Below the pieces are notes generated by a model, which ran no database searches, was not told the DNA's origin, and saw only the letters and a program-made list of their open reading frames with translations. 64,000 nucleotides of DNA from Ancylobacter novellus DSM 506 (GTDB lineage Bacteria; Pseudomonadota; Alphaproteobacteria; Rhizobiales; Xanthobacteraceae): positions 2,976,001 through 3,040,000 of the forward strand of contig NC_014217.1 of assembly GCF_000092925.1 (NCBI RefSeq). The letters are read 5' to 3'. Positions 1 through 64,000 of this stretch are shown here, piece by piece. Made by a program: the position numbers and the translations under genes. Numbering within the stretch: the first letter of the stretch is position 1; every line of letters begins with the position of its first letter.

Positions 1-382
1 GCACATGCAGCAGGTCGACATTGGAGCCGCGCAACGAGACCAGCAGCACGCCGAGCGCCAGCGAGACGAGGTAGAAGGCGGCAAGCGCCGCGTCCTCCTT
101 CATGTCGGTGGCGCGGGCCACCGCACCGGCGCCGAGCGCCACCGCGAAGCCGGCGACCAGCCCGCCGACGGTCATGGCGAAGAGGTTGAGCCCGGCGGCA
201 AGGAAGCCGACCGCCGCGCCGGGCAATATGGCGTGCGCCATGGCGTCGCCGGCAAGGCTCATGCGCCGCAGCATCATCAGGACGCCGACCGGCCCGGCGC
301 CGACGCCGAGCGCCAGCACACCGACCAGCGCGCGGCGCATGAAGTCGAACTCGACGAAGGGGGAAAGGAGAAGGTCGTACAT
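1..382 (-). CDS. Metal ABC transporter permease (partial, runs off left edge)
   Basis: The reverse strand opens with ATG at 382 and stays open to the window edge, giving 127 residues of a hydrophobic protein beginning MYDLLLSPFVEFDFMRRALV. The text LMMLRRMSLAGDAMAHAILPGAAVGFL is the N-terminal part expected of ZnuB/MntB-family (ABC-3) permeases, which form the membrane channel for Zn, Mn or Fe uptake. Its ATG overlaps the stop codon of the ATP-binding gene in an ATGA, so the two are translationally coupled. The C-terminus and the metal specificity cannot be judged here. Confidence 0.85.
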   Translation of the reverse strand, partial: MYDLLLSPFVEFDFMRRALVGVLALGVGAGPVGVLMMLRRMSLAGDAMAHAILPGAAVGFLAAGLNLFAMTVGGLVAGFAVALGAGAVARATDMKEDAALAAFYLVSLALGVLLVSLRGSNVDLLHV

Positions 383-1125
383 CACGCTGCTTCCCCCGGC
401 GCGCAGGCAGGAGCGCGGTCGTCCCACGCCTCGCACATGCGACGCGCCTCATTGAGGTTGGTGGAGGTGAGCACCTCGCGCGTGGCGCCCCAGGCCACCG
501 GCATACGCGCCAGCAGCAGGGTCTGCGGGAAATGGACCCGCACCAGTTCGAGGTCGTGCAGCACGGCGATCACCGTGCGGCCCTCGCCGTTCCAGCGCTC
601 GACGAGCGCGGTGAGGTCGGCGACGGTGCCGGCGTCGAGCGCGGTGAAGGGCTCGTCGAGCAGGATGAGGCGCGCATCCTGCAGCAGCAGGCGGGCGAAC
701 AGCGTGCGCTGCATCTGCCCGCCGGACAGCGTGCCGATGGGCCGCGCCTCGAAGCCTTCCAGCCCCACGGCGGCGATGGCGTGTTCGATCCGGTCGCGGT
801 CGGCACGGCCGATGCCGCCGAACAGGCCGGAGCGGCGCCACAGCCCCATGGCGACGAGGTCGTAGACGTCGATGGGGAAGGAGCGGTCGACCTCGGCCGC
901 CTGCGGCAGATAGGCGATCTCGCGCGCCGGCACATGGCCGTCTATGTGCCCGGCCAACGGCGAGAGCACCCCGGCGATGCCCTTGAGCAGCGTCGACTTG
1001 CCGGCGCCGTTCGGCCCGCACACCGCGAGCAGCGCCCCCTCCGGCACGTCGCCATCGAGGTGATGCACGGCCGGGTGCCGGTCATAGCCGAGCGTCAGGT
1101 CGCGGAAGGAGATCACGTTGCCCAT
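382..1125 (-). CDS. Metal ABC transporter ATP-binding protein (ZnuC/MntB type)
   Basis: This 247-residue ATPase should power the metal importer encoded by the next gene. Visible motifs are Walker A GPNGAGKST near residue 38, a Q-loop at LPQ, the signature LSGGQ near 134, Walker B LILLDEP near 155, and the H-loop VLHD. Length and motif spacing fit the ABC-3 metal family. The ATG at 1125 overlaps the stop of the upstream His-rich gene as TGATG, so it is preferred over the GTG one codon earlier. Zn or Mn is the likely substrate because of the His-rich neighbour; the sequence alone does not decide. Confidence 0.9.
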   Translation of the reverse strand: MGNVISFRDLTLGYDRHPAVHHLDGDVPEGALLAVCGPNGAGKSTLLKGIAGVLSPLAGHIDGHVPAREIAYLPQAAEVDRSFPIDVYDLVAMGLWRRSGLFGGIGRADRDRIEHAIAAVGLEGFEARPIGTLSGGQMQRTLFARLLLQDARLILLDEPFTALDAGTVADLTALVERWNGEGRTVIAVLHDLELVRVHFPQTLLLARMPVAWGATREVLTSTNLNEARRMCEAWDDRAPACAPGEAA

Positions 1126-1364
1126 CACGCGCCGCCCCAGATCACCGCGAGCGCGGCCGCCCAGAGCAGCGCCGCCAGCGGCACGGCGATGGCGAGGCGC
1201 TGCGCCGCCGAGAGCCGCAGCAGCGAGAAGCCCGGCCGCGCCGCCGGGTGCCGCTCGCCCTCGGCATGGGAATGATGATGCGCGTGAACATGTGCGTGGT
1301 CGTGCGCATGGTCGTGCGGATGCGGGTGGCGATGCGGGTCGGCGTGGGCAGGCGCGGCGGGCAT
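1125..1364 (-). CDS. His-rich small membrane protein, first gene of the metal operon
   Basis: A 79-residue protein, MPAAPAHADPHRHPHPHDH..., with about twenty His residues in its first 40 positions, then a basic stretch and one hydrophobic segment (about residues 55-75) near the C-terminus. The ATG at 1364 has a GGAG six bases upstream; a longer in-frame start at 1430 has no comparable site and would lie across an operator. It overlaps the ATPase gene by one base. The His tract suggests metal capture or delivery for the transporter (inference). No known family is recognised. Confidence 0.7.
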   Translation of the reverse strand: MPAAPAHADPHRHPHPHDHAHDHAHVHAHHHSHAEGERHPAARPGFSLLRLSAAQRLAIAVPLAALLWAAALAVIWGGA

Positions 1365-1388
1365 GTCGGTCTCCGTCTCGACCAAAGT

Positions 1389-1436
1389 GATACAGTGTAT
1401 CGATCCACCCTGTCCAGCTGAAAGATACATTGTATC
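1389..1436. promoter_or_regulatory. Twin palindromic operators of the metal operon
   Basis: Two copies of the 6-1-6 palindrome GATACA-N-TGTATC occur at 1389-1401 (centre G) and 1424-1436 (centre T), with centres 35 bp apart. The proximal copy ends 25 bp before the ATG of the His-rich gene. Perfect paired palindromes in front of a metal-transport operon suggest a dimeric metalloregulator such as a Fur/Zur or MntR relative; which one is not shown. Confidence 0.7.
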
Positions 1437-1494
1437 GACGCCAAGCCGGCTTATGCCGACGCCTGAGCCGCAGTTTCCATTTCCTCCCGAATGG

Positions 1495-1614
1495 CCGTCA
1501 TCCTGAGGTGCTGGCCGCAGGCCAGCCTCGAAGGATGCTCGTCCGGGTGCGCTTCACTGACCATCCTTCGAGGCTCCCCCGGGCCAAGTCCGGGGTCGCA
1601 CCTCAGGATGACGG
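1495..1614. repeat. Palindromic intergenic repeat (REP-like)
   Basis: The ends CCGTCATCCTGAGGTG (1495-1510) and CACCTCAGGATGACGG (1599-1614) are exact reverse complements, and a nested pair CCTCGAAGGATG / CATCCTTCGAGG lies inside. The element could fold into a long hairpin. Similar dispersed elements are familiar from Hyphomicrobiales intergenic regions. The rest of 1437-1798 holds no gene that I can support. Confidence 0.75.
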
Positions 1615-1798
1615 CGCATTGTGGATCGGGCGGTTAGAACTACCTCAGGGCTGGACTTCCAAGACACACGACCCCGCCGCTGCGTCCAATTGATGGGGCC
1701 GTCATGCGCTCCTGCGTCTCGACGGCGCGCCCGCTGGGCCTTATGAGAGGGCGCCTTTCTTGCCGGCGCTGCCGGCCCGTTCGCCCTGGAGCCCGTTC

Positions 1799-2326
1799 AT
1801 GGACATTTCCCGCATTTCGGCCGGACCGAACCCGCCTGACGAAATCCACGTCATCATCGAGATTCCGGCCGGCGGTTCGCCGGTGAAGTACGAGCTCGAC
1901 AAGGAATCGGGGGCGCTGTTCGTCGACCGCTTCCTGCACACGCCGATGGTCTATCCGGGCAATTACGGCTTCATCCCGCAGACGCTGGGCGACGACGGCG
2001 ATCCGCTCGACGTGGTCGTGATCTCGCCGTTTCCGCTGCTCGCCGGCTCGGTGATCACGGCCCGCCCGATCGGCGTGCTGATGATGACCGACGAGAAGGG
2101 CGGCGACGAGAAGATCCTCGCCGTGCCGGCCAACTCGGTCTACCCGTACCATTCGAAGGTCGCGAACTACGTGGACCTGCCGGAGCTCATCGTCCAGCAG
2201 GTCGAGCACTTCTTCAAGCACTACAAGGATCTGGAGAAGGGCAAGTCCGTCTCCATCGCCGGCTGGAAGGATGCCGCCGGCGCCCGCGAGGTCATCCTGC
2301 AGGGTCTCGCCGCCTACAAGAAGTGA
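1799..2326 (+). CDS. ppa: Inorganic pyrophosphatase
   Basis: This 175-residue family I soluble pyrophosphatase hydrolyses PPi to phosphate and drives nucleotide and polymer synthesis forward. The signature DDGDPLDVVV, the FIPQT region, the substrate-contacting PGNYGFIP and the C-terminal GWKDAAGAREVI block are all present. The ATG at 1799 follows a GGAG at normal spacing and gives the usual family length; the in-frame start 39 bases upstream only adds an unlikely Pro-rich tail. It is a single-gene unit closed by a strong terminator. Confidence 0.97.
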   Translation: MDISRISAGPNPPDEIHVIIEIPAGGSPVKYELDKESGALFVDRFLHTPMVYPGNYGFIPQTLGDDGDPLDVVVISPFPLLAGSVITARPIGVLMMTDEKGGDEKILAVPANSVYPYHSKVANYVDLPELIVQQVEHFFKHYKDLEKGKSVSIAGWKDAAGAREVILQGLAAYKK

Positions 2327-2346
2327 GCCGATCGTAAGCGATATGG

Positions 2347-2373
2347 AAAGGCCCGGGCTCGCCCGGGCCTTTT
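2347..2373 (+). terminator. Rho-independent terminator after ppa
   Basis: A 12-bp GC-rich stem, AAAGGCCCGGGC (2347-2358) with GCCCGGGCCTTT (2361-2372), closes on a two-base loop and ends in a T run 20 bases after the stop codon. The arms read A...T on both strands, so it may also serve the convergent creatininase-family gene. Confidence 0.88.
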
Positions 2374-2383
2374 GCATTCTGGA

Positions 2384-3202
2384 TCAGGCGGCCCCACCGC
2401 CGAGCGGCCCGTCCGGCAGGCGCGACAGGCCGAAGCGGTGCACATCGGCCAGCAGCGCGATGAAGGCGCGCGCGCCATAGAGCGCGCAGGCCTCGCCCTT
2501 CTCCTTCGAGGCTTCGGTGGCATCGCCCATCGCGCCGGCGGGCTGGATGTCCTGCGCCATCCAGCCGAAGCCGGCCGGCGAGCCGGCGCGCAGATAGTCG
2601 AACTCCTGCTCCATGGCGAGCGTCACCGGCGGGAAATCGCGGATCTCGCCTTGCTTCACCGTGTCCGGGCGGAAGGCCTGCATCAGCGAAGTCTCCACCC
2701 CGCCGGCATGAATGCCGTGCTGGCGCTCCTGCGCCGAGAACAGCCCCTCGGGATAGCCGAAGCGGTGCCAGGAAATGGTCACGGCCAGCATGCCGAGCCG
2801 GGCGCGCAGATCGCGCGTCACGATGTCGAGGATCGGCACGTTGCCGCCATGCGAGTTGACGATGACCAGCTTGCGCACCCCGGCGCGGTGCACGCTCTCG
2901 CCGATCTCCGTCCAGGCGCGGATCACCGTCTCGGCGGAGAGGGTCAGCGTGCCGGGGAAATGAATGTGCTCGTTCGACTTGCCGATGGCCTGAAGCGGCA
3001 GGAACACCGCCGGGATGTCGTTCGGCAGCCGCTGCATCACCTCCTTCAGGTAGCCCTCGCCGATGAAGGTATCGACGCCGACCGGCAGATGCGGCCCGTG
3101 CTGCTCCACCGCCGCGACGGGAAGCACGGCGATCCAGTTCTCGGGGTCGCCATTGGCGAAGTCCGGCCAGGTAAGTTCGGTCCAGAAGCGTTTGGGGGGC
3201 AT
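2384..3202 (-). CDS. Creatininase-family amidohydrolase
   Basis: A 272-residue protein with family landmarks VEQHGPHLPVGVD near residue 32, SNEHIHFPGTLTL, NSHGGN near 119 and HAGGVETS near 165, which hold the metal ligands of creatinine amidohydrolase-type enzymes. Members hydrolyse cyclic or linear amides (creatinine, dehydrated pterin intermediates, mycofactocin peptides), so the substrate is open. It is convergent with ppa and followed by a RidA-family gene on the same strand, fitting a nitrogen-salvage setting. Confidence 0.88.
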   Translation of the reverse strand: MPPKRFWTELTWPDFANGDPENWIAVLPVAAVEQHGPHLPVGVDTFIGEGYLKEVMQRLPNDIPAVFLPLQAIGKSNEHIHFPGTLTLSAETVIRAWTEIGESVHRAGVRKLVIVNSHGGNVPILDIVTRDLRARLGMLAVTISWHRFGYPEGLFSAQERQHGIHAGGVETSLMQAFRPDTVKQGEIRDFPPVTLAMEQEFDYLRAGSPAGFGWMAQDIQPAGAMGDATEASKEKGEACALYGARAFIALLADVHRFGLSRLPDGPLGGGAA

Positions 3203-3241
3203 GGCGATGTGTCCGGCACGAGGGAGACTAGCGTTCTAGGC

Positions 3242-3631
3242 TCAGTCGACCCGCGCCGCCAGCGCCTCGATCTCCACCTTGAACTCCGGCCGGGTGAAGC
3301 CGGAGACGATCATCAGCGTCGAGGCCGGCGGCGGATCGGCGATGAAGCGGTCGCGCGCCGCCATGTAGCCGGCCATATGCGCGCGGTCGGTGACATAGGC
3401 GTTGAGCCGCACGATGTCGTCCGGACCCATGCCGGCCTCCGCGAGGCAGGCGGCGATGGCGGCAAAGCAGAGCCCCGCCTGCGCCTCCGCCTCCTCGGGG
3501 ATGGCGTCGTCGACCGAGATGCCGAGCTGGCCGGAGACCAGCAGCAGCCGCGCCCCGGCCGGCACCTCGACGGCGTGGCTGTAGCGGGCGAAGGGGCGGC
3601 GGATGGCGGCGGGGACGAGATGACGCAGCAT
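3242..3631 (-). CDS. RidA/YjgF-family protein
   Basis: A 129-residue protein of the RidA (YjgF/YER057c/UK114) family, small trimeric enzymes that deaminate reactive enamine/imine intermediates. VSGQLGISVDDAIPEEAEAQ and the C-terminal PPASTLMIVSGFTRPEFKVEIEALA match the family core; the Arg usually near the active site is shifted or absent, as in several subfamilies. The ATG at 3631 gives the usual length; longer in-frame starts add a low-complexity basic tail. It lies upstream of the creatininase-family gene with a 39-base gap. Confidence 0.88.
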   Translation of the reverse strand: MLRHLVPAAIRRPFARYSHAVEVPAGARLLLVSGQLGISVDDAIPEEAEAQAGLCFAAIAACLAEAGMGPDDIVRLNAYVTDRAHMAGYMAARDRFIADPPPASTLMIVSGFTRPEFKVEIEALAARVD

Positions 3632-3779
3632 GGCGGGCTCGGAGAATTGAGGTGGAATGGGGCGGCGGGATGTTGATGCACAGGCCGTCGCCGGCGTATG
3701 TGCATCGCGATTAAGCTCGCCTATCATGTCGGCATGTGATCCGTAACGCACTGCCCTTCGCACCCGGATGGAGACTTCG

Positions 3780-4820
3780 ATGCGCCTGCGTTTCCCGCGC
3801 TTGCGTTCCCAGCACCTGCGTTTCCAGAACCTGCGTTTCCTCGCCCCGCTTGCCGCCATTGTTGCCGCCCTCGTCATCAGCGCTCCCGCGGACGCCGCCG
3901 ACAAGGTGACCTTCGGCACCAACTGGGTGGCGCAGGCCGAGCATGGCGGCTTCTACCAGGCGGTGGTCGACGGCACCTATGAGAAATACGGGCTCAACGT
4001 CACCATCGTGCCGGGTGGCCCGCAGGCCAACAACCGGCTGCTGCTGCCGGTGGGCAAGATCGACTTCTACATGGGCGCCAACATGCTGCAGGCCTTCTCC
4101 TCGGTGGTGGAGGGCATCCCGACGGTGATCGTCGCCGCGATGTTCCAGAAGGACCCGCAGGTGCTGATCGCCCATCCCGACGTCGAGAAGTTCGAGGATC
4201 TGAAGACGCGGACGCTGTTCATCTCCAAGGAAGGGCTGGCGAGCTACTACCAGTGGCTCGTCGCCGATTACGGCTTCAGCGAGAACCAGGTGAAGCCCTA
4301 CACCTTCAACGCCGCGCCGTTCCTGGTCGACAAGAACAGCGCCATGCAGGGCTACATCACCTCCGAGCCCTATGCGGTCGAGCAGCAGGGCGGCTTCAAG
4401 CCGAAGCTGTTCCTGCTGGCGGATTACGGCTTCGACACCTACGCCACCACCATCGAGACCCGCACCCAGCTGGTGGAGCAGAACCCGGATCTCGTGCAGC
4501 GCTTCGTCGATGCCTCGATCATCGGCTGGTACAATTATCTCTATGGCGACAACGCCAAGGCCAACGCGCTGATCAAGCAGGATAATCCGGAGATGACGGA
4601 TGCGATGATCGCCTTCTCCATCGAGAAGATGAAGGCGTACGGCATCGTCGATTCCGGCGACACCAAGACGATGGGCATCGGCGCCATGACCGATGCGCGG
4701 GTGAAGAGCTTCTACGACAAGATGGTGCAGGCGAAGGTGGTCAAGCCGGACATCGATTACAGGAAGGCCTACACGCTGAAATTCGTCGACAAGGGCGTGG
4801 GCAAGGAGCTGGCGAAGTAG
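3780..4820 (+). CDS. ABC transporter substrate-binding protein (SsuA/THI5-like)
   Basis: A 346-residue periplasmic solute-binding protein of the NMT1/THI5/SsuA fold. A basic start with repeated LRF units, a hydrophobic core LAPLAAIVAALVISAPADA and cleavage after ADA form the signal peptide; the mature part begins DKVTFGTNWVAQAEHGGFYQA, typical of pyrimidine-precursor or nitrate/sulfonate binding proteins. The ATG at 3780 follows GGAG by six bases and is preferred to 3768. It heads a tightly packed operon whose deaminase-like enzyme suggests an N-heterocycle substrate (inference). Confidence 0.9.
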   Translation: MRLRFPRLRSQHLRFQNLRFLAPLAAIVAALVISAPADAADKVTFGTNWVAQAEHGGFYQAVVDGTYEKYGLNVTIVPGGPQANNRLLLPVGKIDFYMGANMLQAFSSVVEGIPTVIVAAMFQKDPQVLIAHPDVEKFEDLKTRTLFISKEGLASYYQWLVADYGFSENQVKPYTFNAAPFLVDKNSAMQGYITSEPYAVEQQGGFKPKLFLLADYGFDTYATTIETRTQLVEQNPDLVQRFVDASIIGWYNYLYGDNAKANALIKQDNPEMTDAMIAFSIEKMKAYGIVDSGDTKTMGIGAMTDARVKSFYDKMVQAKVVKPDIDYRKAYTLKFVDKGVGKELAK

Positions 4821-5602
4821 TGCCGGACATGGCCTCCCCGCTCCTCCGCCTCGAAGGCGTCGGCAAGCGCTTTCCCAATTCCACGACGGCGCTGGAAGGC
4901 CTCGACATGGAGGTCCGGCAGGGCGAGTTCCTCTCCCTGCTCGGCCCCTCCGGCTGCGGCAAGTCGACGGCGCTGCGGCTCATCGCCGGCCTGACCGAGC
5001 CGACCGCCGGCCGCATCGACTGGAACGGCGCGGAAGCCGCGCGCGACGCTGATGGCCGCCGCTCCATCGGCTTCGTGTTCCAGGAGCCGACGCTGATGCC
5101 CTGGGCCAGCGTCTTCGCCAACGTCCACCTGCCGCTCAAGCTCGCCGGGGTCTCCCGCGGCAAGGCCGAGCCCGCCATCGCCGAGGCGCTGGAACTGGTC
5201 GGGCTGGAAGGTTTTCGCGATGCCTATCCGCGCGAGCTCTCCGGCGGCATGAAGATGCGCGTCTCCATCGCCCGGGCGCTGGTCACCAAGCCGCGCCTGC
5301 TGCTGATGGACGAGCCCTTCGCGGCACTCGACGAGATCACCCGCTTCAAGCTGAACAACGATCTTTTGCAGGTCTGGCGGCAACTTGGTTGCACGATAAT
5401 CTTCGTGACCCACTCGGTGTTCGAATCGGTGTTCCTGTCCTCGCGCATCCTGGTCTTCCGCGCCCGGCCGGGGCGGGTCTCGGCGGAGCTTTCCATCGAC
5501 CCGAACCAGCCGCGCGACGACGCCTTCCGCACCTCGCCGGAATATGCCGGGCTCTGCCGCGAGACCTCGCTGGCGCTGGCCCGCGCGATGGAAGCGCGCT
5601 GA
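4820..5602 (+). CDS. ABC transporter ATP-binding protein (SsuB/TauB type)
   Basis: A 260-residue ATPase starting at GTG 4820, sharing one base with the TAG stop of the binding-protein gene. Walker A GPSGCGKST near residue 40, Q-loop FQEPTLMPW, signature ELSGGMKMR and Walker B LLLMDEPFAALDE are intact; the W in FQEPTLMPW is typical of the nitrate/sulfonate/taurine class. It should energise uptake with the following permease. Confidence 0.93.
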   Translation: MPDMASPLLRLEGVGKRFPNSTTALEGLDMEVRQGEFLSLLGPSGCGKSTALRLIAGLTEPTAGRIDWNGAEAARDADGRRSIGFVFQEPTLMPWASVFANVHLPLKLAGVSRGKAEPAIAEALELVGLEGFRDAYPRELSGGMKMRVSIARALVTKPRLLLMDEPFAALDEITRFKLNNDLLQVWRQLGCTIIFVTHSVFESVFLSSRILVFRARPGRVSAELSIDPNQPRDDAFRTSPEYAGLCRETSLALARAMEAR

Positions 5603-5613
5603 GGAGCCGGCGG

Positions 5614-6405
5614 ATGGCGATGATGGAGCACTCCCCCTTCCGCTGGCTCCTGCCCATCGCCGTGCTCGCCGCGCTCGTCGTCGCCTGGGAAGCAGCGGTC
5701 GATCTCAACAACCTGCCGCCCTATGTGCTGCCGAGCCCGCTCGCGGTGATGGAGACGTTGATCAAGGACCGCGTGGTGCTGTTCCAGTCCATGCTGGTGA
5801 CGCTGGAGACGACGGTGCTGGCCCTGCTCTTCGCCGTCATCGGTGGCGTCGGGCTGGCGCTGATCTTCGCCAGCGCCCGCATCGTCGAGTTCTCGCTGTT
5901 CCCGATCGCCGTCATCCTGCAGGTGACGCCGGTGATCGCGGTGGCGCCGTTGATGCTGATCTATCTCTCCACCGATACGGCGGTGCTGGTCTGCGCCTGG
6001 ATCGTCGCCTTCTTCCCGGTGCTGTCCAACACCACGCTGGGGCTGAATTCGGTCGACCCGAACCTGCGCGACCTGTTCCGCCTCGCCGGCGCCTCGCGCT
6101 GGCAGACGCTGGCACAGCTGAAGCTGCCCACCGCCCTGCCCTATTTCCTCGGCGGCCTGCGCATCGCCGGCGGCCTGGCGCTGATCGGCTCGGTGGTGGG
6201 CGAGATCGCCGCGGGCTCGGCCGGACAGGGCTCGGGCCTCGCCTTCCGCATCGTCGAATCCGCCTACCGGCTCAACATCCCGCGCCTGTTCGCGGCGCTG
6301 CTGCTGATCTCGCTCGCCGGCATCCTGATCTATGCCGCGCTGAGCCTGCTCTCCTGGTTCGTGCTGCGCCGCTGGCACGAGAGCGAAATCGGCGGCCCCG
6401 CGTGA
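5614..6405 (+). CDS. ABC transporter permease (SsuC/TauC type)
   Basis: A 263-residue inner-membrane permease with about six hydrophobic segments and the EAA loop LAGASRWQTLAQLKLPTALPYFLGGLRIA that docks the ATPase. The ATG at 5614 follows GGAG, 11 bases after the ATPase stop. A much longer in-frame reading from 5389 overlaps the ATPase gene and is not coding. The stop overlaps the next ATG (TGATG). Confidence 0.92.
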   Translation: MAMMEHSPFRWLLPIAVLAALVVAWEAAVDLNNLPPYVLPSPLAVMETLIKDRVVLFQSMLVTLETTVLALLFAVIGGVGLALIFASARIVEFSLFPIAVILQVTPVIAVAPLMLIYLSTDTAVLVCAWIVAFFPVLSNTTLGLNSVDPNLRDLFRLAGASRWQTLAQLKLPTALPYFLGGLRIAGGLALIGSVVGEIAAGSAGQGSGLAFRIVESAYRLNIPRLFAALLLISLAGILIYAALSLLSWFVLRRWHESEIGGPA

Positions 6406-7715
6406 TGCTGGATTTCGGAAAACTCCCCGCCGCCTATGTGCTCGGCAGCGTGCGCGCGCCGGCAGCCCTGCTGCCAACCGTGCCCGGCCCGGTCGACGCC
6501 GAAGGGCTGGTGGCGTTCGACATCGCCATTGCCGACGGCCGGATCGACCGCATCGCCCCCTCCGGCGCGATGGCGGATACGCTCCGGCACGACCTTGCCG
6601 GCCGCCTCGTCCTGCCCGGCCTCGTCGACATCCACACCCATCTCGACAAGGGCTTCATCTGGAAGCGCGCGCCTAACCCCGACGGCTCCTTCGAGGGCGC
6701 GATGACGGCGGTGAATGCCGACCGCGCCGCCAATTGGAGCGAAGACGACATCTATCGTCGCTTCGATTTCGCCCTTCGCTGCGCCTATGCTCACGGCACC
6801 GTCGCCATTCGCACTCATCTGGATTCGGAAGGCCCGCGCGCGGCGACCACATGGAAAGTGTTCGCCCGGTTGCGCGAGGAATGGCGCGGCCGCATCGAGC
6901 TTCAGGCCGTCGGCCTCATCCCCATCGACAGCGTGCTGGACGACACGCTGTTCGTGCCTCTGGTCGAGCTGGCGCGCGCGAATGGCGGCCTGCTCGGCAG
7001 CTACACCTATGTGACGCCGAACCTCCACGTCGGCCTCGCGCGCCTGTTCGACGCCGCCGAGCGCCACGGCCTCGCCCTCGACCTGCATGTCGACGAGCGC
7101 CACACCGCCGGCCGCGGCCTCGCGACGCTTGCAGAAATGGCATTGGAGCGCCGCTTCGAGGGACCGATCCTCGCCGGCCATTGCTGTGCGCTGGCGGTGA
7201 AGGAGGCGGACGAGATCGACCGCACGCTGGACATCGTCGCGCAAGCCGGCATCGGCGTCGTCTCACTTCCCATGTGCAATCTCTACCTGCAGGATCGCGT
7301 GGCCGGCCGCACGCCGCGCTGGCGCGGCGTTACGCTTCTGCAGGAGATGAAGGCCCGTGGCATTACCGTCATGGTCGCCAGCGACAATGCGAGAGACCCC
7401 TTCTACGCGTACGGCGATCTCGACCTCGTCGAGGTCTATCGGGAGGCGAGCCGCATCGCCCATCTCGACCATCCGCCCGGCGACTGGCCGGCGGCCATCG
7501 GCGGCGCCCCGGCGGGCTGGATGGGCGTCAACGCCGGCATCCTCACCCCCGGCCGCCCCGCCGACCTGTCGCTGTTCGCCGCCCGCAGCCTCAACGAGTT
7601 CCTCGCTCGGCCTCAGGCGGAGCGCATCGTGTTGCGCCATGGCAAGGCCATCGACGCCACGCCGCCGGATTATGCCGAGCTCGACGACCTGATGGAGCGC
7701 GGCCATGGCGCATGA
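6405..7715 (+). CDS. Cytosine deaminase-like amidohydrolase
   Basis: A 436-residue metal-dependent hydrolase with the order of motifs seen in cytosine/isocytosine deaminases: DIHTHLDKGF, VAIRTHLDSEGP, LHVDERHT, ILAGHCCALA and VMVASDNARDPFYAYGD. In these enzymes the His residues and the late Asp bind a single Fe or Zn and a Glu shuttles protons. It overlaps both neighbours, so it belongs to the uptake operon and probably acts on the imported ring compound. The real substrate is unknown; guanine- or triazine-type substrates are alternatives. Confidence 0.85.
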   Translation: MLDFGKLPAAYVLGSVRAPAALLPTVPGPVDAEGLVAFDIAIADGRIDRIAPSGAMADTLRHDLAGRLVLPGLVDIHTHLDKGFIWKRAPNPDGSFEGAMTAVNADRAANWSEDDIYRRFDFALRCAYAHGTVAIRTHLDSEGPRAATTWKVFARLREEWRGRIELQAVGLIPIDSVLDDTLFVPLVELARANGGLLGSYTYVTPNLHVGLARLFDAAERHGLALDLHVDERHTAGRGLATLAEMALERRFEGPILAGHCCALAVKEADEIDRTLDIVAQAGIGVVSLPMCNLYLQDRVAGRTPRWRGVTLLQEMKARGITVMVASDNARDPFYAYGDLDLVEVYREASRIAHLDHPPGDWPAAIGGAPAGWMGVNAGILTPGRPADLSLFAARSLNEFLARPQAERIVLRHGKAIDATPPDYAELDDLMERGHGA

Positions 7716-9135
7716 AAATTATGATCTCGCCGCGCTCAAGGCCCGGCTCGGCGGCATCCGCACCGAGGACAATCCGGCGCTCGTCCGTCAGAAGAGCCGC
7801 GACTTCTACTGGTACTCGCCGACGCTGAAGCGCCAGCTCGACGCGGTGAACGGCGACATCGTCGCCTTCCCGACCAGCGAGGAGGAGGTGCTTTCCATCC
7901 TCGCCGCCTGCTTCGCGCTTTCCATCCCCGTCACGCCGCGCGGCGCCGGCACCGGCAATTACGGCCAGGCCATGCCGCTCGCCGGCGGGCTGGTGCTCGA
8001 CCTCTCCGGCCTCGACAAGGTGCTGGAGATCGCCCCCGGCCGCGTGCGGGCGCAGGCCGGCGCCATTCTCGCCGACATCGACGAGGCCTGCGCGGCGAGC
8101 GGACAGGAACTGCGCCTGCACCCCTCCACCTACCGCACCGCCTCCATCGGCGGCTTCATCGCCGGCGGCTCCGGTGGGGTCGGCTCGATCACCTGGGGCG
8201 GGCTGCGCGACCTCGGCAACATCGTGTCGCTGCGCATCGCCACCATGGAAGCGAACCCGCGCATGCTTCACCTCACCGGCGAGGAGGTGCAGAAGGCCTC
8301 GCACGCCTACGGCACCAACGGCATCATCCTGGAAGTCGAGATGCCGCTCGCCCCCGCCTATGGCTGGATCGAGGCCATCATCGGCTTTGCCGATTTCGGT
8401 GAGGCTGCCGCCTATGCCAATGCGCTGGGCGAGCAGGACGCGATCCTGAAGAAGCTCATCTCCGTCATCGCCGCGCCCATCCCGCAGGATTATTTCCTGC
8501 GCCACCGGAAATATTTGCCGGACGGCATGCATGTCGTGCTGGCCATGGTGGCGCCGGTCGCCGGCGCAGCCTTCGAAAGCTTCACCAATCGCTGGGGCGG
8601 GCAGATGCTGTTCCGCTCCGACCTTCTCGGTCCCGAGGAGGCGAAGGGCCTGCCGCCGCTCTATGAGCTCGCCTGGAACCACACCACGCTGCGCGCGCTG
8701 CGGGTCGATCCGAGCATCACCTATCTGCAGACGCTCTATCCCTTCCCGGACCAGCTCGCGCTGGTCGAGCGCATCCATGCCGAGCTCGGCGACGAGGCGC
8801 CGGCGCATCTCGAATTCGTGCGCTTCGATGGCAAGGTCACCTGCTTCGGCCTGCCGCTGGTGCGATTCACCAGCGAGCAACGCCTTGAGGAGATCATCGC
8901 CCGGCATGAGGCGATGGGCATCCCGGTGTTCAACCCGCACCGCTACACGCTGGAGGAAGGCGGCATGAAGCAGACCGACGCCGTCCAGCTTGCCTTCAAG
9001 CGCGAGGCGGACCCGGCCGGCCTGCTCAATCCCGGCAAGATGATCGCCTGGGAGCAGGCCGATTTCGACTTCGACACCGGGCGCACCTATCTCTTTGCCG
9101 GCTTGGAACGCCATGCGGCGGGGAGCGGGGTCTGA
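7705..9135 (+). CDS. FAD-linked oxidase (GlcD-like, FAD_binding_4)
   Basis: A 476-residue flavoprotein. The N-terminal half carries the PCMH-type FAD-binding segment SIPVTPRGAGTGNYGQAMPLAGGLVLDLSGLDKVL and GGFIAGGSGGVGSITWGGLRD; the C-terminal half has the linked oxidase ending NPGKMIAWEQ. Homologues oxidise hydroxyacids or ring compounds to ketones. It overlaps the deaminase-like gene by 11 bases and the next gene by one base, implying one pathway. Substrate is not deducible. Confidence 0.86.
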   Translation: MAHENYDLAALKARLGGIRTEDNPALVRQKSRDFYWYSPTLKRQLDAVNGDIVAFPTSEEEVLSILAACFALSIPVTPRGAGTGNYGQAMPLAGGLVLDLSGLDKVLEIAPGRVRAQAGAILADIDEACAASGQELRLHPSTYRTASIGGFIAGGSGGVGSITWGGLRDLGNIVSLRIATMEANPRMLHLTGEEVQKASHAYGTNGIILEVEMPLAPAYGWIEAIIGFADFGEAAAYANALGEQDAILKKLISVIAAPIPQDYFLRHRKYLPDGMHVVLAMVAPVAGAAFESFTNRWGGQMLFRSDLLGPEEAKGLPPLYELAWNHTTLRALRVDPSITYLQTLYPFPDQLALVERIHAELGDEAPAHLEFVRFDGKVTCFGLPLVRFTSEQRLEEIIARHEAMGIPVFNPHRYTLEEGGMKQTDAVQLAFKREADPAGLLNPGKMIAWEQADFDFDTGRTYLFAGLERHAAGSGV

Positions 9136-9722
9136 TGCGCGCTTTGGTTGTCTACTGCCACCCGGTGCCGGAGAGCTACAACGCCGCCCTGCGCGACGCG
9201 GTGATCCGCGGGCTGAAGGCGGCGGGCCATGAGGTCGACCTGATGGACCTCTATGCCGAGGGCTTCGACCCGACCATGGCCCGCGAGGAACGGCTGAACT
9301 ACCACCAGCTCGGCATCAATGTGCGGCCCATCGCCGACCAATTGGCGCGGGTGAAGGAAGCCGAGGCGCTGATCTTCGTCTATCCCACCTGGTGGTACGG
9401 CCACCCGGCCATGCTCAAGGGCTGGCTCGACCGCGTGCTGGTGCCGCACGAGACCTTCGGCCTGCCCAGGCCCTTCCGGCCACTGGAGCGCGGGCTGACG
9501 AACATAAGATTCATCGCCGCCGTCACCACGCTGGGCTCGCCCTGGTTCTGGTGGCGCTGGGTCGGCCAGCCGGGCCGGCGCATCCTGCTCGACGGCGTCG
9601 GCGGCATCGTGCATCCGCGCGCCCGGAAGTTGTGGCTTGCCTTGCACAGCATGGATTCGGTGACCGCGGAGAAGCGTGCCGCCTTTCTCGCAAAGGTGGA
9701 GAGCCGCTTCGCGCAGAGCTGA
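9135..9722 (+). CDS. NAD(P)H:quinone oxidoreductase, flavodoxin_2 family
   Basis: A 195-residue protein starting RALVVYCHPVPESYNAALRD, the FMN/FAD-binding start of the NQO1/MdaB/KefF family, with YPTWWYGHPAMLKGWLDRVL forming the second flavin contact. Such enzymes pass two electrons from NAD(P)H to quinones or electrophiles. It closes the uptake/catabolic operon with a one-base overlap and may recycle the flavin oxidase acceptor (inference). Confidence 0.88.
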   Translation: MRALVVYCHPVPESYNAALRDAVIRGLKAAGHEVDLMDLYAEGFDPTMAREERLNYHQLGINVRPIADQLARVKEAEALIFVYPTWWYGHPAMLKGWLDRVLVPHETFGLPRPFRPLERGLTNIRFIAAVTTLGSPWFWWRWVGQPGRRILLDGVGGIVHPRARKLWLALHSMDSVTAEKRAAFLAKVESRFAQS

Positions 9723-9728
9723 GCCCTT

Positions 9729-9818
9729 TACGAATTTCGTAGAGCTTTGACGAATTTATCGATTGCAGCCATGTTCGTGTCACGGCTACGCGCTCTTATC
9801 GCAACAAATAGTTGTTGC
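9729..9818. promoter_or_regulatory. MarR-type operators upstream of the MarR gene
   Basis: Two palindromes lie between the quinone reductase gene and the regulator. TACGAA-T-TTCGTA occupies 9729-9741 and is echoed by GACGAATTTATCGA. GCAACAA-ATAG-TTGTTGC occupies 9801-9818, 30 bp before the ATG, with seven-base perfect arms, the usual size of a MarR dimer site. Autoregulation is the likely role. Confidence 0.68.
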
Positions 9819-9847
9819 CTTGGCGCGACGGACTGCGGGGGCGGCCA

Positions 9848-10345
9848 ATGAAGGACGGCTTCGAGAAGAAGATTGGCCAGCGATTGCATCATGTGGCGCG
9901 CCTCCAGCGCGCCCTTGCGGCACGCCGGCTACAGGAGATCGGCCTGTTTCCCGGGCAGGAAACGGTGCTGAAGCTGCTCGCCGAATCGGACGGGCGCACC
10001 ATGACGGAGTTGGCGGGCGCGCTGAAGGTCCGCCCGCCCACCGCTTCCAAGACGGTCGGCCGGCTCTCGGCCCAGGGCCTGCTGGTGCGTCGCGCCTCGG
10101 AGGGCGACGCGCGCCTCGTGCGGGTGCATCTCACCGACGAGGGGCGTTCGCGCGCGGGCGCCATCGACAGCATATGGGACTCGCTGGAAGAGACCATGAC
10201 GGCGGGCCTCGACGGCAAGGAACGCAAGCGGCTGCGCAAGCTGCTGCGCAAGATCGAGAAGAACCTCTCCGCCCAGCTCGGCACCGTGGCGAGCGAGGCG
10301 GACGAGGAGGCGGATGCCGAGGGCGCGGAAGAGGAATCGGTCTGA
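9848..10345 (+). CDS. MarR-family transcriptional regulator
   Basis: A 165-residue winged-helix regulator. The core FPGQETVLKLLAESDGRTMTELAGALKVRPPTASKTVGRLSAQGLLVRR is the MarR HTH, and EGDARLVRVHLTDEG is the wing hairpin. The C-terminus adds an acidic run, EEADAEGAEEES. The ATG at 9848 gives the usual length. Its position after the flavin/quinone operon and the palindromes in front suggest autoregulation and possibly control of the operon upstream or of the dehydrogenase downstream. Confidence 0.93.
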   Translation: MKDGFEKKIGQRLHHVARLQRALAARRLQEIGLFPGQETVLKLLAESDGRTMTELAGALKVRPPTASKTVGRLSAQGLLVRRASEGDARLVRVHLTDEGRSRAGAIDSIWDSLEETMTAGLDGKERKRLRKLLRKIEKNLSAQLGTVASEADEEADAEGAEEESV

Positions 10346-10448
10346 GACCGGAGCCTTCGCGCGCCGCAGTGCCGCCGCCGGGCAGGCGGGGCTTGCAACC
10401 GTTCGGGCTTTGGTGAGGAATACCGGCCCCTTCGACGAGGAGCCTCGC

Positions 10449-11438
10449 ATGTCCGCGCCTGACCGCCCCGAACTTCTGCAGACCGGCCCGATGATGGCGA
10501 TGGTCGAAGCGCAGTTGAAGCAGCACTTCACCGTGCACCGCCTCGATGCGCCCGACGCCGAGCAGGTCCTCGCCGAGGCCGGGCCGCGCATCCGGGCCGT
10601 CGCCACCGGCGTCGGCTCGACGGGCGGCGGCGTGCGCCGGGTGACGGCGGCGCTCATGGACAAACTCCCGGCGCTGGAGATCGTCTCGAATTTTGGCGTC
10701 GGCTACGATGCGGTCGACGCCGAGGAGGCCGGCCGGCGCGGCGTCGTCGTCACCAACACGCCCGGCGTGCTCGACGACGAGGTGGCGGATCTCACCATCG
10801 CGCTGCTGCTCGCCACCATCCGCCGGCTGCCGCAGGCCGATCGGCATCTGCGCGCCGGCAAATGGCCTTCCGGCGGCTTCCCGCTGAGCCCGACCCTGCG
10901 CGACCGCACCGTCGGCATCGTCGGCATGGGCCGAATCGGCAAGGCCATCGGCCGGCGGCTGGCAGGCTTCGGCCGGCCCATCGCCTATCATAGCCGCCGC
11001 CCGGCCGAGGGCGTGCCCTATGCCCATTATCCCGACCTGATCGCGCTGGCGCGCGACGTCGACGCGCTGATCGTCATCGTCCCCGGTGGGCCGGAGACCA
11101 ACAATATGATCAATGCCGAGGTGCTCGAGGCGCTCGGCCCGAAGGGCGTGCTGATCAACGTCGCTCGCGGCTCGGTGGTCGACGAGCCGGCGCTGATCAA
11201 GGCGCTGCAGGACGGCACCATCGCCAGCGCCGGCCTCGACGTCTTCGCCGACGAACCGAACGTGCCGGAGGCGCTGATCGGCCTCGACAATGTGGTGCTG
11301 CTGCCGCATGTCGCCTCCGCCACCCAGGTCACCCGCGACGCCATGGGCCAGCTCGTCGTCGACAATCTGCTCGCCTGGTTCGCCGGCGAGCCGCCGCTGA
11401 CCCCGGTGCCGGAGACGCCGGTCAGGGCCACGGTCTGA
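10449..11438 (+). CDS. D-isomer 2-hydroxyacid dehydrogenase (hydroxypyruvate/glyoxylate reductase-like)
   Basis: A 329-residue NAD(P)-dependent dehydrogenase. The Rossmann motif GMGRIGKAIGRRL, the substrate Arg in INVARGSVVDE, the Glu in FADEPNVP and the catalytic His in LLPHVASAT are all in place. NFGVGYDAVD is typical of GhrB/GyaR-type enzymes that reduce glyoxylate or hydroxypyruvate. Start ATG 10449 follows GGAG. It is followed after 11 bases by a secreted protein gene. Confidence 0.92.
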   Translation: MSAPDRPELLQTGPMMAMVEAQLKQHFTVHRLDAPDAEQVLAEAGPRIRAVATGVGSTGGGVRRVTAALMDKLPALEIVSNFGVGYDAVDAEEAGRRGVVVTNTPGVLDDEVADLTIALLLATIRRLPQADRHLRAGKWPSGGFPLSPTLRDRTVGIVGMGRIGKAIGRRLAGFGRPIAYHSRRPAEGVPYAHYPDLIALARDVDALIVIVPGGPETNNMINAEVLEALGPKGVLINVARGSVVDEPALIKALQDGTIASAGLDVFADEPNVPEALIGLDNVVLLPHVASATQVTRDAMGQLVVDNLLAWFAGEPPLTPVPETPVRATV

Positions 11439-11449
11439 GGGAGCCGCGC

Positions 11450-12175
11450 ATGCCGCGTTTTCTGCCCTGCGTCCTGGCGCTGCTCGCAGCACTCGCCGCC
11501 CCGGCCTGGGCGCAGGAGACGGCCGAGGAAGCGCCGCGCGAGCCGACGCCGGCCGAGCGCGCCGCCGCCTTGGCCGACAGCTACCAGCTCACCAATGCCG
11601 ACGGCGACCACGTCTGCCCCATCGTGATCGGCGCCAAGCCGCGCAAGGGCGGCGCCACCTTCGAGGTCAGCTTCGACAAGGCCGCCTGCGCCGCGACCAT
11701 CCTGTTCAGCGCCGACATCACCGCCTGGGCGCCGGGACCGGGCGATTCCATCCGCTTCAGCAGTCCGGACGGTCGGCTGGTTGCCGAGTTCACCGAGGGC
11801 ATCGGTGGCACCTGGGAAGCGCTACGCGAGGGGGATGGGGTCTATTTCCTGGTCAATCCGCGCCTCGCCGATCCCGCCATCCGCCCGGCCGACCTCGCCG
11901 GCGCCTGGGATCTGGCGGAGACCGCCGGCACGCCGATCTGCCGCGTCGAGCTGACCGATCAGCCGGCCGGCAGCGACACCTTCAAGCTGACGCTCGGCAA
12001 TGTCTGTGCCGCCTCCGTCATCGCGCTGGCACCGGATCGCTGGCGGCTCGACGGCGGCGACCTCTGGCTGCTGACCGCCAAGGGCGAGGGCCTGCGCTTC
12101 GCGCGGCAGGAGGACGGCGGCTGGGAGAAGGTGCCGCCGGGCGACGGCGAGCCGCTCATGCTGACGCGGCCCTGA
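11450..12175 (+). CDS. Secreted protein with two AprI/Inh-type inhibitor domains
   Basis: A 241-residue protein with a signal peptide (RFLPCVLALLAALAAPAWA, cleaved before QET). Two copies of the eight-stranded AprI/Inh or Omp19-like fold can be traced: about residues 40-125 (HVCPI ... AACAATILFSADITAWAP ... GTWEA) and 140-235 (LAGAWDLAE ... CRVELTD ... CAASVIALAPDRWRL ... GGWEKV), each with a paired Cys. These domains inhibit metalloproteases or protect envelope proteins in the periplasm. Tandem duplication is less usual than a single domain. Confidence 0.75.
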   Translation: MPRFLPCVLALLAALAAPAWAQETAEEAPREPTPAERAAALADSYQLTNADGDHVCPIVIGAKPRKGGATFEVSFDKAACAATILFSADITAWAPGPGDSIRFSSPDGRLVAEFTEGIGGTWEALREGDGVYFLVNPRLADPAIRPADLAGAWDLAETAGTPICRVELTDQPAGSDTFKLTLGNVCAASVIALAPDRWRLDGGDLWLLTAKGEGLRFARQEDGGWEKVPPGDGEPLMLTRP

Positions 12176-12184
12176 CCGGGGCGC

Positions 12185-12345
12185 TCAGATCAGCCGCAGC
12201 CCGCGCAGGCTCGCGTGGCCGTCCTTGCCAACGATGATGTGGTCGTGCACTTCGATGCCCAGCGGCTTCGCCACCTCGATGATGGTGCGGGTCATCTGGA
12301 TGTCGGCATTGGACGGTGTCGGGTCGCCGCTCGGATGGTTATGGA
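12185..12345 (-). pseudogene. radC: radC 3-prime fragment (JAB/MPN domain), truncated at the element junction
   Basis: The reverse strand encodes [20 protein letters not shown]...[24 protein letters not shown], the C-terminal RadC/MPN+ domain with the HxHPSG metal motif. Upstream of VFHNHPSG, at about 12343-12349, family similarity stops and AT-rich foreign sequence follows, so the N-terminal three quarters are missing. The remaining frame could only start inside the foreign DNA. This is best explained by insertion of the mobile element into radC. Confidence 0.82.
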
Positions 12346-12571
12346 ACACACGTCTACTTTGATTAAGTATAACCAAAACAATGTTTATATGAGAATTGAT
12401 GGTCAATTGGGATATTTAAGTGGGATATGCAGTGCTCAGCGTGCAGATCATTGCAACTTTCCAGACCTTAAACAGGTCGCAGGGTTACACGCGCTGTCGC
12501 CAACTGCCCAGGGCCACCGTGGAGGCTATGACCGTCATATCTGAGAGTTAGAGGCTGGCTGGCATTTCCGT

Positions 12572-12611
12572 GACGGGTTGAGGGCCGGGAGAGAGTCTTC
12601 CGGCGCCCGTC
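12572..12611 (+). promoter_or_regulatory. Hairpin leader upstream of the DUF932 gene
   Basis: GACGGG (12572-12577) pairs with CCCGTC (12606-12611), and inside it GCCGG (12584-12588) pairs with CCGGC (12600-12604), leaving a loop with GAGAGAG. The hairpin ends 16 bases before the DUF932 ATG, and a near copy precedes the ParB-like gene at 13941-13981. Confidence 0.65.
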
Positions 12612-12627
12612 ATGGAGTCTGATCCCC

Positions 12628-13821
12628 ATGAACATGCATGTTCTGGATGCCGGCTGGGACGCCGGCGGCGGCTACAAGGTGGATGTCACGCGCGGCGAGC
12701 GGATCGGCCGGGTGTCATCGGAGTGGTTCTCCCGGCCGGATGACGAGCGGTTCCTGTCGCTCGGCGATCTGGCCGCGATGGTGCGGGGCCGGGCCGATCA
12801 CAGCCGGTCGCGCCTGGTGGAGACGTCCCGCATCCATGTGGAGGCGAGCCGCTTCAATGCCGAACGGCTAGCCTTGGTCCTGCCAGGCGGGGACAAACCC
12901 GTTGAGCCCAACCATTGGTCCTTCGGCCAGCTCGCGGCGCAGATCGGCGCACCGGCCGCCTATCTGCGCCAGCTTCCCGCCGCGTTGGCCGGCATCAATC
13001 TGCAATATGGCCTGACTTCCCACCGCGCCGAGCAGATCAAGGCGTTCGAAACGGACAATGGTCGCGTCGAATTGCGCGCAGTCACCGGCCCGGACTATGG
13101 CCGCATCTATGATCACGAACTGGTCGAGGCGGTGCAACGCATCGCGGGCAACGGCACCGGCGACACACGCTGGAAGGTGCCGGGCGTGCTCGACTGGTCG
13201 ACGGGCGTCTACAATCCGCGTGTCGACATCACCAAAGATACGACGACGCTCTACGCCTCCGACCGCGACGTCTTCCTGTTCCTCGTCGATGACCGGAACC
13301 CGATCGAGGCCGGGCGTTTGCCCGACGGCGCGCCGGATCTTTATTTTCGGGGCTTCTACTGCTGGAACTCGGAAGTGGGGGCCAAGACGCTCGGCATGGC
13401 GAGTTTCTATCTGCGTGCCGTGTGCCAGAACCGCAATCTCTGGGGCGTCGAGGATCTCCAGGAAATCACCATCCGCCACTCCAAATACGCTGCCTCGCGC
13501 TTTGCGCACGAGGCAGCCCCAGCCCTGACCCGTTTCGCCAATTCATCGCCCATGCCCTTCGTCAACGGCATCAAGGCGGCACGGGAGAAGATCGTCGCGC
13601 GTACCGACGAGGACCGCAGCGACTTCCTGCGCAACAGGGGCTTCTCCAGGGCCGAGACCGCCAAGATCGTCGATACGGTTCTTGCCGAGGAAGGGCGTAA
13701 GCCCGAGAGCATCTTCGACTTCGTGCAGGGCATCACCGCGGTCGCGCGCGACAAGCCGCACCAGGATGCGCGGCTCGACCTTGAGTGCCGGGCCAAGAAG
13801 CTGCTCGATCGGGCAGCCTGA
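12628..13821 (+). CDS. DUF932 domain-containing protein
   Basis: A 397-residue protein. The central and C-terminal parts (RFNAERLALVLPGG ... AYLRQLPAALAGINL ... GRIYDHELVEAVQRI ... LYASDRDVFLFLVDD ... GFYCWNSEVGAKTLGMASFYLRAVCQNRNLWG) follow the DUF932 pattern known from phages, plasmids and ICEs; the biochemical role is not established, and DNA metabolism during transfer has been suggested for neighbours of this type. It stands just before a ParB-like gene that carries the same leader hairpin, so the pair may be co-controlled. Confidence 0.88.
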   Translation: MNMHVLDAGWDAGGGYKVDVTRGERIGRVSSEWFSRPDDERFLSLGDLAAMVRGRADHSRSRLVETSRIHVEASRFNAERLALVLPGGDKPVEPNHWSFGQLAAQIGAPAAYLRQLPAALAGINLQYGLTSHRAEQIKAFETDNGRVELRAVTGPDYGRIYDHELVEAVQRIAGNGTGDTRWKVPGVLDWSTGVYNPRVDITKDTTTLYASDRDVFLFLVDDRNPIEAGRLPDGAPDLYFRGFYCWNSEVGAKTLGMASFYLRAVCQNRNLWGVEDLQEITIRHSKYAASRFAHEAAPALTRFANSSPMPFVNGIKAAREKIVARTDEDRSDFLRNRGFSRAETAKIVDTVLAEEGRKPESIFDFVQGITAVARDKPHQDARLDLECRAKKLLDRAA

Positions 13822-13940
13822 ATTCCGGAAGGCCGGAGATGCGGACATCCGTGTCTCCGGCGTTGTGGCTTTCCGCGTGTACAGATCTGCGGTTCTGCGG
13901 CGTCGCCCTTCCAGAGTGAGAGGGCGGCGCTGCACTTCGT

Positions 13941-13981
13941 GACGGGTTGGAGGCCGAGAGAGAGGCTCCCGGCTGCCCGTC
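13941..13981 (+). promoter_or_regulatory. Second copy of the hairpin leader, upstream of the ParB-like gene
   Basis: GACGGG (13941-13946) pairs with CCCGTC (13976-13981); the inner stem GCCG (13953-13956) pairs with CGGC (13970-13973) and the loop again contains AGAGAGAGG. It ends three bases before the GGAGG of the ParB-like gene, so folding could mask or expose the ribosome binding site. Confidence 0.65.
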
Positions 13982-13996
13982 GCGGAGGTGCCTTCC

Positions 13997-16060
13997 ATGG
14001 CGACCAATGTTCAGAGGATCACGCTCTCGCCCTCGCGCGACATCCCCTTCAACAAGCTCCTGCTCAGCCAGTCGAACGTCCGGCGCATCAAGGCCGGGGT
14101 CTCGATTGAGGAACTGGCCGAGGACATCGCCCGCCGTGGCCTGCTGCAGGGCCTCAGCGTCCGGCCTGTCGTTGACGACACCGGCGTCGAGACCGGCATG
14201 TTCGAGATTCCGGCGGGCGGGCGGCGCTATCGGGCGCCGGAAGTGCTGGTTAAGCAGAAGCGGCTCGCCAAGACTGCGCCGGTCCCCTGCGTCGTCCGGG
14301 AGGGTGGCATCGCCGAGGAGGATTCGCTCGCCGAGAACGTCCAACGCGCGCCCTTGCACCCGCTCGACCAGTTCCGCGCCTTTCTGGCGCTGCGCGAGAA
14401 GGGCCAGTCCGAGGAGGAGATCGCCGCCGCCTTCTTCGTGTCCGTTGGCGTGGTCAAGCAGCGCCTCAAGCTCGCCTCGGTTTCGCCGGTGCTGCTGGAG
14501 GTCTATGCCGAGGATGGCATGACGCTCGACCAGCTCATGGCCTTCACCGTCTCTGGCGACCATGCGCGCCAGGAACAGGTCTTCGAGCGGCTGAAGACCT
14601 CCTATGACAAGCAGCCCTATGCCATCCGCCGCATGCTGACCGAAGGCTCGGTCCGCGCCTGCGACAAACGCGTCCAGTTCATAGGCCTCGAGGCCTTTGT
14701 CGAGGCCGGTGGCACCATCCTGCGCGACCTGTTTCAGGGCGATGATGGCGGCTGGCTGCAGGACGTCGCGCTCGTCGACCAGCTGGTGGCCGAGAAGCTC
14801 AAGGCCGAGGCCGACGCTGTTGCCGCCGAGGGCTGGAAGTGGGTCGAGATGGCCCCTGATTTCGCCTATGGCCACACCTACGGCCTGCGGCAGTTGCGCG
14901 GCGAGTCCGTTCCATTCACCGTCGAGGAGGAAGCCAGCCGCGACGCCCTGCAGGCGGAATATGATCGCCTGTCGGAGACCTATGCCGAGGCGGACGAATT
15001 GCCGGACGAGGTCGACGCGCGGCTCGGCGAGATCGAGACGGTGATCGAAGCCTTCGAGGCGCGTCCGATCACCTTCGATCCGCAGGAGGTGGCGCGCGCC
15101 GGCGCCTTCGTCAGCATCGCCCATGATGGTGCGGTTCGCATCGAACGTGGTTATGTCCGGCCCGAGGACGAACTGCCGGTGGAGCCTGAAGTCGCCGCGC
15201 AAGACGCCGGGCTGCACCTCGTCGCGGCTGCGGCTATGCGTACCGGCGAGGCCGTCATGGCAGACGCGCCGACGCCCGAGCCCGAGGAGGACGACGGGCT
15301 GTCCGCCATCTCAGAGCGACTGATGGCCGAGCTGACCTCGCATCGTACGCTCGGCCTTCGCCAGGCGTTGGGCGAGCGGCCCGATGTCGCCTTCCTGGCC
15401 GCCCTGCATGCCCTGACGTTGAAGAGCTTCTATCGCTATGGCTCGGATAGCTGCCTCGAACTCGACCTGAAGAGCGTGGCGTTCATCGCGCAAGCGCCGG
15501 GGCTGAACGACAGCGCCTCGGCAGCGGCGATCCACGCCCGGCATGAGGGCTGGGCCAAGGTTCTGCCGAAGGACTCGGCCGATCTCTGGGAGGCTCTGCA
15601 AGATTGGGACAGCGACACCCGCTCCGGCCTTTTCGCCCATGTCGTGAGCCTGTCAGTGAATGCTGTTCATGAGGCCTGGAACCGCCGCCCGCGCGCGCTG
15701 AGCCATGCCGATCAGCTGGCCCACGCCGTCGACCTCGACATGGCGGCCGCCGGGTGGAAGGCGACCGTGGACAATTTCCTCGGCCGGGTCACCAAGGCCC
15801 GCATTCTGCTGGCGGTGAGCGAGGCGAAGGGGCCGCGTGCAGCGGAACATATCGCGCATCTCAAGAAGGGCGACATGGCCCGCGAGGCCGAAGCGCTGCT
15901 GGCGGATACCGGCTGGCTGCCGGAACCGCTGCGCGGAGCCGAGCCAGCGGCGGGCGAAGAAACGGCGGCGCGAGACTGCACAACGGCCATGGGCGAAGAC
16001 GAATGCCTTGAGGATACTGAGGGCACCACGGATATCCCCCCTGCCGTGGCGGCGGAATAA
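13997..16060 (+). CDS. ParB-like nuclease-fold protein of the element backbone
   Basis: A 687-residue protein. Residues 1-110 carry a ParB N-terminal domain (LLLSQSNVRRIKAGVSIEELAEDIARRGLLQGLSVRP, then AGGRRYRAPEVLVK and EEDSLAENVQRAPLHPLDQFRAF, the ParB boxes), followed by a KorB/HTH-like section EEEIAAAFFVSVGVVKQRLKLASVSP. The long C-terminal half is acidic and unassigned. GGAGG sits eight bases before ATG 13997; the GTG three codons upstream overlaps that site. In such elements this type is commonly annotated ParB but is separate from the ParA locus at 37.4 kb, so a partition role is doubtful. Confidence 0.87.
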   Translation: MATNVQRITLSPSRDIPFNKLLLSQSNVRRIKAGVSIEELAEDIARRGLLQGLSVRPVVDDTGVETGMFEIPAGGRRYRAPEVLVKQKRLAKTAPVPCVVREGGIAEEDSLAENVQRAPLHPLDQFRAFLALREKGQSEEEIAAAFFVSVGVVKQRLKLASVSPVLLEVYAEDGMTLDQLMAFTVSGDHARQEQVFERLKTSYDKQPYAIRRMLTEGSVRACDKRVQFIGLEAFVEAGGTILRDLFQGDDGGWLQDVALVDQLVAEKLKAEADAVAAEGWKWVEMAPDFAYGHTYGLRQLRGESVPFTVEEEASRDALQAEYDRLSETYAEADELPDEVDARLGEIETVIEAFEARPITFDPQEVARAGAFVSIAHDGAVRIERGYVRPEDELPVEPEVAAQDAGLHLVAAAAMRTGEAVMADAPTPEPEEDDGLSAISERLMAELTSHRTLGLRQALGERPDVAFLAALHALTLKSFYRYGSDSCLELDLKSVAFIAQAPGLNDSASAAAIHARHEGWAKVLPKDSADLWEALQDWDSDTRSGLFAHVVSLSVNAVHEAWNRRPRALSHADQLAHAVDLDMAAAGWKATVDNFLGRVTKARILLAVSEAKGPRAAEHIAHLKKGDMAREAEALLADTGWLPEPLRGAEPAAGEETAARDCTTAMGEDECLEDTEGTTDIPPAVAAE

Positions 16061-16083
16061 CCCTCAACACGATCCTGAACCTC

Positions 16084-16116
16084 GGCCCGCCGGCTCTGTC
16101 GGCGGGCCTTTGTTTT
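16084..16116 (+). terminator. Terminator after the ParB-like gene
   Basis: GGCCCGCC (16084-16091) pairs with GGCGGGCC (16101-16108) and is followed by TTTGTTTTT. It lies 23 bases after the ParB-like stop and immediately before the Toprim gene. Confidence 0.8.
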
Positions 16117-16129
16117 TGAGAAGCTCGCC

Positions 16130-17164
16130 ATGTCCGGGATTGCTCAAAATCTGTCGCGCCGGCTCGCCGATCGCGCAGAGGCGGTCTGCCGTCACTATCT
16201 CTCCAACGGACGCCGCGAGGGCCGCTACTGGCTCGTCGGCGATATCAGGAACACGCCGGGCCGCTCGCTCTTTGTCCGGCTGCAAGCATCCGCGAAGCGG
16301 CCGGCGGGCAAATGGACCGACGCCGCCACCGGCGAGCATGGCGATCTCCTCGACGTCATCCGCGGATCGCTGGGCCTCATCGACTTCGCTGACGTTGCCA
16401 ACGAAGCGCGGACCTTTCTCAGCCTGCCGCATCCCGAACCGGAGCCTACAGCACCACCTCGCCGTGTCCTGCCGGCTCCATCAGGGTCGGTCGAAGCGGC
16501 ACGCCGGCTATTCGCCATGTCGCGGCCCATCACCGGGACCATTGTAGAAACGTATTTGCGCCGACGCTGCATTACGTTTTTGCACGGAACCGGAAACCTG
16601 CGTTTTCATCCGCGCTGCTACTACAAGCGTGACGACGGCCCGACAAAGGAGTGGCCCGCGATGATCGCCGCCGTCACCGACCTCACCGGCAGGATCACCG
16701 GCGTACACCGCACCTGGCTCGCACTAGACGGCTCGGCCAAGGCTCCTGTCGACACGCCGCGCAAGGCGATGGGTGATCTGCTTGGGTCTGCCGTCCGCAT
16801 CGGTGTGCCCGAGAACGTGATGGCGGCGGGCGAAGGTATCGAGACCATGCTGTCGCTCCGGCAGGTCCTACCTGACATGGCAATGACGCCGGCGCTCTCG
16901 GCAGCACATCTGGCCGCCATCCTGTTCCCGCCTGCCTTGAGGCGGCTCTATATCGTCCGCGACAACGATCCTGCCGGTGACGCCGCGCGGGACACGCTGA
17001 TCGAACGGGCGAACGCCGAGGGGATCGAGGCTATTTGCCTGTCGCCAGCGCTCGGGGACTTCAACGAGGATCTCCAGCGGCTCGGTATGGATGTCCTCCG
17101 GACTGGTGTTCGGGTGCAACTCGCCCCGGAGGACGTGGCGCGCTTCCTGAGGCTGAACCCATAG
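16130..17164 (+). CDS. Toprim-domain protein (primase-like, DUF7146 type)
   Basis: A 344-residue protein. The N-terminal half has a zinc-free primase-like segment (GRYWLVGDIRNTPGRSLFVRL ... GKWTDAATGEHGDLLDVI). The C-terminal Toprim domain shows the acidic Glu in MAAGEGIETMLSLRQ and the DxD in LYIVRDNDPAGDAARDTL. Such proteins on plasmids and ICEs are thought to act as accessory primases or topoisomerase-like nucleotidyl transferases during single-strand transfer. It starts just after a terminator, so it probably has its own promoter. Confidence 0.86.
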   Translation: MSGIAQNLSRRLADRAEAVCRHYLSNGRREGRYWLVGDIRNTPGRSLFVRLQASAKRPAGKWTDAATGEHGDLLDVIRGSLGLIDFADVANEARTFLSLPHPEPEPTAPPRRVLPAPSGSVEAARRLFAMSRPITGTIVETYLRRRCITFLHGTGNLRFHPRCYYKRDDGPTKEWPAMIAAVTDLTGRITGVHRTWLALDGSAKAPVDTPRKAMGDLLGSAVRIGVPENVMAAGEGIETMLSLRQVLPDMAMTPALSAAHLAAILFPPALRRLYIVRDNDPAGDAARDTLIERANAEGIEAICLSPALGDFNEDLQRLGMDVLRTGVRVQLAPEDVARFLRLNP

Positions 17165-17478
17165 CCGGAACGGGCTGAACCGCGAGACGTGGCCGCCATG
17201 CCCGCAAGGATGCGTCAGTCATCGCAAGAGGACCGCGCCTTGCGCCTTCGAGAGGGCGATCGGCCATCAGCCGGGCCGGATCGGCAATCGCTGCCGCCGA
17301 CGATTTTCCGTTGCGGCCTTCGGGCCGCTTTCCATCGCGAAGCAAAATCGCCGGCTTGTCGCCATCCTCCGCTGCGCTTCGGCCCTCTCGCTTCGCTCCG
17401 GGTGCAGGTCCGTCCCGCCCGACGGCTTCGTCGCCATGAAGGCCGCGAAGGTCGCGGTCCAAACCGACGGAGCATCCC
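17165..17478. other. Intergenic leader without a gene, containing a repeated motif
   Basis: No coding region is supported in these 314 bases. They hold GC-rich inverted repeats such as TTGCGGCCTTCGGGCCGC, and at 17361-17382 a 22-base segment of the form GCCRTCCTCCGCTGCGCTKC plus GG that recurs at 20391-20412 before the DUF736 gene with two mismatches. A structured 5-prime leader is likely. Confidence 0.5.
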
Positions 17479-18405
17479 ATGAGCGTGCATGACGACCACC
17501 AGCCGCACCATGTGTCATCCCCGACCGACCAACTGATCCAGGAATTGCATCTCCACGGTTACCGTCCTTCCGAGGACGAACGCGACCAGCGCCCGCCACC
17601 GGAGGACCGCCTCATCGAAGGCGCCATTGCCGACATCTTCGACGCCCTGGTCGCAACGATCACCGACACCAGCCTCGATGCTCAGCTTCCCGATCTCCTC
17701 TGGTCGACCGTCAACATGTTCCACCGCGCCGTGGACCGGATCGAACAGAAGCTTGACGATAATGAGCAGGCCCAGAAGCAGCTTCAGCGCGAACAGGACG
17801 GCTCGGAGGTGAAGTCACTCGAGCTCGAGCGCCTGATCGACATCGGCATGAACCTGATCGGCCGGCGCGACGGCATGGAAGCCTTCCGACAGGCCGCTGC
17901 CGACCGCTACCGCATCGCCACCGGCTCGCTATGGACGCCACGCGCCGGATCACGGGTCAACCATCGCAATCTCACCGCATCGCTGATCGATAGCCGGGAT
18001 TTCCTCGCCGCAAGGCGGCGCGCGGATAGCGAGGTGCTCGTGCCCGCCGGGCCAAAGATCGCCTTCTCGGGTGGCGACACCGCCGATCACAGGCAGATCT
18101 GGGCCAAGCTCGATCAGATCCACGCCAAGCACCCGGACATGGTGCTGCTGCATGGCGGCTCGCCCAAAGGCGCCGAAAAGATCGCGTCCCTCTGGGCCGA
18201 CAGCCGCAAGGTGCCGCAGGTGGCCTTCAAACCCGACTGGACTAAGCACGCCAAGGCTGCGCCCTTCAAGCGCAACGACCAGATGCTGAACATCGTGCCG
18301 ATCGGGGTTGTTATCTTTCCCGGCACGGGCATTCAGGACAATCTAGCCGACAAGGCGCGCAAGATGGGCATTCCGGTCTATCGGTTCGGGTCTGGCGGCG
18401 CATAA
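17479..18405 (+). CDS. DUF2493 domain-containing protein (SLOG-like)
   Basis: A 308-residue protein. Residues 1-180 are helical and acidic with a DNEQAQKQLQREQDGSEVKSLE coiled-coil-like segment; residues about 190-308 carry the DUF2493 Rossmann-like domain with KIAFSGGDTADHRQIWAKLDQIHAKHPDMVLLHGGSPKGAEKIASLWA and a closing GIPVYRFGSGGA. The domain belongs to the SLOG nucleotide-binding superfamily, but no function is proven in ICEs. The gene is a constant member of this ICE backbone in my experience of related elements. Confidence 0.86.
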   Translation: MSVHDDHQPHHVSSPTDQLIQELHLHGYRPSEDERDQRPPPEDRLIEGAIADIFDALVATITDTSLDAQLPDLLWSTVNMFHRAVDRIEQKLDDNEQAQKQLQREQDGSEVKSLELERLIDIGMNLIGRRDGMEAFRQAAADRYRIATGSLWTPRAGSRVNHRNLTASLIDSRDFLAARRRADSEVLVPAGPKIAFSGGDTADHRQIWAKLDQIHAKHPDMVLLHGGSPKGAEKIASLWADSRKVPQVAFKPDWTKHAKAAPFKRNDQMLNIVPIGVVIFPGTGIQDNLADKARKMGIPVYRFGSGGA

Positions 18406-18433
18406 GCGTCGCCAGACTCCACCATCTTGAACA

Positions 18434-18461
18434 TGATAGCAAATTCGCCATTTTGCTATCA
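18434..18461. promoter_or_regulatory. Inverted-repeat operator of the FitAB-type toxin-antitoxin pair
   Basis: TGATAGCAAA (18434-18443) and TTTGCTATCA (18452-18461) are exact reverse complements, centred about 43 bp before the antitoxin ATG; a further half-site GCTATCA follows at 18464. Ribbon-helix-helix antitoxins of this type bind such repeats with their toxin to repress the operon. Confidence 0.7.
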
Positions 18462-18490
18462 GCGCTATCAGACTTACTGGAGGCGCCATC

Positions 18491-18742
18491 ATGCCCGCAG
18501 TGATCCGCAACCTCTCCGAGGCGACGCACCGCGCGCTCAAGGTGAGCGCGGCACAGCATGGTCGCAGTACCGAAGCCGAGATGCGCGACATTCTTGAGAC
18601 CGCCCTTCGCCCTGACACGCGCCTGCGCCTCGGCACGGCGCTCGCGGAGCGCAACCGCCGCCTCGGCCTGACCAGTGAGGACATCAACGCCCTCAGTCCG
18701 GCGCGTGACAGGGCGCCTGCCGAGCCCATGAGCTTCGAATGA
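18491..18742 (+). CDS. FitA/VapB-like ribbon-helix-helix antitoxin
   Basis: An 83-residue protein whose N-terminus PAVIRNLSEATHRALKVSAAQHGRSTEAEMRDILETAL is the ribbon-helix-helix DNA-binding fold of FitA-type antitoxins; the C-terminal LGLTSEDINALSPARDRAPAEPMSFE is the toxin-binding tail. GGAGG lies eight bases upstream. The TGA overlaps the toxin ATG, as usual for this family. Confidence 0.9.
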   Translation: MPAVIRNLSEATHRALKVSAAQHGRSTEAEMRDILETALRPDTRLRLGTALAERNRRLGLTSEDINALSPARDRAPAEPMSFE

Positions 18743-19154
18743 TCCTTCTCGACACCAACGTCTTATCGGAAGCGATGAAGCCGTCGCCCGACGACTCACT
18801 CCAGGCGTGGCTCGATGAGCAGGTGGCCGATACTCTCTATCTCTTCAGCATCCCGATTGCCGAACTGTTGTACGGCATCGGTGCGGAGGCAAGCGCAAGG
18901 ACAGGCTCACCGAGGCTCTGGATGGGGTGATGGAACTATCTGCCGATCGCATCCTGACGTTCGATGTTGCTGCCGCACGACACCATGCCGACCTCGCGGT
19001 CAAGGCACGCGCGGTTGGGAACGGCCTTCCGACGCCCAACGGCTACATCGCTGCGATTGCGGCCTCCCGCGGCTTCACTGTGGCCACGCGCGATATAAGC
19101 GCGTTCAACTCCGCCGATGTGGCGGTCATCAATCCGTGGAACGTGGACAGCTGA
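18739..19154 (+). pseudogene. FitB/VapC PIN-domain toxin, frameshifted
   Basis: The first frame gives MILLDTNVLSEAMKPSPDDSLQAWLDEQ...IAELLYGIGAEA, the start of a PIN RNase with the conserved first Asp. It runs into SARTGSPRLWMG and stops at 18930. The second half, KRKDRLTEALDGVMELSADRILTFDVAAARHHADLA...GNGLPTPNGYIAAIAASRGFTVATRDISAF, with the late acidic residues, is in another frame up to 19154. A one-base change near 18885-18895 separates them. Joined, they make a normal toxin of about 138 residues, so the toxin is probably dead or there is a sequencing error. Confidence 0.85.
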
Positions 19155-19408
19155 CAAACTGCCACGAGCGACAGGTGTTGGACCTTGCAACGCGACATCG
19201 CGATCTCCTGGCCGGACGCCCCCCACATCACGACGCTGATCCTTGTGTCCAGCCGATGGCCTGACGCCATCAACCCATGAAGGGTCGGACTACGCTGCGC
19301 GTGCCGCCGCCCCCGGCTGCGCCTGCCGCGGTGATTGCGGCCAACGGCCGGCCTCTTCGGGCGCCTGTCAGCGGGGGATGGACCTCCGCTCGAGCAGGAG
19401 CCAGGTCG

Positions 19409-19576
19409 ATGTCCGCCGAGATCGCTCATGCCTTTGCCTTCAGCCTCGCCGCCACCCTGATGGTCACTGTCGTGATCTTCCGCGCCGGCGACGGCACGCT
19501 CTCCGTCACACCAGCCGCCGATTATGACGGCGACGAAACTGCCATCGTCCGCGAGATCGACCCCTTCGCCCCCTAA
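19409..19576 (+). CDS. Small single-pass membrane protein, unknown
   Basis: A 55-residue frame, MSAEIAHAFAFSLAATLMVTV..., with AGGAG eight bases before the ATG. Residues 8-27 form one hydrophobic segment and the tail is acidic (DYDGDETAIVREIDPF). The good ribosome binding site and regular composition support a real gene. I do not recognise a family. The reverse strand here also has a long open frame that I rejected. Confidence 0.45.
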   Translation: MSAEIAHAFAFSLAATLMVTVVIFRAGDGTLSVTPAADYDGDETAIVREIDPFAP

Positions 19577-20538
19577 GAGACGAACAGTCGGACATAAATG
19601 GTGGCCGTCGCCAAGTCTGCTCATCGACCGCGCGCTTCGTGATGGAGGCGAAGCATCCATCTGATGTTCCCGCGCCACCACCACGATCTTCATCGGGAGT
19701 CTCCTCAGCATCGCGGCCATCGAGACTTCTCGGCTGGCTGCTCTTCATGGCCGATATATTCGCATTGCCATTCTTTACGGCCATTGTTGCGCACACATAG
19801 CCTACGGCAATGGCGCCGGATGGGTCGTGCTGACTGACTTACGGCCTCAGCCGATTTCTGTTCTCAGTCTTCCGCTCGATCTGGGCGTGTCATAGCTCCT
19901 CCCTTCCCTGACACCGCAATATCGGTTCGTCGAACCCGACGGCGAATGGAAGCATCGTCCGTGTCATCTGGTGGGCCGGAAGCGGGCGGAGATCCGGAGC
20001 GTCGGCTTTGTGCTGTGGTATGGCCGTGCTGGCGCGCGAAGGACGGCGGCATGCGTCCCATGCGAAAGAACCCCGTGAGCCAAAGCGTTTCGTCGTCGTT
20101 GGCGGGCGGGAAGTACGCATTTCGGGCAAGCTCAAGGCATCATATGCCGGTGCGGGCCGTTCAGGTCTCCATGATCGGTGGGCGGCCACCACCTCTGCGT
20201 CATCTATCCACCCGTGCCCGCTCCAGACGGCCTCTTCGATGGACTGATCTGGGCGAAGGATGGCTGCGCCTCGAGCGCCTGTGCCACAACGGCTGATCCC
20301 GACTTTCTTCCCCTGCCGACGTCCAACCCGCGCGCTGCGCGGGGTCACGGATCGCCGTCATTCCTCGCACGGCAACAAAGTCGGACCTGCGCCGTCCTCC
20401 GCTGCGCTGCGGTCGCAAGCCTCACCCCATCGCGCGCGACGGGGACCCCGAGGCGATGTGTCGTCGCTCGCCTTCGGCCGGTCGATCGCCATCGAGGCCG
20501 CAATAGTGCGGGCTCAGAAGACAGGACGGAGACGGAAC
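19577..20538. other. Long intergenic region, no supported gene
   Basis: These 962 bases contain only broken frames. Fragments such as GGHHLCVIYPPVPAPDGLFDGLIWAKDG in one frame and EPKRFVVVGGREVRISGKLKAS in another hint at one decayed gene around 20050-20330. At 20391-20412 lies the second copy of the leader motif also seen at 17361-17382. The final 120 bases form the DUF736 leader. Confidence 0.4.
20391..20412 (+). repeat. Leader motif copy before DUF736 (partner at 17361-17382)
   Basis: This 22-base segment matches 17361-17382 at all but two positions (CCG for CCA and CTGC for CTTC) and lies 127 bases before the DUF736 ATG, against 97 bases before the DUF2493 ATG for its partner. Shared upstream sequence in two backbone genes suggests common control or a shared RNA element. 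Confidence 0.5.
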
Positions 20539-20865
20539 ATGGCCAACATCGGCACCTTCAAGAAGACCGGCACCAACGAGTTCACCGGCGACATCGTCAC
20601 CCTCGGCGTGCAGGCCCGGGGCGTGCGCATCATCCCCGAGACCCGCGCCACCGGCGACAACGCCCCCAGCCATCGGGTCCTGGTCGGCCGCGCCGAGATC
20701 GGGGCCGCCTGGTCCAAGCGCTCCACCGAGGGCCGCGACTATCTCGGCCTCAAGCTCGATGATCCGAGCTTCACCGCACCGATCTACGCCAACCTGTTCG
20801 ACGACGAGGACAGCGATAGCTTCTCGCTGATCTGGTCGCGCCCCAACGGGCGCCGCAGTGACTAG
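20539..20865 (+). CDS. DUF736 family protein
   Basis: A 108-residue protein with the full DUF736 pattern: ANIGTFKKTGTNEFTGDIVTLGVQARGVRIIPE, then HRVLVGRAEIGAAWSKRSTEGRDYLGLKLDDPSFTAPIYANLFDDED and SLIWSRPN. DUF736 proteins are small, common on alphaproteobacterial plasmids and ICEs, and of unknown function. ATG 20539 follows GGAGACGG. It is normally found close to the conjugation genes; here it is 13 kb from them because cargo 1 lies in between. Confidence 0.95.
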   Translation: MANIGTFKKTGTNEFTGDIVTLGVQARGVRIIPETRATGDNAPSHRVLVGRAEIGAAWSKRSTEGRDYLGLKLDDPSFTAPIYANLFDDEDSDSFSLIWSRPNGRRSD

Positions 20866-20920
20866 TACCTCGCCCGGATCAGGACCCCGGCCTTACCGGC
20901 CGGGGTCACACGGGCGGTCG

Positions 20921-21139
20921 TTATTTCTCGTCAGGCGGCAGAACCAGTTCGACATGGCTCACATCCAGAGCACGTGCCAGCTCATAAAGCGTGATGATCG
21001 TCGGGTTGCGACGGCCCCGCTCGAGGCCGCTCAGATATTGCTGGCTCAGACCCGAGCGCTCGGCAACCTGTTCCTGCGTCAGGTCCTTTGCCTGACGCAG
21101 GCGGGCGAAATTTCGTCCGACCAGCTTGCGCATATCCAT
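20921..21139 (-). CDS. XRE-family regulator, QseC-like, copy 1
   Basis: A 72-residue one-domain repressor: RLRQAKDLTQEQVAERSGLSQQYLSGLERGRRNPTIITLYELARAL is a complete Cro/CI HTH. About 51 of its first 66 residues are identical to the protein at 34164-34439, and both genes share the same upstream sequence. In ICEMlSymR7A a protein of this type, QseC, represses its own gene and the divergent qseM. This copy has no qseM-like gene on its other side; a GntR gene of the cargo follows instead. Confidence 0.88.
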   Translation of the reverse strand: MDMRKLVGRNFARLRQAKDLTQEQVAERSGLSQQYLSGLERGRRNPTIITLYELARALDVSHVELVLPPDEK

Positions 21140-21169
21140 GCGCAGACCGATCGCAATTCCGCCGCCTCG

Positions 21170-21190
21170 AGTTTATCAACTATAATATGT
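21170..21190 (-). promoter_or_regulatory. Shared promoter/operator of XRE copy 1
   Basis: The sequence AGTTTATCAACTATAATATG plus T is identical to 34470-34490. It includes the small palindrome AGTT-TATC-AACT and, read on the reverse strand, a TATTAT/TATAGT -10-like element 31-45 bases before the XRE start. It is the natural site for an autoregulating Cro-like protein. Confidence 0.6.
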
Positions 21191-21240
21191 GATGAAGAGG
21201 CGGACTCGCTTGCCGCTCTGAAGCTTCGCCAGATGATGGA

Positions 21241-21927
21241 CTAATCGACGTTGTGGACGCTCGCGACGCGATGCAGCCCAAAGGCAATATGGTTGCGCTG
21301 GATATAGCCGACCGCCCTTATGTCGCCGGCCTGCAGTGCTCCCACTATTTCGTTGAGTTCACTGGCCAGATCAGCGAGCTGTTCCTCGAAGAATGCCTCA
21401 ATTACACTGTACCAAATACGCGAGGCCTGGAAGTAATAGCGCTCGTGGGTCTCACGCAATGCGTGATTAGCGATGAGCCGGTTCGTGGCATGATGGAGCT
21501 CATGATTGAGCTGCCAGAACGCCTCCATGTCCCGCTGGCCTCTCAAAGACCCCAATCGGTCCTGAAGCAACAGGATGATTGAGAGGGCGCGCGGCGCCTC
21601 GTCTTCCGCGGGAAACTCGCCCATCATTTCGCTCAGGCGCAGCCGGAACGCATAAATATCGCGGAAGGCGTTCGGATCGACGCCCGTCACCATGGTTCCC
21701 ACGCCATTGCGGGTCTCGGTGAGACCGTCATATTCCAGCCGCTGCAGCGCCTGACGCACCGGCGTGCGACTGACCGTGAACTCTTCAGCGAGTTCGTGCT
21801 CGCCGAGCAGCATCCCAGGTGGGTAGCGCAACAGACAGATCCGGTCGCGCAAGGTCCGGTAAATGTCCGTCACCTGGCCGCGCGGGGCTCGTGTCCTTGC
21901 GGCTTCGCTCGTCGCGCTCTCGTTCAC
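21241..21927 (-). CDS. GntR-family regulator (FCD/FadR subfamily)
   Basis: A 228-residue regulator. The N-terminal winged helix is DRICLLRYPPGMLLGEHELAEEFTVSRTPVRQALQRLEYDGLTETRNGVG, and the C-terminal FCD domain carries the metal/ligand residues in FWQLNHELHHATNRLIANHALRETHERYY. It is transcribed with the racemase-like gene next to it (stop/start gap zero) and probably controls the divergent promoter at 22.7 kb. Related to the GntR protein at 31.5 kb. Confidence 0.93.
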   Translation of the reverse strand: MNESATSEAARTRAPRGQVTDIYRTLRDRICLLRYPPGMLLGEHELAEEFTVSRTPVRQALQRLEYDGLTETRNGVGTMVTGVDPNAFRDIYAFRLRLSEMMGEFPAEDEAPRALSIILLLQDRLGSLRGQRDMEAFWQLNHELHHATNRLIANHALRETHERYYFQASRIWYSVIEAFFEEQLADLASELNEIVGALQAGDIRAVGYIQRNHIAFGLHRVASVHNVD

Positions 21928-22665
21928 TCAATGCTCCCGAAGCAGAATGCCATAATCATTCCGCTGGTCGGTGATCCCGGCAAGTCGCAGGCAGTCCCAC
22001 ATCATCGCTTGATTGCTGGTCACGACCGGCTTGCCGAGCCGGTGCTCGAGCTCCTCGATCACGTCGAGAGAGCGCAGGGCGCCACAGCTGATGAACAGCG
22101 CCTCGGCTTCGGGACGATCGACGCTGAGGGCAAAATCCAGAATGGCTTCCGGCGTGACCCTCACCATATCGGCGTCATTTTCGATGCCCAATCCCTGCAT
22201 GTGAACGATCTCGAAGCCGTGCGCCGCCATATAACTGCGCTCGATGGCATCGACCTCAGCAAGATAGGGCGTGGCAATAGCAATGCGGCGAACCTTCAGC
22301 GCGTCCAGTGCCCGCATAACCGAGGTGATCAACGAAGTGGTCCGGGCGTTGGGCTTGCCCCGGTTCAGCTCGGCAAACACCCGATCCTCGCCGATGACGA
22401 CGCTGCCCGAGGTGCAGGCATAACAGACGACATCGAGCGGCTCCTCCGGCAGGAGCAGGCTGGCGGCATCGCCAATGCCCGAGGCCATGGCCGCCAGCGT
22501 GTCGACGCTGATGTGGTTCGCCATGGGTGCGCGCGTGAAGTGAATACCCACGCCCTTTGGACGGAGCGTGAACATGTCGTCCTCGATGGTCTGTTCCATC
22601 GCCAACAGCACGAAGCCGATCTTTGCCCGGTTATGGCGACCAGCATCGCTCTTGATCTCACGCAT
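21928..22665 (-). CDS. Asp/Glu racemase superfamily enzyme (maleate isomerase/arylmalonate decarboxylase-like)
   Basis: A 245-residue protein with the two catalytic cysteines of this superfamily: C84 in VVCYACTSGSVVIG and C194 in LFISCGALRS. The start IGFVLLAMEQTIEDDMF and the arrangement are closest to maleate cis-trans isomerase and arylmalonate decarboxylase rather than true glutamate racemase. Maleate isomerases act late in nicotinate and N-heterocycle degradation. It sits with an amidase and an M24 hydrolase, so a ring-derived amide acid is a plausible substrate (inference). Confidence 0.85.
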   Translation of the reverse strand: MREIKSDAGRHNRAKIGFVLLAMEQTIEDDMFTLRPKGVGIHFTRAPMANHISVDTLAAMASGIGDAASLLLPEEPLDVVCYACTSGSVVIGEDRVFAELNRGKPNARTTSLITSVMRALDALKVRRIAIATPYLAEVDAIERSYMAAHGFEIVHMQGLGIENDADMVRVTPEAILDFALSVDRPEAEALFISCGALRSLDVIEELEHRLGKPVVTSNQAMMWDCLRLAGITDQRNDYGILLREH

Positions 22666-22680
22666 GCCCCGTCTCCTTGA

Positions 22681-22783
22681 TGTATGCAGCTTTGGAAAAG
22701 TTCCCTACCGATACAGCCATAGTTCTAATGTTGACAACACATTTCCAGCCTAACTATCGTGAGACACATTATAGCTGCATACA
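22681..22783. promoter_or_regulatory. Divergent promoter region with 11-bp inverted repeats
   Basis: TGTATGCAGCT (22681-22691) and AGCTGCATACA (22773-22783) are exact reverse complements that face each other across the gap between the racemase-like operon and the M24 gene, each next to one start codon. Two equal sites placed symmetrically suggest one regulator, probably the GntR protein, acting on both operons. Confidence 0.6.
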
Positions 22784-22792
22784 GGTTGGCAA

Positions 22793-23944
22793 ATGACAAG
22801 CCCCTTTGAGATGCGCACGCATCTCCTCGCCCAGTCTCTCGAGAGCGCCGGCATCGGACTGGCCCTTCTCAGTGATCCTGATTCGATCGCCTATTACGGG
22901 GGCTATTGGAATTATCTAGGCATGGAGTTCGGGCGCCCGACGCTGATGATCGTGCGTCCTGGTCAACCGCCGGTGATCCTCACACCGCTGATGGAATCGG
23001 AAATGTGCGCCGCCATGAGCTGGATCGGGGATATCCGGCCCTGGACCGATGGCGGCTGGGAATGGCGGAACCTGCTGATCGGCCTGCTGGACAGCAACCC
23101 AGCGGGGACTTGCATCGGAATTGAACTGGCCCGGCTGCCGAATGTGATCGCCGCAGAGATCCAGGAGCGACTTCCCGATCACATGTTGGCTGACATTGCT
23201 CCACTGATCGCCGAGCAGCGCATGATCAAGTCCCCGGACGAGGTCGCCATTATGCGTCAGGCGGGCGAGGTTGCTATCGCCATGATGGATGCGGCTGCGA
23301 ACGCAATCGGTCCCGGCGTGCCCGAATATGAGATCGCGCTCGCCGCCATGCAGGCCGGCACGCACCGGGCCGCCTCCCTGCTGCGCGATCCGCAGGACCG
23401 CTATGTCTCGCCGCTGATCCACAATCTGCAGATACTCCAGTCAGGCACGGACACCTGCATGGTCCATCGCCGTGCCGCCACGCGCCCGCTGGAACCCGGT
23501 GATCCGGTCTATCTGTGCTTCTGCGGCATGGTGAGCTTCCGCAACTACAAGCTCGGCTTCGACCGCCAGTTCTTTGTAGGGGCCGTGACTGACGAACAGG
23601 CGCGCCTCCAAGAGGCCGCCCTGGCCGCACAGCGCGCGGCACTCGCCACAATTCGTCCCGGCATACGCTGCGAGGCGGTCAACGCAGCGGCGGAAGAGGC
23701 CTATGCTGCGGCCGGCTTTTCGCCCGGCTACCGAACCGGCCGGTCGATCGGCATGTCGCTGCTGGAGGCGCCGGAACTCAAGCGCGGCGAAACACGGGAG
23801 CTGCGAGCCGGCATGACCTTTGCCGTCGACGGCGGCATCACCGTGTCGGGAAAGGGCGGTGGACGCATCGGCGACTCCATTGTCGTGACTGAGGACGGTT
23901 TCGACTATCTCACGCCCTACCCCCGCGACCTGAAGGCTCTTTGA
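22793..23944 (+). CDS. M24-fold (creatinase/Xaa-Pro peptidase-like) hydrolase lacking metal ligands
   Basis: A 383-residue two-domain pita-bread protein: an N-terminal creatinase domain (ALLSDPDSIAYYGGYWNYLGMEFGRPTLMIV) and a C-terminal M24 domain (EVAIMRQAGEVAIAMMDAA ... GIRCEAVNAAAEEAYAAAGF). Of the five metal ligands of true peptidases, the first Asp (CFCGMVSF), the His (GRSIGM instead of GHGIG) and the last Glu (GGRIGDSIV) are changed, as in metal-free creatinase. A C-N hydrolase of a small amide is thus likelier than a peptidase. Its TGA overlaps the next gene start. Confidence 0.84.
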   Translation: MTSPFEMRTHLLAQSLESAGIGLALLSDPDSIAYYGGYWNYLGMEFGRPTLMIVRPGQPPVILTPLMESEMCAAMSWIGDIRPWTDGGWEWRNLLIGLLDSNPAGTCIGIELARLPNVIAAEIQERLPDHMLADIAPLIAEQRMIKSPDEVAIMRQAGEVAIAMMDAAANAIGPGVPEYEIALAAMQAGTHRAASLLRDPQDRYVSPLIHNLQILQSGTDTCMVHRRAATRPLEPGDPVYLCFCGMVSFRNYKLGFDRQFFVGAVTDEQARLQEAALAAQRAALATIRPGIRCEAVNAAAEEAYAAAGFSPGYRTGRSIGMSLLEAPELKRGETRELRAGMTFAVDGGITVSGKGGGRIGDSIVVTEDGFDYLTPYPRDLKAL

Positions 23945-24675
23945 TGCAGGGAGCCGTGGACCCGAGGATGAAACGTGACGAGGACCGCTTTCACCCTGGA
24001 TCGCGACCATCAGGATGTCTCGGCGGGGACCGGCGGCATCAGGTTTACCGTGCCTTGAAGACACGGGCGCTCCTCTACAGGTTCCGTCCTGGCCAGCATC
24101 TGGCCATCGTCGAACTGTCGGACCAGCTGAAGGTCAGTAACACGCCGGTGCGCGAGGCGCTCATCCGGCTGCATGCCGAAGGTCATATTGCCGCCGTTCC
24201 CGCGCGAGGTTTCTTCGCTCGCGAACTGCGTCTGCGCGACATGCAGGAAATCCACGACCTCCTGCAGATCCTCCTCCGGCACAGCCTCGACGTGGTCGTT
24301 CCTCCGGCATCATCTCGGCTCTTGCCCGACCTGGGAGCCCCGCCTTTGACCCCGTGCGACCCAAGGACGGCCATTGCGTTGGCCCGCCGAACGGAGGCCC
24401 TATTCATCCGCATGAGTCGATGGACGGGCAGTGATGTAATTGAGCGCAACGTGGCCGACCTGTGCGAGCGAACCCATCACGTCCGCCGCTGCTCCTATCG
24501 ATCATCCGATCTGACGGGGCCGCTATATGCCTCCCTCGCGGCCCTGACCTGTGCACTCGCCGATGGAAAAATGGGGGCGGCGGCGCTAGCTCTGAATGAT
24601 CATTTTCGGCTGCTTGAGGCGGCACTGCCGGATCTGGTGATGCGCGCGCTCGTCACGTCCATGATGCACGACTAA
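23944..24675 (+). CDS. GntR-family regulator, divergent C-terminal domain
   Basis: A 243-residue protein starting at the ATG that overlaps the M24 stop (TGATG). The winged helix is clear: HQVYRALKTRALLYRFRPGQHLAIVELSDQLKVSNTPVREALIRLHAEGHIAAVPARGFFARELRL. The C-terminal part is helical but lacks the clear FCD His pattern. It is the second of three GntR genes in this cargo and may control the M24 operon. Confidence 0.85.
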   Translation: MQGAVDPRMKRDEDRFHPGSRPSGCLGGDRRHQVYRALKTRALLYRFRPGQHLAIVELSDQLKVSNTPVREALIRLHAEGHIAAVPARGFFARELRLRDMQEIHDLLQILLRHSLDVVVPPASSRLLPDLGAPPLTPCDPRTAIALARRTEALFIRMSRWTGSDVIERNVADLCERTHHVRRCSYRSSDLTGPLYASLAALTCALADGKMGAAALALNDHFRLLEAALPDLVMRALVTSMMHD

Positions 24676-24830
24676 CGGGCTGTGATCGGTAAACAAATCA
24701 CCGCGATGGAGGTCCTGAAGGTCAGGCACTGTTGATCTCGCTGTCCCCATTCATCGGTCCGCCTTCGCAAATCGAGCTTGATCGTGCCAGCACCATTCCG
24801 CGGCGCGATGAAAGCTTTCTCGATGACGTC

Positions 24831-25208
24831 TTACGCCGCCAGCCTGTAAGGCCGCACCAGGACATCCGCCGGAATACCCCACTCCTTGCTCAACTTGCCG
24901 ATCATATCGACGGTCAGGGCTCGCTTGCGGCGCAGAACTTCCGATGCGCGCGGTGCGGAGCCGAGCAACGCCGCAAGATCCTGCTGCGTTCGCCCGGTCG
25001 CTTCAAGGAAAGCGCGCAGTGCTTCGACAGGATCGGCATCTGGCAGCGGAAAGTGCCGCTCCTCATAGGCCGCGATGAGGTCCGAGAGCACGTCGAAGCG
25101 GTCCCCTTCCATTGAGCCCGGCTCAGGCTGTTGCTCGAAATAGCGTGTCACCTCGGCCAGCGCCCATTCATAGTCCGCGTCAGTCTTGATCGGTCGAATG
25201 TCCATCAA
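24831..25208 (-). CDS. higA: HigA-type antitoxin
   Basis: A 125-residue antitoxin. The N-terminal ADYEWALAEVTRYFEQQPEPGSMEGDRFDVLSDLIAAYEE is the usual HigA spacer and the C-terminal ALRAFLEATGRTQQDLAALLGSAPRASEVLRRKRALTVDMIGKLSKEWGIPADVLV is an XRE HTH. Its start overlaps the stop of the toxin gene by four bases. Toxin-first order is typical of HigBA, which stabilises mobile DNA. Confidence 0.92.
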   Translation of the reverse strand: MMDIRPIKTDADYEWALAEVTRYFEQQPEPGSMEGDRFDVLSDLIAAYEERHFPLPDADPVEALRAFLEATGRTQQDLAALLGSAPRASEVLRRKRALTVDMIGKLSKEWGIPADVLVRPYRLAA

Positions 25209-25501
25209 ACGGTCTCCGGATCTATGGCGTCATATTCAGCGTGAGTGCCCACGAACTTGATCAACACCCGGTGGAATGGATAGGCGACGTGGACGATGAG
25301 GCGGAACTTGTTGCCACCGACATCGAAGATCAGACGGTTATCACCTATGAAATCCACGGTAGTCCCGAAGGTCGCCTTCACGTCCTGAGGGCCGGTCCAC
25401 GTGGCCTTCGCCACGCGGGCATACCAAAGCACGAGTGGCGTCTCAGCTTGCGGATAGCGCTCCCAGAAGAGCTTGAGCGTCCGACGCGCGATGATCTGCA
25501 T
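25205..25501 (-). CDS. higB: HigB-type mRNA interferase toxin
   Basis: A 98-residue RelE/HigB-fold ribosome-dependent RNase: MQIIARRTLKLFWERYPQAETPLVLWYARVAKATW ... TVDFIGDNRLIFDVGGNKFRLIVHVAYPFHRVLIKFVGTHAEYDAID. The KFRLIV and FVGTHAEYD segments hold the usual catalytic residues, so it appears intact. It is expressed with its antitoxin from the operator region just upstream. Confidence 0.92.
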   Translation of the reverse strand: MQIIARRTLKLFWERYPQAETPLVLWYARVAKATWTGPQDVKATFGTTVDFIGDNRLIFDVGGNKFRLIVHVAYPFHRVLIKFVGTHAEYDAIDPETV

Positions 25502-25517
25502 AGGAGCTTATAGCGAA

Positions 25518-25557
25518 TTCCCAAACTGGGAACAAGATATTTTCCCAGATTGGGAAA
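25518..25557. promoter_or_regulatory. Double operator of the HigBA operon
   Basis: Two palindromes precede the toxin gene: TTCCCA-AAC-TGGGAA at 25518-25532 and TTTCCCA-GAT-TGGGAAA at 25541-25557, centres 24 bp apart with an AT-rich stretch between. They share the TTCCCA half-site and fit binding by two HigA dimers. Confidence 0.78.
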
Positions 25558-25614
25558 CGTCATCCTCACAGGAGGCGTCACTCGGAGTTGGACAGTTCCG
25601 TTGCGTCCGTAGCC

Positions 25615-27057
25615 CTAGTGCGCGTAGAGCTCTCGCCGTTCCGCCAGCGGAGGCGGCATGCCGGGGCTGTCGTCCATCTCATCGTTCGGCTCGATCCAGC
25701 CGGCCAGACCGACCCGTTCCAGCGCGGCGCCGATCGCCAGAAGCTTCATGTCCCGATAGTGCTTTCCAATCAGTTGCATCCCCATCGGCAAGCCGTCACC
25801 GTTCCGGCCGATGGGAACGGTGAGCGCCGGATGACCGGTCAGGTTGAACAGGCAGGTGAAGTGGGAGAGTGCATTGCCGATCGGGACCACAACGCCTGCA
25901 AGCGTGACCTGCTTCTGATCCAGAGGCGGCGCAACGACGGGAGTCGTCGGCGTCATGAGTACATCAACGTCTTTAAGCAACTCACTGACCTCTGCCTGTT
26001 TGACAGCGATGAGGCGGAGCGCCTGCACATAATGCTCGGCCAGGATAAACTGGCCCTGAAGCAGTCCTTCGCGCACATCCTCGCCATACAGATCGAACCG
26101 GCGCTGGAGATTTGTCCGGTGCCAGGCAAAGGCCTCGACGAGCTGGACGGCCAGCGATGCCGTGCGCACATGGGTGTCGTCCGGCATCACCACATCGACG
26201 ATCTGGGCCCCGAGCCGGCGGCATTCCGCGATGAGGTGATGCACGCTCGCAGCAATGTCGGACGCCGCATTATCAAGATAGGCCCCTCTGGGTACGCCGA
26301 TGCGTAGACCATGCAGCGAGTTGCCACGCTCGGAATGATCAGCGTTCGCTCCCGAGACAGCCTGCTGCGCCTCGCGAACGGCCAGGAACACGTCGGCTGC
26401 GTCCCCGCAGCTTCGCGTGAGAATCCCGGCGTGATCCAACGACCAGCAGAACGGCACCACGCCCTTTAGACTGATCTGCCCGCGCGTCGGCTTGAAGCCG
26501 ACAAGGCCACAGAGGCTCGCAGGAACGCGCACTGAGCCACCGGTATCGGTGCCGAGGGCGAACATCGCCGTGCGGTTGGTGACCGCAACGGCGGAGCCGC
26601 TGGAGGACCCGCCCGCCAGGCGATGCCGGTCATGCGGGTTGGCCGGCGTGCCGAAGGTCGGATTGGCGCCGGTGATGCCGTAGCAGAACTCGTGCAGATT
26701 GTTCTTTCCCAGCAGTATGGCGCCAGAAACCCGGAGGCGCGCCAGGGCTTGCGCGTCCCGCGCGGGCCGATAGTCCTGCATGGCGCGCGAGCCGGCCGTG
26801 GTCGGCAGGGTCACCGTGTCGAACACGTCCTTGCAGGAGAAGGGAATGCCGGCGAGGCGCCCGGACGTGCCAGCCTGTTCCACCCGGCCAGCGCACGCCA
26901 GAGCCTCTTCCGCCCCGATTGAGATATAGCTGAGATCGCGACTATTGCGCGCTTCGGCCCGGACCAGAAACGCCGCGACCACGTCTTCCGGCCGGACCTC
27001 CCCGGAGATCATAAGCCGCCGGAGCGTGCGCAGGGACAGACGCGTGAGGTCGCTCAT
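25615..27057 (-). CDS. Amidase signature-family hydrolase
   Basis: A 480-residue amidase with an intact Ser-cisSer-Lys centre: K76 in IPFSCKDVFD, the GGSSSGSA loop at 149-156 and the nucleophile S175 in GTDTGGSVRVPASLCGLVGFKP. Members hydrolyse amides, glutaminyl-tRNA, hydantoin- or biuret-type intermediates. ATG 27057 overlaps the stop of a 74-residue gene. It is the last gene of the transporter operon, so it probably cleaves the imported compound. Confidence 0.92.
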   Translation of the reverse strand: MSDLTRLSLRTLRRLMISGEVRPEDVVAAFLVRAEARNSRDLSYISIGAEEALACAGRVEQAGTSGRLAGIPFSCKDVFDTVTLPTTAGSRAMQDYRPARDAQALARLRVSGAILLGKNNLHEFCYGITGANPTFGTPANPHDRHRLAGGSSSGSAVAVTNRTAMFALGTDTGGSVRVPASLCGLVGFKPTRGQISLKGVVPFCWSLDHAGILTRSCGDAADVFLAVREAQQAVSGANADHSERGNSLHGLRIGVPRGAYLDNAASDIAASVHHLIAECRRLGAQIVDVVMPDDTHVRTASLAVQLVEAFAWHRTNLQRRFDLYGEDVREGLLQGQFILAEHYVQALRLIAVKQAEVSELLKDVDVLMTPTTPVVAPPLDQKQVTLAGVVVPIGNALSHFTCLFNLTGHPALTVPIGRNGDGLPMGMQLIGKHYRDMKLLAIGAALERVGLAGWIEPNDEMDDSPGMPPPLAERRELYAH

Positions 27058-27278
27058 TGACCCATTTCCCGGAAAGGAGGGATTGCCGGTCCGAAGTCGG
27101 CAAGATCCTGATCGGCGAGCCTCTGCAAGCCGGCCAGCAAATCTCCCAGGCCACTGACGAGGCCATGCCCCGCCCCCTGTACCAGCGGCGCCAACGTCGC
27201 CGCGGGCCAGTCACGCCTGGCTAGCCGCGCAGCGACGTCGGCCAGGAATTCGACCTCGAACCGCTCCAGACTGCTCAT
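27054..27278 (-). CDS. Small helical protein between permease and amidase
   Basis: A 74-residue protein, SSLERFEVEFLADVAARLARRDW..., with four-base overlaps at both ends (ATGA with the permease stop and with the amidase start). Its position recalls AtzG, the small partner of the AtzE amidase, but I see no sequence match to AtzG, so this is an analogy only. Translational coupling on both sides argues it is real and acts with the amidase. Confidence 0.62.
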   Translation of the reverse strand: MSSLERFEVEFLADVAARLARRDWPAATLAPLVQGAGHGLVSGLGDLLAGLQRLADQDLADFGPAIPPFREMGQ

Positions 27279-28093
27279 CCGCGTGCTCCTGCCGATCGCG
27301 CCGAGCGAGCGATCAGCATCGCGATGAGCATGACGATGGTGACGAGAAGCACCATGACTGTCGCTGCGGCAAGCACGGCGGGACTCAACTGGTCCCGCAC
27401 GCCCGACCACATCTGCAACGGAATGGTGCGCTGGTCATAGCCGGCCAGGAACAGTGCGATGACGGCCTCATCGAAGGATGTGACAAAGGCGAACAACGCA
27501 CCTGAGGCGATGCCGGGCGCGATCAGCGGCAAGGTCACCTTGAAAAAGGCGGACAAGGGCGGCGAACCCAGGACGGACGCGGCGCGGAGCAGACGGTCGT
27601 CAAAGGTGGTGAGCGTGCTGGCCACCGTCACCACCACATAGGGCGCAGCCAATGCGGTATGGGCGAGAATGATCCCGGCGAAAGATTGGGTAAGCCCCAG
27701 TGGCGCCAGGAAGAAATAGATGCCGGTTGCGAACAGGATAACTGGCACCACCAGCGGCGACGCGATGATAACCGCAAGCATCTTGCGCGGCCGTGTCGGC
27801 AGCCGCCGCAATCCAAGCGCCGCCATCGTGCCTAGAAGGGCTGCTAGCGGCGTGACGACCGCCGCGATGCTCAGGCTGTTTCGAAGCGCCAGCCGCCACT
27901 GCGCGCTTTCCGCAATCTCGCGGTACCAGCGCAATGACCAGCCCGACGGGTCAAGCCGGAGCATGGCCGGCGTGAAGGAAAAATACGGCTCCGGATTAAA
28001 GGACAGCGGCACGATCACAAGGAGTGGCAGCACAAGGAAAGCCGCGATCAGACCGCATAGGAGATAGATCCCGACATGAGCGAACCGGTTCAT
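27275..28093 (-). CDS. ABC transporter permease, PotC-like
   Basis: A 272-residue permease with six membrane segments and the EAA-loop text RAASVLGSPPLSAFFKVTLPLIAPGIASGALFAF that contacts the ATPase. It is of the spermidine/putrescine (PotC) class. Its start overlaps the stop of the larger permease gene. Together they form the membrane channel of the cargo 1 importer. Confidence 0.92.
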   Translation of the reverse strand: MNRFAHVGIYLLCGLIAAFLVLPLLVIVPLSFNPEPYFSFTPAMLRLDPSGWSLRWYREIAESAQWRLALRNSLSIAAVVTPLAALLGTMAALGLRRLPTRPRKMLAVIIASPLVVPVILFATGIYFFLAPLGLTQSFAGIILAHTALAAPYVVVTVASTLTTFDDRLLRAASVLGSPPLSAFFKVTLPLIAPGIASGALFAFVTSFDEAVIALFLAGYDQRTIPLQMWSGVRDQLSPAVLAAATVMVLLVTIVMLIAMLIARSARSAGARG

Positions 28094-29274
28094 GCGCGCA
28101 ATCCTCCGCGTTCGGCGAGGCGCGGCAGCGTCAAAGCGAGGAGCAGGACCGCGAGCAGGAGCAACGTCCCAAGAGCGGCCGCCAAGCCCCAGTTAAGGCT
28201 CCGTTGCATGTGAAAAGCGATCTGATTGCTGATGAGCTGGCCGGTTCGTCCTCCCACCAAGGCCGGGGTGACGTAATAGCCAAGCGACAGGATGAAGACG
28301 AGCAGACCGCCAGCCGCGACGCCGGGATAGGTCAGCGGAAGATAAACACGCGCGAAGGTCCGCAGCGGATGCGCTCCGAGGCTTGCAGAGGCGCGCACAT
28401 AGGACGTCGGTAGTCCCGCCATCACCGAATAGAGCGGAAGCACGAAGAAGGGCAGCAGCACGTGAACCATGACGATGATGGTGCCCGTCATGTTGTAGAT
28501 CAGATCCAGACGGCCGGTCTCGCTGATGAGGCCCATCGCGAGCAGCCCTTCATTGATGACGCCGCGCCGTTGCAGCAGAACGATCCAGGCGGTGGCGCGC
28601 ACCAGCAATGAGGTCCAGAACGGCAGCAGCACTAGGAAGAGCAGCAGCGCACGCAATAAGGGGCCGGCCGCTGCCATGGCATAGGCATAGGGATAGCCGA
28701 GCAGCGCACAGATGATGGTCACCAGCGCAGCGACCCAGGCAGTCCGCACGAAGAGATCGACATAAAGTCGCCGCGCCTCCTCCTGCCGGAGCATTGTTCC
28801 ATCGGCCGTCACGCTCACATCCAGGGCGTTGAGTAGATATTGCCCCGTCCAAGGCGAGGTCACGCGCGCCAGAATCCGCCAGAGGTTGGGATCGCTCCAG
28901 CCTGCGTCGATCCGCGTAAGCTCCGTGTCAGGCGCCCGCTCCAGATGTCGAGCCGTGACGTCGATCAGCGCGCGAAGTCCATTTCGCTCGCGGTTGAGAC
29001 GCTGCGCAAGCCGGCCGATCTCATTGGTCGCGTTCGCCTCCCGCAAATCCGCGGTGACCGCTTCAGCGGCCATTTGCGGAACGCCAGCCCCGTCCCATTG
29101 AGTGAGAGCCTGTCGCGTACGCGGCATGAGCTCGGCCATCTCCGGATCATAGACGGCGCGCAGCAGCATGGTCGCGATTGGCGCCAGGAAGGCGATGGCG
29201 ATGAAAGCGACAAGGGGTAGCACGAGCGCCCAGCCGGCGCGGGAGGGCGAGGCCGCGTTCATTGCGCCAGCCAT
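28090..29274 (-). CDS. ABC transporter permease, PotB-like with enlarged periplasmic loop
   Basis: A 394-residue permease. After one N-terminal membrane segment (LVLPLVAFIAIAFLAPIATMLL) it has an extra hydrophilic section of about 140 residues, then the usual core with the EAA loop ASLGAHPLRTFARVYLPLTYPGVAAGG. Typical PotB proteins are about 280-300 residues; long-loop forms exist in this transporter class. Start overlaps the binding-protein stop by 16 bases. Confidence 0.9.
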   Translation of the reverse strand: MAGAMNAASPSRAGWALVLPLVAFIAIAFLAPIATMLLRAVYDPEMAELMPRTRQALTQWDGAGVPQMAAEAVTADLREANATNEIGRLAQRLNRERNGLRALIDVTARHLERAPDTELTRIDAGWSDPNLWRILARVTSPWTGQYLLNALDVSVTADGTMLRQEEARRLYVDLFVRTAWVAALVTIICALLGYPYAYAMAAAGPLLRALLLFLVLLPFWTSLLVRATAWIVLLQRRGVINEGLLAMGLISETGRLDLIYNMTGTIIVMVHVLLPFFVLPLYSVMAGLPTSYVRASASLGAHPLRTFARVYLPLTYPGVAAGGLLVFILSLGYYVTPALVGGRTGQLISNQIAFHMQRSLNWGLAAALGTLLLLAVLLLALTLPRLAERGGLRA

Positions 29275-30332
29275 GCCGCATAGCGTTCATTGATCGCGTC
29301 GCCATGGGCCGTCCACCAGGCGGCGTCGAAGGCTAAGGCATTCTCGAAATTGGCCGGTGCCGTCGGAAGCGTGGCGGCGATCGCAGGCTCGATCAGCGCC
29401 TGGGAGGATCGGCGGACCGGACCATAAGCGATATATTTAGTCTGCTCGGCTAGTGGCACGGTGCCCGTGGCAAAACGCACGAAATCGAGCGCCCGGTCCT
29501 TGGCTCCGGTACCGGCGACAATGGCATAGTAATCCGCGTTCCAGATCTGCCGGTCCCAGACGATTTTGAGCGGCTTGGCGTCGTCCGAGATCGCCGATTG
29601 CACCCGTCCGTTATAGGCGGCGGACAGCACCACCTCGCCATCAGCGAGAAGCTGGATCATCTGCGCTCCGGTCTCCCAGAAGACGGCGTGATCCTTGACC
29701 GTGTCGAGCTTGGCAAAGGCACGGTCGAGACCTTCCGACATTGCCAGCACCCGATAGACCTCAGAGGGGGCTACGCCATCGGCCATCAACGCCCATTCAA
29801 GTATGGCGTGAGGACGCTTGGGCAGCCCACGGCGACCCGGAAACCTCTCCAGATCGAAGAAGTCCTCGATCCGGCTCGGCTTGGCACCCGGAAAGGCCGG
29901 ATCGCTGAAGGCGAGCACGTTGGACCAGATGACGGTGCCGACACCGCACTCATGCAGCGACCCGGAAACGAAGTCCTGGATGGCCCGAACACCATCGGAC
30001 CCTGCGGGCAGGCGCGCCGGATCGATCTTCTCGAACAGACCGTCGGCGCAGCCACGGTCCAGATCCTGCAACTCGACATCAATGACATCCCAACTCACCG
30101 TTCCCGAACGGACCTGGGCAGTCAGTTCGGCGAGTCCACCATTGTAATCGACCGACTTGATCGTTACGCCGGTGCTGGCGGTGAACGGGTCATACTGCGA
30201 CTTGCTCTGGCTTGCCGTGTACTGTCCGCCGAAGGAGGCGATGGTCAGTGCGTCCGCCGCGCGCGCGTCACCAGAAGCGAACAGAAGGCAAAGAACAGCT
30301 GCGGACTGCACTTTCGGGCACGCGATAACCAT
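29259..30332 (-). CDS. ABC transporter substrate-binding protein, PotD/PotF-like
   Basis: A 357-residue periplasmic binding protein. The signal peptide VIACPKVQSAAVLCLLFASGDARA is cleaved before ADALTIASFGGQYTASQSK. The text WDVIDVELQDLDRGCADGLFEKID and NADYYAIVAGTGAKDRALDFVRFA follow the polyamine/Fe-type class. ATG 30332 has GGAGG eight bases upstream; in-frame sequence above it is not coding. Ligand unknown. Confidence 0.9.
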   Translation of the reverse strand: MVIACPKVQSAAVLCLLFASGDARAADALTIASFGGQYTASQSKSQYDPFTASTGVTIKSVDYNGGLAELTAQVRSGTVSWDVIDVELQDLDRGCADGLFEKIDPARLPAGSDGVRAIQDFVSGSLHECGVGTVIWSNVLAFSDPAFPGAKPSRIEDFFDLERFPGRRGLPKRPHAILEWALMADGVAPSEVYRVLAMSEGLDRAFAKLDTVKDHAVFWETGAQMIQLLADGEVVLSAAYNGRVQSAISDDAKPLKIVWDRQIWNADYYAIVAGTGAKDRALDFVRFATGTVPLAEQTKYIAYGPVRRSSQALIEPAIAATLPTAPANFENALAFDAAWWTAHGDAINERYAAWLAQ

Positions 30333-30363
30333 GGTGAACCTCCTCGAGATGGGAAGGGTGCGC

Positions 30364-31497
30364 TCAGGCCGGGAAGGCCCGGGCGTCCTCTCGGCAGAAG
30401 CTGAGAGCGATGCGCGCGCCGCGCTCGGGGCGGGCGCTCTGGCCGCAATTGGGCAATTTCCAGATGATCTCGGCACCATCGCGCATCCGGCAGCGCACAC
30501 GAGAAACCTCACCGAGATAGGTGATGTCAGCAACGTCCACCTCGACCCGGAATTCATCCGCGACCTGTGCTGGTCGAAGACGCTCGGGCCGGACCGCAAG
30601 GCTCACGCGGTCGCCGATGCGCGCGTCGGCGATGTTGCGCGCTTCAAGGCCGGCGCCATCAGCACAACTGACCCGGCAGAATTCGCCGCCAGAGGCGATG
30701 ACCGTGCCCGCGATGCGGTTATTCTCGCCGATGAAGCCCGCGACGAAGGCGGTGCGCGGCTGCTCGTAGAGTTCCGAGGGTGCGCCGATCTGGGCAATCC
30801 GCCCGGCCTCAAACACCGCGACGCGATCCGAGAGCGACAAGGCTTCGCTCTGGTCGTGGGTGACATAGACGATGGTTGGCCGCAGTTCGCGATGGAGCCG
30901 GACGATCTCGTCCTGCATCTGCTCGCGCAGCTGCTTGTCGAGCGCGCCGAGCGGCTCGTCCATCAGTACGAGCTGGGGCTTGTAGATTAGCGCCCGGGCA
31001 ACGGCGATGCGCTGCTGCTGCCCGCCGGACAGCTGCGCCGGACGTCGGTCCCGCATTCCCTCGAGCCGGATGAGCCGCAGAGCCCAGGCGACCCGCTCGG
31101 CGATCTCGGACTTACGCCAGCCACGCGCCTTGAGCGGATAGGCGAGGTTCTCACCGACGGTCAGATGCGGAAACAGCGCATAGTGCTGGAACACCATACC
31201 GATATTCCGCTTGTACGGCGGTAACCTGGACACGTCGCGCCCGCCGATCTCGATTATCCCCCCGCTGGGCGGCTCGAAGCCGGCGAGCATCATCAAGAGA
31301 CTCGTCTTGCCGGAACCGGAGGGACCGAGAATGGTCAGGAATTCGCCCGGGTGAACGTCGAGATCAAGCGCATCCACCACCTTGTTGACGCCGTCATAAC
31401 TCTTGTCGACGCGGCGCAGCACCAGAGCTTCCGCCTCGGCGCCGTTGCCTGATGGCGCCAGCGCGCCCGTGACCTTCATCAGCATTGGCGCCCTCAA
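30364..31497 (-). CDS. ABC transporter ATP-binding protein, PotA-like
   Basis: A 377-residue ATPase of the CUT1/MOI class. Walker A GPSGSGKTS, Q-loop FQHYALFPHLTV, signature AQLSGGQQQRIA, Walker B LVLMDEPLGALDK, H-loop VTHDQSEA, and a C-terminal TOBE domain after about residue 270. It is first in the transporter operon after the GntR gene, whose stop it overlaps. Confidence 0.93.
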   Translation of the reverse strand: MRAPMLMKVTGALAPSGNGAEAEALVLRRVDKSYDGVNKVVDALDLDVHPGEFLTILGPSGSGKTSLLMMLAGFEPPSGGIIEIGGRDVSRLPPYKRNIGMVFQHYALFPHLTVGENLAYPLKARGWRKSEIAERVAWALRLIRLEGMRDRRPAQLSGGQQQRIAVARALIYKPQLVLMDEPLGALDKQLREQMQDEIVRLHRELRPTIVYVTHDQSEALSLSDRVAVFEAGRIAQIGAPSELYEQPRTAFVAGFIGENNRIAGTVIASGGEFCRVSCADGAGLEARNIADARIGDRVSLAVRPERLRPAQVADEFRVEVDVADITYLGEVSRVRCRMRDGAEIIWKLPNCGQSARPERGARIALSFCREDARAFPA

Positions 31498-32177
31498 TCG
31501 TGATCACCCAGCATGAAGCTGGTGATGCGGTTGAGGGTGCGGGCGATGTGGTTGCGCCGGATGAACCCCACCGCGCGGATGTCACCAGCGGCGAGCGAGG
31601 CCAGGATCTCGGTGATCTCGTCGCCTTGCGCCGCGACTTCGGCCGGCCAGTTGAGTTCGGGCAGGATTTCGAGATAGGCGCGGATGGTCTTGTAGTAGAG
31701 AACCTCGGACACATGCCGGTATTCGGCATTGCCGGACAGATGCAGGATCTCGTCTTGAAGCCGGTGGCTGATCTGGGCCAAGGCGCGCACATCGACCTGA
31801 CCGCCGAGCGGTTGGCATTCGGCCAGAAGCTCGCGGAGCGTCGCGGTGATGGAGTCGAGCATGGACGCCGGGTTGAGATCGCCCAGCAATTCGGCAAGCT
31901 TCATGCGCAGCGCATAGGCGTCGCGCAGGGATTTGAGTTCCACTGACGTCACCATCGAGCCAACATTCGGCGTGGTCTCGATCAGCCCTTCATTCTCCAG
32001 CGCCTGCATCACCCGCCGCATGGGCGTACGGCTGACGCCGAATTCACGCGCGAGTTCGGCTTCGCTCAACGCCGTACCGGGAGGGTAGATGAGCAGACAG
32101 ATCCGGTCGCGCAGGGCGTGGTGGATGGCGGAAAACCGCTCCCTCGGCGTGGGTCGACTCTCAACAGTTGCGGTCAT
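31494..32177 (-). CDS. GntR-family regulator (FCD), third of cargo 1
   Basis: A 227-residue regulator, similar to the one at 21.2 kb: LRDRICLLIYPPGTALSEAELAREFGVSRTPMRRVMQALENEGLIETTPNVGSMVTS is the winged helix and the rest is an FCD domain. The ATG at 32177 has GGAG six bases upstream, which favours it over the ATG at 32195. It leads the operon of importer and amidase genes and faces a divergent methyltransferase-like gene. Confidence 0.92.
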   Translation of the reverse strand: MTATVESRPTPRERFSAIHHALRDRICLLIYPPGTALSEAELAREFGVSRTPMRRVMQALENEGLIETTPNVGSMVTSVELKSLRDAYALRMKLAELLGDLNPASMLDSITATLRELLAECQPLGGQVDVRALAQISHRLQDEILHLSGNAEYRHVSEVLYYKTIRAYLEILPELNWPAEVAAQGDEITEILASLAAGDIRAVGFIRRNHIARTLNRITSFMLGDHD

Positions 32178-32201
32178 GGCGGTCTCCTGATGCAAAATTG
32201 G

Positions 32202-32313
32202 TACATCTTAAAATATGTATCGTCAACAACGGAGTCCCGTATTAGCTAACCAGTATACCGGTTTATGACATGTGGGTTAAGACGATGAAATATCTAGTAC
32301 ATTCGCGAATGTA
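32202..32313. promoter_or_regulatory. Divergent control region with TACAT...ATGTA palindromes
   Basis: TACAT-N8-ATGTA lies at 32202-32219, next to the GntR gene, and the perfect 16-bp palindrome TACATTCGCGAATGTA lies at 32298-32313, next to the plus-strand gene. The shared half-site suggests one dimeric regulator, GntR or LysR, on both promoters. Confidence 0.62.
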
Positions 32314-32378
32314 GTTTGCTATCGACGGCACCCGCCGCGAAAATTCTCGCTGTTACACGAGAAAATGCGAAAGCGGAT

Positions 32379-33212
32379 ATGTCGATGAGCGGATCTGAAG
32401 CGGGAATGCGCGCGGCCAAGCACGATTTCACGCCGACCTATGACCAGCCCTGGCCGCACGCCTATTATTCGGCCCATCTCGCGCTCGACTACATGATCTG
32501 CGATCGTGCCAAGCCGGTATTCGAGGACATCATCGCGCGCATGCGCCGCCAGCGACCGCATCGACCTCTCAAGATCGTGGATGTGGGCGCGTCCTACGGG
32601 CTCAACGCGGCCCTGCTGCGCTCCCGGCTCACCTTGGACGAACTCTACGCGGCGTACACCCTCAAGGATGGGCCGCTGGCGTCCCAACGCCTTGAGGATC
32701 ACCAGGCCTTCTTCACGCGCCAGCAGCGGCGAGAAGACCTAGACGTCGTGGGTCTGGACCCCAGCCGTCACGCGTTGCGCTACGCTCGCAACGTCGGCCT
32801 GATCAGAGCAGCAGCGACAGCCAATCTGGAGACCGAGGAACTCTCCCCTACGGACCGTGAAGTTCTTCGTGATGCGGATCTGATTATCAGCACCGGCTGC
32901 GTCGGCTACGCCACCGCGCGGACATTCCAACGGGTCTATGCGGCGACCGCCGCCTCCCGCCCTTGGGTGGCGAGTTTTGCCATGCATCCGTTCGGCTACG
33001 GGGATATCGCTGCGGTGCTGGCAGGGTTCGGCCTTGCCACCATAGAGAAGCCAGACCTCCGGCAGCGCCAGCGGCGCTTCTCCACCGAGCAAGAACGGTC
33101 CTCGATCCTCTCCCTGATGGCGGAGCGTGGAATGGATGATCGGCTGGAACGTGCCACCGGCTATATCTACGCCGCCTTTCATCTGTCGACGCCTCGCGAG
33201 GACGATGCATGA
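32379..33212 (+). CDS. SAM-methyltransferase-fold protein, unknown
   Basis: A protein of about 277 residues. PLKIVDVGASYGLNAALLRSRL resembles motif I of class I SAM-dependent methyltransferases (DxGxxxG), and DVVGLDPSRHALRYARNVGLIRAAATANLE fits motif II; RDADLIISTGCVGYATARTFQRV follows. The start is uncertain: ATG 32379 or 32385; an upstream TTG at 32316 overlaps the operator area. It overlaps the LysR gene by four bases. A regulatory or modifying role in cargo 1 is possible. Confidence 0.65.
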   Translation: MSMSGSEAGMRAAKHDFTPTYDQPWPHAYYSAHLALDYMICDRAKPVFEDIIARMRRQRPHRPLKIVDVGASYGLNAALLRSRLTLDELYAAYTLKDGPLASQRLEDHQAFFTRQQRREDLDVVGLDPSRHALRYARNVGLIRAAATANLETEELSPTDREVLRDADLIISTGCVGYATARTFQRVYAATAASRPWVASFAMHPFGYGDIAAVLAGFGLATIEKPDLRQRQRRFSTEQERSSILSLMAERGMDDRLERATGYIYAAFHLSTPREDDA

Positions 33213-34144
33213 AGGCGAAGCCGGATATCGCCGCCATTGCGCAGCGCCTCGATCCTTTTCTGCTGAAACATTGGCGTTTCATTCTCGCCGCGGCCGAAGA
33301 AGGCAGCTTCCGGCGGGCCGCCGACCGGCTGGGAGTGCAGCAATCGACGTTGAGCCGGCGTATTCGCGACATTGAGGACGCCATGGGCGCCACCCTGTTT
33401 GCCCGCGCCCATACCGGCGTACGACCCACTTTCGCCGGCCGTCGTCTGCTCGAACCCGCCCGAGAGATACTGGCACAAGCATCGCAGGCCGCACTGGCGG
33501 TGGAGCGCGCCGGAACCGCGCAGGATGGCGTGCTTCGCATCGGTCTGCCCCCGATCACGCCGGGGGTCCGCCTCACACAGCTGCTTCATCGCTTCCTGCA
33601 GATCTGTCCGCACGTCCGGGTCGAACTCGTCGACACGGATCCGGCGTCGCAGCATCAGGCGGCCCGACGGCATGAACTTGATGTCGTGATTCAAGCAGGG
33701 ACACCACCGGTGAAGGGCGAGGCCGGACTCGATCTGTGGAACGAAGTTGTGCTCATCGTGATGGCTGAGCGGGATATTCTGGCCGCGTCGCCCGCGATTG
33801 ACCCCGATAAACTGATCGGGCGGCGTTTCATTTTCATGGCGGGTGACCCGGCTCTGCCCATTTTCCGAGACCTCCTGCCCGATGCCCCTACCCTTCGCCT
33901 TGACGTTGAACCGCTCGGCCGGGAGACAAATCTTCTGCAACTGGTCGCGCTTGGACGGGGCCTGACGTTGACCACCGTACCCGTGTCTCCTCATGCACCC
34001 GTCACCTGCCGCCCTCTCAAAGGACAGGGATTGCCGCTTCGTGCGATCTGGTCACGCTCCAATCCTAACCCGGCTCTGATGCGGCTCCTGTCCGTCGCGC
34101 GCGAAAGGAGGAAAACGGCGGACAACGACTCCGCCGGAGCGTGA
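33209..34144 (+). CDS. LysR-family regulator
   Basis: A 311-residue regulator with the HTH WRFILAAAEEGSFRRAADRLGVQQSTLSRRIRDIEDAMGATLFARAHTGVRPTFAG and a type 2 periplasmic-fold effector domain (DGVLRIGLPPITPGVRLTQLLHRFLQICPHVRVELVD). It is translationally coupled to the methyltransferase-like gene. It is the last gene of cargo 1; its stop is 20 bases from the end of the convergent XRE gene. Confidence 0.94.
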   Translation: MKAKPDIAAIAQRLDPFLLKHWRFILAAAEEGSFRRAADRLGVQQSTLSRRIRDIEDAMGATLFARAHTGVRPTFAGRRLLEPAREILAQASQAALAVERAGTAQDGVLRIGLPPITPGVRLTQLLHRFLQICPHVRVELVDTDPASQHQAARRHELDVVIQAGTPPVKGEAGLDLWNEVVLIVMAERDILAASPAIDPDKLIGRRFIFMAGDPALPIFRDLLPDAPTLRLDVEPLGRETNLLQLVALGRGLTLTTVPVSPHAPVTCRPLKGQGLPLRAIWSRSNPNPALMRLLSVARERRKTADNDSAGA

Positions 34145-34163
34145 TTCTGCAGATGTCGTGGCG

Positions 34164-34439
34164 TCAGCCCGATCGGCTCGAGCCTGCCGCGCGCCTTCGT
34201 TTAGGCTGCGCCACCGCACCATCCGCCATGCCGTCCGGCTCGACGAGCGCCACATGGCTTACGCGGAGCGCCAGCGCGATCTCATACAGCGTGATGATCG
34301 TCGGATTCTTGAGTCCGCGCTCCATGTCGGACAAATATTGCTGGCTGAAGCCCGAACGCATAGCAAGCTCTTCTTGCGTCAGCTTTTGAGCCTGACGCAG
34401 GCGCGCGAGATTGCGGCCGACCAGCTTGCGCATGTCCAT
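34164..34439 (-). CDS. XRE-family regulator, QseC-like, copy 2
   Basis: A 91-residue protein with a full Cro/CI HTH (RLRQAQKLTQEELAMRSGFSQQYLSDMERGLKNPTIITLYEIALAL) and a basic tail PKRRRAAG. It is divergent from the QseM-like gene at 34733 with 293 bases between, the arrangement of qseC/qseM in ICEMlSymR7A, where QseC acts as a bistable switch on both promoters. It is about 77 percent identical to copy 1 over the shared 66 residues (counted by eye). Confidence 0.85.
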   Translation of the reverse strand: MDMRKLVGRNLARLRQAQKLTQEELAMRSGFSQQYLSDMERGLKNPTIITLYEIALALRVSHVALVEPDGMADGAVAQPKRRRAAGSSRSG

Positions 34440-34469
34440 GGCGCAAGCGGTCGCGGATTTCGACGATCA

Positions 34470-34490
34470 AGTTTATCAACTATAATATGT
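34470..34490 (-). promoter_or_regulatory. Promoter/operator of XRE copy 2
   Basis: Identical to 21170-21190 over 21 bases, with AGTT-TATC-AACT at its left end and an AT-rich -10-like box toward the XRE start. It lies in the gap between the divergent XRE and QseM-like genes and is the best candidate for the QseC-type binding site. Confidence 0.6.
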
Positions 34491-34732
34491 AGCAGCTAAT
34501 CTACTTTGCGCGCTGGCGTATGGAAACGAACGCCAGCCCCGCCGCCATTCTCGCGAATGAACTTGATGCCGGCGGACTTCGGCGCACGGTACAACGAGTC
34601 GGACGTCGTCGCTTATATGCTGCCTCTGCCGCGATGCCCGCGCCTCATCACGTGATGCCGCTCCACGATCTGCCACTTCACTGCATTGTCGTCCTAGTTT
34701 CGCGCTCATCGCGATGAAACACGACGCTTGCC

Positions 34733-34993
34733 ATGACCCGCGCCTTCCTCGATGCACCGCCCGATGCGCCGACCGTTACCGACTATGACCGCGGTCATGC
34801 CGTGCTGTATCTGCGGCTGCTTGATGCCGAAGCAGCGGGCGCCGACTGGAAGGAAGTTGTAGCGCTACTGTTCGGTCTCGATCCGCTCACGGCGCCGGAG
34901 CGTGCCCGGCGTGTCCACGCGGCCCATCTGGCCCGGGCCCGCTGGATGTCGACGCGAGGGTATCAGGAACTCCTGCGCCGACCCGACAAGTGA
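34733..34993 (+). CDS. QseM-like antiactivator (DUF2285)
   Basis: An 86-residue single-domain protein: TDYDRGHAVLYLRLLDAEAAGADWKEVVALLFGLDPLTAPERARRVHAAHLARARWMSTRGYQELLRR is the DUF2285 fold. In ICEMlSymR7A the small DUF2285 protein QseM binds the activators TraR and FseA and keeps the ICE silent. Here it sits between a QseC-like gene and an FseA-like gene, which supports the same role. No traR/luxI gene is visible in the window. Confidence 0.82.
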   Translation: MTRAFLDAPPDAPTVTDYDRGHAVLYLRLLDAEAAGADWKEVVALLFGLDPLTAPERARRVHAAHLARARWMSTRGYQELLRRPDK

Positions 34994-35100
34994 TCGAGTG
35001 ATGCCTACTGGGCATCAGGTCATGTCTTTGACGTTTCTTCCCGAAGCTTCCTCCAGACGAGATCGTCGGGCGTATCGCAGTCCGCTCGAGAGGGATCCGG

Positions 35101-35881
35101 ATGGTCCTGGAATCGGCTTGGCAGTCATCAGAGGCCTATGCCTTCGTAGATGCTCTCTCGCCTGCACAGCTCGCCTGGGAATGGCTTCGGCGCAACGAGG
35201 CGTATCGGCAAGACTTTGCCATACTCCGTGCGGCCGCCGGAGCCGAGGAGGAGACCCTCGCGGCGCTCATGCGAGCCCGCTGGGGTCTGCGATTTCCCGA
35301 TCGACCCCACACGTGATGCGCGAGACGCTGCCGTTATCTGGGACCTGGAAACCGACCCCGGCCTGATCGCGCTTGTCGCGCCGTGCGACACTGCCTGTGG
35401 CCCCCCGACCGCTGGTGATACGCCTCAGGGCATGGACGATCACCAGCATGCATCAGGTTGTGTGATCGTCGGCGCGGGCCGCGACGCGATCGCCGTCCTA
35501 CTGCCGAAAGGCCATCGCCTCGATCCATCCCTGTGTGCTCTGGTGCTGATGGACGCACACCTAACCGATCGGATCGAAGCTCTGATGCGGCTGTCAGCCC
35601 ACATGCGGACTGCGTCAATGCCGCCGGATCGGAGGATCACGCTCCAGCAGCGCCGGCGCCTGCGCCACATGCTTCAGGCGGGGGACGCTCGGCGCGCGGG
35701 CGCGACCTATCGTGAGATCGCGACCAGCCTGTTCGGTGCCGTTCGTGTCGCGGCGGCACCTTGGAAGACGTCCTCCCTGCGCGACACGGTCATCGCGCTG
35801 GTGGAGGATGCGCGCCTGATGGTCGAAGGCGATTACCGCAAGCTGTTGTATCGGCGCCGCCGCTGCACCTCGCCCCGCTAG
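35101..35881 (+). CDS. FseA-like excision activator, two frames joined by a +1 frameshift
   Basis: Frame one (35101-35316) encodes ESAWQSSEAYAFVDALSPAQLAWEWLRRNEAYRQDF...ARWGLRFP, a DUF6499-type start, and stops soon after. In the +1 frame the sequence continues IDPTRDARDAAVIWDLETDPGLI and ends in a DUF2285 domain (ITLQQRRRLRHMLQAGDARRAGATYREIATSLFGAVRVAAAPWKTSSLRDTVIALVEDARLMVEGDYRKLLYRR). The switch point TTT-CCC-G at 35293-35299 allows a CCC-to-CCG slip and gives about 259 residues. FseA of ICEMlSymR7A is made by just such a +1 programmed frameshift and activates excision. Decay of a single-frame gene is the alternative. Confidence 0.78.
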
Positions 35882-35999
35882 GGTGGGGAAGTTAGCTCTC
35901 AATCTTCCCCATCCCTCCCGACATTCTCCCTCCGCCACCGTGGTCACCGTCCGCCGCCGCACTCCGGCGGCACCCGCCACACCCACGGAGGCCCGCTCC

Positions 36000-36281
36000 A
36001 TGCGACCCGATCTCGCCACCCTCCCGCCGCGCTATCTGCGCACCAAGGAAGCCGCCGCGCTTCTCAGCCTGTCGGCCCGCACGCTGGAGAAGCACCGCAC
36101 CTATGGCACCGGTCCCGCCTATCGCAAGCTGGGCGGGCGCGTCGTCTATTCCGTCGACGACCTGCAGGCCTGGACCGAGCGCGGCGCAGTCACCTCGACC
36201 GCCGATCCGCGCGGCACCGTCCTGCCGGCCAAGCGCCATGCGTTTGCCGCCGCTTCGTTCGCCGGCCGCGCCACGCGCTGA
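36000..36281 (+). CDS. RdfS/AlpA-like HTH protein, candidate excisionase
   Basis: A 93-residue MerR/AlpA-type (HTH_17) protein: PPRYLRTKEAAALLSLSARTLEKHRTYGTGPAYRKLGGRVVYSVDDLQAWTERG. GGAGG lies ten bases before the ATG. In ICEMlSymR7A the FseA target rdfS codes for a small HTH excisionase that directs the integrase to excise; here the gene follows the FseA-like gene by 118 bases and heads the replication/transfer operon. The inverted repeat GGGGAAG (35885-35891)/CTTCCCC (35904-35910) in the gap may be regulatory. Confidence 0.78.
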   Translation: MRPDLATLPPRYLRTKEAAALLSLSARTLEKHRTYGTGPAYRKLGGRVVYSVDDLQAWTERGAVTSTADPRGTVLPAKRHAFAAASFAGRATR

Positions 36282-36292
36282 ACGCACCACCC

Positions 36293-37402
36293 ATGGCGGC
36301 GCGGCATCACAGCCTCTCGGAGCGCGGACAGCTCGATCTGTTCCGCGCCCTGCCGGGGGACTTCGCGCCACGAGATGCGCAGGATCTCATGGCCTATCCC
36401 TTCTTCTCCCTTTCCAAGACGCCGCGCGTCGCGCCCATCGATTTCAGAACCGGCAGCATCGCCATCCGGGTCGAGGCCGTGCCCAATCACGGCATGGCCA
36501 CCATCTGGGACGCCGACATTCTCATCTGGGCCGCCAGCCAGATCGTCGAAGCCCGTGACGCGGGGATTCGCACCTCGCGCCTGATGGCCGCGACGCCCTA
36601 TGAGATCCTCACCTTTGTCGGGCGCGGCACCTCCCTGCGCGACTATCAGCGCCTCAAGGCCGCGCTCGACCGTCTCCAATCGACGACCGTCTCGACCACG
36701 ATCCGCCAGCCGGCGGAGGGGCGCCGGCACCGCTTCTCCTGGATCAATGAATGGCAGGAGCGCGCGGACCGCAACGGACGGCCCGATGGCGTCGACCTCA
36801 TCCTGCCGGACTGGTTCTACCGCGCCGTGCTCGACGACGCGCTCGTGCTCACCATCGACCGGGCCTATTTCGGGCTGACCGGCGGGCTGGAGCGCTGGCT
36901 CTACCGGCTGGTGCGCAAGCATGGCGGCCGTCAGCAGGATGGGTGGCGGTTCGATTTCCGGCACCTGCACCAGAAGTCGGGCAGCCTGTCGCCATTCAAG
37001 CGCTTCGCCTTCGAGCTCAGGGATGTGATCCGGCGCCAGCCGCTTCCCGGCTACAGGCTGTTCGTGGAGGTCGAGGTCAGCGGCCGGCTGCTGCTGGCCT
37101 TCGCTCCTGTCGCGCCCTGTGGGCAGCCTGTGCATAGCCTCGTGCTATCGGGAACCCCGACTATCGTGCCATCGGGAACCGGCGCCTCGTGCCATCAGGA
37201 ACCCAAACAGACCTTAACTCACTGTTCTGCATCAGAAAATCGCGCCCTTAACTTAGAGTCTAACCCAGAATCTAACATTGAGAGGCGCGCGAGCGCTTTT
37301 GAGGGCTCCCCGGATCAGCACCGGCAGGAGGCAAAGTGGCCTGGGAAAACCCCGCCTGACAGCGTCTTGCAGACGCCCCCTCGCTCGAGGGGGCACCGAT
37401 GA
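36293..37402 (+). CDS. repA: Replication initiator protein A (RPA family)
   Basis: A 369-residue initiator. The body (DLMAYPFFSLSKTPRVAPIDFRTGSIAIRVEAVPNHGMATIWDADILIWAASQI ... GLERWLYRLVRKHGG ... SGSLSPFKRFAFELRDVI) is the RPA family found on alphaproteobacterial plasmids and ICEs, where it gives limited autonomous replication of the excised circle. The last 90 residues are low-complexity because this DNA also holds three direct repeats. The TGA overlaps the parA ATG. Confidence 0.9.
   Translation: MAARHHSLSERGQLDLFRALPGDFAPRDAQDLMAYPFFSLSKTPRVAPIDFRTGSIAIRVEAVPNHGMATIWDADILIWAASQIVEARDAGIRTSRLMAATPYEILTFVGRGTSLRDYQRLKAALDRLQSTTVSTTIRQPAEGRRHRFSWINEWQERADRNGRPDGVDLILPDWFYRAVLDDALVLTIDRAYFGLTGGLERWLYRLVRKHGGRQQDGWRFDFRHLHQKSGSLSPFKRFAFELRDVIRRQPLPGYRLFVEVEVSGRLLLAFAPVAPCGQPVHSLVLSGTPTIVPSGTGASCHQEPKQTLTHCSASENRALNLESNPESNIERRASAFEGSPDQHRQEAKWPGKTPPDSVLQTPPRSRGHR
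37140..37203 (+). repeat. Three iteron-like direct repeats inside the 3-prime end of repA
   Basis: TCGTGCTATCGGGAACC (37140-37156), TCGTGCCATCGGGAACC (37164-37180) and TCGTGCCATCAGGAACC (37187-37203) differ at two positions in 17 and are spaced 24 and 23 bp, about two helical turns. Direct repeats at this spacing beside an initiator gene are typical iterons of an origin of vegetative replication. Confidence 0.72.
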
Positions 37403-38052
37403 TCGTCGCGCTCCTCAACCAGAAGGGCGGAGTCGGCAAGACGACGCTGGCGCTGCATCTCGCGGGGCAATGGGCCCGGCAGGGGCAGCGGATCCCGCTG
37501 ATCGACGCCGATCCGCAGGGCTCCAGCCTCGACTGGTCGCAGCAGCGCAGCCGCGAGGGCGTGCCGCGGCTGTTCGGTGTCGTCGGGCTCGCCCGCGACA
37601 CGCTGCACCGGGAGGGCTCCGAGCTCGCCCGTGACGCCGATCATATCGTTATCGATGGACCGCCCCGGGTCGCCGGCCTGATGCGCTCGGCGCTGCTCGC
37701 CGCCGATCTGGTGCTGATCCCGGTTCAGCCCTCGCCCTTCGATGGATGGGCCTCGGCCGAGATGTTGGCGTTGATCCGGGAGGCGCGGATCTACCGCCCG
37801 GCGCTGTTGGTCCGGTTCGTCCTGAACCGCTGCGGCGCGCGCACGGTAATCGCCCGCGAGACTGCGCGGACACTGGCCGATCACGATCCTCCGGTGCTCG
37901 CCAGCACCGTCGGTCAGCGCACCGCCTTTGCGGCGGCCGCGCAATCCGGGCGTCTCGTCTTCGAGCGCGACGATGCCGGGCCAGCCACGCGCGAAATTGC
38001 TGCGCTCACCGCCGAGATCAATGGTCTCGACCTCGGGAGGCCCGCGCGATGA
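37399..38052 (+). CDS. parA: ParA-family partition ATPase
   Basis: A 217-residue ParA-type ATPase with the deviant Walker A motif NQKGGVGKTT at 7-16, LIDADPQGSS for the A-prime motif and VIDGPP for Walker B. Short ParA forms of this size (type Ib) segregate plasmids with a small ribbon-helix-helix partner, which the overlapping next gene can supply. Partition with the RPA origin implies that the circular form is maintained for a time. Confidence 0.93.
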   Translation: MIVALLNQKGGVGKTTLALHLAGQWARQGQRIPLIDADPQGSSLDWSQQRSREGVPRLFGVVGLARDTLHREGSELARDADHIVIDGPPRVAGLMRSALLAADLVLIPVQPSPFDGWASAEMLALIREARIYRPALLVRFVLNRCGARTVIARETARTLADHDPPVLASTVGQRTAFAAAAQSGRLVFERDDAGPATREIAALTAEINGLDLGRPAR

Positions 38053-38300
38053 GCGAACGCCCGATCCGCCGCGACTTCGCCTCTCGGCCTGCCGATCCCG
38101 AGCACTGGATCAAGGCAACCGATGTCTCGACCGAACGCCGCCCCGGAGCCGCGTTCACCGCGCGCCTCACCATCGATGTGACGCCAGACCTGCGCGGGCG
38201 GATCAAGGTCGCCGCCTTCCGGCGTGGCGTCACCGTCGCCGAAATGCTGCGCGACCTCCTCGCGCGTGAATTCCCTCCCACATCAGGAGATCATCCATGA
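38049..38300 (+). CDS. Small ribbon-helix-helix partition partner
   Basis: An 83-residue protein, MSERPIRRDFASRPADPEHW..., that overlaps parA by four bases. The C-terminal half FTARLTIDVTPDLRGRIKVAAFRRGVTVAEMLRDLLAREF reads as a ribbon-helix-helix DNA-binding unit, as in ParG-like centromere-binding proteins. Coupling to parA supports that role; a longer in-frame reading into parA is not coding. Confidence 0.78.
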   Translation: MSERPIRRDFASRPADPEHWIKATDVSTERRPGAAFTARLTIDVTPDLRGRIKVAAFRRGVTVAEMLRDLLAREFPPTSGDHP

Positions 38301-38818
38301 GCGCGGCGTTTGCACCCCGTGCGGCAAGCACGGCATCCGCGTCCAGTCCCCCGTCCGATGCGATGACCCACGTCGAGCTGACCCATATCGAGAAGCGCAT
38401 CGAGAACTGGATCCGCTTCGGCCATCACGCACATGAGCAGCTTCTGGATCGCCGTCGGCGCATCCTGTCTTTCCCTCCCGGCTGCATCTTCGCCTTTGTC
38501 CGATGGGCGTCGAACGACTTCGGCACCGTTGCTTCCCGCCTCGATATCGTGCGCTGCGGGGCGCTGGGCGAAGGCTTCCAGACGCTGCCCTTCGTGCGGC
38601 CCGGCGGCGAGATCCTGTTGCGGGTGAATGGCTGGCCGAAGGTCGAGAAAATTCTGCAGCACATCGACGCCATCGAGGCGATCGGCATTGATGCGGCAAC
38701 CGTCGCCCCCGACCACTGGGGTCATGTCGCCCACCGCATGAGCGTCGGCTTCGAGCCTCGCGCCTATACTCTGGAGCGCCATCAGGCGTGGTTGAAGCGG
38801 CAGGAGTGCGGACTATGA
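38297..38818 (+). CDS. DUF2840 domain-containing protein
   Basis: A 173-residue protein with the DUF2840 pattern THVELTHIEKRIENWIRFGHHAHEQLLDRRRRILSFPPGCIFAFVRWASNDFGTVASRLDIVRC ... GEILLRVNGWPKVEKILQHIDAIEAIGID. The family occurs only in this ICE/plasmid context, between parA and traF, and has no known function. Four-base overlaps tie it to both neighbours. Confidence 0.93.
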   Translation: MSAAFAPRAASTASASSPPSDAMTHVELTHIEKRIENWIRFGHHAHEQLLDRRRRILSFPPGCIFAFVRWASNDFGTVASRLDIVRCGALGEGFQTLPFVRPGGEILLRVNGWPKVEKILQHIDAIEAIGIDAATVAPDHWGHVAHRMSVGFEPRAYTLERHQAWLKRQECGL

Positions 38819-39360
38819 ACCGCGCCGCTTATGTGCTGATGACGACGGTCGCCAGCGTCGGTGTGGCACTCGCCGCCACCATGCCGACGCCGCTCAAGCT
38901 CATCTGGAACGTCTCGGCGAGCGTTCCTGTCGGGCTCTACTCGGTCGAGCCGGCTGATGCTCTCGAGATCACCGATCTGGTCGCGGTGATGCCGCCACCC
39001 CCGCTCGCCGCGTTCCTCATCGCGCGTGGCTATCTCGGCGGAGGCACGCCGCTGTTGAAGCGTGTGATGGGGCTCCCGGGGCAAGTGGTCTGCCGCCTCG
39101 GTGAGGCGATTACGGTCGATGGCGTGCCGCTGGGCGAAGCGCTGCCGCGCGACCGCATGGGGCGTGATCTGCCGGTCTGGCAGGGCTGCCGGCGTGTCGA
39201 GCCCGGCCATCTGTTCCTGATGAACCGGGACGTCGGCGACAGTCTCGACGGACGTTATTTCGGCCCAATCTCGGCTACGGCCATCATCGGCCGGACGATG
39301 CCAGTGCTCACGGATGAAGCCGGCAACCGTGACTTCATCTGGCGCGCGGCGGTGCGCTGA
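38815..39360 (+). CDS. traF: TraF-type S26 signal peptidase
   Basis: A 181-residue membrane-anchored S26 peptidase. One N-terminal membrane segment, the catalytic Ser in NVSASVPVGLY (about residue 36), the Lys in LLKRVMGLPGQVV and the closing DSLDGRYFGPI are present. TraF peptidases of this class process or cyclise the conjugative pilin TrbC. The start overlaps the DUF2840 stop. Confidence 0.93.
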   Translation: MNRAAYVLMTTVASVGVALAATMPTPLKLIWNVSASVPVGLYSVEPADALEITDLVAVMPPPPLAAFLIARGYLGGGTPLLKRVMGLPGQVVCRLGEAITVDGVPLGEALPRDRMGRDLPVWQGCRRVEPGHLFLMNRDVGDSLDGRYFGPISATAIIGRTMPVLTDEAGNRDFIWRAAVR

Positions 39361-39361
39361 C

Positions 39362-40024
39362 ATGCATCGCCCTGTGCTCTTCCTCGCAGGCGGATTGTTA
39401 ATCGGCGGAGCATCGCCTGGCTGTGCCACCGCGCAGACCGTGTCGCCGACCGTGGCGTATTCCGTCACATCCTACGCCGCCTTTATCGACGAGGCTGCGC
39501 AGCGCTTCCAGCTTCCGGCCAGCTGGATCCGTGCCGTCCTGCAGGCCGAGAGCGGCGGCGATCCGCGCGCCGTCTCACCGGCCGGCGCCATGGGACTGAT
39601 GCAGATCACGCCCGCGACCTGGGACCAGCTTCGCGCCCATCACGCTCTCGGTGCCGATCCGTTCGACCCGCGCGATAGCATCCTCGCGGGCGCCGCCCAT
39701 CTGCGGCAGCTCCATGACCGCTATAGCAGCATCCACGCCGTGCTCGCGGCCTATAATGCCGGGCCTGCGCGCTATGAGGCGTCGCTTACCGGAAAACCGC
39801 TGCCGCCGGAGACGCGCACTTACATCGCGGCCTTGGCGCCGATCATCAACAAAGAGTCTGCAGCCGGCGCGACCGAATTGGTGCGGCCAATGGCGCAAAG
39901 CTGGCGCGAGGCTCCGCTATTCGCTGCGCCGACCGAGCGTAGCAATCCAGTCGATGCCGGGTTCCTCGCGCCGCGTTCGGGCGCGCTTTTCGTTGCTCCT
40001 TTGCCATCGCGGAGGGCGCCATGA
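39362..40024 (+). CDS. Lytic transglycosylase (VirB1/SLT type)
   Basis: A 220-residue exported enzyme with a signal peptide ending near residue 25 (GCATAQ). The SLT domain shows the catalytic Glu63 in VLQAESGGDPRAVSPAGAMGLMQITPATW and AYNAGPARYE. It opens peptidoglycan locally for assembly of the mating apparatus. It starts two bases after the traF stop. Confidence 0.93.
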   Translation: MHRPVLFLAGGLLIGGASPGCATAQTVSPTVAYSVTSYAAFIDEAAQRFQLPASWIRAVLQAESGGDPRAVSPAGAMGLMQITPATWDQLRAHHALGADPFDPRDSILAGAAHLRQLHDRYSSIHAVLAAYNAGPARYEASLTGKPLPPETRTYIAALAPIINKESAAGATELVRPMAQSWREAPLFAAPTERSNPVDAGFLAPRSGALFVAPLPSRRAP

Positions 40025-40267
40025 GCAGGCGGGCCCGCTTTCGCGTCCTGTCGGGCTCTGGCGCTCCATGGAGGGTGAGGAGGCGTGGGACAGGGATCAC
40101 GACCGCACGAGGGCAGGATAAAAGGGCGCACATTGCGCGACGGTCGGGGTGTTGCTTCACCACGTGTTTTCCGCGCCCTCGGCACCTTGCGGCGCCGAAC
40201 CACAAGGTTTGCGCGTGCCGCAAATGGCGCCGCATCAATGATTTCCCGCACATTGCGAGGTTTCGCC
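40025..40267. other. Intergenic region before the relaxase gene, candidate oriT
   Basis: These 243 bases lie between transglycosylase and relaxase genes. They contain the perfect inverted repeat TTTGCG-CGTGC-CGCAAA (40208-40224), a shorter hairpin GGTG/CACC (40148-40161), and the direct repeat CGCACATTGCG at 40127-40137 and 40247-40257. Inverted repeats next to a relaxase gene are the usual mark of a transfer origin. The nic site cannot be named. Confidence 0.45.
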
Positions 40268-42007
40268 ATGAGCGATGACCGCGAGTTTCGCGTCCGTCCC
40301 GGCCGCATCCGCTCGACCCGCGCCCAGCACTCCCGCCCCTTCGTCGCTCAGGCGCTCGCCGCGGCCCGGAAGGCCGGCGGCGGGGTCTCTCGCTCCGGCA
40401 AGATCACCTCCGACAACCGCTCGCGCTTCGGCAGCGGACAGGTCGCCAGTCTTCAGGCCAGCCGCCGGATCACGCCGCGCTCACGCGGCGCCGTGGTAAA
40501 GGCGCGCGTCGTCCGACAGACTGCCCGCACCGGCTCGCTCGGACAGCACCTCACCTATCTCCGCCGCGAGGGCGTGACCCGCGACGGCGAGAAGGCGCGG
40601 CTGTTCGGTCCCGAGAGTGACAGCGTGGATGTCGACGCCTTCGCTGAGCGCTGCCGCGAGGACCGTCACCATTTTCGCTTCATCATCTCGCCTGACGACG
40701 CGTTGGAGATGGAGGACCTGCGGGCCTTCACCCGAGACCTCACACGGCAGATGGAAAAGGACCTTGGCACCGGGCTCGATTGGGTCGCCGTCGATCACTG
40801 GAACACCGAGCATCCCCATGTACATCTGATCGTGCGCGGCCGCCGCGACGATGACCAGGACCTCGTAATCTCCCGCGACTACATCAAGGAAGGCATGCGC
40901 GACCGCGCCCGCGACCTGATCACCCAGGAACTCGGTCCACGCACAGAGCTCGATATCCGCCGAAGTTTGGAACGCCAGATCGAGGCCGAGCGCTGGACCG
41001 AGCTCGACCGCCAGCTTGCCCGCGAGATCCGCGAGAGCGGCACCATCGACATGGCGCCGGTTCCCCGCCGACAGCCGGACGAACACTATGCGCTGAAGAT
41101 GGGGCGCCTCCGCAAACTCGAGGCGCTCGGCCTCGCCAAGGAGATCGGCAACGCGCAATGGGTGATGGAGCCGGACGCGGAAGCCCCCCTGCGCGCGCTC
41201 GGTGAACGCGGCGACATCATCAAGCGCATGCACCGCGCCCTGACCGAACGCGGGATCGAGCGCGGCACGGCCAGCTACGTCCTCGCCGCCGAGAGTCTCG
41301 ACGTGCCAGTGATCGGCCGGCTGGTCGCGCGCGGTCTCGATGACGAACTCCACGGCTCTGCCTATGCCATCGTCGATGGCGTGGATGGCCGCTCCCATCA
41401 CATCCGGTTGCCCGATCTCGATGCCGCTGGTGACGGCGCGCCGGGCTCCATCGTCGAACTCCGGACCTTCGACGATGCGCACGGCAAACGGCGCGTCGCG
41501 CTCGCCGTGCGATCCGATCTCGACCTAGCCCATCAGGTCACGGCCACCGGTGCCACCTGGCTCGACCGGCAGGCCATGGCGCATGACCCCGTCGCTCTCT
41601 CCGACGGCGGCTTCGGAGCGGAGGTGAGCCAGGCACTCGACCGACGCGCCGAGCATCTTATCCACGAGGGCTTGGCCGAGCGGCAGGGACGGCGCGTCGT
41701 CTTCGCCCGCAACCTCATAGAAACGCTCCGCCGCCGGGAACTGGAGGCCGTGGGAGAGACGCTCGCCGCCGAGAGCGGCCTGCCGTTCAAAAAGGCCGGC
41801 ACCGGCGAGTATGTCGCCGGCACGTATCGCCAGCGCCTTGTGCTCGCGTCCGGTCGCTTCGCCATGCTCGATGACGGCCTCGGCTTCCAGCTCGTGCCCT
41901 GGTCGCCCTCGTTGGAACGCCAGCTCGGCAAGCATGTCTCCGGCGTCGCCCGTGACGATGGGGGCGTTGACTGGAGCTTCGGTCGCAAGCGCGGCCTTAG
42001 CCTCTGA
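40268..42007 (+). CDS. Relaxase (VirD2-like with DUF3363)
   Basis: A 579-residue conjugative relaxase. The three-His metal motif is clear in VDHWNTEHPHVHLIVRGRRDD (about residues 176-196), preceded by HHFRFIISPDDA. A DUF3363 domain fills the C-terminal half. The catalytic Tyr is probably in LGQHLTYLRREGV (about residue 97). Proteins of this type (RlxS in ICEMlSymR7A) nick oriT and pilot the strand. Start ATG 40268 is chosen after the oriT-like leader. Confidence 0.93.
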   Translation: MSDDREFRVRPGRIRSTRAQHSRPFVAQALAAARKAGGGVSRSGKITSDNRSRFGSGQVASLQASRRITPRSRGAVVKARVVRQTARTGSLGQHLTYLRREGVTRDGEKARLFGPESDSVDVDAFAERCREDRHHFRFIISPDDALEMEDLRAFTRDLTRQMEKDLGTGLDWVAVDHWNTEHPHVHLIVRGRRDDDQDLVISRDYIKEGMRDRARDLITQELGPRTELDIRRSLERQIEAERWTELDRQLAREIRESGTIDMAPVPRRQPDEHYALKMGRLRKLEALGLAKEIGNAQWVMEPDAEAPLRALGERGDIIKRMHRALTERGIERGTASYVLAAESLDVPVIGRLVARGLDDELHGSAYAIVDGVDGRSHHIRLPDLDAAGDGAPGSIVELRTFDDAHGKRRVALAVRSDLDLAHQVTATGATWLDRQAMAHDPVALSDGGFGAEVSQALDRRAEHLIHEGLAERQGRRVVFARNLIETLRRRELEAVGETLAAESGLPFKKAGTGEYVAGTYRQRLVLASGRFAMLDDGLGFQLVPWSPSLERQLGKHVSGVARDDGGVDWSFGRKRGLSL

Positions 42008-42028
42008 CCCGCGAGAGGGATTACCACC

Positions 42029-44020
42029 ATGTCGGCGACGAAAATCCTCTGGGGGCAGATCCTCACCGTCCTGCTGATCGTGCTGGCGGCCATCTGGGGC
42101 GCCACACAATATGTGGCCTGGAGCCTCGGCTTTCAGGCGCAGTTGGGCGCGCCGTGGTTCGCGCTTCTCGGGCTGCCCATCTACTATCCGCCGGCCTTCT
42201 TCTGGTGGTGGTACTTTTTCGACGCTTATGCGCCGGAGGTGTTTTTCCGGGGCGCGCTGATCGCGGCCTCCGGCGGCTTCCTCTCCATCGCGGTCGCCAT
42301 CGCCCTGTCGATCTGGCGGGCCCGCGAGGCCTCCAGGGTCGAGACCTATGGTTCAGCGCGCTGGGCCGAAAGGGAGGAAGTCCGGGCAGCCGGGCTCCTC
42401 GGCACGGATGGCGTCGTGCTCGGCCGGTATGAACGCGATTATCTACGCCATGACCGGCCCGAGCACGTGCTGTGCTTCGCGCCGACCCGGTCCGGCAAGG
42501 GCGTCGGCCTGGTCGTGCCCTCGCTGCTGACCTGGCCGGGATCGGCCATCGTCCATGACATCAAGGGCGAGAACTGGCAGCTCACCGCCGGCTTCCGCGC
42601 CCGGCATGGCCGCATTCTTCTGTTCGATCCGACCAACGCCAAGTCCGCCGCCTATAATCCCCTGCTGGAGGTGCGCCGCGGCGAATGGGAAGTCCGCGAC
42701 GTCCAGAACATCGCCGACATTCTTGTCGACCCCGAAGGCTCGCTGGAAAAGCGGAACCATTGGGAGAAGACCAGCCACGCGCTGCTCGTCGGTGCCATTC
42801 TTCACGTCCTCTATGCCGAGACGGACAAGACGCTCGCCGGCGTCGCCGCCTTCCTGTCCGATCCAAAACGCCCGATCGAGACCACGCTGGACGTCATGAT
42901 GAAGACCGCCCACCTCGGCGAGACAGGTCCACACCCCGTCATCGCCAGCGCCGCCCGCGAACTGCTGAACAAATCCGACAATGAGCGATCCGGTGTGCTC
43001 TCCACCGCCATGTCCTTCCTCGGCCTCTATCGTGATCCGGTCATTGCCGAGGTGACGCGGCGCTGCGACTGGCGCATCGCCGATATTGTCGGCGGCAAGG
43101 CACCCGCGACTCTCTACCTCGTGGTGCCGCCCTCCGACATCAATCGCACCAAGCCACTGATCCGCCTGCTCCTCAATCAGATCGGCCGACGCCTCACCGA
43201 AGACCTGCAGGCGAAGGGTGGGCGCCATCGGCTGCTGCTCATGCTGGACGAGTTTCCCGCGCTGGGCCGGCTCGACTTCTTCGAGAGCGCGCTCGCCTTC
43301 ATGGCCGGCTATGGCCTGAAAGCCTTCCTCATCGCTCAGTCTCTGAACCAGATCGAGAAGGCCTACGGCCCGAACAACTCGATCCTCGACAACTGCCATG
43401 TCCGCGTGAGCTTCGCCACGAACGATGAGCGTACCGCCAAGCGCGTGTCGGATGCGCTCGGCACCGCCACGGAGATGAAGGCGATGAAAAACTATGCCGG
43501 CCATCGGCTCTCGCCGTGGCTGGGTCATCTCATGGTGTCGCGCTCGGAAACCGCCCGCCCTTTACTCACCCCCGGCGAGGTCATGCAGCTGCCGCCCGCG
43601 GACGAGATCGTCATGGTCGCCGGCACGCCTCCTATCCGGGCGAAGAAGGCCCGCTACTACGATGATGCGCGCTTCCGGGACCGGCTCCTGCCGCCGCCAA
43701 TACCCTCTCGTGGCCCGACCGTCCAACAGGATGACTGGACTGCGCTGCCGTTGCCCAGACCGCAGGAGGGCACCGGCGGGGGCACTATGGACGAAGGTCG
43801 AGACGATGACCCGACCGGGTCAGAGCACCGGCATCAGCCCGAGCTCAGCCGCGTCGAGTCGGTCGAGCAATTGCAGCCGATTGAGAACGAGTTCGAGTTC
43901 GACACAGATCGCGACGACGAGATGGATAATGTCGCCACCCGGAACCGGCGCATGACCGGACTGATGCAAGGCGTCGCCCGACAGGTCAGCCTCACTCCCA
44001 ACGACGGCATGGAGCTGTGA
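42029..44020 (+). CDS. traG: TraG/VirD4 type IV coupling protein
   Basis: A 663-residue ATPase. Three N-terminal membrane segments (about 8-35, 46-64, 72-96), Walker A APTRSGKG at 151-158, VVPSLLTWPGSAIVHDIKGENW, and Walker B LLLMLDEFPALGRLDFFE are intact. It links the relaxosome to the mating channel. The last 80 residues are acidic and variable. It is followed after five bases by the CopG-like gene. Confidence 0.96.
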   Translation: MSATKILWGQILTVLLIVLAAIWGATQYVAWSLGFQAQLGAPWFALLGLPIYYPPAFFWWWYFFDAYAPEVFFRGALIAASGGFLSIAVAIALSIWRAREASRVETYGSARWAEREEVRAAGLLGTDGVVLGRYERDYLRHDRPEHVLCFAPTRSGKGVGLVVPSLLTWPGSAIVHDIKGENWQLTAGFRARHGRILLFDPTNAKSAAYNPLLEVRRGEWEVRDVQNIADILVDPEGSLEKRNHWEKTSHALLVGAILHVLYAETDKTLAGVAAFLSDPKRPIETTLDVMMKTAHLGETGPHPVIASAARELLNKSDNERSGVLSTAMSFLGLYRDPVIAEVTRRCDWRIADIVGGKAPATLYLVVPPSDINRTKPLIRLLLNQIGRRLTEDLQAKGGRHRLLLMLDEFPALGRLDFFESALAFMAGYGLKAFLIAQSLNQIEKAYGPNNSILDNCHVRVSFATNDERTAKRVSDALGTATEMKAMKNYAGHRLSPWLGHLMVSRSETARPLLTPGEVMQLPPADEIVMVAGTPPIRAKKARYYDDARFRDRLLPPPIPSRGPTVQQDDWTALPLPRPQEGTGGGTMDEGRDDDPTGSEHRHQPELSRVESVEQLQPIENEFEFDTDRDDEMDNVATRNRRMTGLMQGVARQVSLTPNDGMEL

Positions 44021-44025
44021 TCGCC

Positions 44026-44466
44026 ATGGCAGGTCGCACGAAGAAAGCGCAGATCTCCGTCTATCTTGAGCCCGACATCATGGACATGCTGGCCCACTAC
44101 GCCGCCCAGCGCGACCAGTCCATGTCCCTGATCGCCCAGGCCGCGATCGCCTCCTTCCTGTCCCCCGACAGCGCCGAGCGCCAGGAGGCTGCTCTTGCCC
44201 GGCGCCTCGGCCAGATCGATCGCCGCCTCGCCCGGCTGGAGCGCGACCTCGGCATCTCGACCGAGGCCTTCGCCACCTTCATCCGCTATTGGCTCGCAAC
44301 CACCCCCGCGCTGCCAGAACCTGCCGCCCAGGCCGCACGGGCCAAGCTCTCCGAGCGCTACGCAGCCTACACTCGCGCGCTCGGCCGGCGGCTCGCAAAA
44401 GGGCCGCTCCTGCAACAGGAAATTGCGCAAGATGCTGCGCCACCTGAGAAGGGTGAAGATAGCTAG
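44026..44466 (+). CDS. CopG/ribbon-helix-helix protein of the tra operon
   Basis: A 146-residue protein: KKAQISVYLEPDIMDMLAHYAAQRDQSMSLIAQAAIASFL is a CopG-type ribbon-helix-helix, and the rest is helical (RLGQIDRRLARLERDLGISTEAFATFIRYWLATTPALPE). In related elements it sits between traG and trbB and may control the trb operon. Here trbB does not follow; recognisable ICE sequence stops just after this gene. Confidence 0.9.
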   Translation: MAGRTKKAQISVYLEPDIMDMLAHYAAQRDQSMSLIAQAAIASFLSPDSAERQEAALARRLGQIDRRLARLERDLGISTEAFATFIRYWLATTPALPEPAAQAARAKLSERYAAYTRALGRRLAKGPLLQQEIAQDAAPPEKGEDS

Positions 44467-44720
44467 AGTTGACCCATACCTGCCCCTATGCTGCGCTTTT
44501 CAGCCACGGCCGCTTTGCGCCAGAAGCAGAAGTTCGCTGCGACGACGACGAATGGCCGGTTTGGGGCCGTCTCCGGACTGTCAGCTACGCTCGGATCGTC
44601 AGGCTACAGCCGTCGGAGCGGTGGTCGATGTACCGCCTGATCTGCCCGGCTATGACGTCCTAGCCCGATGGGCGGACGTCAGGTTCGGAGCTTGCGAGCG
44701 ACTAGGGGCGGCCGACGCGC

Positions 44721-45788
44721 TTAGCCGAAGTCGAGTTTCGTGGAGGGCAGGCGATCGGCGAAGTAGCCGTGCATGGCCTGCACCGTGTGCATCACAGCGT
44801 TGGACACGTCGTTGACCAGAACGCTCACTTGCTCGAACTCAGCTTCAGTAAGCAGTGTGCCTTCGCGAAAGCGCGGCGGGAAAAGGACAGTGAAAGGCTG
44901 ACCCTGCTGATCGTTCGAGTGCATCACCACGGGCATTGAGTATTCGACGTGGGAGACATCGCTGTGTGCGAAAATCCTGTTCCGCTTGTCGATTAGGTTC
45001 TCGTGCAGCGCCCTGACGAACGGCGAGAGCTTCACACCCAACGTCTTGTATGAAAGCCTGGGGATGCCGCCGGATGACTCGGAGAACGGCCGACAATACG
45101 AGACGATCAGGGTCGTTTCATAGCACTGGAAGCGGCGCAGTTCCGCGAGGTTATATGTCGCCTTGAAGTCCACGTCCTCGCGCACGAAGGTGATAGCGCT
45201 TCGGGCATGGGCGAAGTCCCTGAGAGACAGAAGCAGCCGCTGGAAGAGCGCGTAGTCTTTCAGGCGCTCAGTGGGGAGTTTGGACGGGTTTGGCAGCGGG
45301 AACGCCCTGATGCCGCCGTAGCCGGAACCGTCTCCTGTTGGCAAATAGTAGAACCAGTCATCCGGAAAGCCATAAAGGTGCGGTGGTGCTGGCTCGTCCA
45401 AGTCGTCCCCCTTTGCCCACAATAAGCCTATCGCGGATGGTGTCATCCGCCAACCATCGGGTGGCGGCGGTTCCTTTCCCGGCAGCAGGTCACATCGACG
45501 ATGGCGCGAATGGTCCAGCGCGCGCGTCAAGGACAACGTCGCGTGGGTGAGGGCGGCTACCTCAGCCACTGCAAACGACCGCTTTTGGCGGACCTGGGCC
45601 TCGCCTGGAACGGCGGCAATGGGGCCGGTAGCAGATGGTCTGCTATCTGAGAGGTCTAGCGAGAAGCGGACATATCGCAGATGGATGTCCGAGGGCCGGA
45701 GTTGACCCAAAGGAGACGCCTGCCATGTCCGGTTCTGGAGCATCAACTCCGCGATGGGATGGTACTCAAGCGCTCGTCCATCGTTCAA
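44721..45788 (-). CDS. Unknown protein with a HEPN-like motif
   Basis: A protein of up to 355 residues, not recognised. The C-terminal third holds SPFVRALHENLIDKRNRIFAHSDVSHVEY, with the R-N-x-x-x-A-H spacing of HEPN-type RNase or antiphage helical domains. The start is unclear: TTG at 45788, or ATG at 45743. Its codon use is less GC-rich than that of the tra genes and it stands alone between the ICE backbone and cargo 2, so it was probably acquired separately. A stress or defence role is only a guess. Confidence 0.6.
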   Translation of the reverse strand: MNDGRALEYHPIAELMLQNRTWQASPLGQLRPSDIHLRYVRFSLDLSDSRPSATGPIAAVPGEAQVRQKRSFAVAEVAALTHATLSLTRALDHSRHRRCDLLPGKEPPPPDGWRMTPSAIGLLWAKGDDLDEPAPPHLYGFPDDWFYYLPTGDGSGYGGIRAFPLPNPSKLPTERLKDYALFQRLLLSLRDFAHARSAITFVREDVDFKATYNLAELRRFQCYETTLIVSYCRPFSESSGGIPRLSYKTLGVKLSPFVRALHENLIDKRNRIFAHSDVSHVEYSMPVVMHSNDQQGQPFTVLFPPRFREGTLLTEAEFEQVSVLVNDVSNAVMHTVQAMHGYFADRLPSTKLDFG

Positions 45789-45852
45789 TGTCAGTCATTA
45801 TGGAGGAGACTGAAACAACCTTCTCGCGAAATTGACATAACGCTGGGTAAAT

Positions 45853-46971
45853 CTACGAGCAAAGGCCGCCTTTGCCGCTCAGGAAGCTCTCCAATTGCAC
45901 CATCGGCGTCGTGATCTCGATACCGCGGGCTGCAAGCCAGGCGTCATTGTAGAGCGTGGAAGCGTAACGCTCTCCCGAGTCACACAGGATGGAGACGATC
46001 GACCCGGTTTCGCCGGAAGCCGCCATCTCCTCGGCGAGCTTGAGCGCCGCATAGACGTTGGTTCCCGTCGAGCCGCCGCAGCGGCGGCCGAGCATGCCGC
46101 TGATCACGCGCATGGTGGCTACTGAGAACGTGTCGGGGACCGTCATCATCCGGTCGACCACATCGGGAATGAACGAGGGCTCGACACGCGGGCGGCCAAT
46201 GCCCTCGATCACGGATCGGCAATGGTCGACCTCCAGTATCGAACGATCCTCATAGTGCCGATGGAACACCGATTCCGTAGGGTCGGCCACGCAGAGCCGG
46301 GTGTTGTGGCGCTGATAGCGGATATAGCGGCCGATTGTCGCCGAAGTGCCGCCGGTGCCCGCGCCGGTCACGACCCAGCTCGGCACCGGATCGGGCTCGT
46401 GCGACATCTGGGCAAAGATCGATTCCGCGATGTTGTTGTTGCCGCGCCAGTCGGTCGCGCGCTCGGCGAAGGTGAACTGGTCGATATAGAAGCCACCTGA
46501 CTTACGGGCGAGTTCGGCAGCCTCACCATAGACCGTCTTGGGATTGTCGACGAGATGGCAGCGCCCGCCCTGAAACTCGATGGCCGCGATCTTCTCCGGC
46601 GAAGTGGTGCGAGGCATCACAGCCACGAAATCGAGGCCGATCAGGCGCGCGAAATAGGCTTCCGATACTGCGGTCGAGCCGCTGGACGCCTCGACGATCA
46701 GGGTTTGCGGCCCGATCCAGCCATTGCACAGCGCATAGAGAAACAGCGAACGCGCCAGCCGGTGCTTGAGGCTGCCGGTCGGGTGGCTCGACTCGTCCTT
46801 CAGATACAACGTGATCCCGGGTAGCGCGGGCAGCGGCACGTGGATGAGATGCGTATCGGCGGAGCGGTTGATGTCCGCCTCGATGCGCTGGATGGCCGTG
46901 CACAGCCAGTCGCGCGGCTGCGCGTTGGAATGACATGCCGGGTGGGGCGAGACCTGCACAAAGTGCGTCAT
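45853..46971 (-). CDS. PLP-dependent cysteine-synthase-family enzyme (Cds1-like)
   Basis: A 372-residue fold-type II PLP enzyme. The Schiff-base Lys is K69 in [20 protein letters not shown], the phosphate loop is [17 protein letters not shown] and [17 protein letters not shown] ends the active site. The text is closest to the L-cysteine desulfhydrase/cysteine synthase-like group that breaks down Cys or related thiol amino acids. It is the last gene of the minus-strand cargo 2 row, 183 bases after the amidohydrolase. Confidence 0.88.
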
Positions 46972-47154
46972 TTCAGGCTCTCAGACTGTAGACCAGATGG
47001 TGCTTGGTAGAGGTGCATGGCATCGCCGATGTTTGCCGATGCCATGCGGCGCTTTACGGGCGCGCGGCAGATGGCGCACCGCCAGGCCCAGTCAGCTCGA
47101 CCCGGCCATGGCTCTCGGCGGCCGCGTCGCGCGACACGGCAGGACCAGATGTCG

Positions 47155-48858
47155 TCACGCGGGAATGTAGACTTCCTTCGTCTGGCTGGCCTTGGTGGCG
47201 TCACGCGCGAACACCTGCTCGCCGCCGATCCATGTCTGGTTCGGCATCATGTCGCGCAGCATGTCGGCAGGAACGGTCAGCGGGTTATCGTCGAACACCA
47301 CGAAATCGGCGAACTTGCCCGGCTCGAGCGAGCCGATCTCATGCTCACGCCCGATCGAGCGCGCGGCAAAGCGCGTGTACATCCGCAGCGAGGTCATGAC
47401 GTCGAGGTTCTCGCCGTCGGTCAGCGTCTCGCCATCGTTCATCTCGCGCGTCACCATCGCCCAGATTCCGAACATCGGAACATGCTGCTTGGGGTGAATG
47501 CCGATCGCGTCGGAGTTGCCGGGGACGGCAAACTTCTGGTCCATCACCATGCGGCGCATCGGGAAGACGTCGGCGCCGCGTACCGGGCCAAGATTCTTGC
47601 GATAGCCGGCGGCCGTGGTGAAGATGAATGGCGGCTGCGGTACCGGCAGCACACCCAGATCCGCAAAGCGCTGGGCGCGTTCATCGGTCCAGAGGCAATT
47701 GCCAGCGTGTTCGATCCGGTGGGTTGCACCGTTCGCAGCCTTGCGCTCGGGCAGAGCGGCAAAGGCGTCAAGCACCACGTCCTGCGCCAGATCACCGATG
47801 GCGTGGACGCAAATCTGATAGCCCGCACCATGCAGCTTGCCGACGATCTCAGAGAACACTTTCGGCTCGAAGGACAGGTCGCCCTTCAGGTCGCTGTCCC
47901 AATAGGGCTCGTACATTGCCGCCGCGCGGGAGGTCAGGCCGCCATCGATAAACATCTTCATGCCTCCGAGCTTCAGCCGGCTCGGGTCGGCGTCGGCGAA
48001 GCGCGCGCTCATCTTGCCGGAGAGGGCGTCCTCGATCGGACAGACCGACGGCACCTTGGGATACAGCGCGACGCGGATCTTCAGATCCTTGCGCCGCTCC
48101 ATTTCGAGATAGGCGTCGACGCCGCCGCGAAACAGCGTGAACTCGGTGATCGCGGTGACGCCGTTCTCGAGGAAGCTCGCCTGAGCATTGACGAGGGCCG
48201 GGCCGACTTCCTCATAGGGCCAGTCCGGCGCGTTTAGCGCGTGCCACATGTCGTTGGAGACGCCGTTCGGGACGCCGTCGGCGTCGCGCTCCAGATAGCC
48301 GCCATCGGAGTCGGGGGTGTTCTTGTCAACGCCTAGAACTTCGAGGGCCTTGGAGTTGAAGACATTGATGTGGAAGCTGAAACGGACCACCACCGGATGC
48401 TCGGTGCTGACGCGATCGAGATCCCAACGATTGGGATAGCGCCCCTCGGCAATATGCTGGTTCTGATAGTGCATGCCCTGGCCGAGAACCCACTGGCCCG
48501 AGGCGAGGGTTGCCGCCTTCTCGGCGAGGCGCTCGACCATGTCGTCAATCGACTTCACCAGCGGCGGCTTGACGTCGACGGCGATGCTCCAGCCATAGGC
48601 GATCATCTCCATATGGGTGTGGGCGTCGATCAGGCCGGGAACGACCGTCTTGCCACCCATGTCGACGATCGCTGCGCCCTTCGCCTGCTCCTCGGAAGGA
48701 TCGACCGCCACAACGCGGCCGCCGTCGATCAGCAGTGAACTCGCCGTGGTCTCGGCATCGTCCATGGTCAGGATCGTCGCGTTGGTGACAAGGATCTTGC
48801 CGGCCGACACGCCCTTCGCCTCTGCGGTGGTCAGCTTGGCGATATCTGGGTTGCTCAT
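47155..48858 (-). CDS. YtcJ-type amidohydrolase
   Basis: A 567-residue metal-dependent hydrolase: VVPGLIDAHTHMEMIAYGW (HxH), KMFIDGGLTSRAAAMYEPYWD, QICVHAIGDLAQDVVLDAF, GATHRIEHAGNC and PGNSDAIGIHPKQHVPMFGIWAMVTRE are the ordered YtcJ/amidohydrolase_3 motifs. The early NQHIAEGRYPNRWDLDRVSTEHPVVV is typical. Substrates in the family are N-acyl or formamide compounds. It lies next to the importer genes and probably hydrolyses the imported compound. Confidence 0.9.
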   Translation of the reverse strand: MSNPDIAKLTTAEAKGVSAGKILVTNATILTMDDAETTASSLLIDGGRVVAVDPSEEQAKGAAIVDMGGKTVVPGLIDAHTHMEMIAYGWSIAVDVKPPLVKSIDDMVERLAEKAATLASGQWVLGQGMHYQNQHIAEGRYPNRWDLDRVSTEHPVVVRFSFHINVFNSKALEVLGVDKNTPDSDGGYLERDADGVPNGVSNDMWHALNAPDWPYEEVGPALVNAQASFLENGVTAITEFTLFRGGVDAYLEMERRKDLKIRVALYPKVPSVCPIEDALSGKMSARFADADPSRLKLGGMKMFIDGGLTSRAAAMYEPYWDSDLKGDLSFEPKVFSEIVGKLHGAGYQICVHAIGDLAQDVVLDAFAALPERKAANGATHRIEHAGNCLWTDERAQRFADLGVLPVPQPPFIFTTAAGYRKNLGPVRGADVFPMRRMVMDQKFAVPGNSDAIGIHPKQHVPMFGIWAMVTREMNDGETLTDGENLDVMTSLRMYTRFAARSIGREHEIGSLEPGKFADFVVFDDNPLTVPADMLRDMMPNQTWIGGEQVFARDATKASQTKEVYIPA

Positions 48859-48960
48859 GAGTCAGTTCTCCTTGGACCAGATCTGCCGGAGAAACTCCGG
48901 TGCAGTGGCCTGATTTGGATGGATGTGCGCGGGCGCCCGATTGTCCGCGCTTAAGTCGCG

Positions 48961-49788
48961 TCAGCCTTTGCTGAGAACGGTCCTGATGCCGATGAAGCGC
49001 TCCACCAGCAGCACGAGGCAGAGAGCGGTGAGCGAACCGAGACTGGCCACGGCATAAAGGCCCGGCGTGTTGGAAACCTCGGCGCTGCCGAACAGATAGA
49101 CCGGGAAGGTCGTCATCTTTGAGCCGGCGAGGAACATCGTCACCGCGACATCCTCGAAGGACATGATGAAGCTCATGAACATCCCGGCGACGATGCCCGG
49201 CCGCATCAGCGGAATGATCACCCGGATCAGCGTGGTCAGCGAGCCCGCTCCAAGACCTGCCGCTGCCTCGTCATACTGGCCGCTCAATGCGGAGAGCCGC
49301 GCGATGGTCGGAACCAGCACGAAGGGAAAGGTGTAGATCGTATGGGCGATCAGCAATCCGTAGAAGGTGCCGACCAGCGGAAGAGCGAGCATACCCTGCC
49401 AGAAATAGAAGTACTGGAGGATCGCGACGCCGAGAATGATCGCGGGGAACTGCAACGGGCTGCGCAGCGCCGCCTCGATGAACGCCTTGCCGCGCAGATT
49501 GCTCTTCACCATCGCGATTGCCGCCGGCACACAGAGCAACGCCGACAGGGTCGCACAGCAGAGGCCAAGCACCAGGCTCCGCAGGAAGGTATCGACCGCG
49601 ACCTGCGGGATCTGCATGTAGGAGGCAAGCGACCAGTCCCGCGGCGGAAAGATTACCGTTGTCGAGTTGAACGAGACGATCACCACCACGAAGAGCGGCA
49701 GCACCAGAAAAGCGACGGCCAGCACGGTCAGCGCATGCATTGCACCGCAGAGCAACGTGTCCACGACGCGTGAGATCATGTTTTTCAT
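48961..49788 (-). CDS. ABC transporter permease, PotC-like (cargo 2)
   Basis: A 275-residue permease with six membrane segments; the EAA loop EAAAGLGAGSLTTLIRVIIPLMRPGIVAGMF is clear. The ATG at 49788 overlaps the stop of the partner permease in ATGA; a longer in-frame reading to 50079 is not coding. It is part of a polyamine-class importer. Confidence 0.92.
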   Translation of the reverse strand: MKNMISRVVDTLLCGAMHALTVLAVAFLVLPLFVVVIVSFNSTTVIFPPRDWSLASYMQIPQVAVDTFLRSLVLGLCCATLSALLCVPAAIAMVKSNLRGKAFIEAALRSPLQFPAIILGVAILQYFYFWQGMLALPLVGTFYGLLIAHTIYTFPFVLVPTIARLSALSGQYDEAAAGLGAGSLTTLIRVIIPLMRPGIVAGMFMSFIMSFEDVAVTMFLAGSKMTTFPVYLFGSAEVSNTPGLYAVASLGSLTALCLVLLVERFIGIRTVLSKG

Positions 49789-50644
49789 GATGACGAACCC
49801 CTCGCTCGGATGCTGCGGCGCCAGTGGGTCAGCAGAAGAATGCCGATCGCGACGGCGCTGATCATCGCCACCAGCATGACCGACAGCGTCGCGGCGTAGC
49901 CGAAGTCGAACAGCACCTGAGAGGCCTGCTGGATCTGGATGGCGATGACGTTGACCCGCCCGCCGCCGAGCAGGACCGGCGTGGTGAAATACGCGGCGGT
50001 GGCCATGATCGCGATAAGGCCGACAGGAACCGCGTTCATCCATGTCATCGGCAGGTGAACGGTCAGGAATGTCTTCCAACGCGAGGCACCGAGCCCGATG
50101 GCGGCCCGCTCGAAGTCACGCGGCAGAGCCTCGATCACCGGAATGAGCCCAACCATCACCACCGGAACCTGGATGTGGATCATCCCGATTGCGACCGCGG
50201 TGAAATTATTGATGAGCTGCAACGGCTCCGAGACGATCCCCAAGCCGATCAGCACTTTGTTGATCGGTCCTTCGAACCCCAGCAGAACGCGCCAGCCAAG
50301 AGCGCGGGCGATGGTGCTGGTGAACAGCGAGGCGATGGCCGCGACAAAGATGATCTTGCCGATGATGGGGCGCCGGCGCACGACCTGAAAGGCGAGCATA
50401 TAGCCAAGGACGAGCGAGACGACGCCCGTCAGAATGCTCAAGAGCAGCGTGGTCGACAGCGACCGGAGAACAGAGGCCGACTGCAAGGCGTCGCTGAAGT
50501 TGCGAAGCGACAGCGAGGAAGCACCACCCGCATTGGCGGTGAGACTGCCCCAGAGGAAATGCAGCACCGGGTAGGCGAAGAACACGACAAAGAACAAAGC
50601 GAGCGGGAGTATCCCGAGCCGGTAAAGCGAGGACGAGGAGGAAC

Positions 50645-50648
<4 letters not shown>
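49785..50648 (-). CDS. ABC transporter permease, PotB-like (cargo 2)
   Basis: A 287-residue permease with six membrane segments and EAA loop ERAAIGLGASRWKTFLTVHLPMTWMNAVPVG. It has normal length, unlike the long-loop permease of cargo 1. Four-base overlaps join it to the ATPase and to the other permease. Confidence 0.92.
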
Positions 50649-51721
<1,073 letters not shown>

Positions 51722-51803
51722 TGCCACGCCCTCGTCGGATGCGCTTGTTGCTCAGGGTCGCCAAAACGTTCGGGTGGCGTACGTTTACGGGTCTTCAGGG
51801 TCT

Positions 51804-51846
51804 GAGCCGGCAACGGACAGCGATGTCAGGCTGCCCGTTGCCGCTC
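51804..51846 (-). other. Hairpin between binding-protein and ATPase genes
   Basis: GGCAACGG (51809-51816) pairs with CCGTTGCC (51835-51842), and flanking GAG/CTC extends the stem. There is no T run on the transcribed strand, so it is more likely an mRNA processing or stabilising hairpin that keeps the binding-protein message abundant than a full terminator. Confidence 0.55.
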
Positions 51847-51855
51847 AGCGGATCA

Positions 51856-52986
51856 TCAGCGAAGGATGTTCGCCCACTGCGTGGTCCACTCGCGCAGGTT
51901 GGCGAGGAAGGCCGGGTAGTCGGGCAGGAACAGCTTCGAGGGGTCCTTGATGATCCACTCGGAAGCCGAGGCATCGGCGGCCATCACGGCGTCGATCGCG
52001 GCGGCGGTCGGCGGCGTGCCCGCGATAAACATGAACAGCGGAACCGACGCCTTGCCAGCTTCGTCCGACAGAAACTCGTTCATCATCAGCTCGACCAGCT
52101 CCCTCTTGGGCGAGTTGGCCACAAGAACGAGATTGTCCGGGTTGATCAGGTCGGAATATTCCTTGCCGTCGGCGTTGATGGTCCAGTGAGCGTAGGCCAC
52201 CGGGATGCCCTGCTTCTTCAGCGCGAGGCAGCGGCCCTGATTATTTCCGACCGTCAGCCACACGTCGCCCGCCGACATCGCCGCATCCATGTCGCCGGAC
52301 GAGTTGAAAAAGCCATAGGCCTTCACCTGCGACGACAGCTTCTCGATGCTGCCGGACACGTCGCTGTAGCTGCCGCCCGCCGACAGCGCGATGGCCGGGG
52401 CGTTGATCAGCCATTGGGCCGCCGTGGTCGAGGGAAACATCACGCGTCCCGCCAGCGCCGGATTCGACCAGACCTTGATGTCGTGGGGCGTATCCAGCTT
52501 CAGCTCCGCGAACTTGTCGGTCCGGTAGCAGTTGCCATAGCGATACGCCATGCTGGGAATGCCCGCCTTGATCTGCAGGCTTTCCGGCACCTTCTTCATG
52601 TTGGGGATCTTGGCCGGATCGACCGTGCCGACGACCCCTTCCTGAATGCCACGCGCAAGGTTTGCGGAATCCATCAGCATCACGTCGATATCCGGATTGC
52701 CGCCGGAGGCGCGGATGCTGGTGATGTTCTTGGACGGGCTGGACGGAATCCAGTTGATGGTTATTCCGGTGCGATCGGTGAAGTATTTCCCGAAGTTCGC
52801 GGCCCATTTGTCATTGAACGCACTTGAGTATCCCGCGAAGGAGATGCTCTGACCCGCGAAGCGACGAATATCGCCCGCTTCCTGCGCCAGCGCACCATAG
52901 GTGGTGCCAAGCATCAGCACCACCGAAAGCCCGCGCAGGTGCAGCCTCGTCTTCGAAAGATAGGAAGAAGGTTTTTTGTCGTTCAT
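51856..52986 (-). CDS. ABC transporter substrate-binding protein, PotD-like (cargo 2)
   Basis: A 376-residue exported binding protein; LHLRGLSVVLMLGTTYGALAQ is the signal peptide, cleaved before EAGDIRRFAGQSISFAGYSSAF. Text such as DIDVMLMDSANLARGIQEGVVGTVDPAKIPNMKKVPESL and GDVWLTVGNNQGRCLALKKQGIPVAYAHW fits the PotD/PotF class. It is not close in text to the binding protein of cargo 1, so the two importers probably take different compounds. Confidence 0.9.
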   Translation of the reverse strand: MNDKKPSSYLSKTRLHLRGLSVVLMLGTTYGALAQEAGDIRRFAGQSISFAGYSSAFNDKWAANFGKYFTDRTGITINWIPSSPSKNITSIRASGGNPDIDVMLMDSANLARGIQEGVVGTVDPAKIPNMKKVPESLQIKAGIPSMAYRYGNCYRTDKFAELKLDTPHDIKVWSNPALAGRVMFPSTTAAQWLINAPAIALSAGGSYSDVSGSIEKLSSQVKAYGFFNSSGDMDAAMSAGDVWLTVGNNQGRCLALKKQGIPVAYAHWTINADGKEYSDLINPDNLVLVANSPKRELVELMMNEFLSDEAGKASVPLFMFIAGTPPTAAAIDAVMAADASASEWIIKDPSKLFLPDYPAFLANLREWTTQWANILR

Positions 52987-53025
52987 TGAAGTATTCCGTT
53001 CCCCTGCTGGTGCTTGCGCACGGTG

Positions 53026-53406
53026 TTACTTGGTGACGTACTCCTCGTCGGTCACGGGGCTCTGCCAATCGACGTTGCCGAAATGTAGGGCGATCTGGGT
53101 GACCAGGCCGGTCTCGCTGGCGCCATGCCAGTGTTCGACGCCCGGTTCGGTCCAGACGACATCGCCGGGATTGAGGATGACGCGCTCGCCGCCGCGTTCC
53201 TGGATCCAGCCCTCGCCGGAAACCGTGTAGATGAACTGCCCGCCCTCATGGGTGTGCCAGTGGGTGCGCGCGCCCGGCGGGAACATGATGTTGATTGCCC
53301 GCGCATTGCCGGCGTTGAGCAGGATGTCGGACCAGACATCGCCGGTATTGGTCGCCGAGCGAAGACCGGACGGCTCACCGTTCCGAATGGCTTTCCCATG
53401 GTACAT
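53026..53406 (-). CDS. Cupin-domain protein
   Basis: A 126-residue single-domain cupin. Motif 1 PPGARTHWHTHEGGQFIYTVSGEG and motif 2 LNPGDVVWTEPGVEHWHGA hold the His/Glu metal ligands. Such proteins act as small dioxygenases, isomerases or binding proteins. It lies 39 bases before the importer operon and after the oxidoreductase gene, on the same strand. Confidence 0.92.
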   Translation of the reverse strand: MYHGKAIRNGEPSGLRSATNTGDVWSDILLNAGNARAINIMFPPGARTHWHTHEGGQFIYTVSGEGWIQERGGERVILNPGDVVWTEPGVEHWHGASETGLVTQIALHFGNVDWQSPVTDEEYVTK

Positions 53407-53461
53407 GTTTGATTCCTTTTCAATTTTCGCCCCGGAGGGTCAGGCCCTGCGGACAGCCGAA

Positions 53462-55057
53462 CTAGTGCGTCGGGCGGAAGTCGCCGAGCATCTTCCGGCT
53501 GGCGTTGTAGCCGGTTAGACCGCTCATGAAGTTGCCGGGCCAGTTGCCGACGCCGCACATGAAGAGCCCCTCGATCGGGGTGGTGTAATTCGCGCAGCCC
53601 GGCATGGGGCGCGCGTCGAAGATGCGTCCGGGCACGATGTCGCCATGGGCGCCATTGCCCTCGGTCATGCCGTAGTTCCGCTCGAGATCGACCGGCGTGT
53701 AGACGCTGATGCCCTCGATGATGTCCTTGATGTTGCCGATGTTCCGGCTGAGCGTTTCGACGACGGCGTTGCCTAGCGCCTCGCGCTGGTCATCCCAACT
53801 GCCGTTGGACAGATGATAGGGCGTGCCGCGCACGCTCAGACTCATGAAGTGGCAGCCGGGCGGCGTCATGTTGGGGTCGGCCGCCGACGACACTACGCCC
53901 GAGATCGTCACATGCGGCGACCAGCGGCCCATAGCGGCCTCGTTGTAGCTCTCCTGCAGCACGTCGATGCTCGGCACCACGCGGAAATTGGTGCCGAGGA
54001 ACTGGGTGTTTTCCTCGTCATTCCCGGCGCGGTTGAAGCGCGGCGTGCCCTTGAGGGCGAGGTGCACCTTGGACGACGAGCCATGCATCGTCAGCTTCCG
54101 GGCCCGCTCCTCGATCTCGGGCGGCAACTGGTTCGCAGGCACCAGCTTGGTCAACACCGTCTTGGGGTTGATGTTCGCCAGCACGCGCGCGGCTTCGATT
54201 TCCTCGCCGCTTTCCAGCACGACGCCCTTCACCTTGCCGTTGTCGCAAAGCAGTTCGCGCACCGGCGCTTCTAGACGGATTTCGACGCCGAGGCTCTCAT
54301 TGGCCCGCGCCATCGCCTGCGTGACGGCGCCCACGCCGCCGATCGGCGACGCGTTCTTCATCATGAGTTCGTTGCTCTCGAAGACCACGCCGCTGCGGCG
54401 CATCGACTCTTCCTGCAGCGGACGCTGCAGCAGGATGTAGCCGCTACCGGGCGTACGCGGACCGACGAGATTGGTGGCCATCGCGGTGCCGGCAAGGAAG
54501 GACTTCAGCCACGGCGACTTCAGATGGCGGTCCAGCACGTCGGCGACGCTGCCGAACATGACGAGGTTGAACGCTTCCTTGTCGGCGGGCTCGACGAAGC
54601 GGGCCGCAACCTCTTCAAGCGAGGGGGCGGGGTCGTAGAACGACACGCCCATCTTCTTCGCCACGTTCTGATAGAACTGCATAACGTCGGAGAAGCCTTG
54701 CATGTCGCCCGGCTCCGCCAGCCGCTCCATCTCGGCGCGACGGCGCTCACGCTCGGGCCACATGACCAGCGCATCGCCATTGGAAAACAGCGTCAGCGAG
54801 TTGAGGTCGGGATGGGTCAGCCTCAGTCCGTGCTTTTCCAACTCCATGTCGCCGGCAATACGCGGATCGAGGCTGTGGCAGGAATTGGCGATGCTGCTGC
54901 CACGATACCCCGGAAACACTTCCTCGGTGATGCAGGTGCCGCCGACCTGATGGCTGCGCTCCAGCATCAGCACCTTCAGCCCCGCACGCGCGAGATAGAA
55001 ACCCGCGACCAGCCCGCTATGGCCGGCACCAACGATAATCACGTCATATTTCGACAT
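53462..55057 (-). CDS. FAD-dependent oxidoreductase, phytoene-desaturase-like
   Basis: A 531-residue flavoprotein. The dinucleotide fold VIIVGAGHSGLVAGFYLARAGLKVLMLERSHQVGGTC opens it; the C-terminal CGVGNWPGNFMSGLTGYNASRKML closes the FAD site. It belongs to the CrtI/amine-oxidase-like group (COG1233), but the setting of importer, cupin, amidohydrolase and aldehyde dehydrogenase suggests oxidation of a small amine or alcohol, not carotenoids (inference). Confidence 0.88.
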   Translation of the reverse strand: MSKYDVIIVGAGHSGLVAGFYLARAGLKVLMLERSHQVGGTCITEEVFPGYRGSSIANSCHSLDPRIAGDMELEKHGLRLTHPDLNSLTLFSNGDALVMWPERERRRAEMERLAEPGDMQGFSDVMQFYQNVAKKMGVSFYDPAPSLEEVAARFVEPADKEAFNLVMFGSVADVLDRHLKSPWLKSFLAGTAMATNLVGPRTPGSGYILLQRPLQEESMRRSGVVFESNELMMKNASPIGGVGAVTQAMARANESLGVEIRLEAPVRELLCDNGKVKGVVLESGEEIEAARVLANINPKTVLTKLVPANQLPPEIEERARKLTMHGSSSKVHLALKGTPRFNRAGNDEENTQFLGTNFRVVPSIDVLQESYNEAAMGRWSPHVTISGVVSSAADPNMTPPGCHFMSLSVRGTPYHLSNGSWDDQREALGNAVVETLSRNIGNIKDIIEGISVYTPVDLERNYGMTEGNGAHGDIVPGRIFDARPMPGCANYTTPIEGLFMCGVGNWPGNFMSGLTGYNASRKMLGDFRPTH

Positions 55058-55126
55058 TTTGTTCGTCTCAATCTCAGGAATGCCGCCGGAGCAGCCTTCT
55101 GTCGGAACGCGCGAAATTTCGATCGA

Positions 55127-55504
55127 TTACAGCGGCTTGATGGTGCGGGACGCGATCCGCCAGCCCTCAGGGGTCTTCTTCAGGATGTCGGTGTACTCGG
55201 CCGCGGCCATCGACTTGTCCGCCCGTTGCGACAGCGCCTTGCACAGGGCCTCAACGGTGCCATCCTCGCGGCTGGACAGCAGAAGATTGGTAATGTGGTG
55301 GCTGAGCGAGGGAGCCGGAAAGCTCCTGAACGCAGTCTTCAGTTCTTCCAGCCCATTCGCGGCCAGTCGTCCCGGATTGCTGAACTGGATGTCCTCTGCA
55401 AACAACTCGCCCATCCGGTCATATTCCTTGGAATCGAGGATGTAGGCGACCTTGTGGAGGATGTCGGTGATATCGGTCCGGTCGATCTCGGCAATGCGGG
55501 CCAT
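55127..55504 (-). CDS. NTF2-like (SnoaL) protein
   Basis: A 125-residue NTF2-fold protein: DITDILHKVAYILDSKEYDRMGELFAEDIQFSNPGRLAANGLEELKTAF ... AAEYTDILKKTPEGWRIASRTIKPL is the usual cone with a ligand pocket. Start ATG 55504 has GGAAG eight bases upstream; the ATG at 55522 has none. Family members are small hydratases, isomerases or dioxygenase subunits. It lies 69 bases before the oxidoreductase gene. Confidence 0.87.
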   Translation of the reverse strand: MARIAEIDRTDITDILHKVAYILDSKEYDRMGELFAEDIQFSNPGRLAANGLEELKTAFRSFPAPSLSHHITNLLLSSREDGTVEALCKALSQRADKSMAAAEYTDILKKTPEGWRIASRTIKPL

Positions 55505-55523
55505 GTCATTACTTCCGTACATT

Positions 55524-56288
55524 CTAGGAGGCTTCGGAAAACTCGGCGGCGACGCGCTTGGTCGCCTCGATCACAGCGGTCAGGCGATCCTGATCGAAAC
55601 GGTGATCGGGGATGACGGCGGCGAGGGCGCCGACCAGCTTGCCCCGGATGAAAACGGGAGCCGCGACCGACCATGAGCCGCCGGTGGATTCATGATGGCT
55701 GAAGCCGTAGCCCTGCGTCCGGGTCAGCGCCAACTCCGCCTTCAGCTCCTCGACAGTCCGGTCCCGCTGGCCGGGAATCTCGAAGCTATTGAGATCACCG
55801 AGAATGTCGTCGACGGCCTCGTCACTAAACGCCAGCAACGCCTTTCCCGCCGCACCGCGGTAAATCTTTCCCTTCTCGCCAGTAAGGCGGACACGCCGCA
55901 CCAACTGGCTGGATTCGGCGGAATCGATGCAAAGGCGCTCATCGCCCATTTGCACGAAGAAAGCGGATGTCTCGTCCAACTCTGAGCAGAGAGCGCTGGT
56001 CGACTCCGCCGCCAGCATCCGCAGCGGCGCCCAGCGATCCGTCTGGTGCAGCAGGGTCGTCAGGGCCAACCCTGCGACATAGCGGTTATTGCTTCCCTGA
56101 GCCGCGAAGCCATGGGTCACCAGCGTTCCGAGCAACCGGGACGCGGTGCTCACACTGATATTCGCCGCGGCTGCCATCTCAGAAAGATTTTTCCCCTTCC
56201 GATCCAGCGCGGAAAGCAGGGCCAGCGCCCGAGCTACGGAGCGCACGCCCGACTTGTCTTCACTGCCCGACTTGTCTTCATTTTCCAT
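55524..56288 (-). CDS. IclR-family regulator
   Basis: A 254-residue regulator: GVRSVARALALLSALDRKGKNLSEMAAAANISVSTASRLLGTLVTHGFAAQG is the winged HTH and the rest is the effector domain (AGKALLAFSDEAVDDIL, GYGFSHHESTGGSWSVAAPVF). The first residues contain an 18-base tandem duplication coding EDKSG twice. Start ATG 56288 is likely; ATG 56330 is possible. It is divergent from the aldehyde dehydrogenase and leads the minus-strand row, so it probably controls both. A loose TTCC-N7-GGAA repeat at 56371-56385 may be its site. Confidence 0.9.
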   Translation of the reverse strand: MENEDKSGSEDKSGVRSVARALALLSALDRKGKNLSEMAAAANISVSTASRLLGTLVTHGFAAQGSNNRYVAGLALTTLLHQTDRWAPLRMLAAESTSALCSELDETSAFFVQMGDERLCIDSAESSQLVRRVRLTGEKGKIYRGAAGKALLAFSDEAVDDILGDLNSFEIPGQRDRTVEELKAELALTRTQGYGFSHHESTGGSWSVAAPVFIRGKLVGALAAVIPDHRFDQDRLTAVIEATKRVAAEFSEAS

Positions 56289-56426
56289 GTGGCGAAAACC
56301 TATTTTCATTTTTAACGCTAAGAGCCTCACCTATGTCTTGTCAATCGATTTCCTCTCTACGAAAATCAGATTCCGCAGAGTGGAAACATTTTGATCGACC
56401 TGCCTATCAACGGAGCAGCACCGGCC

Positions 56427-57866
56427 ATGTTCGAATACCCCGACACGAAACTCCTGATTGACGGTTCCTGGTCCGAAGGCGCAACGGGCAAGACAGTCGG
56501 GGTCGTAAACCCCGCGACCGAGGCGGTCATTGGCCAGGTCGCCCATGCCAGCCGGGATGATCTCGATCGGGCATTGGCCGCCACCGAGCGCGGCTTCGCC
56601 GTCTGGTCGACGACTTCGGCCTTCGAACGGTCGAAGATCATGCGCAAGGCTGCGGAACTGTTGCGCGAGCGCGCGGATCAGATCGCCGCAATCATGACCC
56701 TGGAACAGGGCAAGCCGCTCGCCCAATCAAAGGCCGAGACCCTTGGCGCGGCCGACACGATCGACTGGTTTGCCGAAGAGGCGCGACGCACCTACGGACA
56801 GGTTATTCCCGCCCGCGCTGCGGGGATCACTCAGCTCGCGCTCAAGACGCCGGTCGGACCGGTCGCGGCTTTCACGCCCTGGAACTTCCCGATCAACCAG
56901 ATCGTGCGCAAGCTTTCGGCTGCGCTGGCGGCGGGATGCTCGATCATCGTCAAGGCGCCGGAGGAAACGCCGGCCTCTCCGGCCGAACTCGTCCGCTGCT
57001 TCCTCGATGCGGGCCTGCCGGCTGGCGTGGTCGGCCTCGTCTATGGCAATCCCGCCGAGATTTCCGAGTACCTGATCGCGCACCCGACGATCCGCAAGAT
57101 TTCCTTCACCGGTTCGACGCCGGTCGGCAAGCATCTGGCGGCGCTGGCAGGTGCGCATATGAAGCGCGCGACGATGGAGCTGGGAGGTCATGCGCCGGCC
57201 ATCGTGATGGAGGACGCCGATCTCGACCTCGCCATCCCGCAGCTTGTGACACACAAGTTGCGGAACGCCGGTCAGGTTTGTGTCTCGCCCACGCGCTTCC
57301 TTGTCGCGGAGAGCGTCGCCGATAAATTCATGGAGGGCTTTGTCGAGGCTGCCGGAAAAGTCGTGGTCGGCGACGGATCCGAGCCGGGCGTTGAGATGGG
57401 CCCGCTGGCCAATGATCGCCGGATCTTCGCTTTGGAAGCGATGATCGCCGATGCCGTCGATCGCGGCGCCAAAGTCGCTCTGGGAGGAAGGCGGATCGGC
57501 AGTATGGGCTACTTCTTCCAGCCTACCGTGCTGACCGAGGTGCCGACCGATGCGGCAATCATGAATGACGAGCCGTTCGGGCCCATCGCGATCATCAACC
57601 GCTACGGCTCGCGCGACGAGATCATAACCGAGGCCAACCGCCTGCCTTTCGGGCTCGCCTCCTACGCCTACACGCGCTCCGCCGCACATCAGGAGGCGCT
57701 GAAGTCGGTCAGGGCTGGGATGATGTCGGTGAACCATCTCGGTCTCGGCAGCCCCGAACTGCCCTTCGGCGGCATCATGGATTCCGGCTATGGCTCCGAG
57801 GGCGGCTCCGAAGCCATTGAAGCCTATCTCGACACCCGCCTGTTCACGGCAGCCAACGGCCAGTGA
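56427..57866 (+). CDS. NAD(P)-dependent aldehyde dehydrogenase, succinate-semialdehyde type
   Basis: A 479-residue ALDH. The cofactor segment [40 protein letters not shown], the general base E251 in [10 protein letters not shown], and the nucleophile C285 in [12 protein letters not shown] are intact, ending [17 protein letters not shown]. The text is closest to GabD-type enzymes. ATG 56427 gives the usual length; a TTG 12 codons earlier is possible. It should oxidise an aldehyde released by the cargo 2 enzymes. Confidence 0.93.
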
Positions 57867-58874
57867 GCTAACGCCCCCCTTCCAACCCATCGTCCCGAAC
57901 CGCCTCGTCATATATCGATGACTGAAGGGCCGGCTGTTCGGGACGATCGGCTGCGCAATTTCCGCTTTTCGAACTGTCATTCAACGTCCGCTTCTGGCGA
58001 AACCATGAGCTCGGGAGCCGTGAACGGCACGTCTGCATTCGGGAAATCGCTAATCCGATCTCTACGGCCGAGATGAGGGCGCAAAGCGGACGTCGCTGAA
58101 ATGGCAGTCGAGGGTCAGCTAAGGGTCAAAAGCGAAAGTGTCACCTTAGCCGCAAGACTACAGCGCCAAGCAACTAGTCGAGCACCAAACCAAGGCGACT
58201 TCCCATACCGGACGCCGATTGGTGTTTCGGTAATCTTGCTCGGCGAATTCGCGGTTCGAACCCGCGGTGCGCTTTTTTTCTTGCGAAACCGGACTGCGTC
58301 GCCACCCGCGAGAGAATATCCTCGATGGCCTCAACCAAGCGGCCCTTTTCAGAGTGAAATCTGACGCCATGGAGAAGGCCGGGAACCGGAAAAGTGCCGC
58401 ATTTTCCGGCGGTTGTCGCGGTGCGCTAGAGGCCAAATGTTCGGCGATATCAATTACTTGACTGGCTGGCGGAGGAGCTAGTCCTCTGCGAACCTGTCTC
58501 TCCTCAATTCCCTGTTTGGAGAGAAAACAGGGGGCATCCATACGGTCCGTCGCAGGCGTTCTTGCGGGATAATGGTGAGGTTTCTGTTTGCAGAGAATGA
58601 GTTGCCGCCTGGGCGCCATTCGAGCAGCGGAATCCGAGGTGGGATCACAGTGCTGTTTGGCGGGATCGGATTGTGATTTGCCGGGACGGCATTGTCAGCT
58701 GCTATCAGCGAGGTGCACCTAAGCGACCGGAAGCCGACGCTCGCCGGCTACGAGGTGCTGCGCGGCGAGCATCGGGTGTTCTTTGCCTCGATGGAGGTGC
58801 GCTTAGGCGTTCGGTGCTGACGGATCTCTCCCGCCGAACAAGGCCATGAGTTGGTCGTTGGACCTTTCACTTCA
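57867..58874. other. Gene-poor region with remnants
   Basis: No gene is supported in these 1,008 bases. A perfect T-arm-like sequence (stem CGCGG/CCGCG around TTCGAAC) lies at 58250-58266 but no whole tRNA folds around it. At about 58690-58820 the plus strand reads LAGYEVLRGEHRVFFASMEVRLG, which looks like a fragment of a lost gene, possibly from a transposon. The region appears to be recombined scrap. Confidence 0.5.
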
Positions 58875-59480
58875 TTAGTCGTCGGCGTTGCGCCGATCGC
58901 GCAAATAGTTGTCGATCTCGTGCTCTCGACAGAAGGTGTCGTACTCAGCTCGAAGATCCTCGTAAAACGTCCGCAGTTGGTCGGTTGTCAGTCGCAGCCT
59001 GAAACACGCGCCTTCTTCGCTGTAACCATCCGAGTGGTTGAACGTACCCGTATCCACGCCGACGAGGATCTCGATTGGCCGCTTGAGGCTGCGCAGCTCT
59101 CTCGTCGACCTCGGATCTGGATCAGACGATGACGAGCTTCTGTGCCAGCTGATGCTTTCCTCTAACTCTTCAGGATCGAACGGAGAAATCTCGTTCGCGT
59201 AGACGGCGATGGCGACGGCAGGAGGCAGAGAGTACCAAACACCCGACTTACCGAAGTAGATAGCCTCGTGCAGCAGCGGCAGTAGGCTGCACCGATCAAG
59301 GTCACAGGCGCTAATGATGCCCTTTCGATCCGGGGGAACCAGGTGGTCGTCCCAAAAGAGAGCCGGATTCAGGATCGGTACATCCCGCCAACGACACGAG
59401 ATGTCATAGTGGATCCAGCCGGTATCGAAGTAGCTATACAAAATCTCAAGCGACAAATGGTCGTTGCGTAGAATGGCCAT
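58875..59480 (-). CDS. Unknown protein
   Basis: A 201-residue protein starting MAILRNDHLSLEILYSYFDT at ATG 59480; an in-frame TTG/GTG-type start at 59519 is less likely. It is rich in Asp, Glu and aromatic residues (GWIHYDISCRWRDVPILNPALFWDDHLV; GVWYSLPPAVAIAVYANEISPFDPEELEESISWH) and ends in a charged helix EYDTFCREHEIDNYLRDRRNADD. No membrane segment or known motif is seen. It resembles the immunity-like or orphan proteins common in island scrap zones. Confidence 0.6.
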   Translation of the reverse strand: MAILRNDHLSLEILYSYFDTGWIHYDISCRWRDVPILNPALFWDDHLVPPDRKGIISACDLDRCSLLPLLHEAIYFGKSGVWYSLPPAVAIAVYANEISPFDPEELEESISWHRSSSSSDPDPRSTRELRSLKRPIEILVGVDTGTFNHSDGYSEEGACFRLRLTTDQLRTFYEDLRAEYDTFCREHEIDNYLRDRRNADD

Positions 59481-59868
59481 GGTGGGTGATCTCGCTCGCC
59501 GAACGGCTTTGAGAACCAATGCTCAGTCATCTGACGAAGTCCAGCAGGCCGCTCGAATGCGGGGCCATCCCGCTCGCGCGACCCGCTGATTCGTGCGGAA
59601 GTGCTTCTCGAGCACCTGGGGCGACGGGGCCGACCGCAGATATCACGCGTTCGTGAAGGTGGGGGCAAGGTCGGCTTTTGAGGCCGACCTTTGAAAAATG
59701 GGTCCGTCAGCTTTGAAGGGTGCTTTGAAGAGGCCTTCAAAAGATCGCCATTTTTGAAATGTGGATTATGGGTATTTTATTACTGTAGGGGCGAGTTGCG
59801 TCTGCGCCGAAACATGAGCTTTCCTCCGATGCCGTCACCTTGAACCGGCGGCCTGGCTGGAGAACGTC
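59481..59868. other. Intergenic region with two inverted repeats
   Basis: No gene is supported here. AAGGTCGGC (59667-59675) pairs with GCCGACCTT (59683-59691), followed by TTGAAAAAT, and a second repeat TTTGAAG...CTTCAAA lies at about 59713-59745. The first may end transcription coming from the left or right. The last 90 bases are the leader of the ParB-methyltransferase. Confidence 0.45.
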
Positions 59869-61017
59869 ATGGCTCTCGACAGAACTTTCGCCGCCTCGAC
59901 GATCGAGATGCGCTCGATCGAGTCGCTGCGTCCCTATGCGGGCAACGCCCGCACCCATTCGCGCAAACAGATCGCGCAGATTGCCGAGAGCATCCGCCGC
60001 GTTGGCTTCACCAATCCGGTCCTGATCAGCGACGACGACAAGATCGTGGCCGGGCATGGACGCGTTCTCGCCGCCAGGGAGCTGCGCCTTCCAAGCGTAC
60101 CGGTGGTGCGGCTCTCACATCTCAGCGCGGATGAACGGCGCGCCTATGTGCTGGCGGACAACAAGCTGGCGCTCAATGCCGGCTGGGACCGCGACATCCT
60201 GGCGATCGAGCTGCAGGCGCTGATCGACCTCGAATTCGATGTGACGGTGACAGGCTTCTCTCTGGCGGAGATCGACCTGATCCTCGACCAAACGCGCGAG
60301 GCCGCCACCGAGGGGCCGGATGAAGCCGACGAGGTTCCGGAGCGGCCGGCTGTCGCGGTGACGCGGTCGGGCGATTTGTGGTGCCTCGGTCGCCATCGCC
60401 TGCTGTGTGGTGATGCCCGTTCCGACGGTGATGTCCGCCGTCTTACCGGAAGCGCGCCGGTCGATCTGATCTTCACCGACCCGCCCTATAACGTACCGGT
60501 CGATGGCCACGTCAGTGGGCTCGGTGCCGTACGTCACCGTGAGTTCGCTTTCGCTTCTGGCGAGATGACGCGCGCCGAGTTCACGAGCTTCCTCACGATG
60601 ACGCTTCAGAATGCCGCCTCGGTGGCGAAGGACGGTGCCATCGCCTTCGTATGCATGGACTGGCGGCATATGCGCGAGGTGCTGGATGCGGGCGAGGCCG
60701 TCTTCACGGAGCTGAAGAATCTGTGCGTCTGGAACAAGACCAATGGCGGCATGGGGACCTTCTACCGCTCGAAGCACGAGCTGGTCTTCGTCTTCAAGCT
60801 CGGCACCTCGATGAGTTCGCGCTGCGCCGATACAAGACGGGCGCGAAGGACTTCGAGTTTTTCGATCATGGGCGGCGGATTAACGCAGAGAACGTTGACA
60901 ATCAACGGCGCGCCACGCCGTGGCCCTAGGCGCAGGCCTTCTTGCTACAGACCCGCCGCCTTCCGGAGCGCGGCATTGATGCGATCCTGCCAGCCAGGTC
61001 CATCCTCTTGGAAATGA
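59869..61017 (+). pseudogene. ParB-domain DNA methyltransferase, C-terminus lost
   Basis: The first 145 residues are a ParB N-terminal domain (RPYAGNARTHSRKQIAQIAESIRRVGFTNPVLISDDDKIVAGHGRVLAARELRL), followed by an adenine/cytosine-N methyltransferase start with LWCLGRHRLLCGDAR and the catalytic DPPY at 204-207. Family similarity ends near residue 313 (RSKHELVFVFKLGTS, about 60808). The remaining 70 residues are frame noise, so the SAM-binding DPFxGSGT motif that follows in this family is missing. Methylation activity is unlikely. Confidence 0.82.
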
Positions 61018-61187
61018 TCAAGCACATCCCGGTCGAGCCGGATGCTCACCATCTCCTTGGCACCGGGCAATGCCGGCGCCTTCCGGGGTTCGTCGGTCGC
61101 CAACGGCTTGGCAGTTGCAGATTTGAATGCCGCTTCGGCGGTGTCGCGGGCAGAGCCGGAGAACCGGCGGATAGACGGACGACCCAT
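60945..61187 (-). CDS. brnA: BrnA-family antitoxin, orphan
   Basis: An 80-residue protein whose C-terminal EMVSIRLDRDVLDHFQEDGPGWQDRINAALRKAAGL is the BrnA ribbon-helix-helix (VxxRLDxDVLxxF...GxxxRINAxLR). BrnA neutralises the RNase BrnT and binds their promoter. No BrnT gene is found beside it, so it may be an orphan left by recombination or a regulator on its own. It overlaps the dead tail of the methyltransferase frame on the other strand. Confidence 0.82.
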   Translation of the reverse strand: MGRPSIRRFSGSARDTAEAAFKSATAKPLATDEPRKAPALPGAKEMVSIRLDRDVLDHFQEDGPGWQDRINAALRKAAGL

Positions 61188-61265
61188 GGTGCTGACCTAA
61201 CGTTGTCCGGTCGTGATTGTCGAGGTCATGCGCCAAGCCTGAACTCGACACGTGTCGACATCACG

Positions 61266-61549
61266 TCATCGTGCCTGGGCCGCGAAGCGCTCCAGGAGAC
61301 TGGCGGCCGTCCGGACGTCCCCTGCAATGCCGCTCTGGGCGGCACGGGAGAGGTGGTCGATCGTCGAGAGGACGAAGAGGCTCTGTCCGTTGGGGTGAAG
61401 GTGGCTACGCATTTCGTGTAGCCGTCGAGCAGTGTCCGCAGGGTCGTTCCATCCTGAAGATGGATCGGCCGTGGAAACTGCGTTCTCCAATGCTGGGGGG
61501 ATGTCATGTCGGTCGCACCATCGTTCACAAACGATAGTTGCCAAGGCAT
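61266..61549 (-). pseudogene. Small ICE-type hypothetical gene, probably frameshifted
   Basis: One frame gives DMTSPQHWRTQFPRPIHLQDGTTLRTLLD, similar to the start of small plasmid proteins of the FxxPIxLxDGRxLxTLxDA type; the neighbouring frame continues DTARRLHEMRSHLHPNGQSLFVLSTIDHLSRAAQSGIAGDVRTAASLLERFAAQAR. A single-base shift near 61430 would join them to about 94 residues. Either part could be real by itself. Confidence 0.45.
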
Positions 61550-61666
61550 TTCTATGTCGTTACGGCTGCATTCCTTCGCCAGCCGACGCGAGGAGCCAGC
61601 GCCAAGGTGACAGGCAAAAGATCGGTGGCGTTGAACGCTTGGGGCGAGATAGCCATTTGCCGTCTT

Positions 61667-61888
61667 CTAGCCGACGGGGTGCCTCGCGCACCATGCGTGA
61701 TGCGCCTTCATCCTGGTTTCATGGTCATAGTCGATGCGAATGCCCGCGGCATCAGTTAACCCCGCTTCGATCTCCGCGGCAATGACATGCCAATAGCGAT
61801 CCACGGCGGCAGCCAGGGCCGCCCGTCGCAGATCGGTAGTTTCCATTCGATCGAGCTCGCATATGGCCCGAGCGCGGACTTCGATCAT
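61667..61888 (-). CDS. Small unknown protein
   Basis: A 73-residue frame beginning MIEVRARAICELDRMETTDLRRAALAAAVDRYWHVIAAEIEAGL and ending DYDHETRMKAHHAWCARHPVG. It is helical and charged with no known motif; an ATG nine bases upstream is possible. Composition is coding-like, but support is moderate. Confidence 0.4.
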   Translation of the reverse strand: MIEVRARAICELDRMETTDLRRAALAAAVDRYWHVIAAEIEAGLTDAAGIRIDYDHETRMKAHHAWCARHPVG

Positions 61889-62352
61889 GCTGTTCATTCG
61901 GCACAATAGCGCGGGGAATGCGGCCGTTCCGCGATGCGGCGACGCCGGCGTGCAACCCAAACGCGCGCCATCCATTGCGCCAGATCCAACGCATGCTCTC
62001 TACTGGCCGCGCCGTCAGCAGCATTCTCGTGCGGGCAGCTCAGACTTGCCCACGCTGGTGGAGCAAGCGCACAAGCCGTTCTGTGACATCATTGAGGGCG
62101 ACAGGATCCTCGCTCTGGCTCGCGCAAATGAGCTGATTGATAGTTGCCTCGATCTCTGGAGCGCTCTTCTCGGTGCTCGAGGCCAGAAACTCAATTGCAG
62201 CAACTACCGTGTCGAGCGTGCGCGGCGGGTGGCCTTGCAGCACGATTGGGACGCGACAGAGCTCTCTGGAGCCCTGCTCGGCATAGCTCTCGCCTCCTCG
62301 CTCGCGTAGAACACAACTGATCCAGCGGGGGAACTCTGTACACAAGTCAACA
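61889..62352. other. Region without a firm gene
   Basis: The reverse strand between 62040 and about 62290 reads RTLDTVVAAIEFLASSTEKSAPEIEATINQLICASQSEDPVALNDVTERLVRLLHQ in one frame, which looks coding, but no ATG or ribosome binding site starts it. It may be the tail of a gene broken at its 5-prime end. Nothing else is supported. Confidence 0.35.
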
Positions 62353-62619
62353 TTATGTTGTGAGGGCGGCAAACGGAGGCACCAAGCGAATCTGCGCAGT
62401 GGTGGGGGTGAGGCGGTGCATCCGCACTTGGCAAACGGTGCCGTCGTCAAGGGTAAGTGAAGCCTCGCCCGATGAGGCGGCCAGAAACACCGATGCATCT
62501 GCCTGAACCCGGCCCACACCCTCGAACTCTCCGGTATGCGGACCGACCGTTTGGCGGAATATGCTCAACCAATATTCTGCCGTCGCAGCCCTGCCTCCCG
62601 AAGGGCGCAGCAGGCCCAT
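62353..62619 (-). CDS. Small unknown protein
   Basis: An 88-residue frame, MGLLRPSGGRAATAEYWLSI..., with GAAGG nine bases before the ATG. It ends HRLTPTTAQIRLVPPFAALTT, with a small beta-rich part containing EASLTLDDGTVCQVRMHRL. The frame is open upstream into a transposase remnant, so the true start could be elsewhere. No family is recognised. Confidence 0.5.
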   Translation of the reverse strand: MGLLRPSGGRAATAEYWLSIFRQTVGPHTGEFEGVGRVQADASVFLAASSGEASLTLDDGTVCQVRMHRLTPTTAQIRLVPPFAALTT

Positions 62620-62784
62620 ACCATTCAGCCTTCGGGGAAACTCCACGGCCCTTCTCACACGTTGCAGGTGGTTAGGCGCGGCATCGACATCGCACCAAGC
62701 CTCCGCACGTCTGATAAGTTCCAGCGAAACGGAAATAACTGTGGCGAGGGCGGCTTTCGCGCCGGGGCTATCGATGTCTGGCCT

Positions 62785-62923
62785 GCTGCCGGTGGCAAGC
62801 TGGTCGTGGACGAAGTCCATCGTCCAGGTCTCGTTGCCGCGCGTCGCCCTGTGTCCGGTCCTCGCGCAACTTCGCCTTCTCCCGACGCTTTGGCGTCTTG
62901 TTACGAGGCCGGCGCCCGGCATG
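62785..62923 (-). pseudogene. IS3-family transposase (OrfB) fragment
   Basis: One reverse frame gives HAGRRPRNKTPKRREKAKLREDR and the next frame NETWTMDFVHDQLATGS. Both match consecutive parts of an IS3-family OrfB transposase just before the DDE core (the usual NDVWAMDFVHDQLATGRK). Only about 45 codons remain, with a frameshift between them, so this is a relic of an insertion that was later recombined. Confidence 0.8.
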
Positions 62924-63027
62924 CCCAACAACGTCGCAGCGGTTATCAGAGTTCTCGAAGTCGCCGGGGCGACACGACTGACACCGAACTCCTAGAATGT
63001 AACCATGCCGCACCCTAGGAGGGCGGT

Positions 63028-63219
63028 ATGACTAACATCAGCAACGCACTATCCAATCTTGAATTGGCTTTGGAGGGTCAATCTGCCGCCTTAGCCATGA
63101 CCGAACGATCATCTGATCCGACAGAATGCATAAAGCTGATACACCGCGTCGAGCGGTCGTGGCAGCAGATGCTAGCCACGCATCGTAGGCTCATTCGGTT
63201 AGCCAAGGTGCTGGCCTAA
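63028..63219 (+). CDS. Small helical protein, unknown
   Basis: A 63-residue protein (TNISNALSNLELALEGQSAA...HRRLIRLAKVLA) with GGAGGG six to eight bases before the ATG. It is almost wholly helical with one Trp in VERSWQQMLATHRRL, and could form a helical hairpin. No family is recognised. The strong ribosome binding site makes it credible. Confidence 0.55.
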   Translation: MTNISNALSNLELALEGQSAALAMTERSSDPTECIKLIHRVERSWQQMLATHRRLIRLAKVLA

Positions 63220-63384
63220 CAGCCGGCGTGGCCGTGCGCCCCGCTTGACGCCTACGGCCTCTTCGAACATCAATATCCCGCCCGTGACGCTGACAAGCAT
63301 GTCGGCAGAGGCACCAGCGGCGTGAACCGACACACGCGCCTCAACTGGCAACGCAACGGTCATCAACTCCATAGGAGATCGACG

Positions 63385-63597
63385 ATGCGTGCCGACATGT
63401 CAGAATCCACTATCCGCCGCCGCCTCGCCAAGGTTGGCTTCCGCCTGCAGAAGACGCCTGCGCACCATTGGACCCGCGCAGAGTTTGGGACCGGGTACGA
63501 GGTGGTCGATGAGGGCGACATGCTGATCCTGGGATGCTCTCAACGCCCCTATGACGCCACGCTCGAAGACGTGCGGACGTTCGTCGCGGGGCTGTGA
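63385..63597 (+). CDS. Small unknown protein with a winged-helix-like start
   Basis: A 70-residue protein: MRADMSESTIRRRLAKVGFRLQKTPAHHWTRAEFGTGYEVVDEGDMLILGCSQ then YDATLEDVRTFVAGL. AGGAG lies eight bases before the ATG at 63385; an upstream start adds no recognisable sequence. The first 20 residues could form an HTH-like pair of helices. It is probably a small island gene of unknown role. Confidence 0.6.
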   Translation: MRADMSESTIRRRLAKVGFRLQKTPAHHWTRAEFGTGYEVVDEGDMLILGCSQRPYDATLEDVRTFVAGL

Positions 63598-63693
63598 GAA
63601 GCATATCTGGTGGCGCGGGAATTGCCCCGGATCCCGCCGCGCGCAGCTTGAGACCGGGCGTTTCGACCATGTAACGTTGCTACCAACGGGGGG

Positions 63694-63905
63694 ATGAGCG
63701 AAGCAGAGCAGACGGAAGAGAAGCCGTTCAATCCTGGAGACGTGGTCCAACTGAAGTCTGGCGGCGCTAAGATGACGGTTGCATGGTGCGAGGATTACCA
63801 GGGTATTATAAGCGTGTTCTGCCATTGGTTTGCAACCGCATGCCGCCGTGGAAAAAGGATGAGGATCTCTTCCCCGCCACTTCGGTGAACCTGATTGAGC
63901 GCTAA
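63694..63905 (+). pseudogene. YodC-like (DUF2158) protein, frameshifted at an A run
   Basis: The first frame gives KPFNPGDVVQLKSGGAKMTVAWCEDYQGIISVFCHWF, the YodC/DUF2158 beta fold, then degenerates and stops at 63888. The adjacent frame supplies KKDEDLFPATSVNLIER and stops at 63905, which fits the normal end of the family (FPxxSL). The switch lies near the five-A run at 63851-63855. A one-base indel or sequencing error explains it; joined, the protein has about 70 residues. Confidence 0.68.
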
Positions 63906-64000
63906 GCCGCAGCCTTACCCGGCGCCCGCGCCACTCTCGCGGAGTTTACCGCGAAAGATTGCACTCGCACACCATCACTCTTACCGCGCGTGACAGTGCC

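Follow-up and report, generated by a model that had tools for sequence, protein, structure and literature searches.

The stretch at 35101-35881 is a two-frame fseA gene lying beside qseM-like and rdfS-like genes. On the sequence comparisons below, its activator would be made only by ribosomes stepping forward by one nucleotide at CGA-UUU-C, a reading to which we give a probability of about 0.88. The window, that is the whole stretch of 64,000 nucleotides analysed (G000:C1:2976001-3040000), belongs to a genome of 4.77 Mb in a single contig.

Table 1. Coordinates of the features in and around the two-frame fseA gene (positions in the window).
Feature	Position	Strand	Match or remark
HTH_3 regulator, QseC/RihR-like by position	34164..34439	-	PF01381 E 2.6e-16
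QseM-like DUF2285-only protein, candidate antiactivator	34733..34993	+	PF10074 E 9.5e-8; PDB 7uqt
fseA first half, frame 0, DUF6499 / PF20109	35101..35316	+	PF20109 E 4e-21; 71 aa
Frameshift cassette TGG GGT CTG CGA TTT C	35281..35296	+	Codon bias across related junctions
SD-like GGGGT	35282..35286	+	Part of cassette
CGA	35290..35292	+	Part of cassette
Slip codon TTT	35293..35295	+	Part of cassette
C	35296	+	Part of cassette
fseA second half after +1 step (frame +1), DUF2285 / PF10074	35297..35881	+	PF10074 E 3.6e-31, scored on ORF 35150-35881
FseA-box-like inverted repeat, hexamers TGGGGA and TCCCCA 16 bp apart	35884..35911	+	Upstream of rdfS-like gene
RdfS-like recombination directionality factor	36000..36281	+	HTH_17 E 5.1e-10 on longer ORF; PDB 8dgl; start at ATG 36000 assumed
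RlxS-type relaxase of module	40085..42007	+	NF041267 relax_RlxS E 1.4e-175 (585.7 bits, under the profile cut-off of 850); DUF3363 E 5.3e-92
TraG coupling protein of module	42029..44020	+	NF010450 1231.5 bits, cut-off 674

The first-pass annotation had described two overlapping frames holding a DUF6499-like start and a DUF2285 end of one FseA-type protein. Both domains were found in the two frames (Table 1), together with the +1 relation and an AWEWLRRN sequence of the AWEFLRRN type, all of them features of the FseA family. The frame-0 stop is the TGA at 35314-35316, 18 nucleotides past the slip codon, and the second half stops at the TAG at 35879-35881. The meeting point TTTCCCG was located at 35293-35299 as described. 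A +1 step at 35293-35296 restores the reading WGLRFP-IDPTRDARDAAVIWD and gives a read-through protein of 259 amino acids. The last 105 residues of the joined product carry a net charge of +13, counted over residues and not over a surface. The AlphaFold2 model of the 259-residue product had a mean pLDDT of 91.1 and a pTM of 0.86, with the weakest part around residues 100-120. The only PDB entry to match it at E<=0.001 was RovC (6xz5; Foldseek E 1.7e-5, probability 1.00, 16% identity, TM 0.51/0.61), and the joined product as modelled has a coherent RovC-like fold. RovC differs in being single-frame and an activator of type VI secretion. By sequence, no solved relative of the second half was found at E<=0.001. 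FseA is likened to RovC in published work too (PMC10359603).

Relatives were collected by PF20109 searches in overlapping samples (relatives, 37 of 121 genomes; phylum, 43 of 398; class, 25 of 385; family, 107 of 296). A scan of named genomes gave 529 related stretches, from which 80 loci were kept; 77 were used and three, from Brucella, were dropped. Among named genomes, the first half came closest to four Ancylobacter loci with 88, 80, 80 and 79% identity, followed by one at 56%, in a comparison that may omit the window's own record. Single-frame close homologues had been named in the first-pass annotation as the sign of a decayed gene; in the nearest relatives the gene is likewise split over two frames, and 107/107 loci of the nearer set carry the second half in +1 (the window's copy and some duplicates counted). 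The full set of 313 loci holds some, not all, of the search matches. Of its 299 first-half matches, 252 continue in frame +1, 36 run through as one ORF, 8 have no second half, 2 have it in the same frame with an interruption and 1 has it in frame +2; a recognisable W-G motif was missing from 13. When identical junctions were removed, 245 distinct junctions were left, comprising 211 in +1, 28 single-frame, 4 without a second half, 1 in frame +2 and 1 in the same frame. Two relatives appear damaged: the second half of L020 is broken by a stop, and that of L115 lies in frame +2. The tree used had 239 rows and 132 columns, was built with the site columns left out and had 96 of its 233 inner branches unresolved; on it, 7 changes were needed between the one-frame and the two-frame state. 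The proposal that the layout is conserved agrees with 211/245 distinct junctions, more than chance would give, and this conservation has already been published: about 61% of 4709 FseA homologues require a +1 shift (PMC10359603).

The codons of the 211 two-frame junctions were compared with the background of the same genes and with 25 single-frame relatives. The phenylalanine codon was TTT in 196/196 two-frame junctions (background 26%), the arginine codon was CGA in 135/157 (9.3%), the glycine codon was GGG in 155/204 (11.5%) and the leucine codon was TTG or TTA in 129/198 (11.5%). The single-frame relatives contained GGG in 5/25, CGA in 0/12 and TTC as the phenylalanine codon in 4/4. TTG (7/23) and TTA (3/23) were mildly enriched there too (P about 0.03 each), so the leucine preference does not belong to the two-frame layout alone. 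The anti-SD pairing of the nine WGL bases had a median of -9.6 versus -5.5 kcal/mol (P 5e-10). The P values should be read as indicative because related loci are not independent of one another. The SD-like element of the window, GGGGT with GGT as the glycine codon, pairs at -7.5 kcal/mol and is weaker than most. Six relatives (L103, L011, L050, L081, L076, L123) carried AGG as the WGL glycine codon, giving the SD-like stretch GGAGGT.

Judged from these comparisons, the cassette in two-frame junctions is under nucleotide-level, codon-by-codon selection, and the frameshift looks programmed, not decayed. The +1 programmed frameshift proposed in the first-pass annotation is therefore upheld by 211/245 junctions in +1 and by site preferences for TTT, CGA and GGG that are absent from single-frame relatives. 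In five near relatives the pN/pS values after the site pointed to constraint in frame +1 (0.30 and 0.22) and to none in frame 0 (2.69 and 1.37). The 45 bases before the site had a pN/pS of 4.21 in the same five (2 synonymous and 25 other changes), with no frame-0 constraint, perhaps due to an indel there.

A CCC-to-CCG slip had been proposed at the junction. The codon after TTT in the 196 TTT-type junctions was CCN in 117, CGN in 73 and another codon in 6, and a proline slip is therefore impossible at the 79/196 without CCN. Of the 211 junctions, 204 have C and 7 have T directly after the fifth codon (in two of the seven, T came from a second or displaced TTT), and UUU was followed by C or U throughout the TTT-type junctions. 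What stays constant is UUU-Y, which in the window would mean a step from UUU to UUC at 35293-35296, and the proline slip was rejected. Work of Ramsay in 2015 on R7A reportedly assigned the shift to a slip of tRNA-Phe. According to a review, UUU_Y is especially prone to +1 shifting in bacteria (PMC5009743).

The proposed mechanism is as follows. Ribosomes that stay in frame 0 would end at 35316 and leave only the DUF6499 peptide. Some ribosomes would pause at the SD-like stretch while tRNA-Phe(GAA) moves from UUU to UUC, and these shifted ribosomes would continue through DUF2285 to give the 259-residue FseA. By binding to the repeat at 35884-35911, FseA would then activate the rdfS-like gene and the genes behind it, and the QseM-like protein would act against FseA. 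The occurrence and frequency of the shift, the DNA binding, the rdfS activation and the antiactivation are drawn by analogy from the published R7A system.

Relatives with TGT in place of TTT do not fit tRNA-Phe slippage and count against this best explanation, as do the weak SD-like element of the window, the lack of frame-0 constraint before the site, an in-frame ATG at 35150 in the second half and the only suggestive standing of the repeat. TGT was found in 14 distinct +1 junctions, of which 13 form one lineage (L200-L204, L234, L235, L243, L251, L252, L254-L256) and one, L123, stands apart; two changes on the tree account for them. The 13 distinct loci come from 10 genomes of 5 genera, with three genomes in the window's own genus. 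CGA precedes UGU in all 13, and L123 has CGG. Before the targeted search, this type made up 6/138 distinct +1 junctions. A search for the UGU pattern in 296 genomes gave 29 places in 26 genomes versus 1 for a reversed control; 13 of the 29 were FseA junctions and 16 were chance matches without the domain. In 397 genomes of the order, the pattern was found at 5 places, and the first-half domain was present only at the already known G052 locus. In the search for UGU-type genes on plasmids, 73 records matched the second half of L203, all at less than 60% identity.

The second half is intact in the UGU-type loci. The UGU lineage contained one variable column in the 15-base motif. Over the 45 bases on each side of the motif, its pN/pS rose from 0.26 to 3.0 in frame 0 and fell from 1.99 to 0.23 in frame +1. 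At 105-150 the frames were indistinguishable (0.76 and 0.79). No second-frame start codon was common to the 13, the commonest being a TTG at -53 in 6 of them, and L201 and L252 had no second-frame start codon from the upstream stop to +250. The FseA-box-like repeat 3' of the gene was exact in 12/13, had one base changed in L251 and was absent in L123. Because of the motif, the frame switch, the lack of a shared start codon and the repeat, the UGU lineage looks functional and seemingly must shift at or next to UGU. At UGU, tRNA-Cys(GCA) could keep only a wobble pair after a +1 step.

These loci bear on an alternative that we consider unlikely, in which the same programmed shift takes place one codon earlier, while CGA occupies the P site and the A site holds UUU or UGU. 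The inosine 34 of tRNA-Arg would form an I:A pair, a U would be skipped, and UUY or GUY would be read without P-site re-pairing, as proposed for yeast Ty3; the SD-like element at RF2 spacing would drive the step. In TTT-type genes the product would be identical to that of UUU slippage. The 13 CGA-UGU junctions and L123 speak for such a shift, as do the nearly invariant motif, the sharp frame switch and the lack of a shared second-frame start among the 13, but the 13 are a single lineage. In the consensus TGGGGG TTR CGA TTT, the SD-like element ends 3 nucleotides before CGA and 6 before UUU, and the slippery codon of RF2 (prfB) lies at that 3-nucleotide distance from its own SD-like element (PMC12421855). 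The spacing thus matches if CGA is the P-site codon. RF2 and the FseA genes are alike in the SD-like stretch upstream of the +1 site (GGGGG in the FseA genes, GGAGGT in the six relatives above). RF2 has an A-site stop codon, whereas the next frame-0 codons in the window are CCC GAT, ahead of the stop described above. The window's host contained tRNA-Arg ACG, CCG, CCT and TCT and no TCG among 45 tRNA matches, and CGA is therefore read there by ACG through inosine; this inventory is that of the window's host genome. However, 76/211 two-frame junctions were without CGA, CGA showed no link to SD strength (Fisher P 0.30 and 0.87), UUU-Y was kept in nearly all junctions, as slippage requires, and the R7A shift is, as said, reportedly due to tRNA-Phe.

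Ty3 of Saccharomyces cerevisiae (GCG_AGU_U) is the model for a shift without re-pairing, and only a few codons, CGA included, can replace its GCG (PMC5009743). GUU (Val) is read after the skipped base, which parallels GUY in UGU-type fseA as a likeness of mechanism only. Ty3 differs in being a eukaryotic retrotransposon with a 3' stimulator. We suggest tentatively, and with some doubt, that the FseA cassette may be more than a tRNA-Phe slip, namely a device driven by the SD-like element, spaced as in RF2, with CGA as the P-site codon and tolerant of lost re-pairing. If true, bacteria would have a natural +1 frameshift that does without re-pairing and can be compared with that of Ty3. The words UGU, TGT and CGA are absent from PMC10359603, as is UGU from the searched part of PMC5009743. 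Literature searches listed no paper on UGU at the FseA slip site; as they did not extend to the text of the primary 2015 study, no priority is claimed.

It is far less probable that the halves are separate proteins with their own starts that act together, a view put forward for Azorhizobium rihF1b and rihF1a (PMC9601964). An in-frame ATG is present at 35150 in the second frame of the window, and DUF6499 and DUF2285 domains are able to bind as separate chains in two-hybrid tests (PMC10359603). However, 39/211 two-frame loci had no ATG, GTG or TTG in the second frame between its upstream stop and +100, and frame +1 was constrained from the first codons past the site. An independent start of the second half is disfavoured by these 39 loci and by L201 and L252.

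The rihF1 gene (rihF1b-rihF1a) of Azorhizobium caulinodans ORS571 is a homologous two-part gene needed for ICE transfer. In genome G042, the locus L317 was surrounded by an IS481-type transposase, a PF10074 half, a PF20109 half, a QseM-like ORF, an XRE-like ORF and an integrase, the QseM-like and XRE-like ORFs being assigned by eye. Since this order is the same as the published order rihF1a, rihF1b, rihF2, rihR, intC (PMC9601964), L317 (and L019) is likely the ORS571 rihF1 locus. The frameshift is said to be absent from Azorhizobium rihF1 (PMC9601964), but L317 has the site TGG GGA CTT CGA TTT CGC and continues in +1, and L019 likewise has CGA TTT C followed by a second half in +1, which also speaks against separate halves. 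The sequence of the two loci, if rightly assigned, disagrees with the published absence. Neither rihF1 half alone restored transfer (PMC9601964), which fits a joined product.

Decay of a single-frame gene through a one-base change is barely credible and was rejected. Single-frame relatives (28/245) and a few damaged ones (L020, L115) do exist, but the nearest relatives share the two-frame layout, the codons are biased, the tree needs only 7 changes and purifying selection persists on the second half.

The two-frame gene belongs to a regulation and conjugation module at 34164-44020. Its order is the HTH_3 regulator on the minus strand, the QseM-like gene, the two-frame gene, the RdfS-like gene, a PF10134 replication-initiator-like gene, a ParA-like gene, a TraF-like peptidase, a lytic transglycosylase, the RlxS-type relaxase and TraG. 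Both neighbours named in the first-pass annotation were recovered: the QseM-like product matched PDB 7uqt ('Quorum sensing master protein', QseM) by sequence at E 1.2e-17 and the RdfS-like product matched PDB 8dgl (RdfS) at E 7e-9. QseM itself is described as negatively charged, whereas the QseM-like protein has a net charge of +1. An RdfS-like gene was found within 900 nucleotides downstream in 201/235 loci with enough sequence. The architecture of the repeat at 35884-35911 matches the published FseA box (PMC10359603). Among 195 spacers, repeats with 6/6 hexamer identity had a gap of 16 in 42, a gap of 18 in 57 and a gap of 8 in 30; such repeats are thus common at other gaps as well, the spacing control is weak, and the repeat as a candidate FseA box is only suggestive. 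The window had no Rfam match at gathering scores and no tRNA gene as an attachment site.

Metabolic and ABC-transport gene blocks are found on either side of the module; cargo-like ABC-transporter, amidase/amidohydrolase and regulator genes occupy 19000-33200 and 45800-55100. A plasmid-type replication initiator (PF10134) and the ParA-like gene lie at 36293-38052, directly 3' of the rdfS-like gene, and possibly serve the upkeep of an excised circle. The genome contained 12 Phage_integrase matches, none in the window, the nearest being about 50 kb before and about 51 kb after it. No match to TrbI (PF03743) or CagE_TrbE_VirB (PF03135; TrbE/VirB4), the two families covered by the mating-pair-formation search, or to Autoind_bind (TraR-type) was found in the genome. 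The element is therefore probably not a self-transmissible ICE and probably not under TraR, and its gene content suggests a mobilizable or degenerate element instead of a complete ICE. A relaxase, a coupling protein and a TraF-like gene are present although the TrbI, TrbE/VirB4 and TraR-type families are unmatched genome-wide. Of the earlier suggestion that the frameshift controls ICE excision, the frameshift part stands and the ICE part is weakened by these missing families.

The closest known system is FseA (Msi172-Msi171) of ICEMlSymR7A in Mesorhizobium japonicum R7A, with DUF6499 and DUF2285 in two frames joined by +1, the AWEFLRRN-type motif, QseM-like and RdfS-like genes and a similar length (259 residues here, published construct numbering to 266). 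R7A is TraR-controlled, a trait not required of every FseA homologue, whereas the present genome had none of the above families, and the window's fseA directly precedes rdfS; the two systems were compared by description. The kind of device is already published and said to be widespread; the window's copy is a typical representative, and the element that carries it is somewhat unusual.

The window's gene adds one more case of frameshift-controlled excision of a mobile element, in an element that seems to be without TraR quorum sensing and mating-pair genes. The comparative set shows that the RNA cassette is selected codon by codon, places the slip at UUU-Y instead of CCC and disagrees with the statement on Azorhizobium. 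What might surprise a specialist is the UGU lineage; if it holds, it would bear on whether a bacterial programmed +1 shift needs re-pairing of the P-site tRNA.
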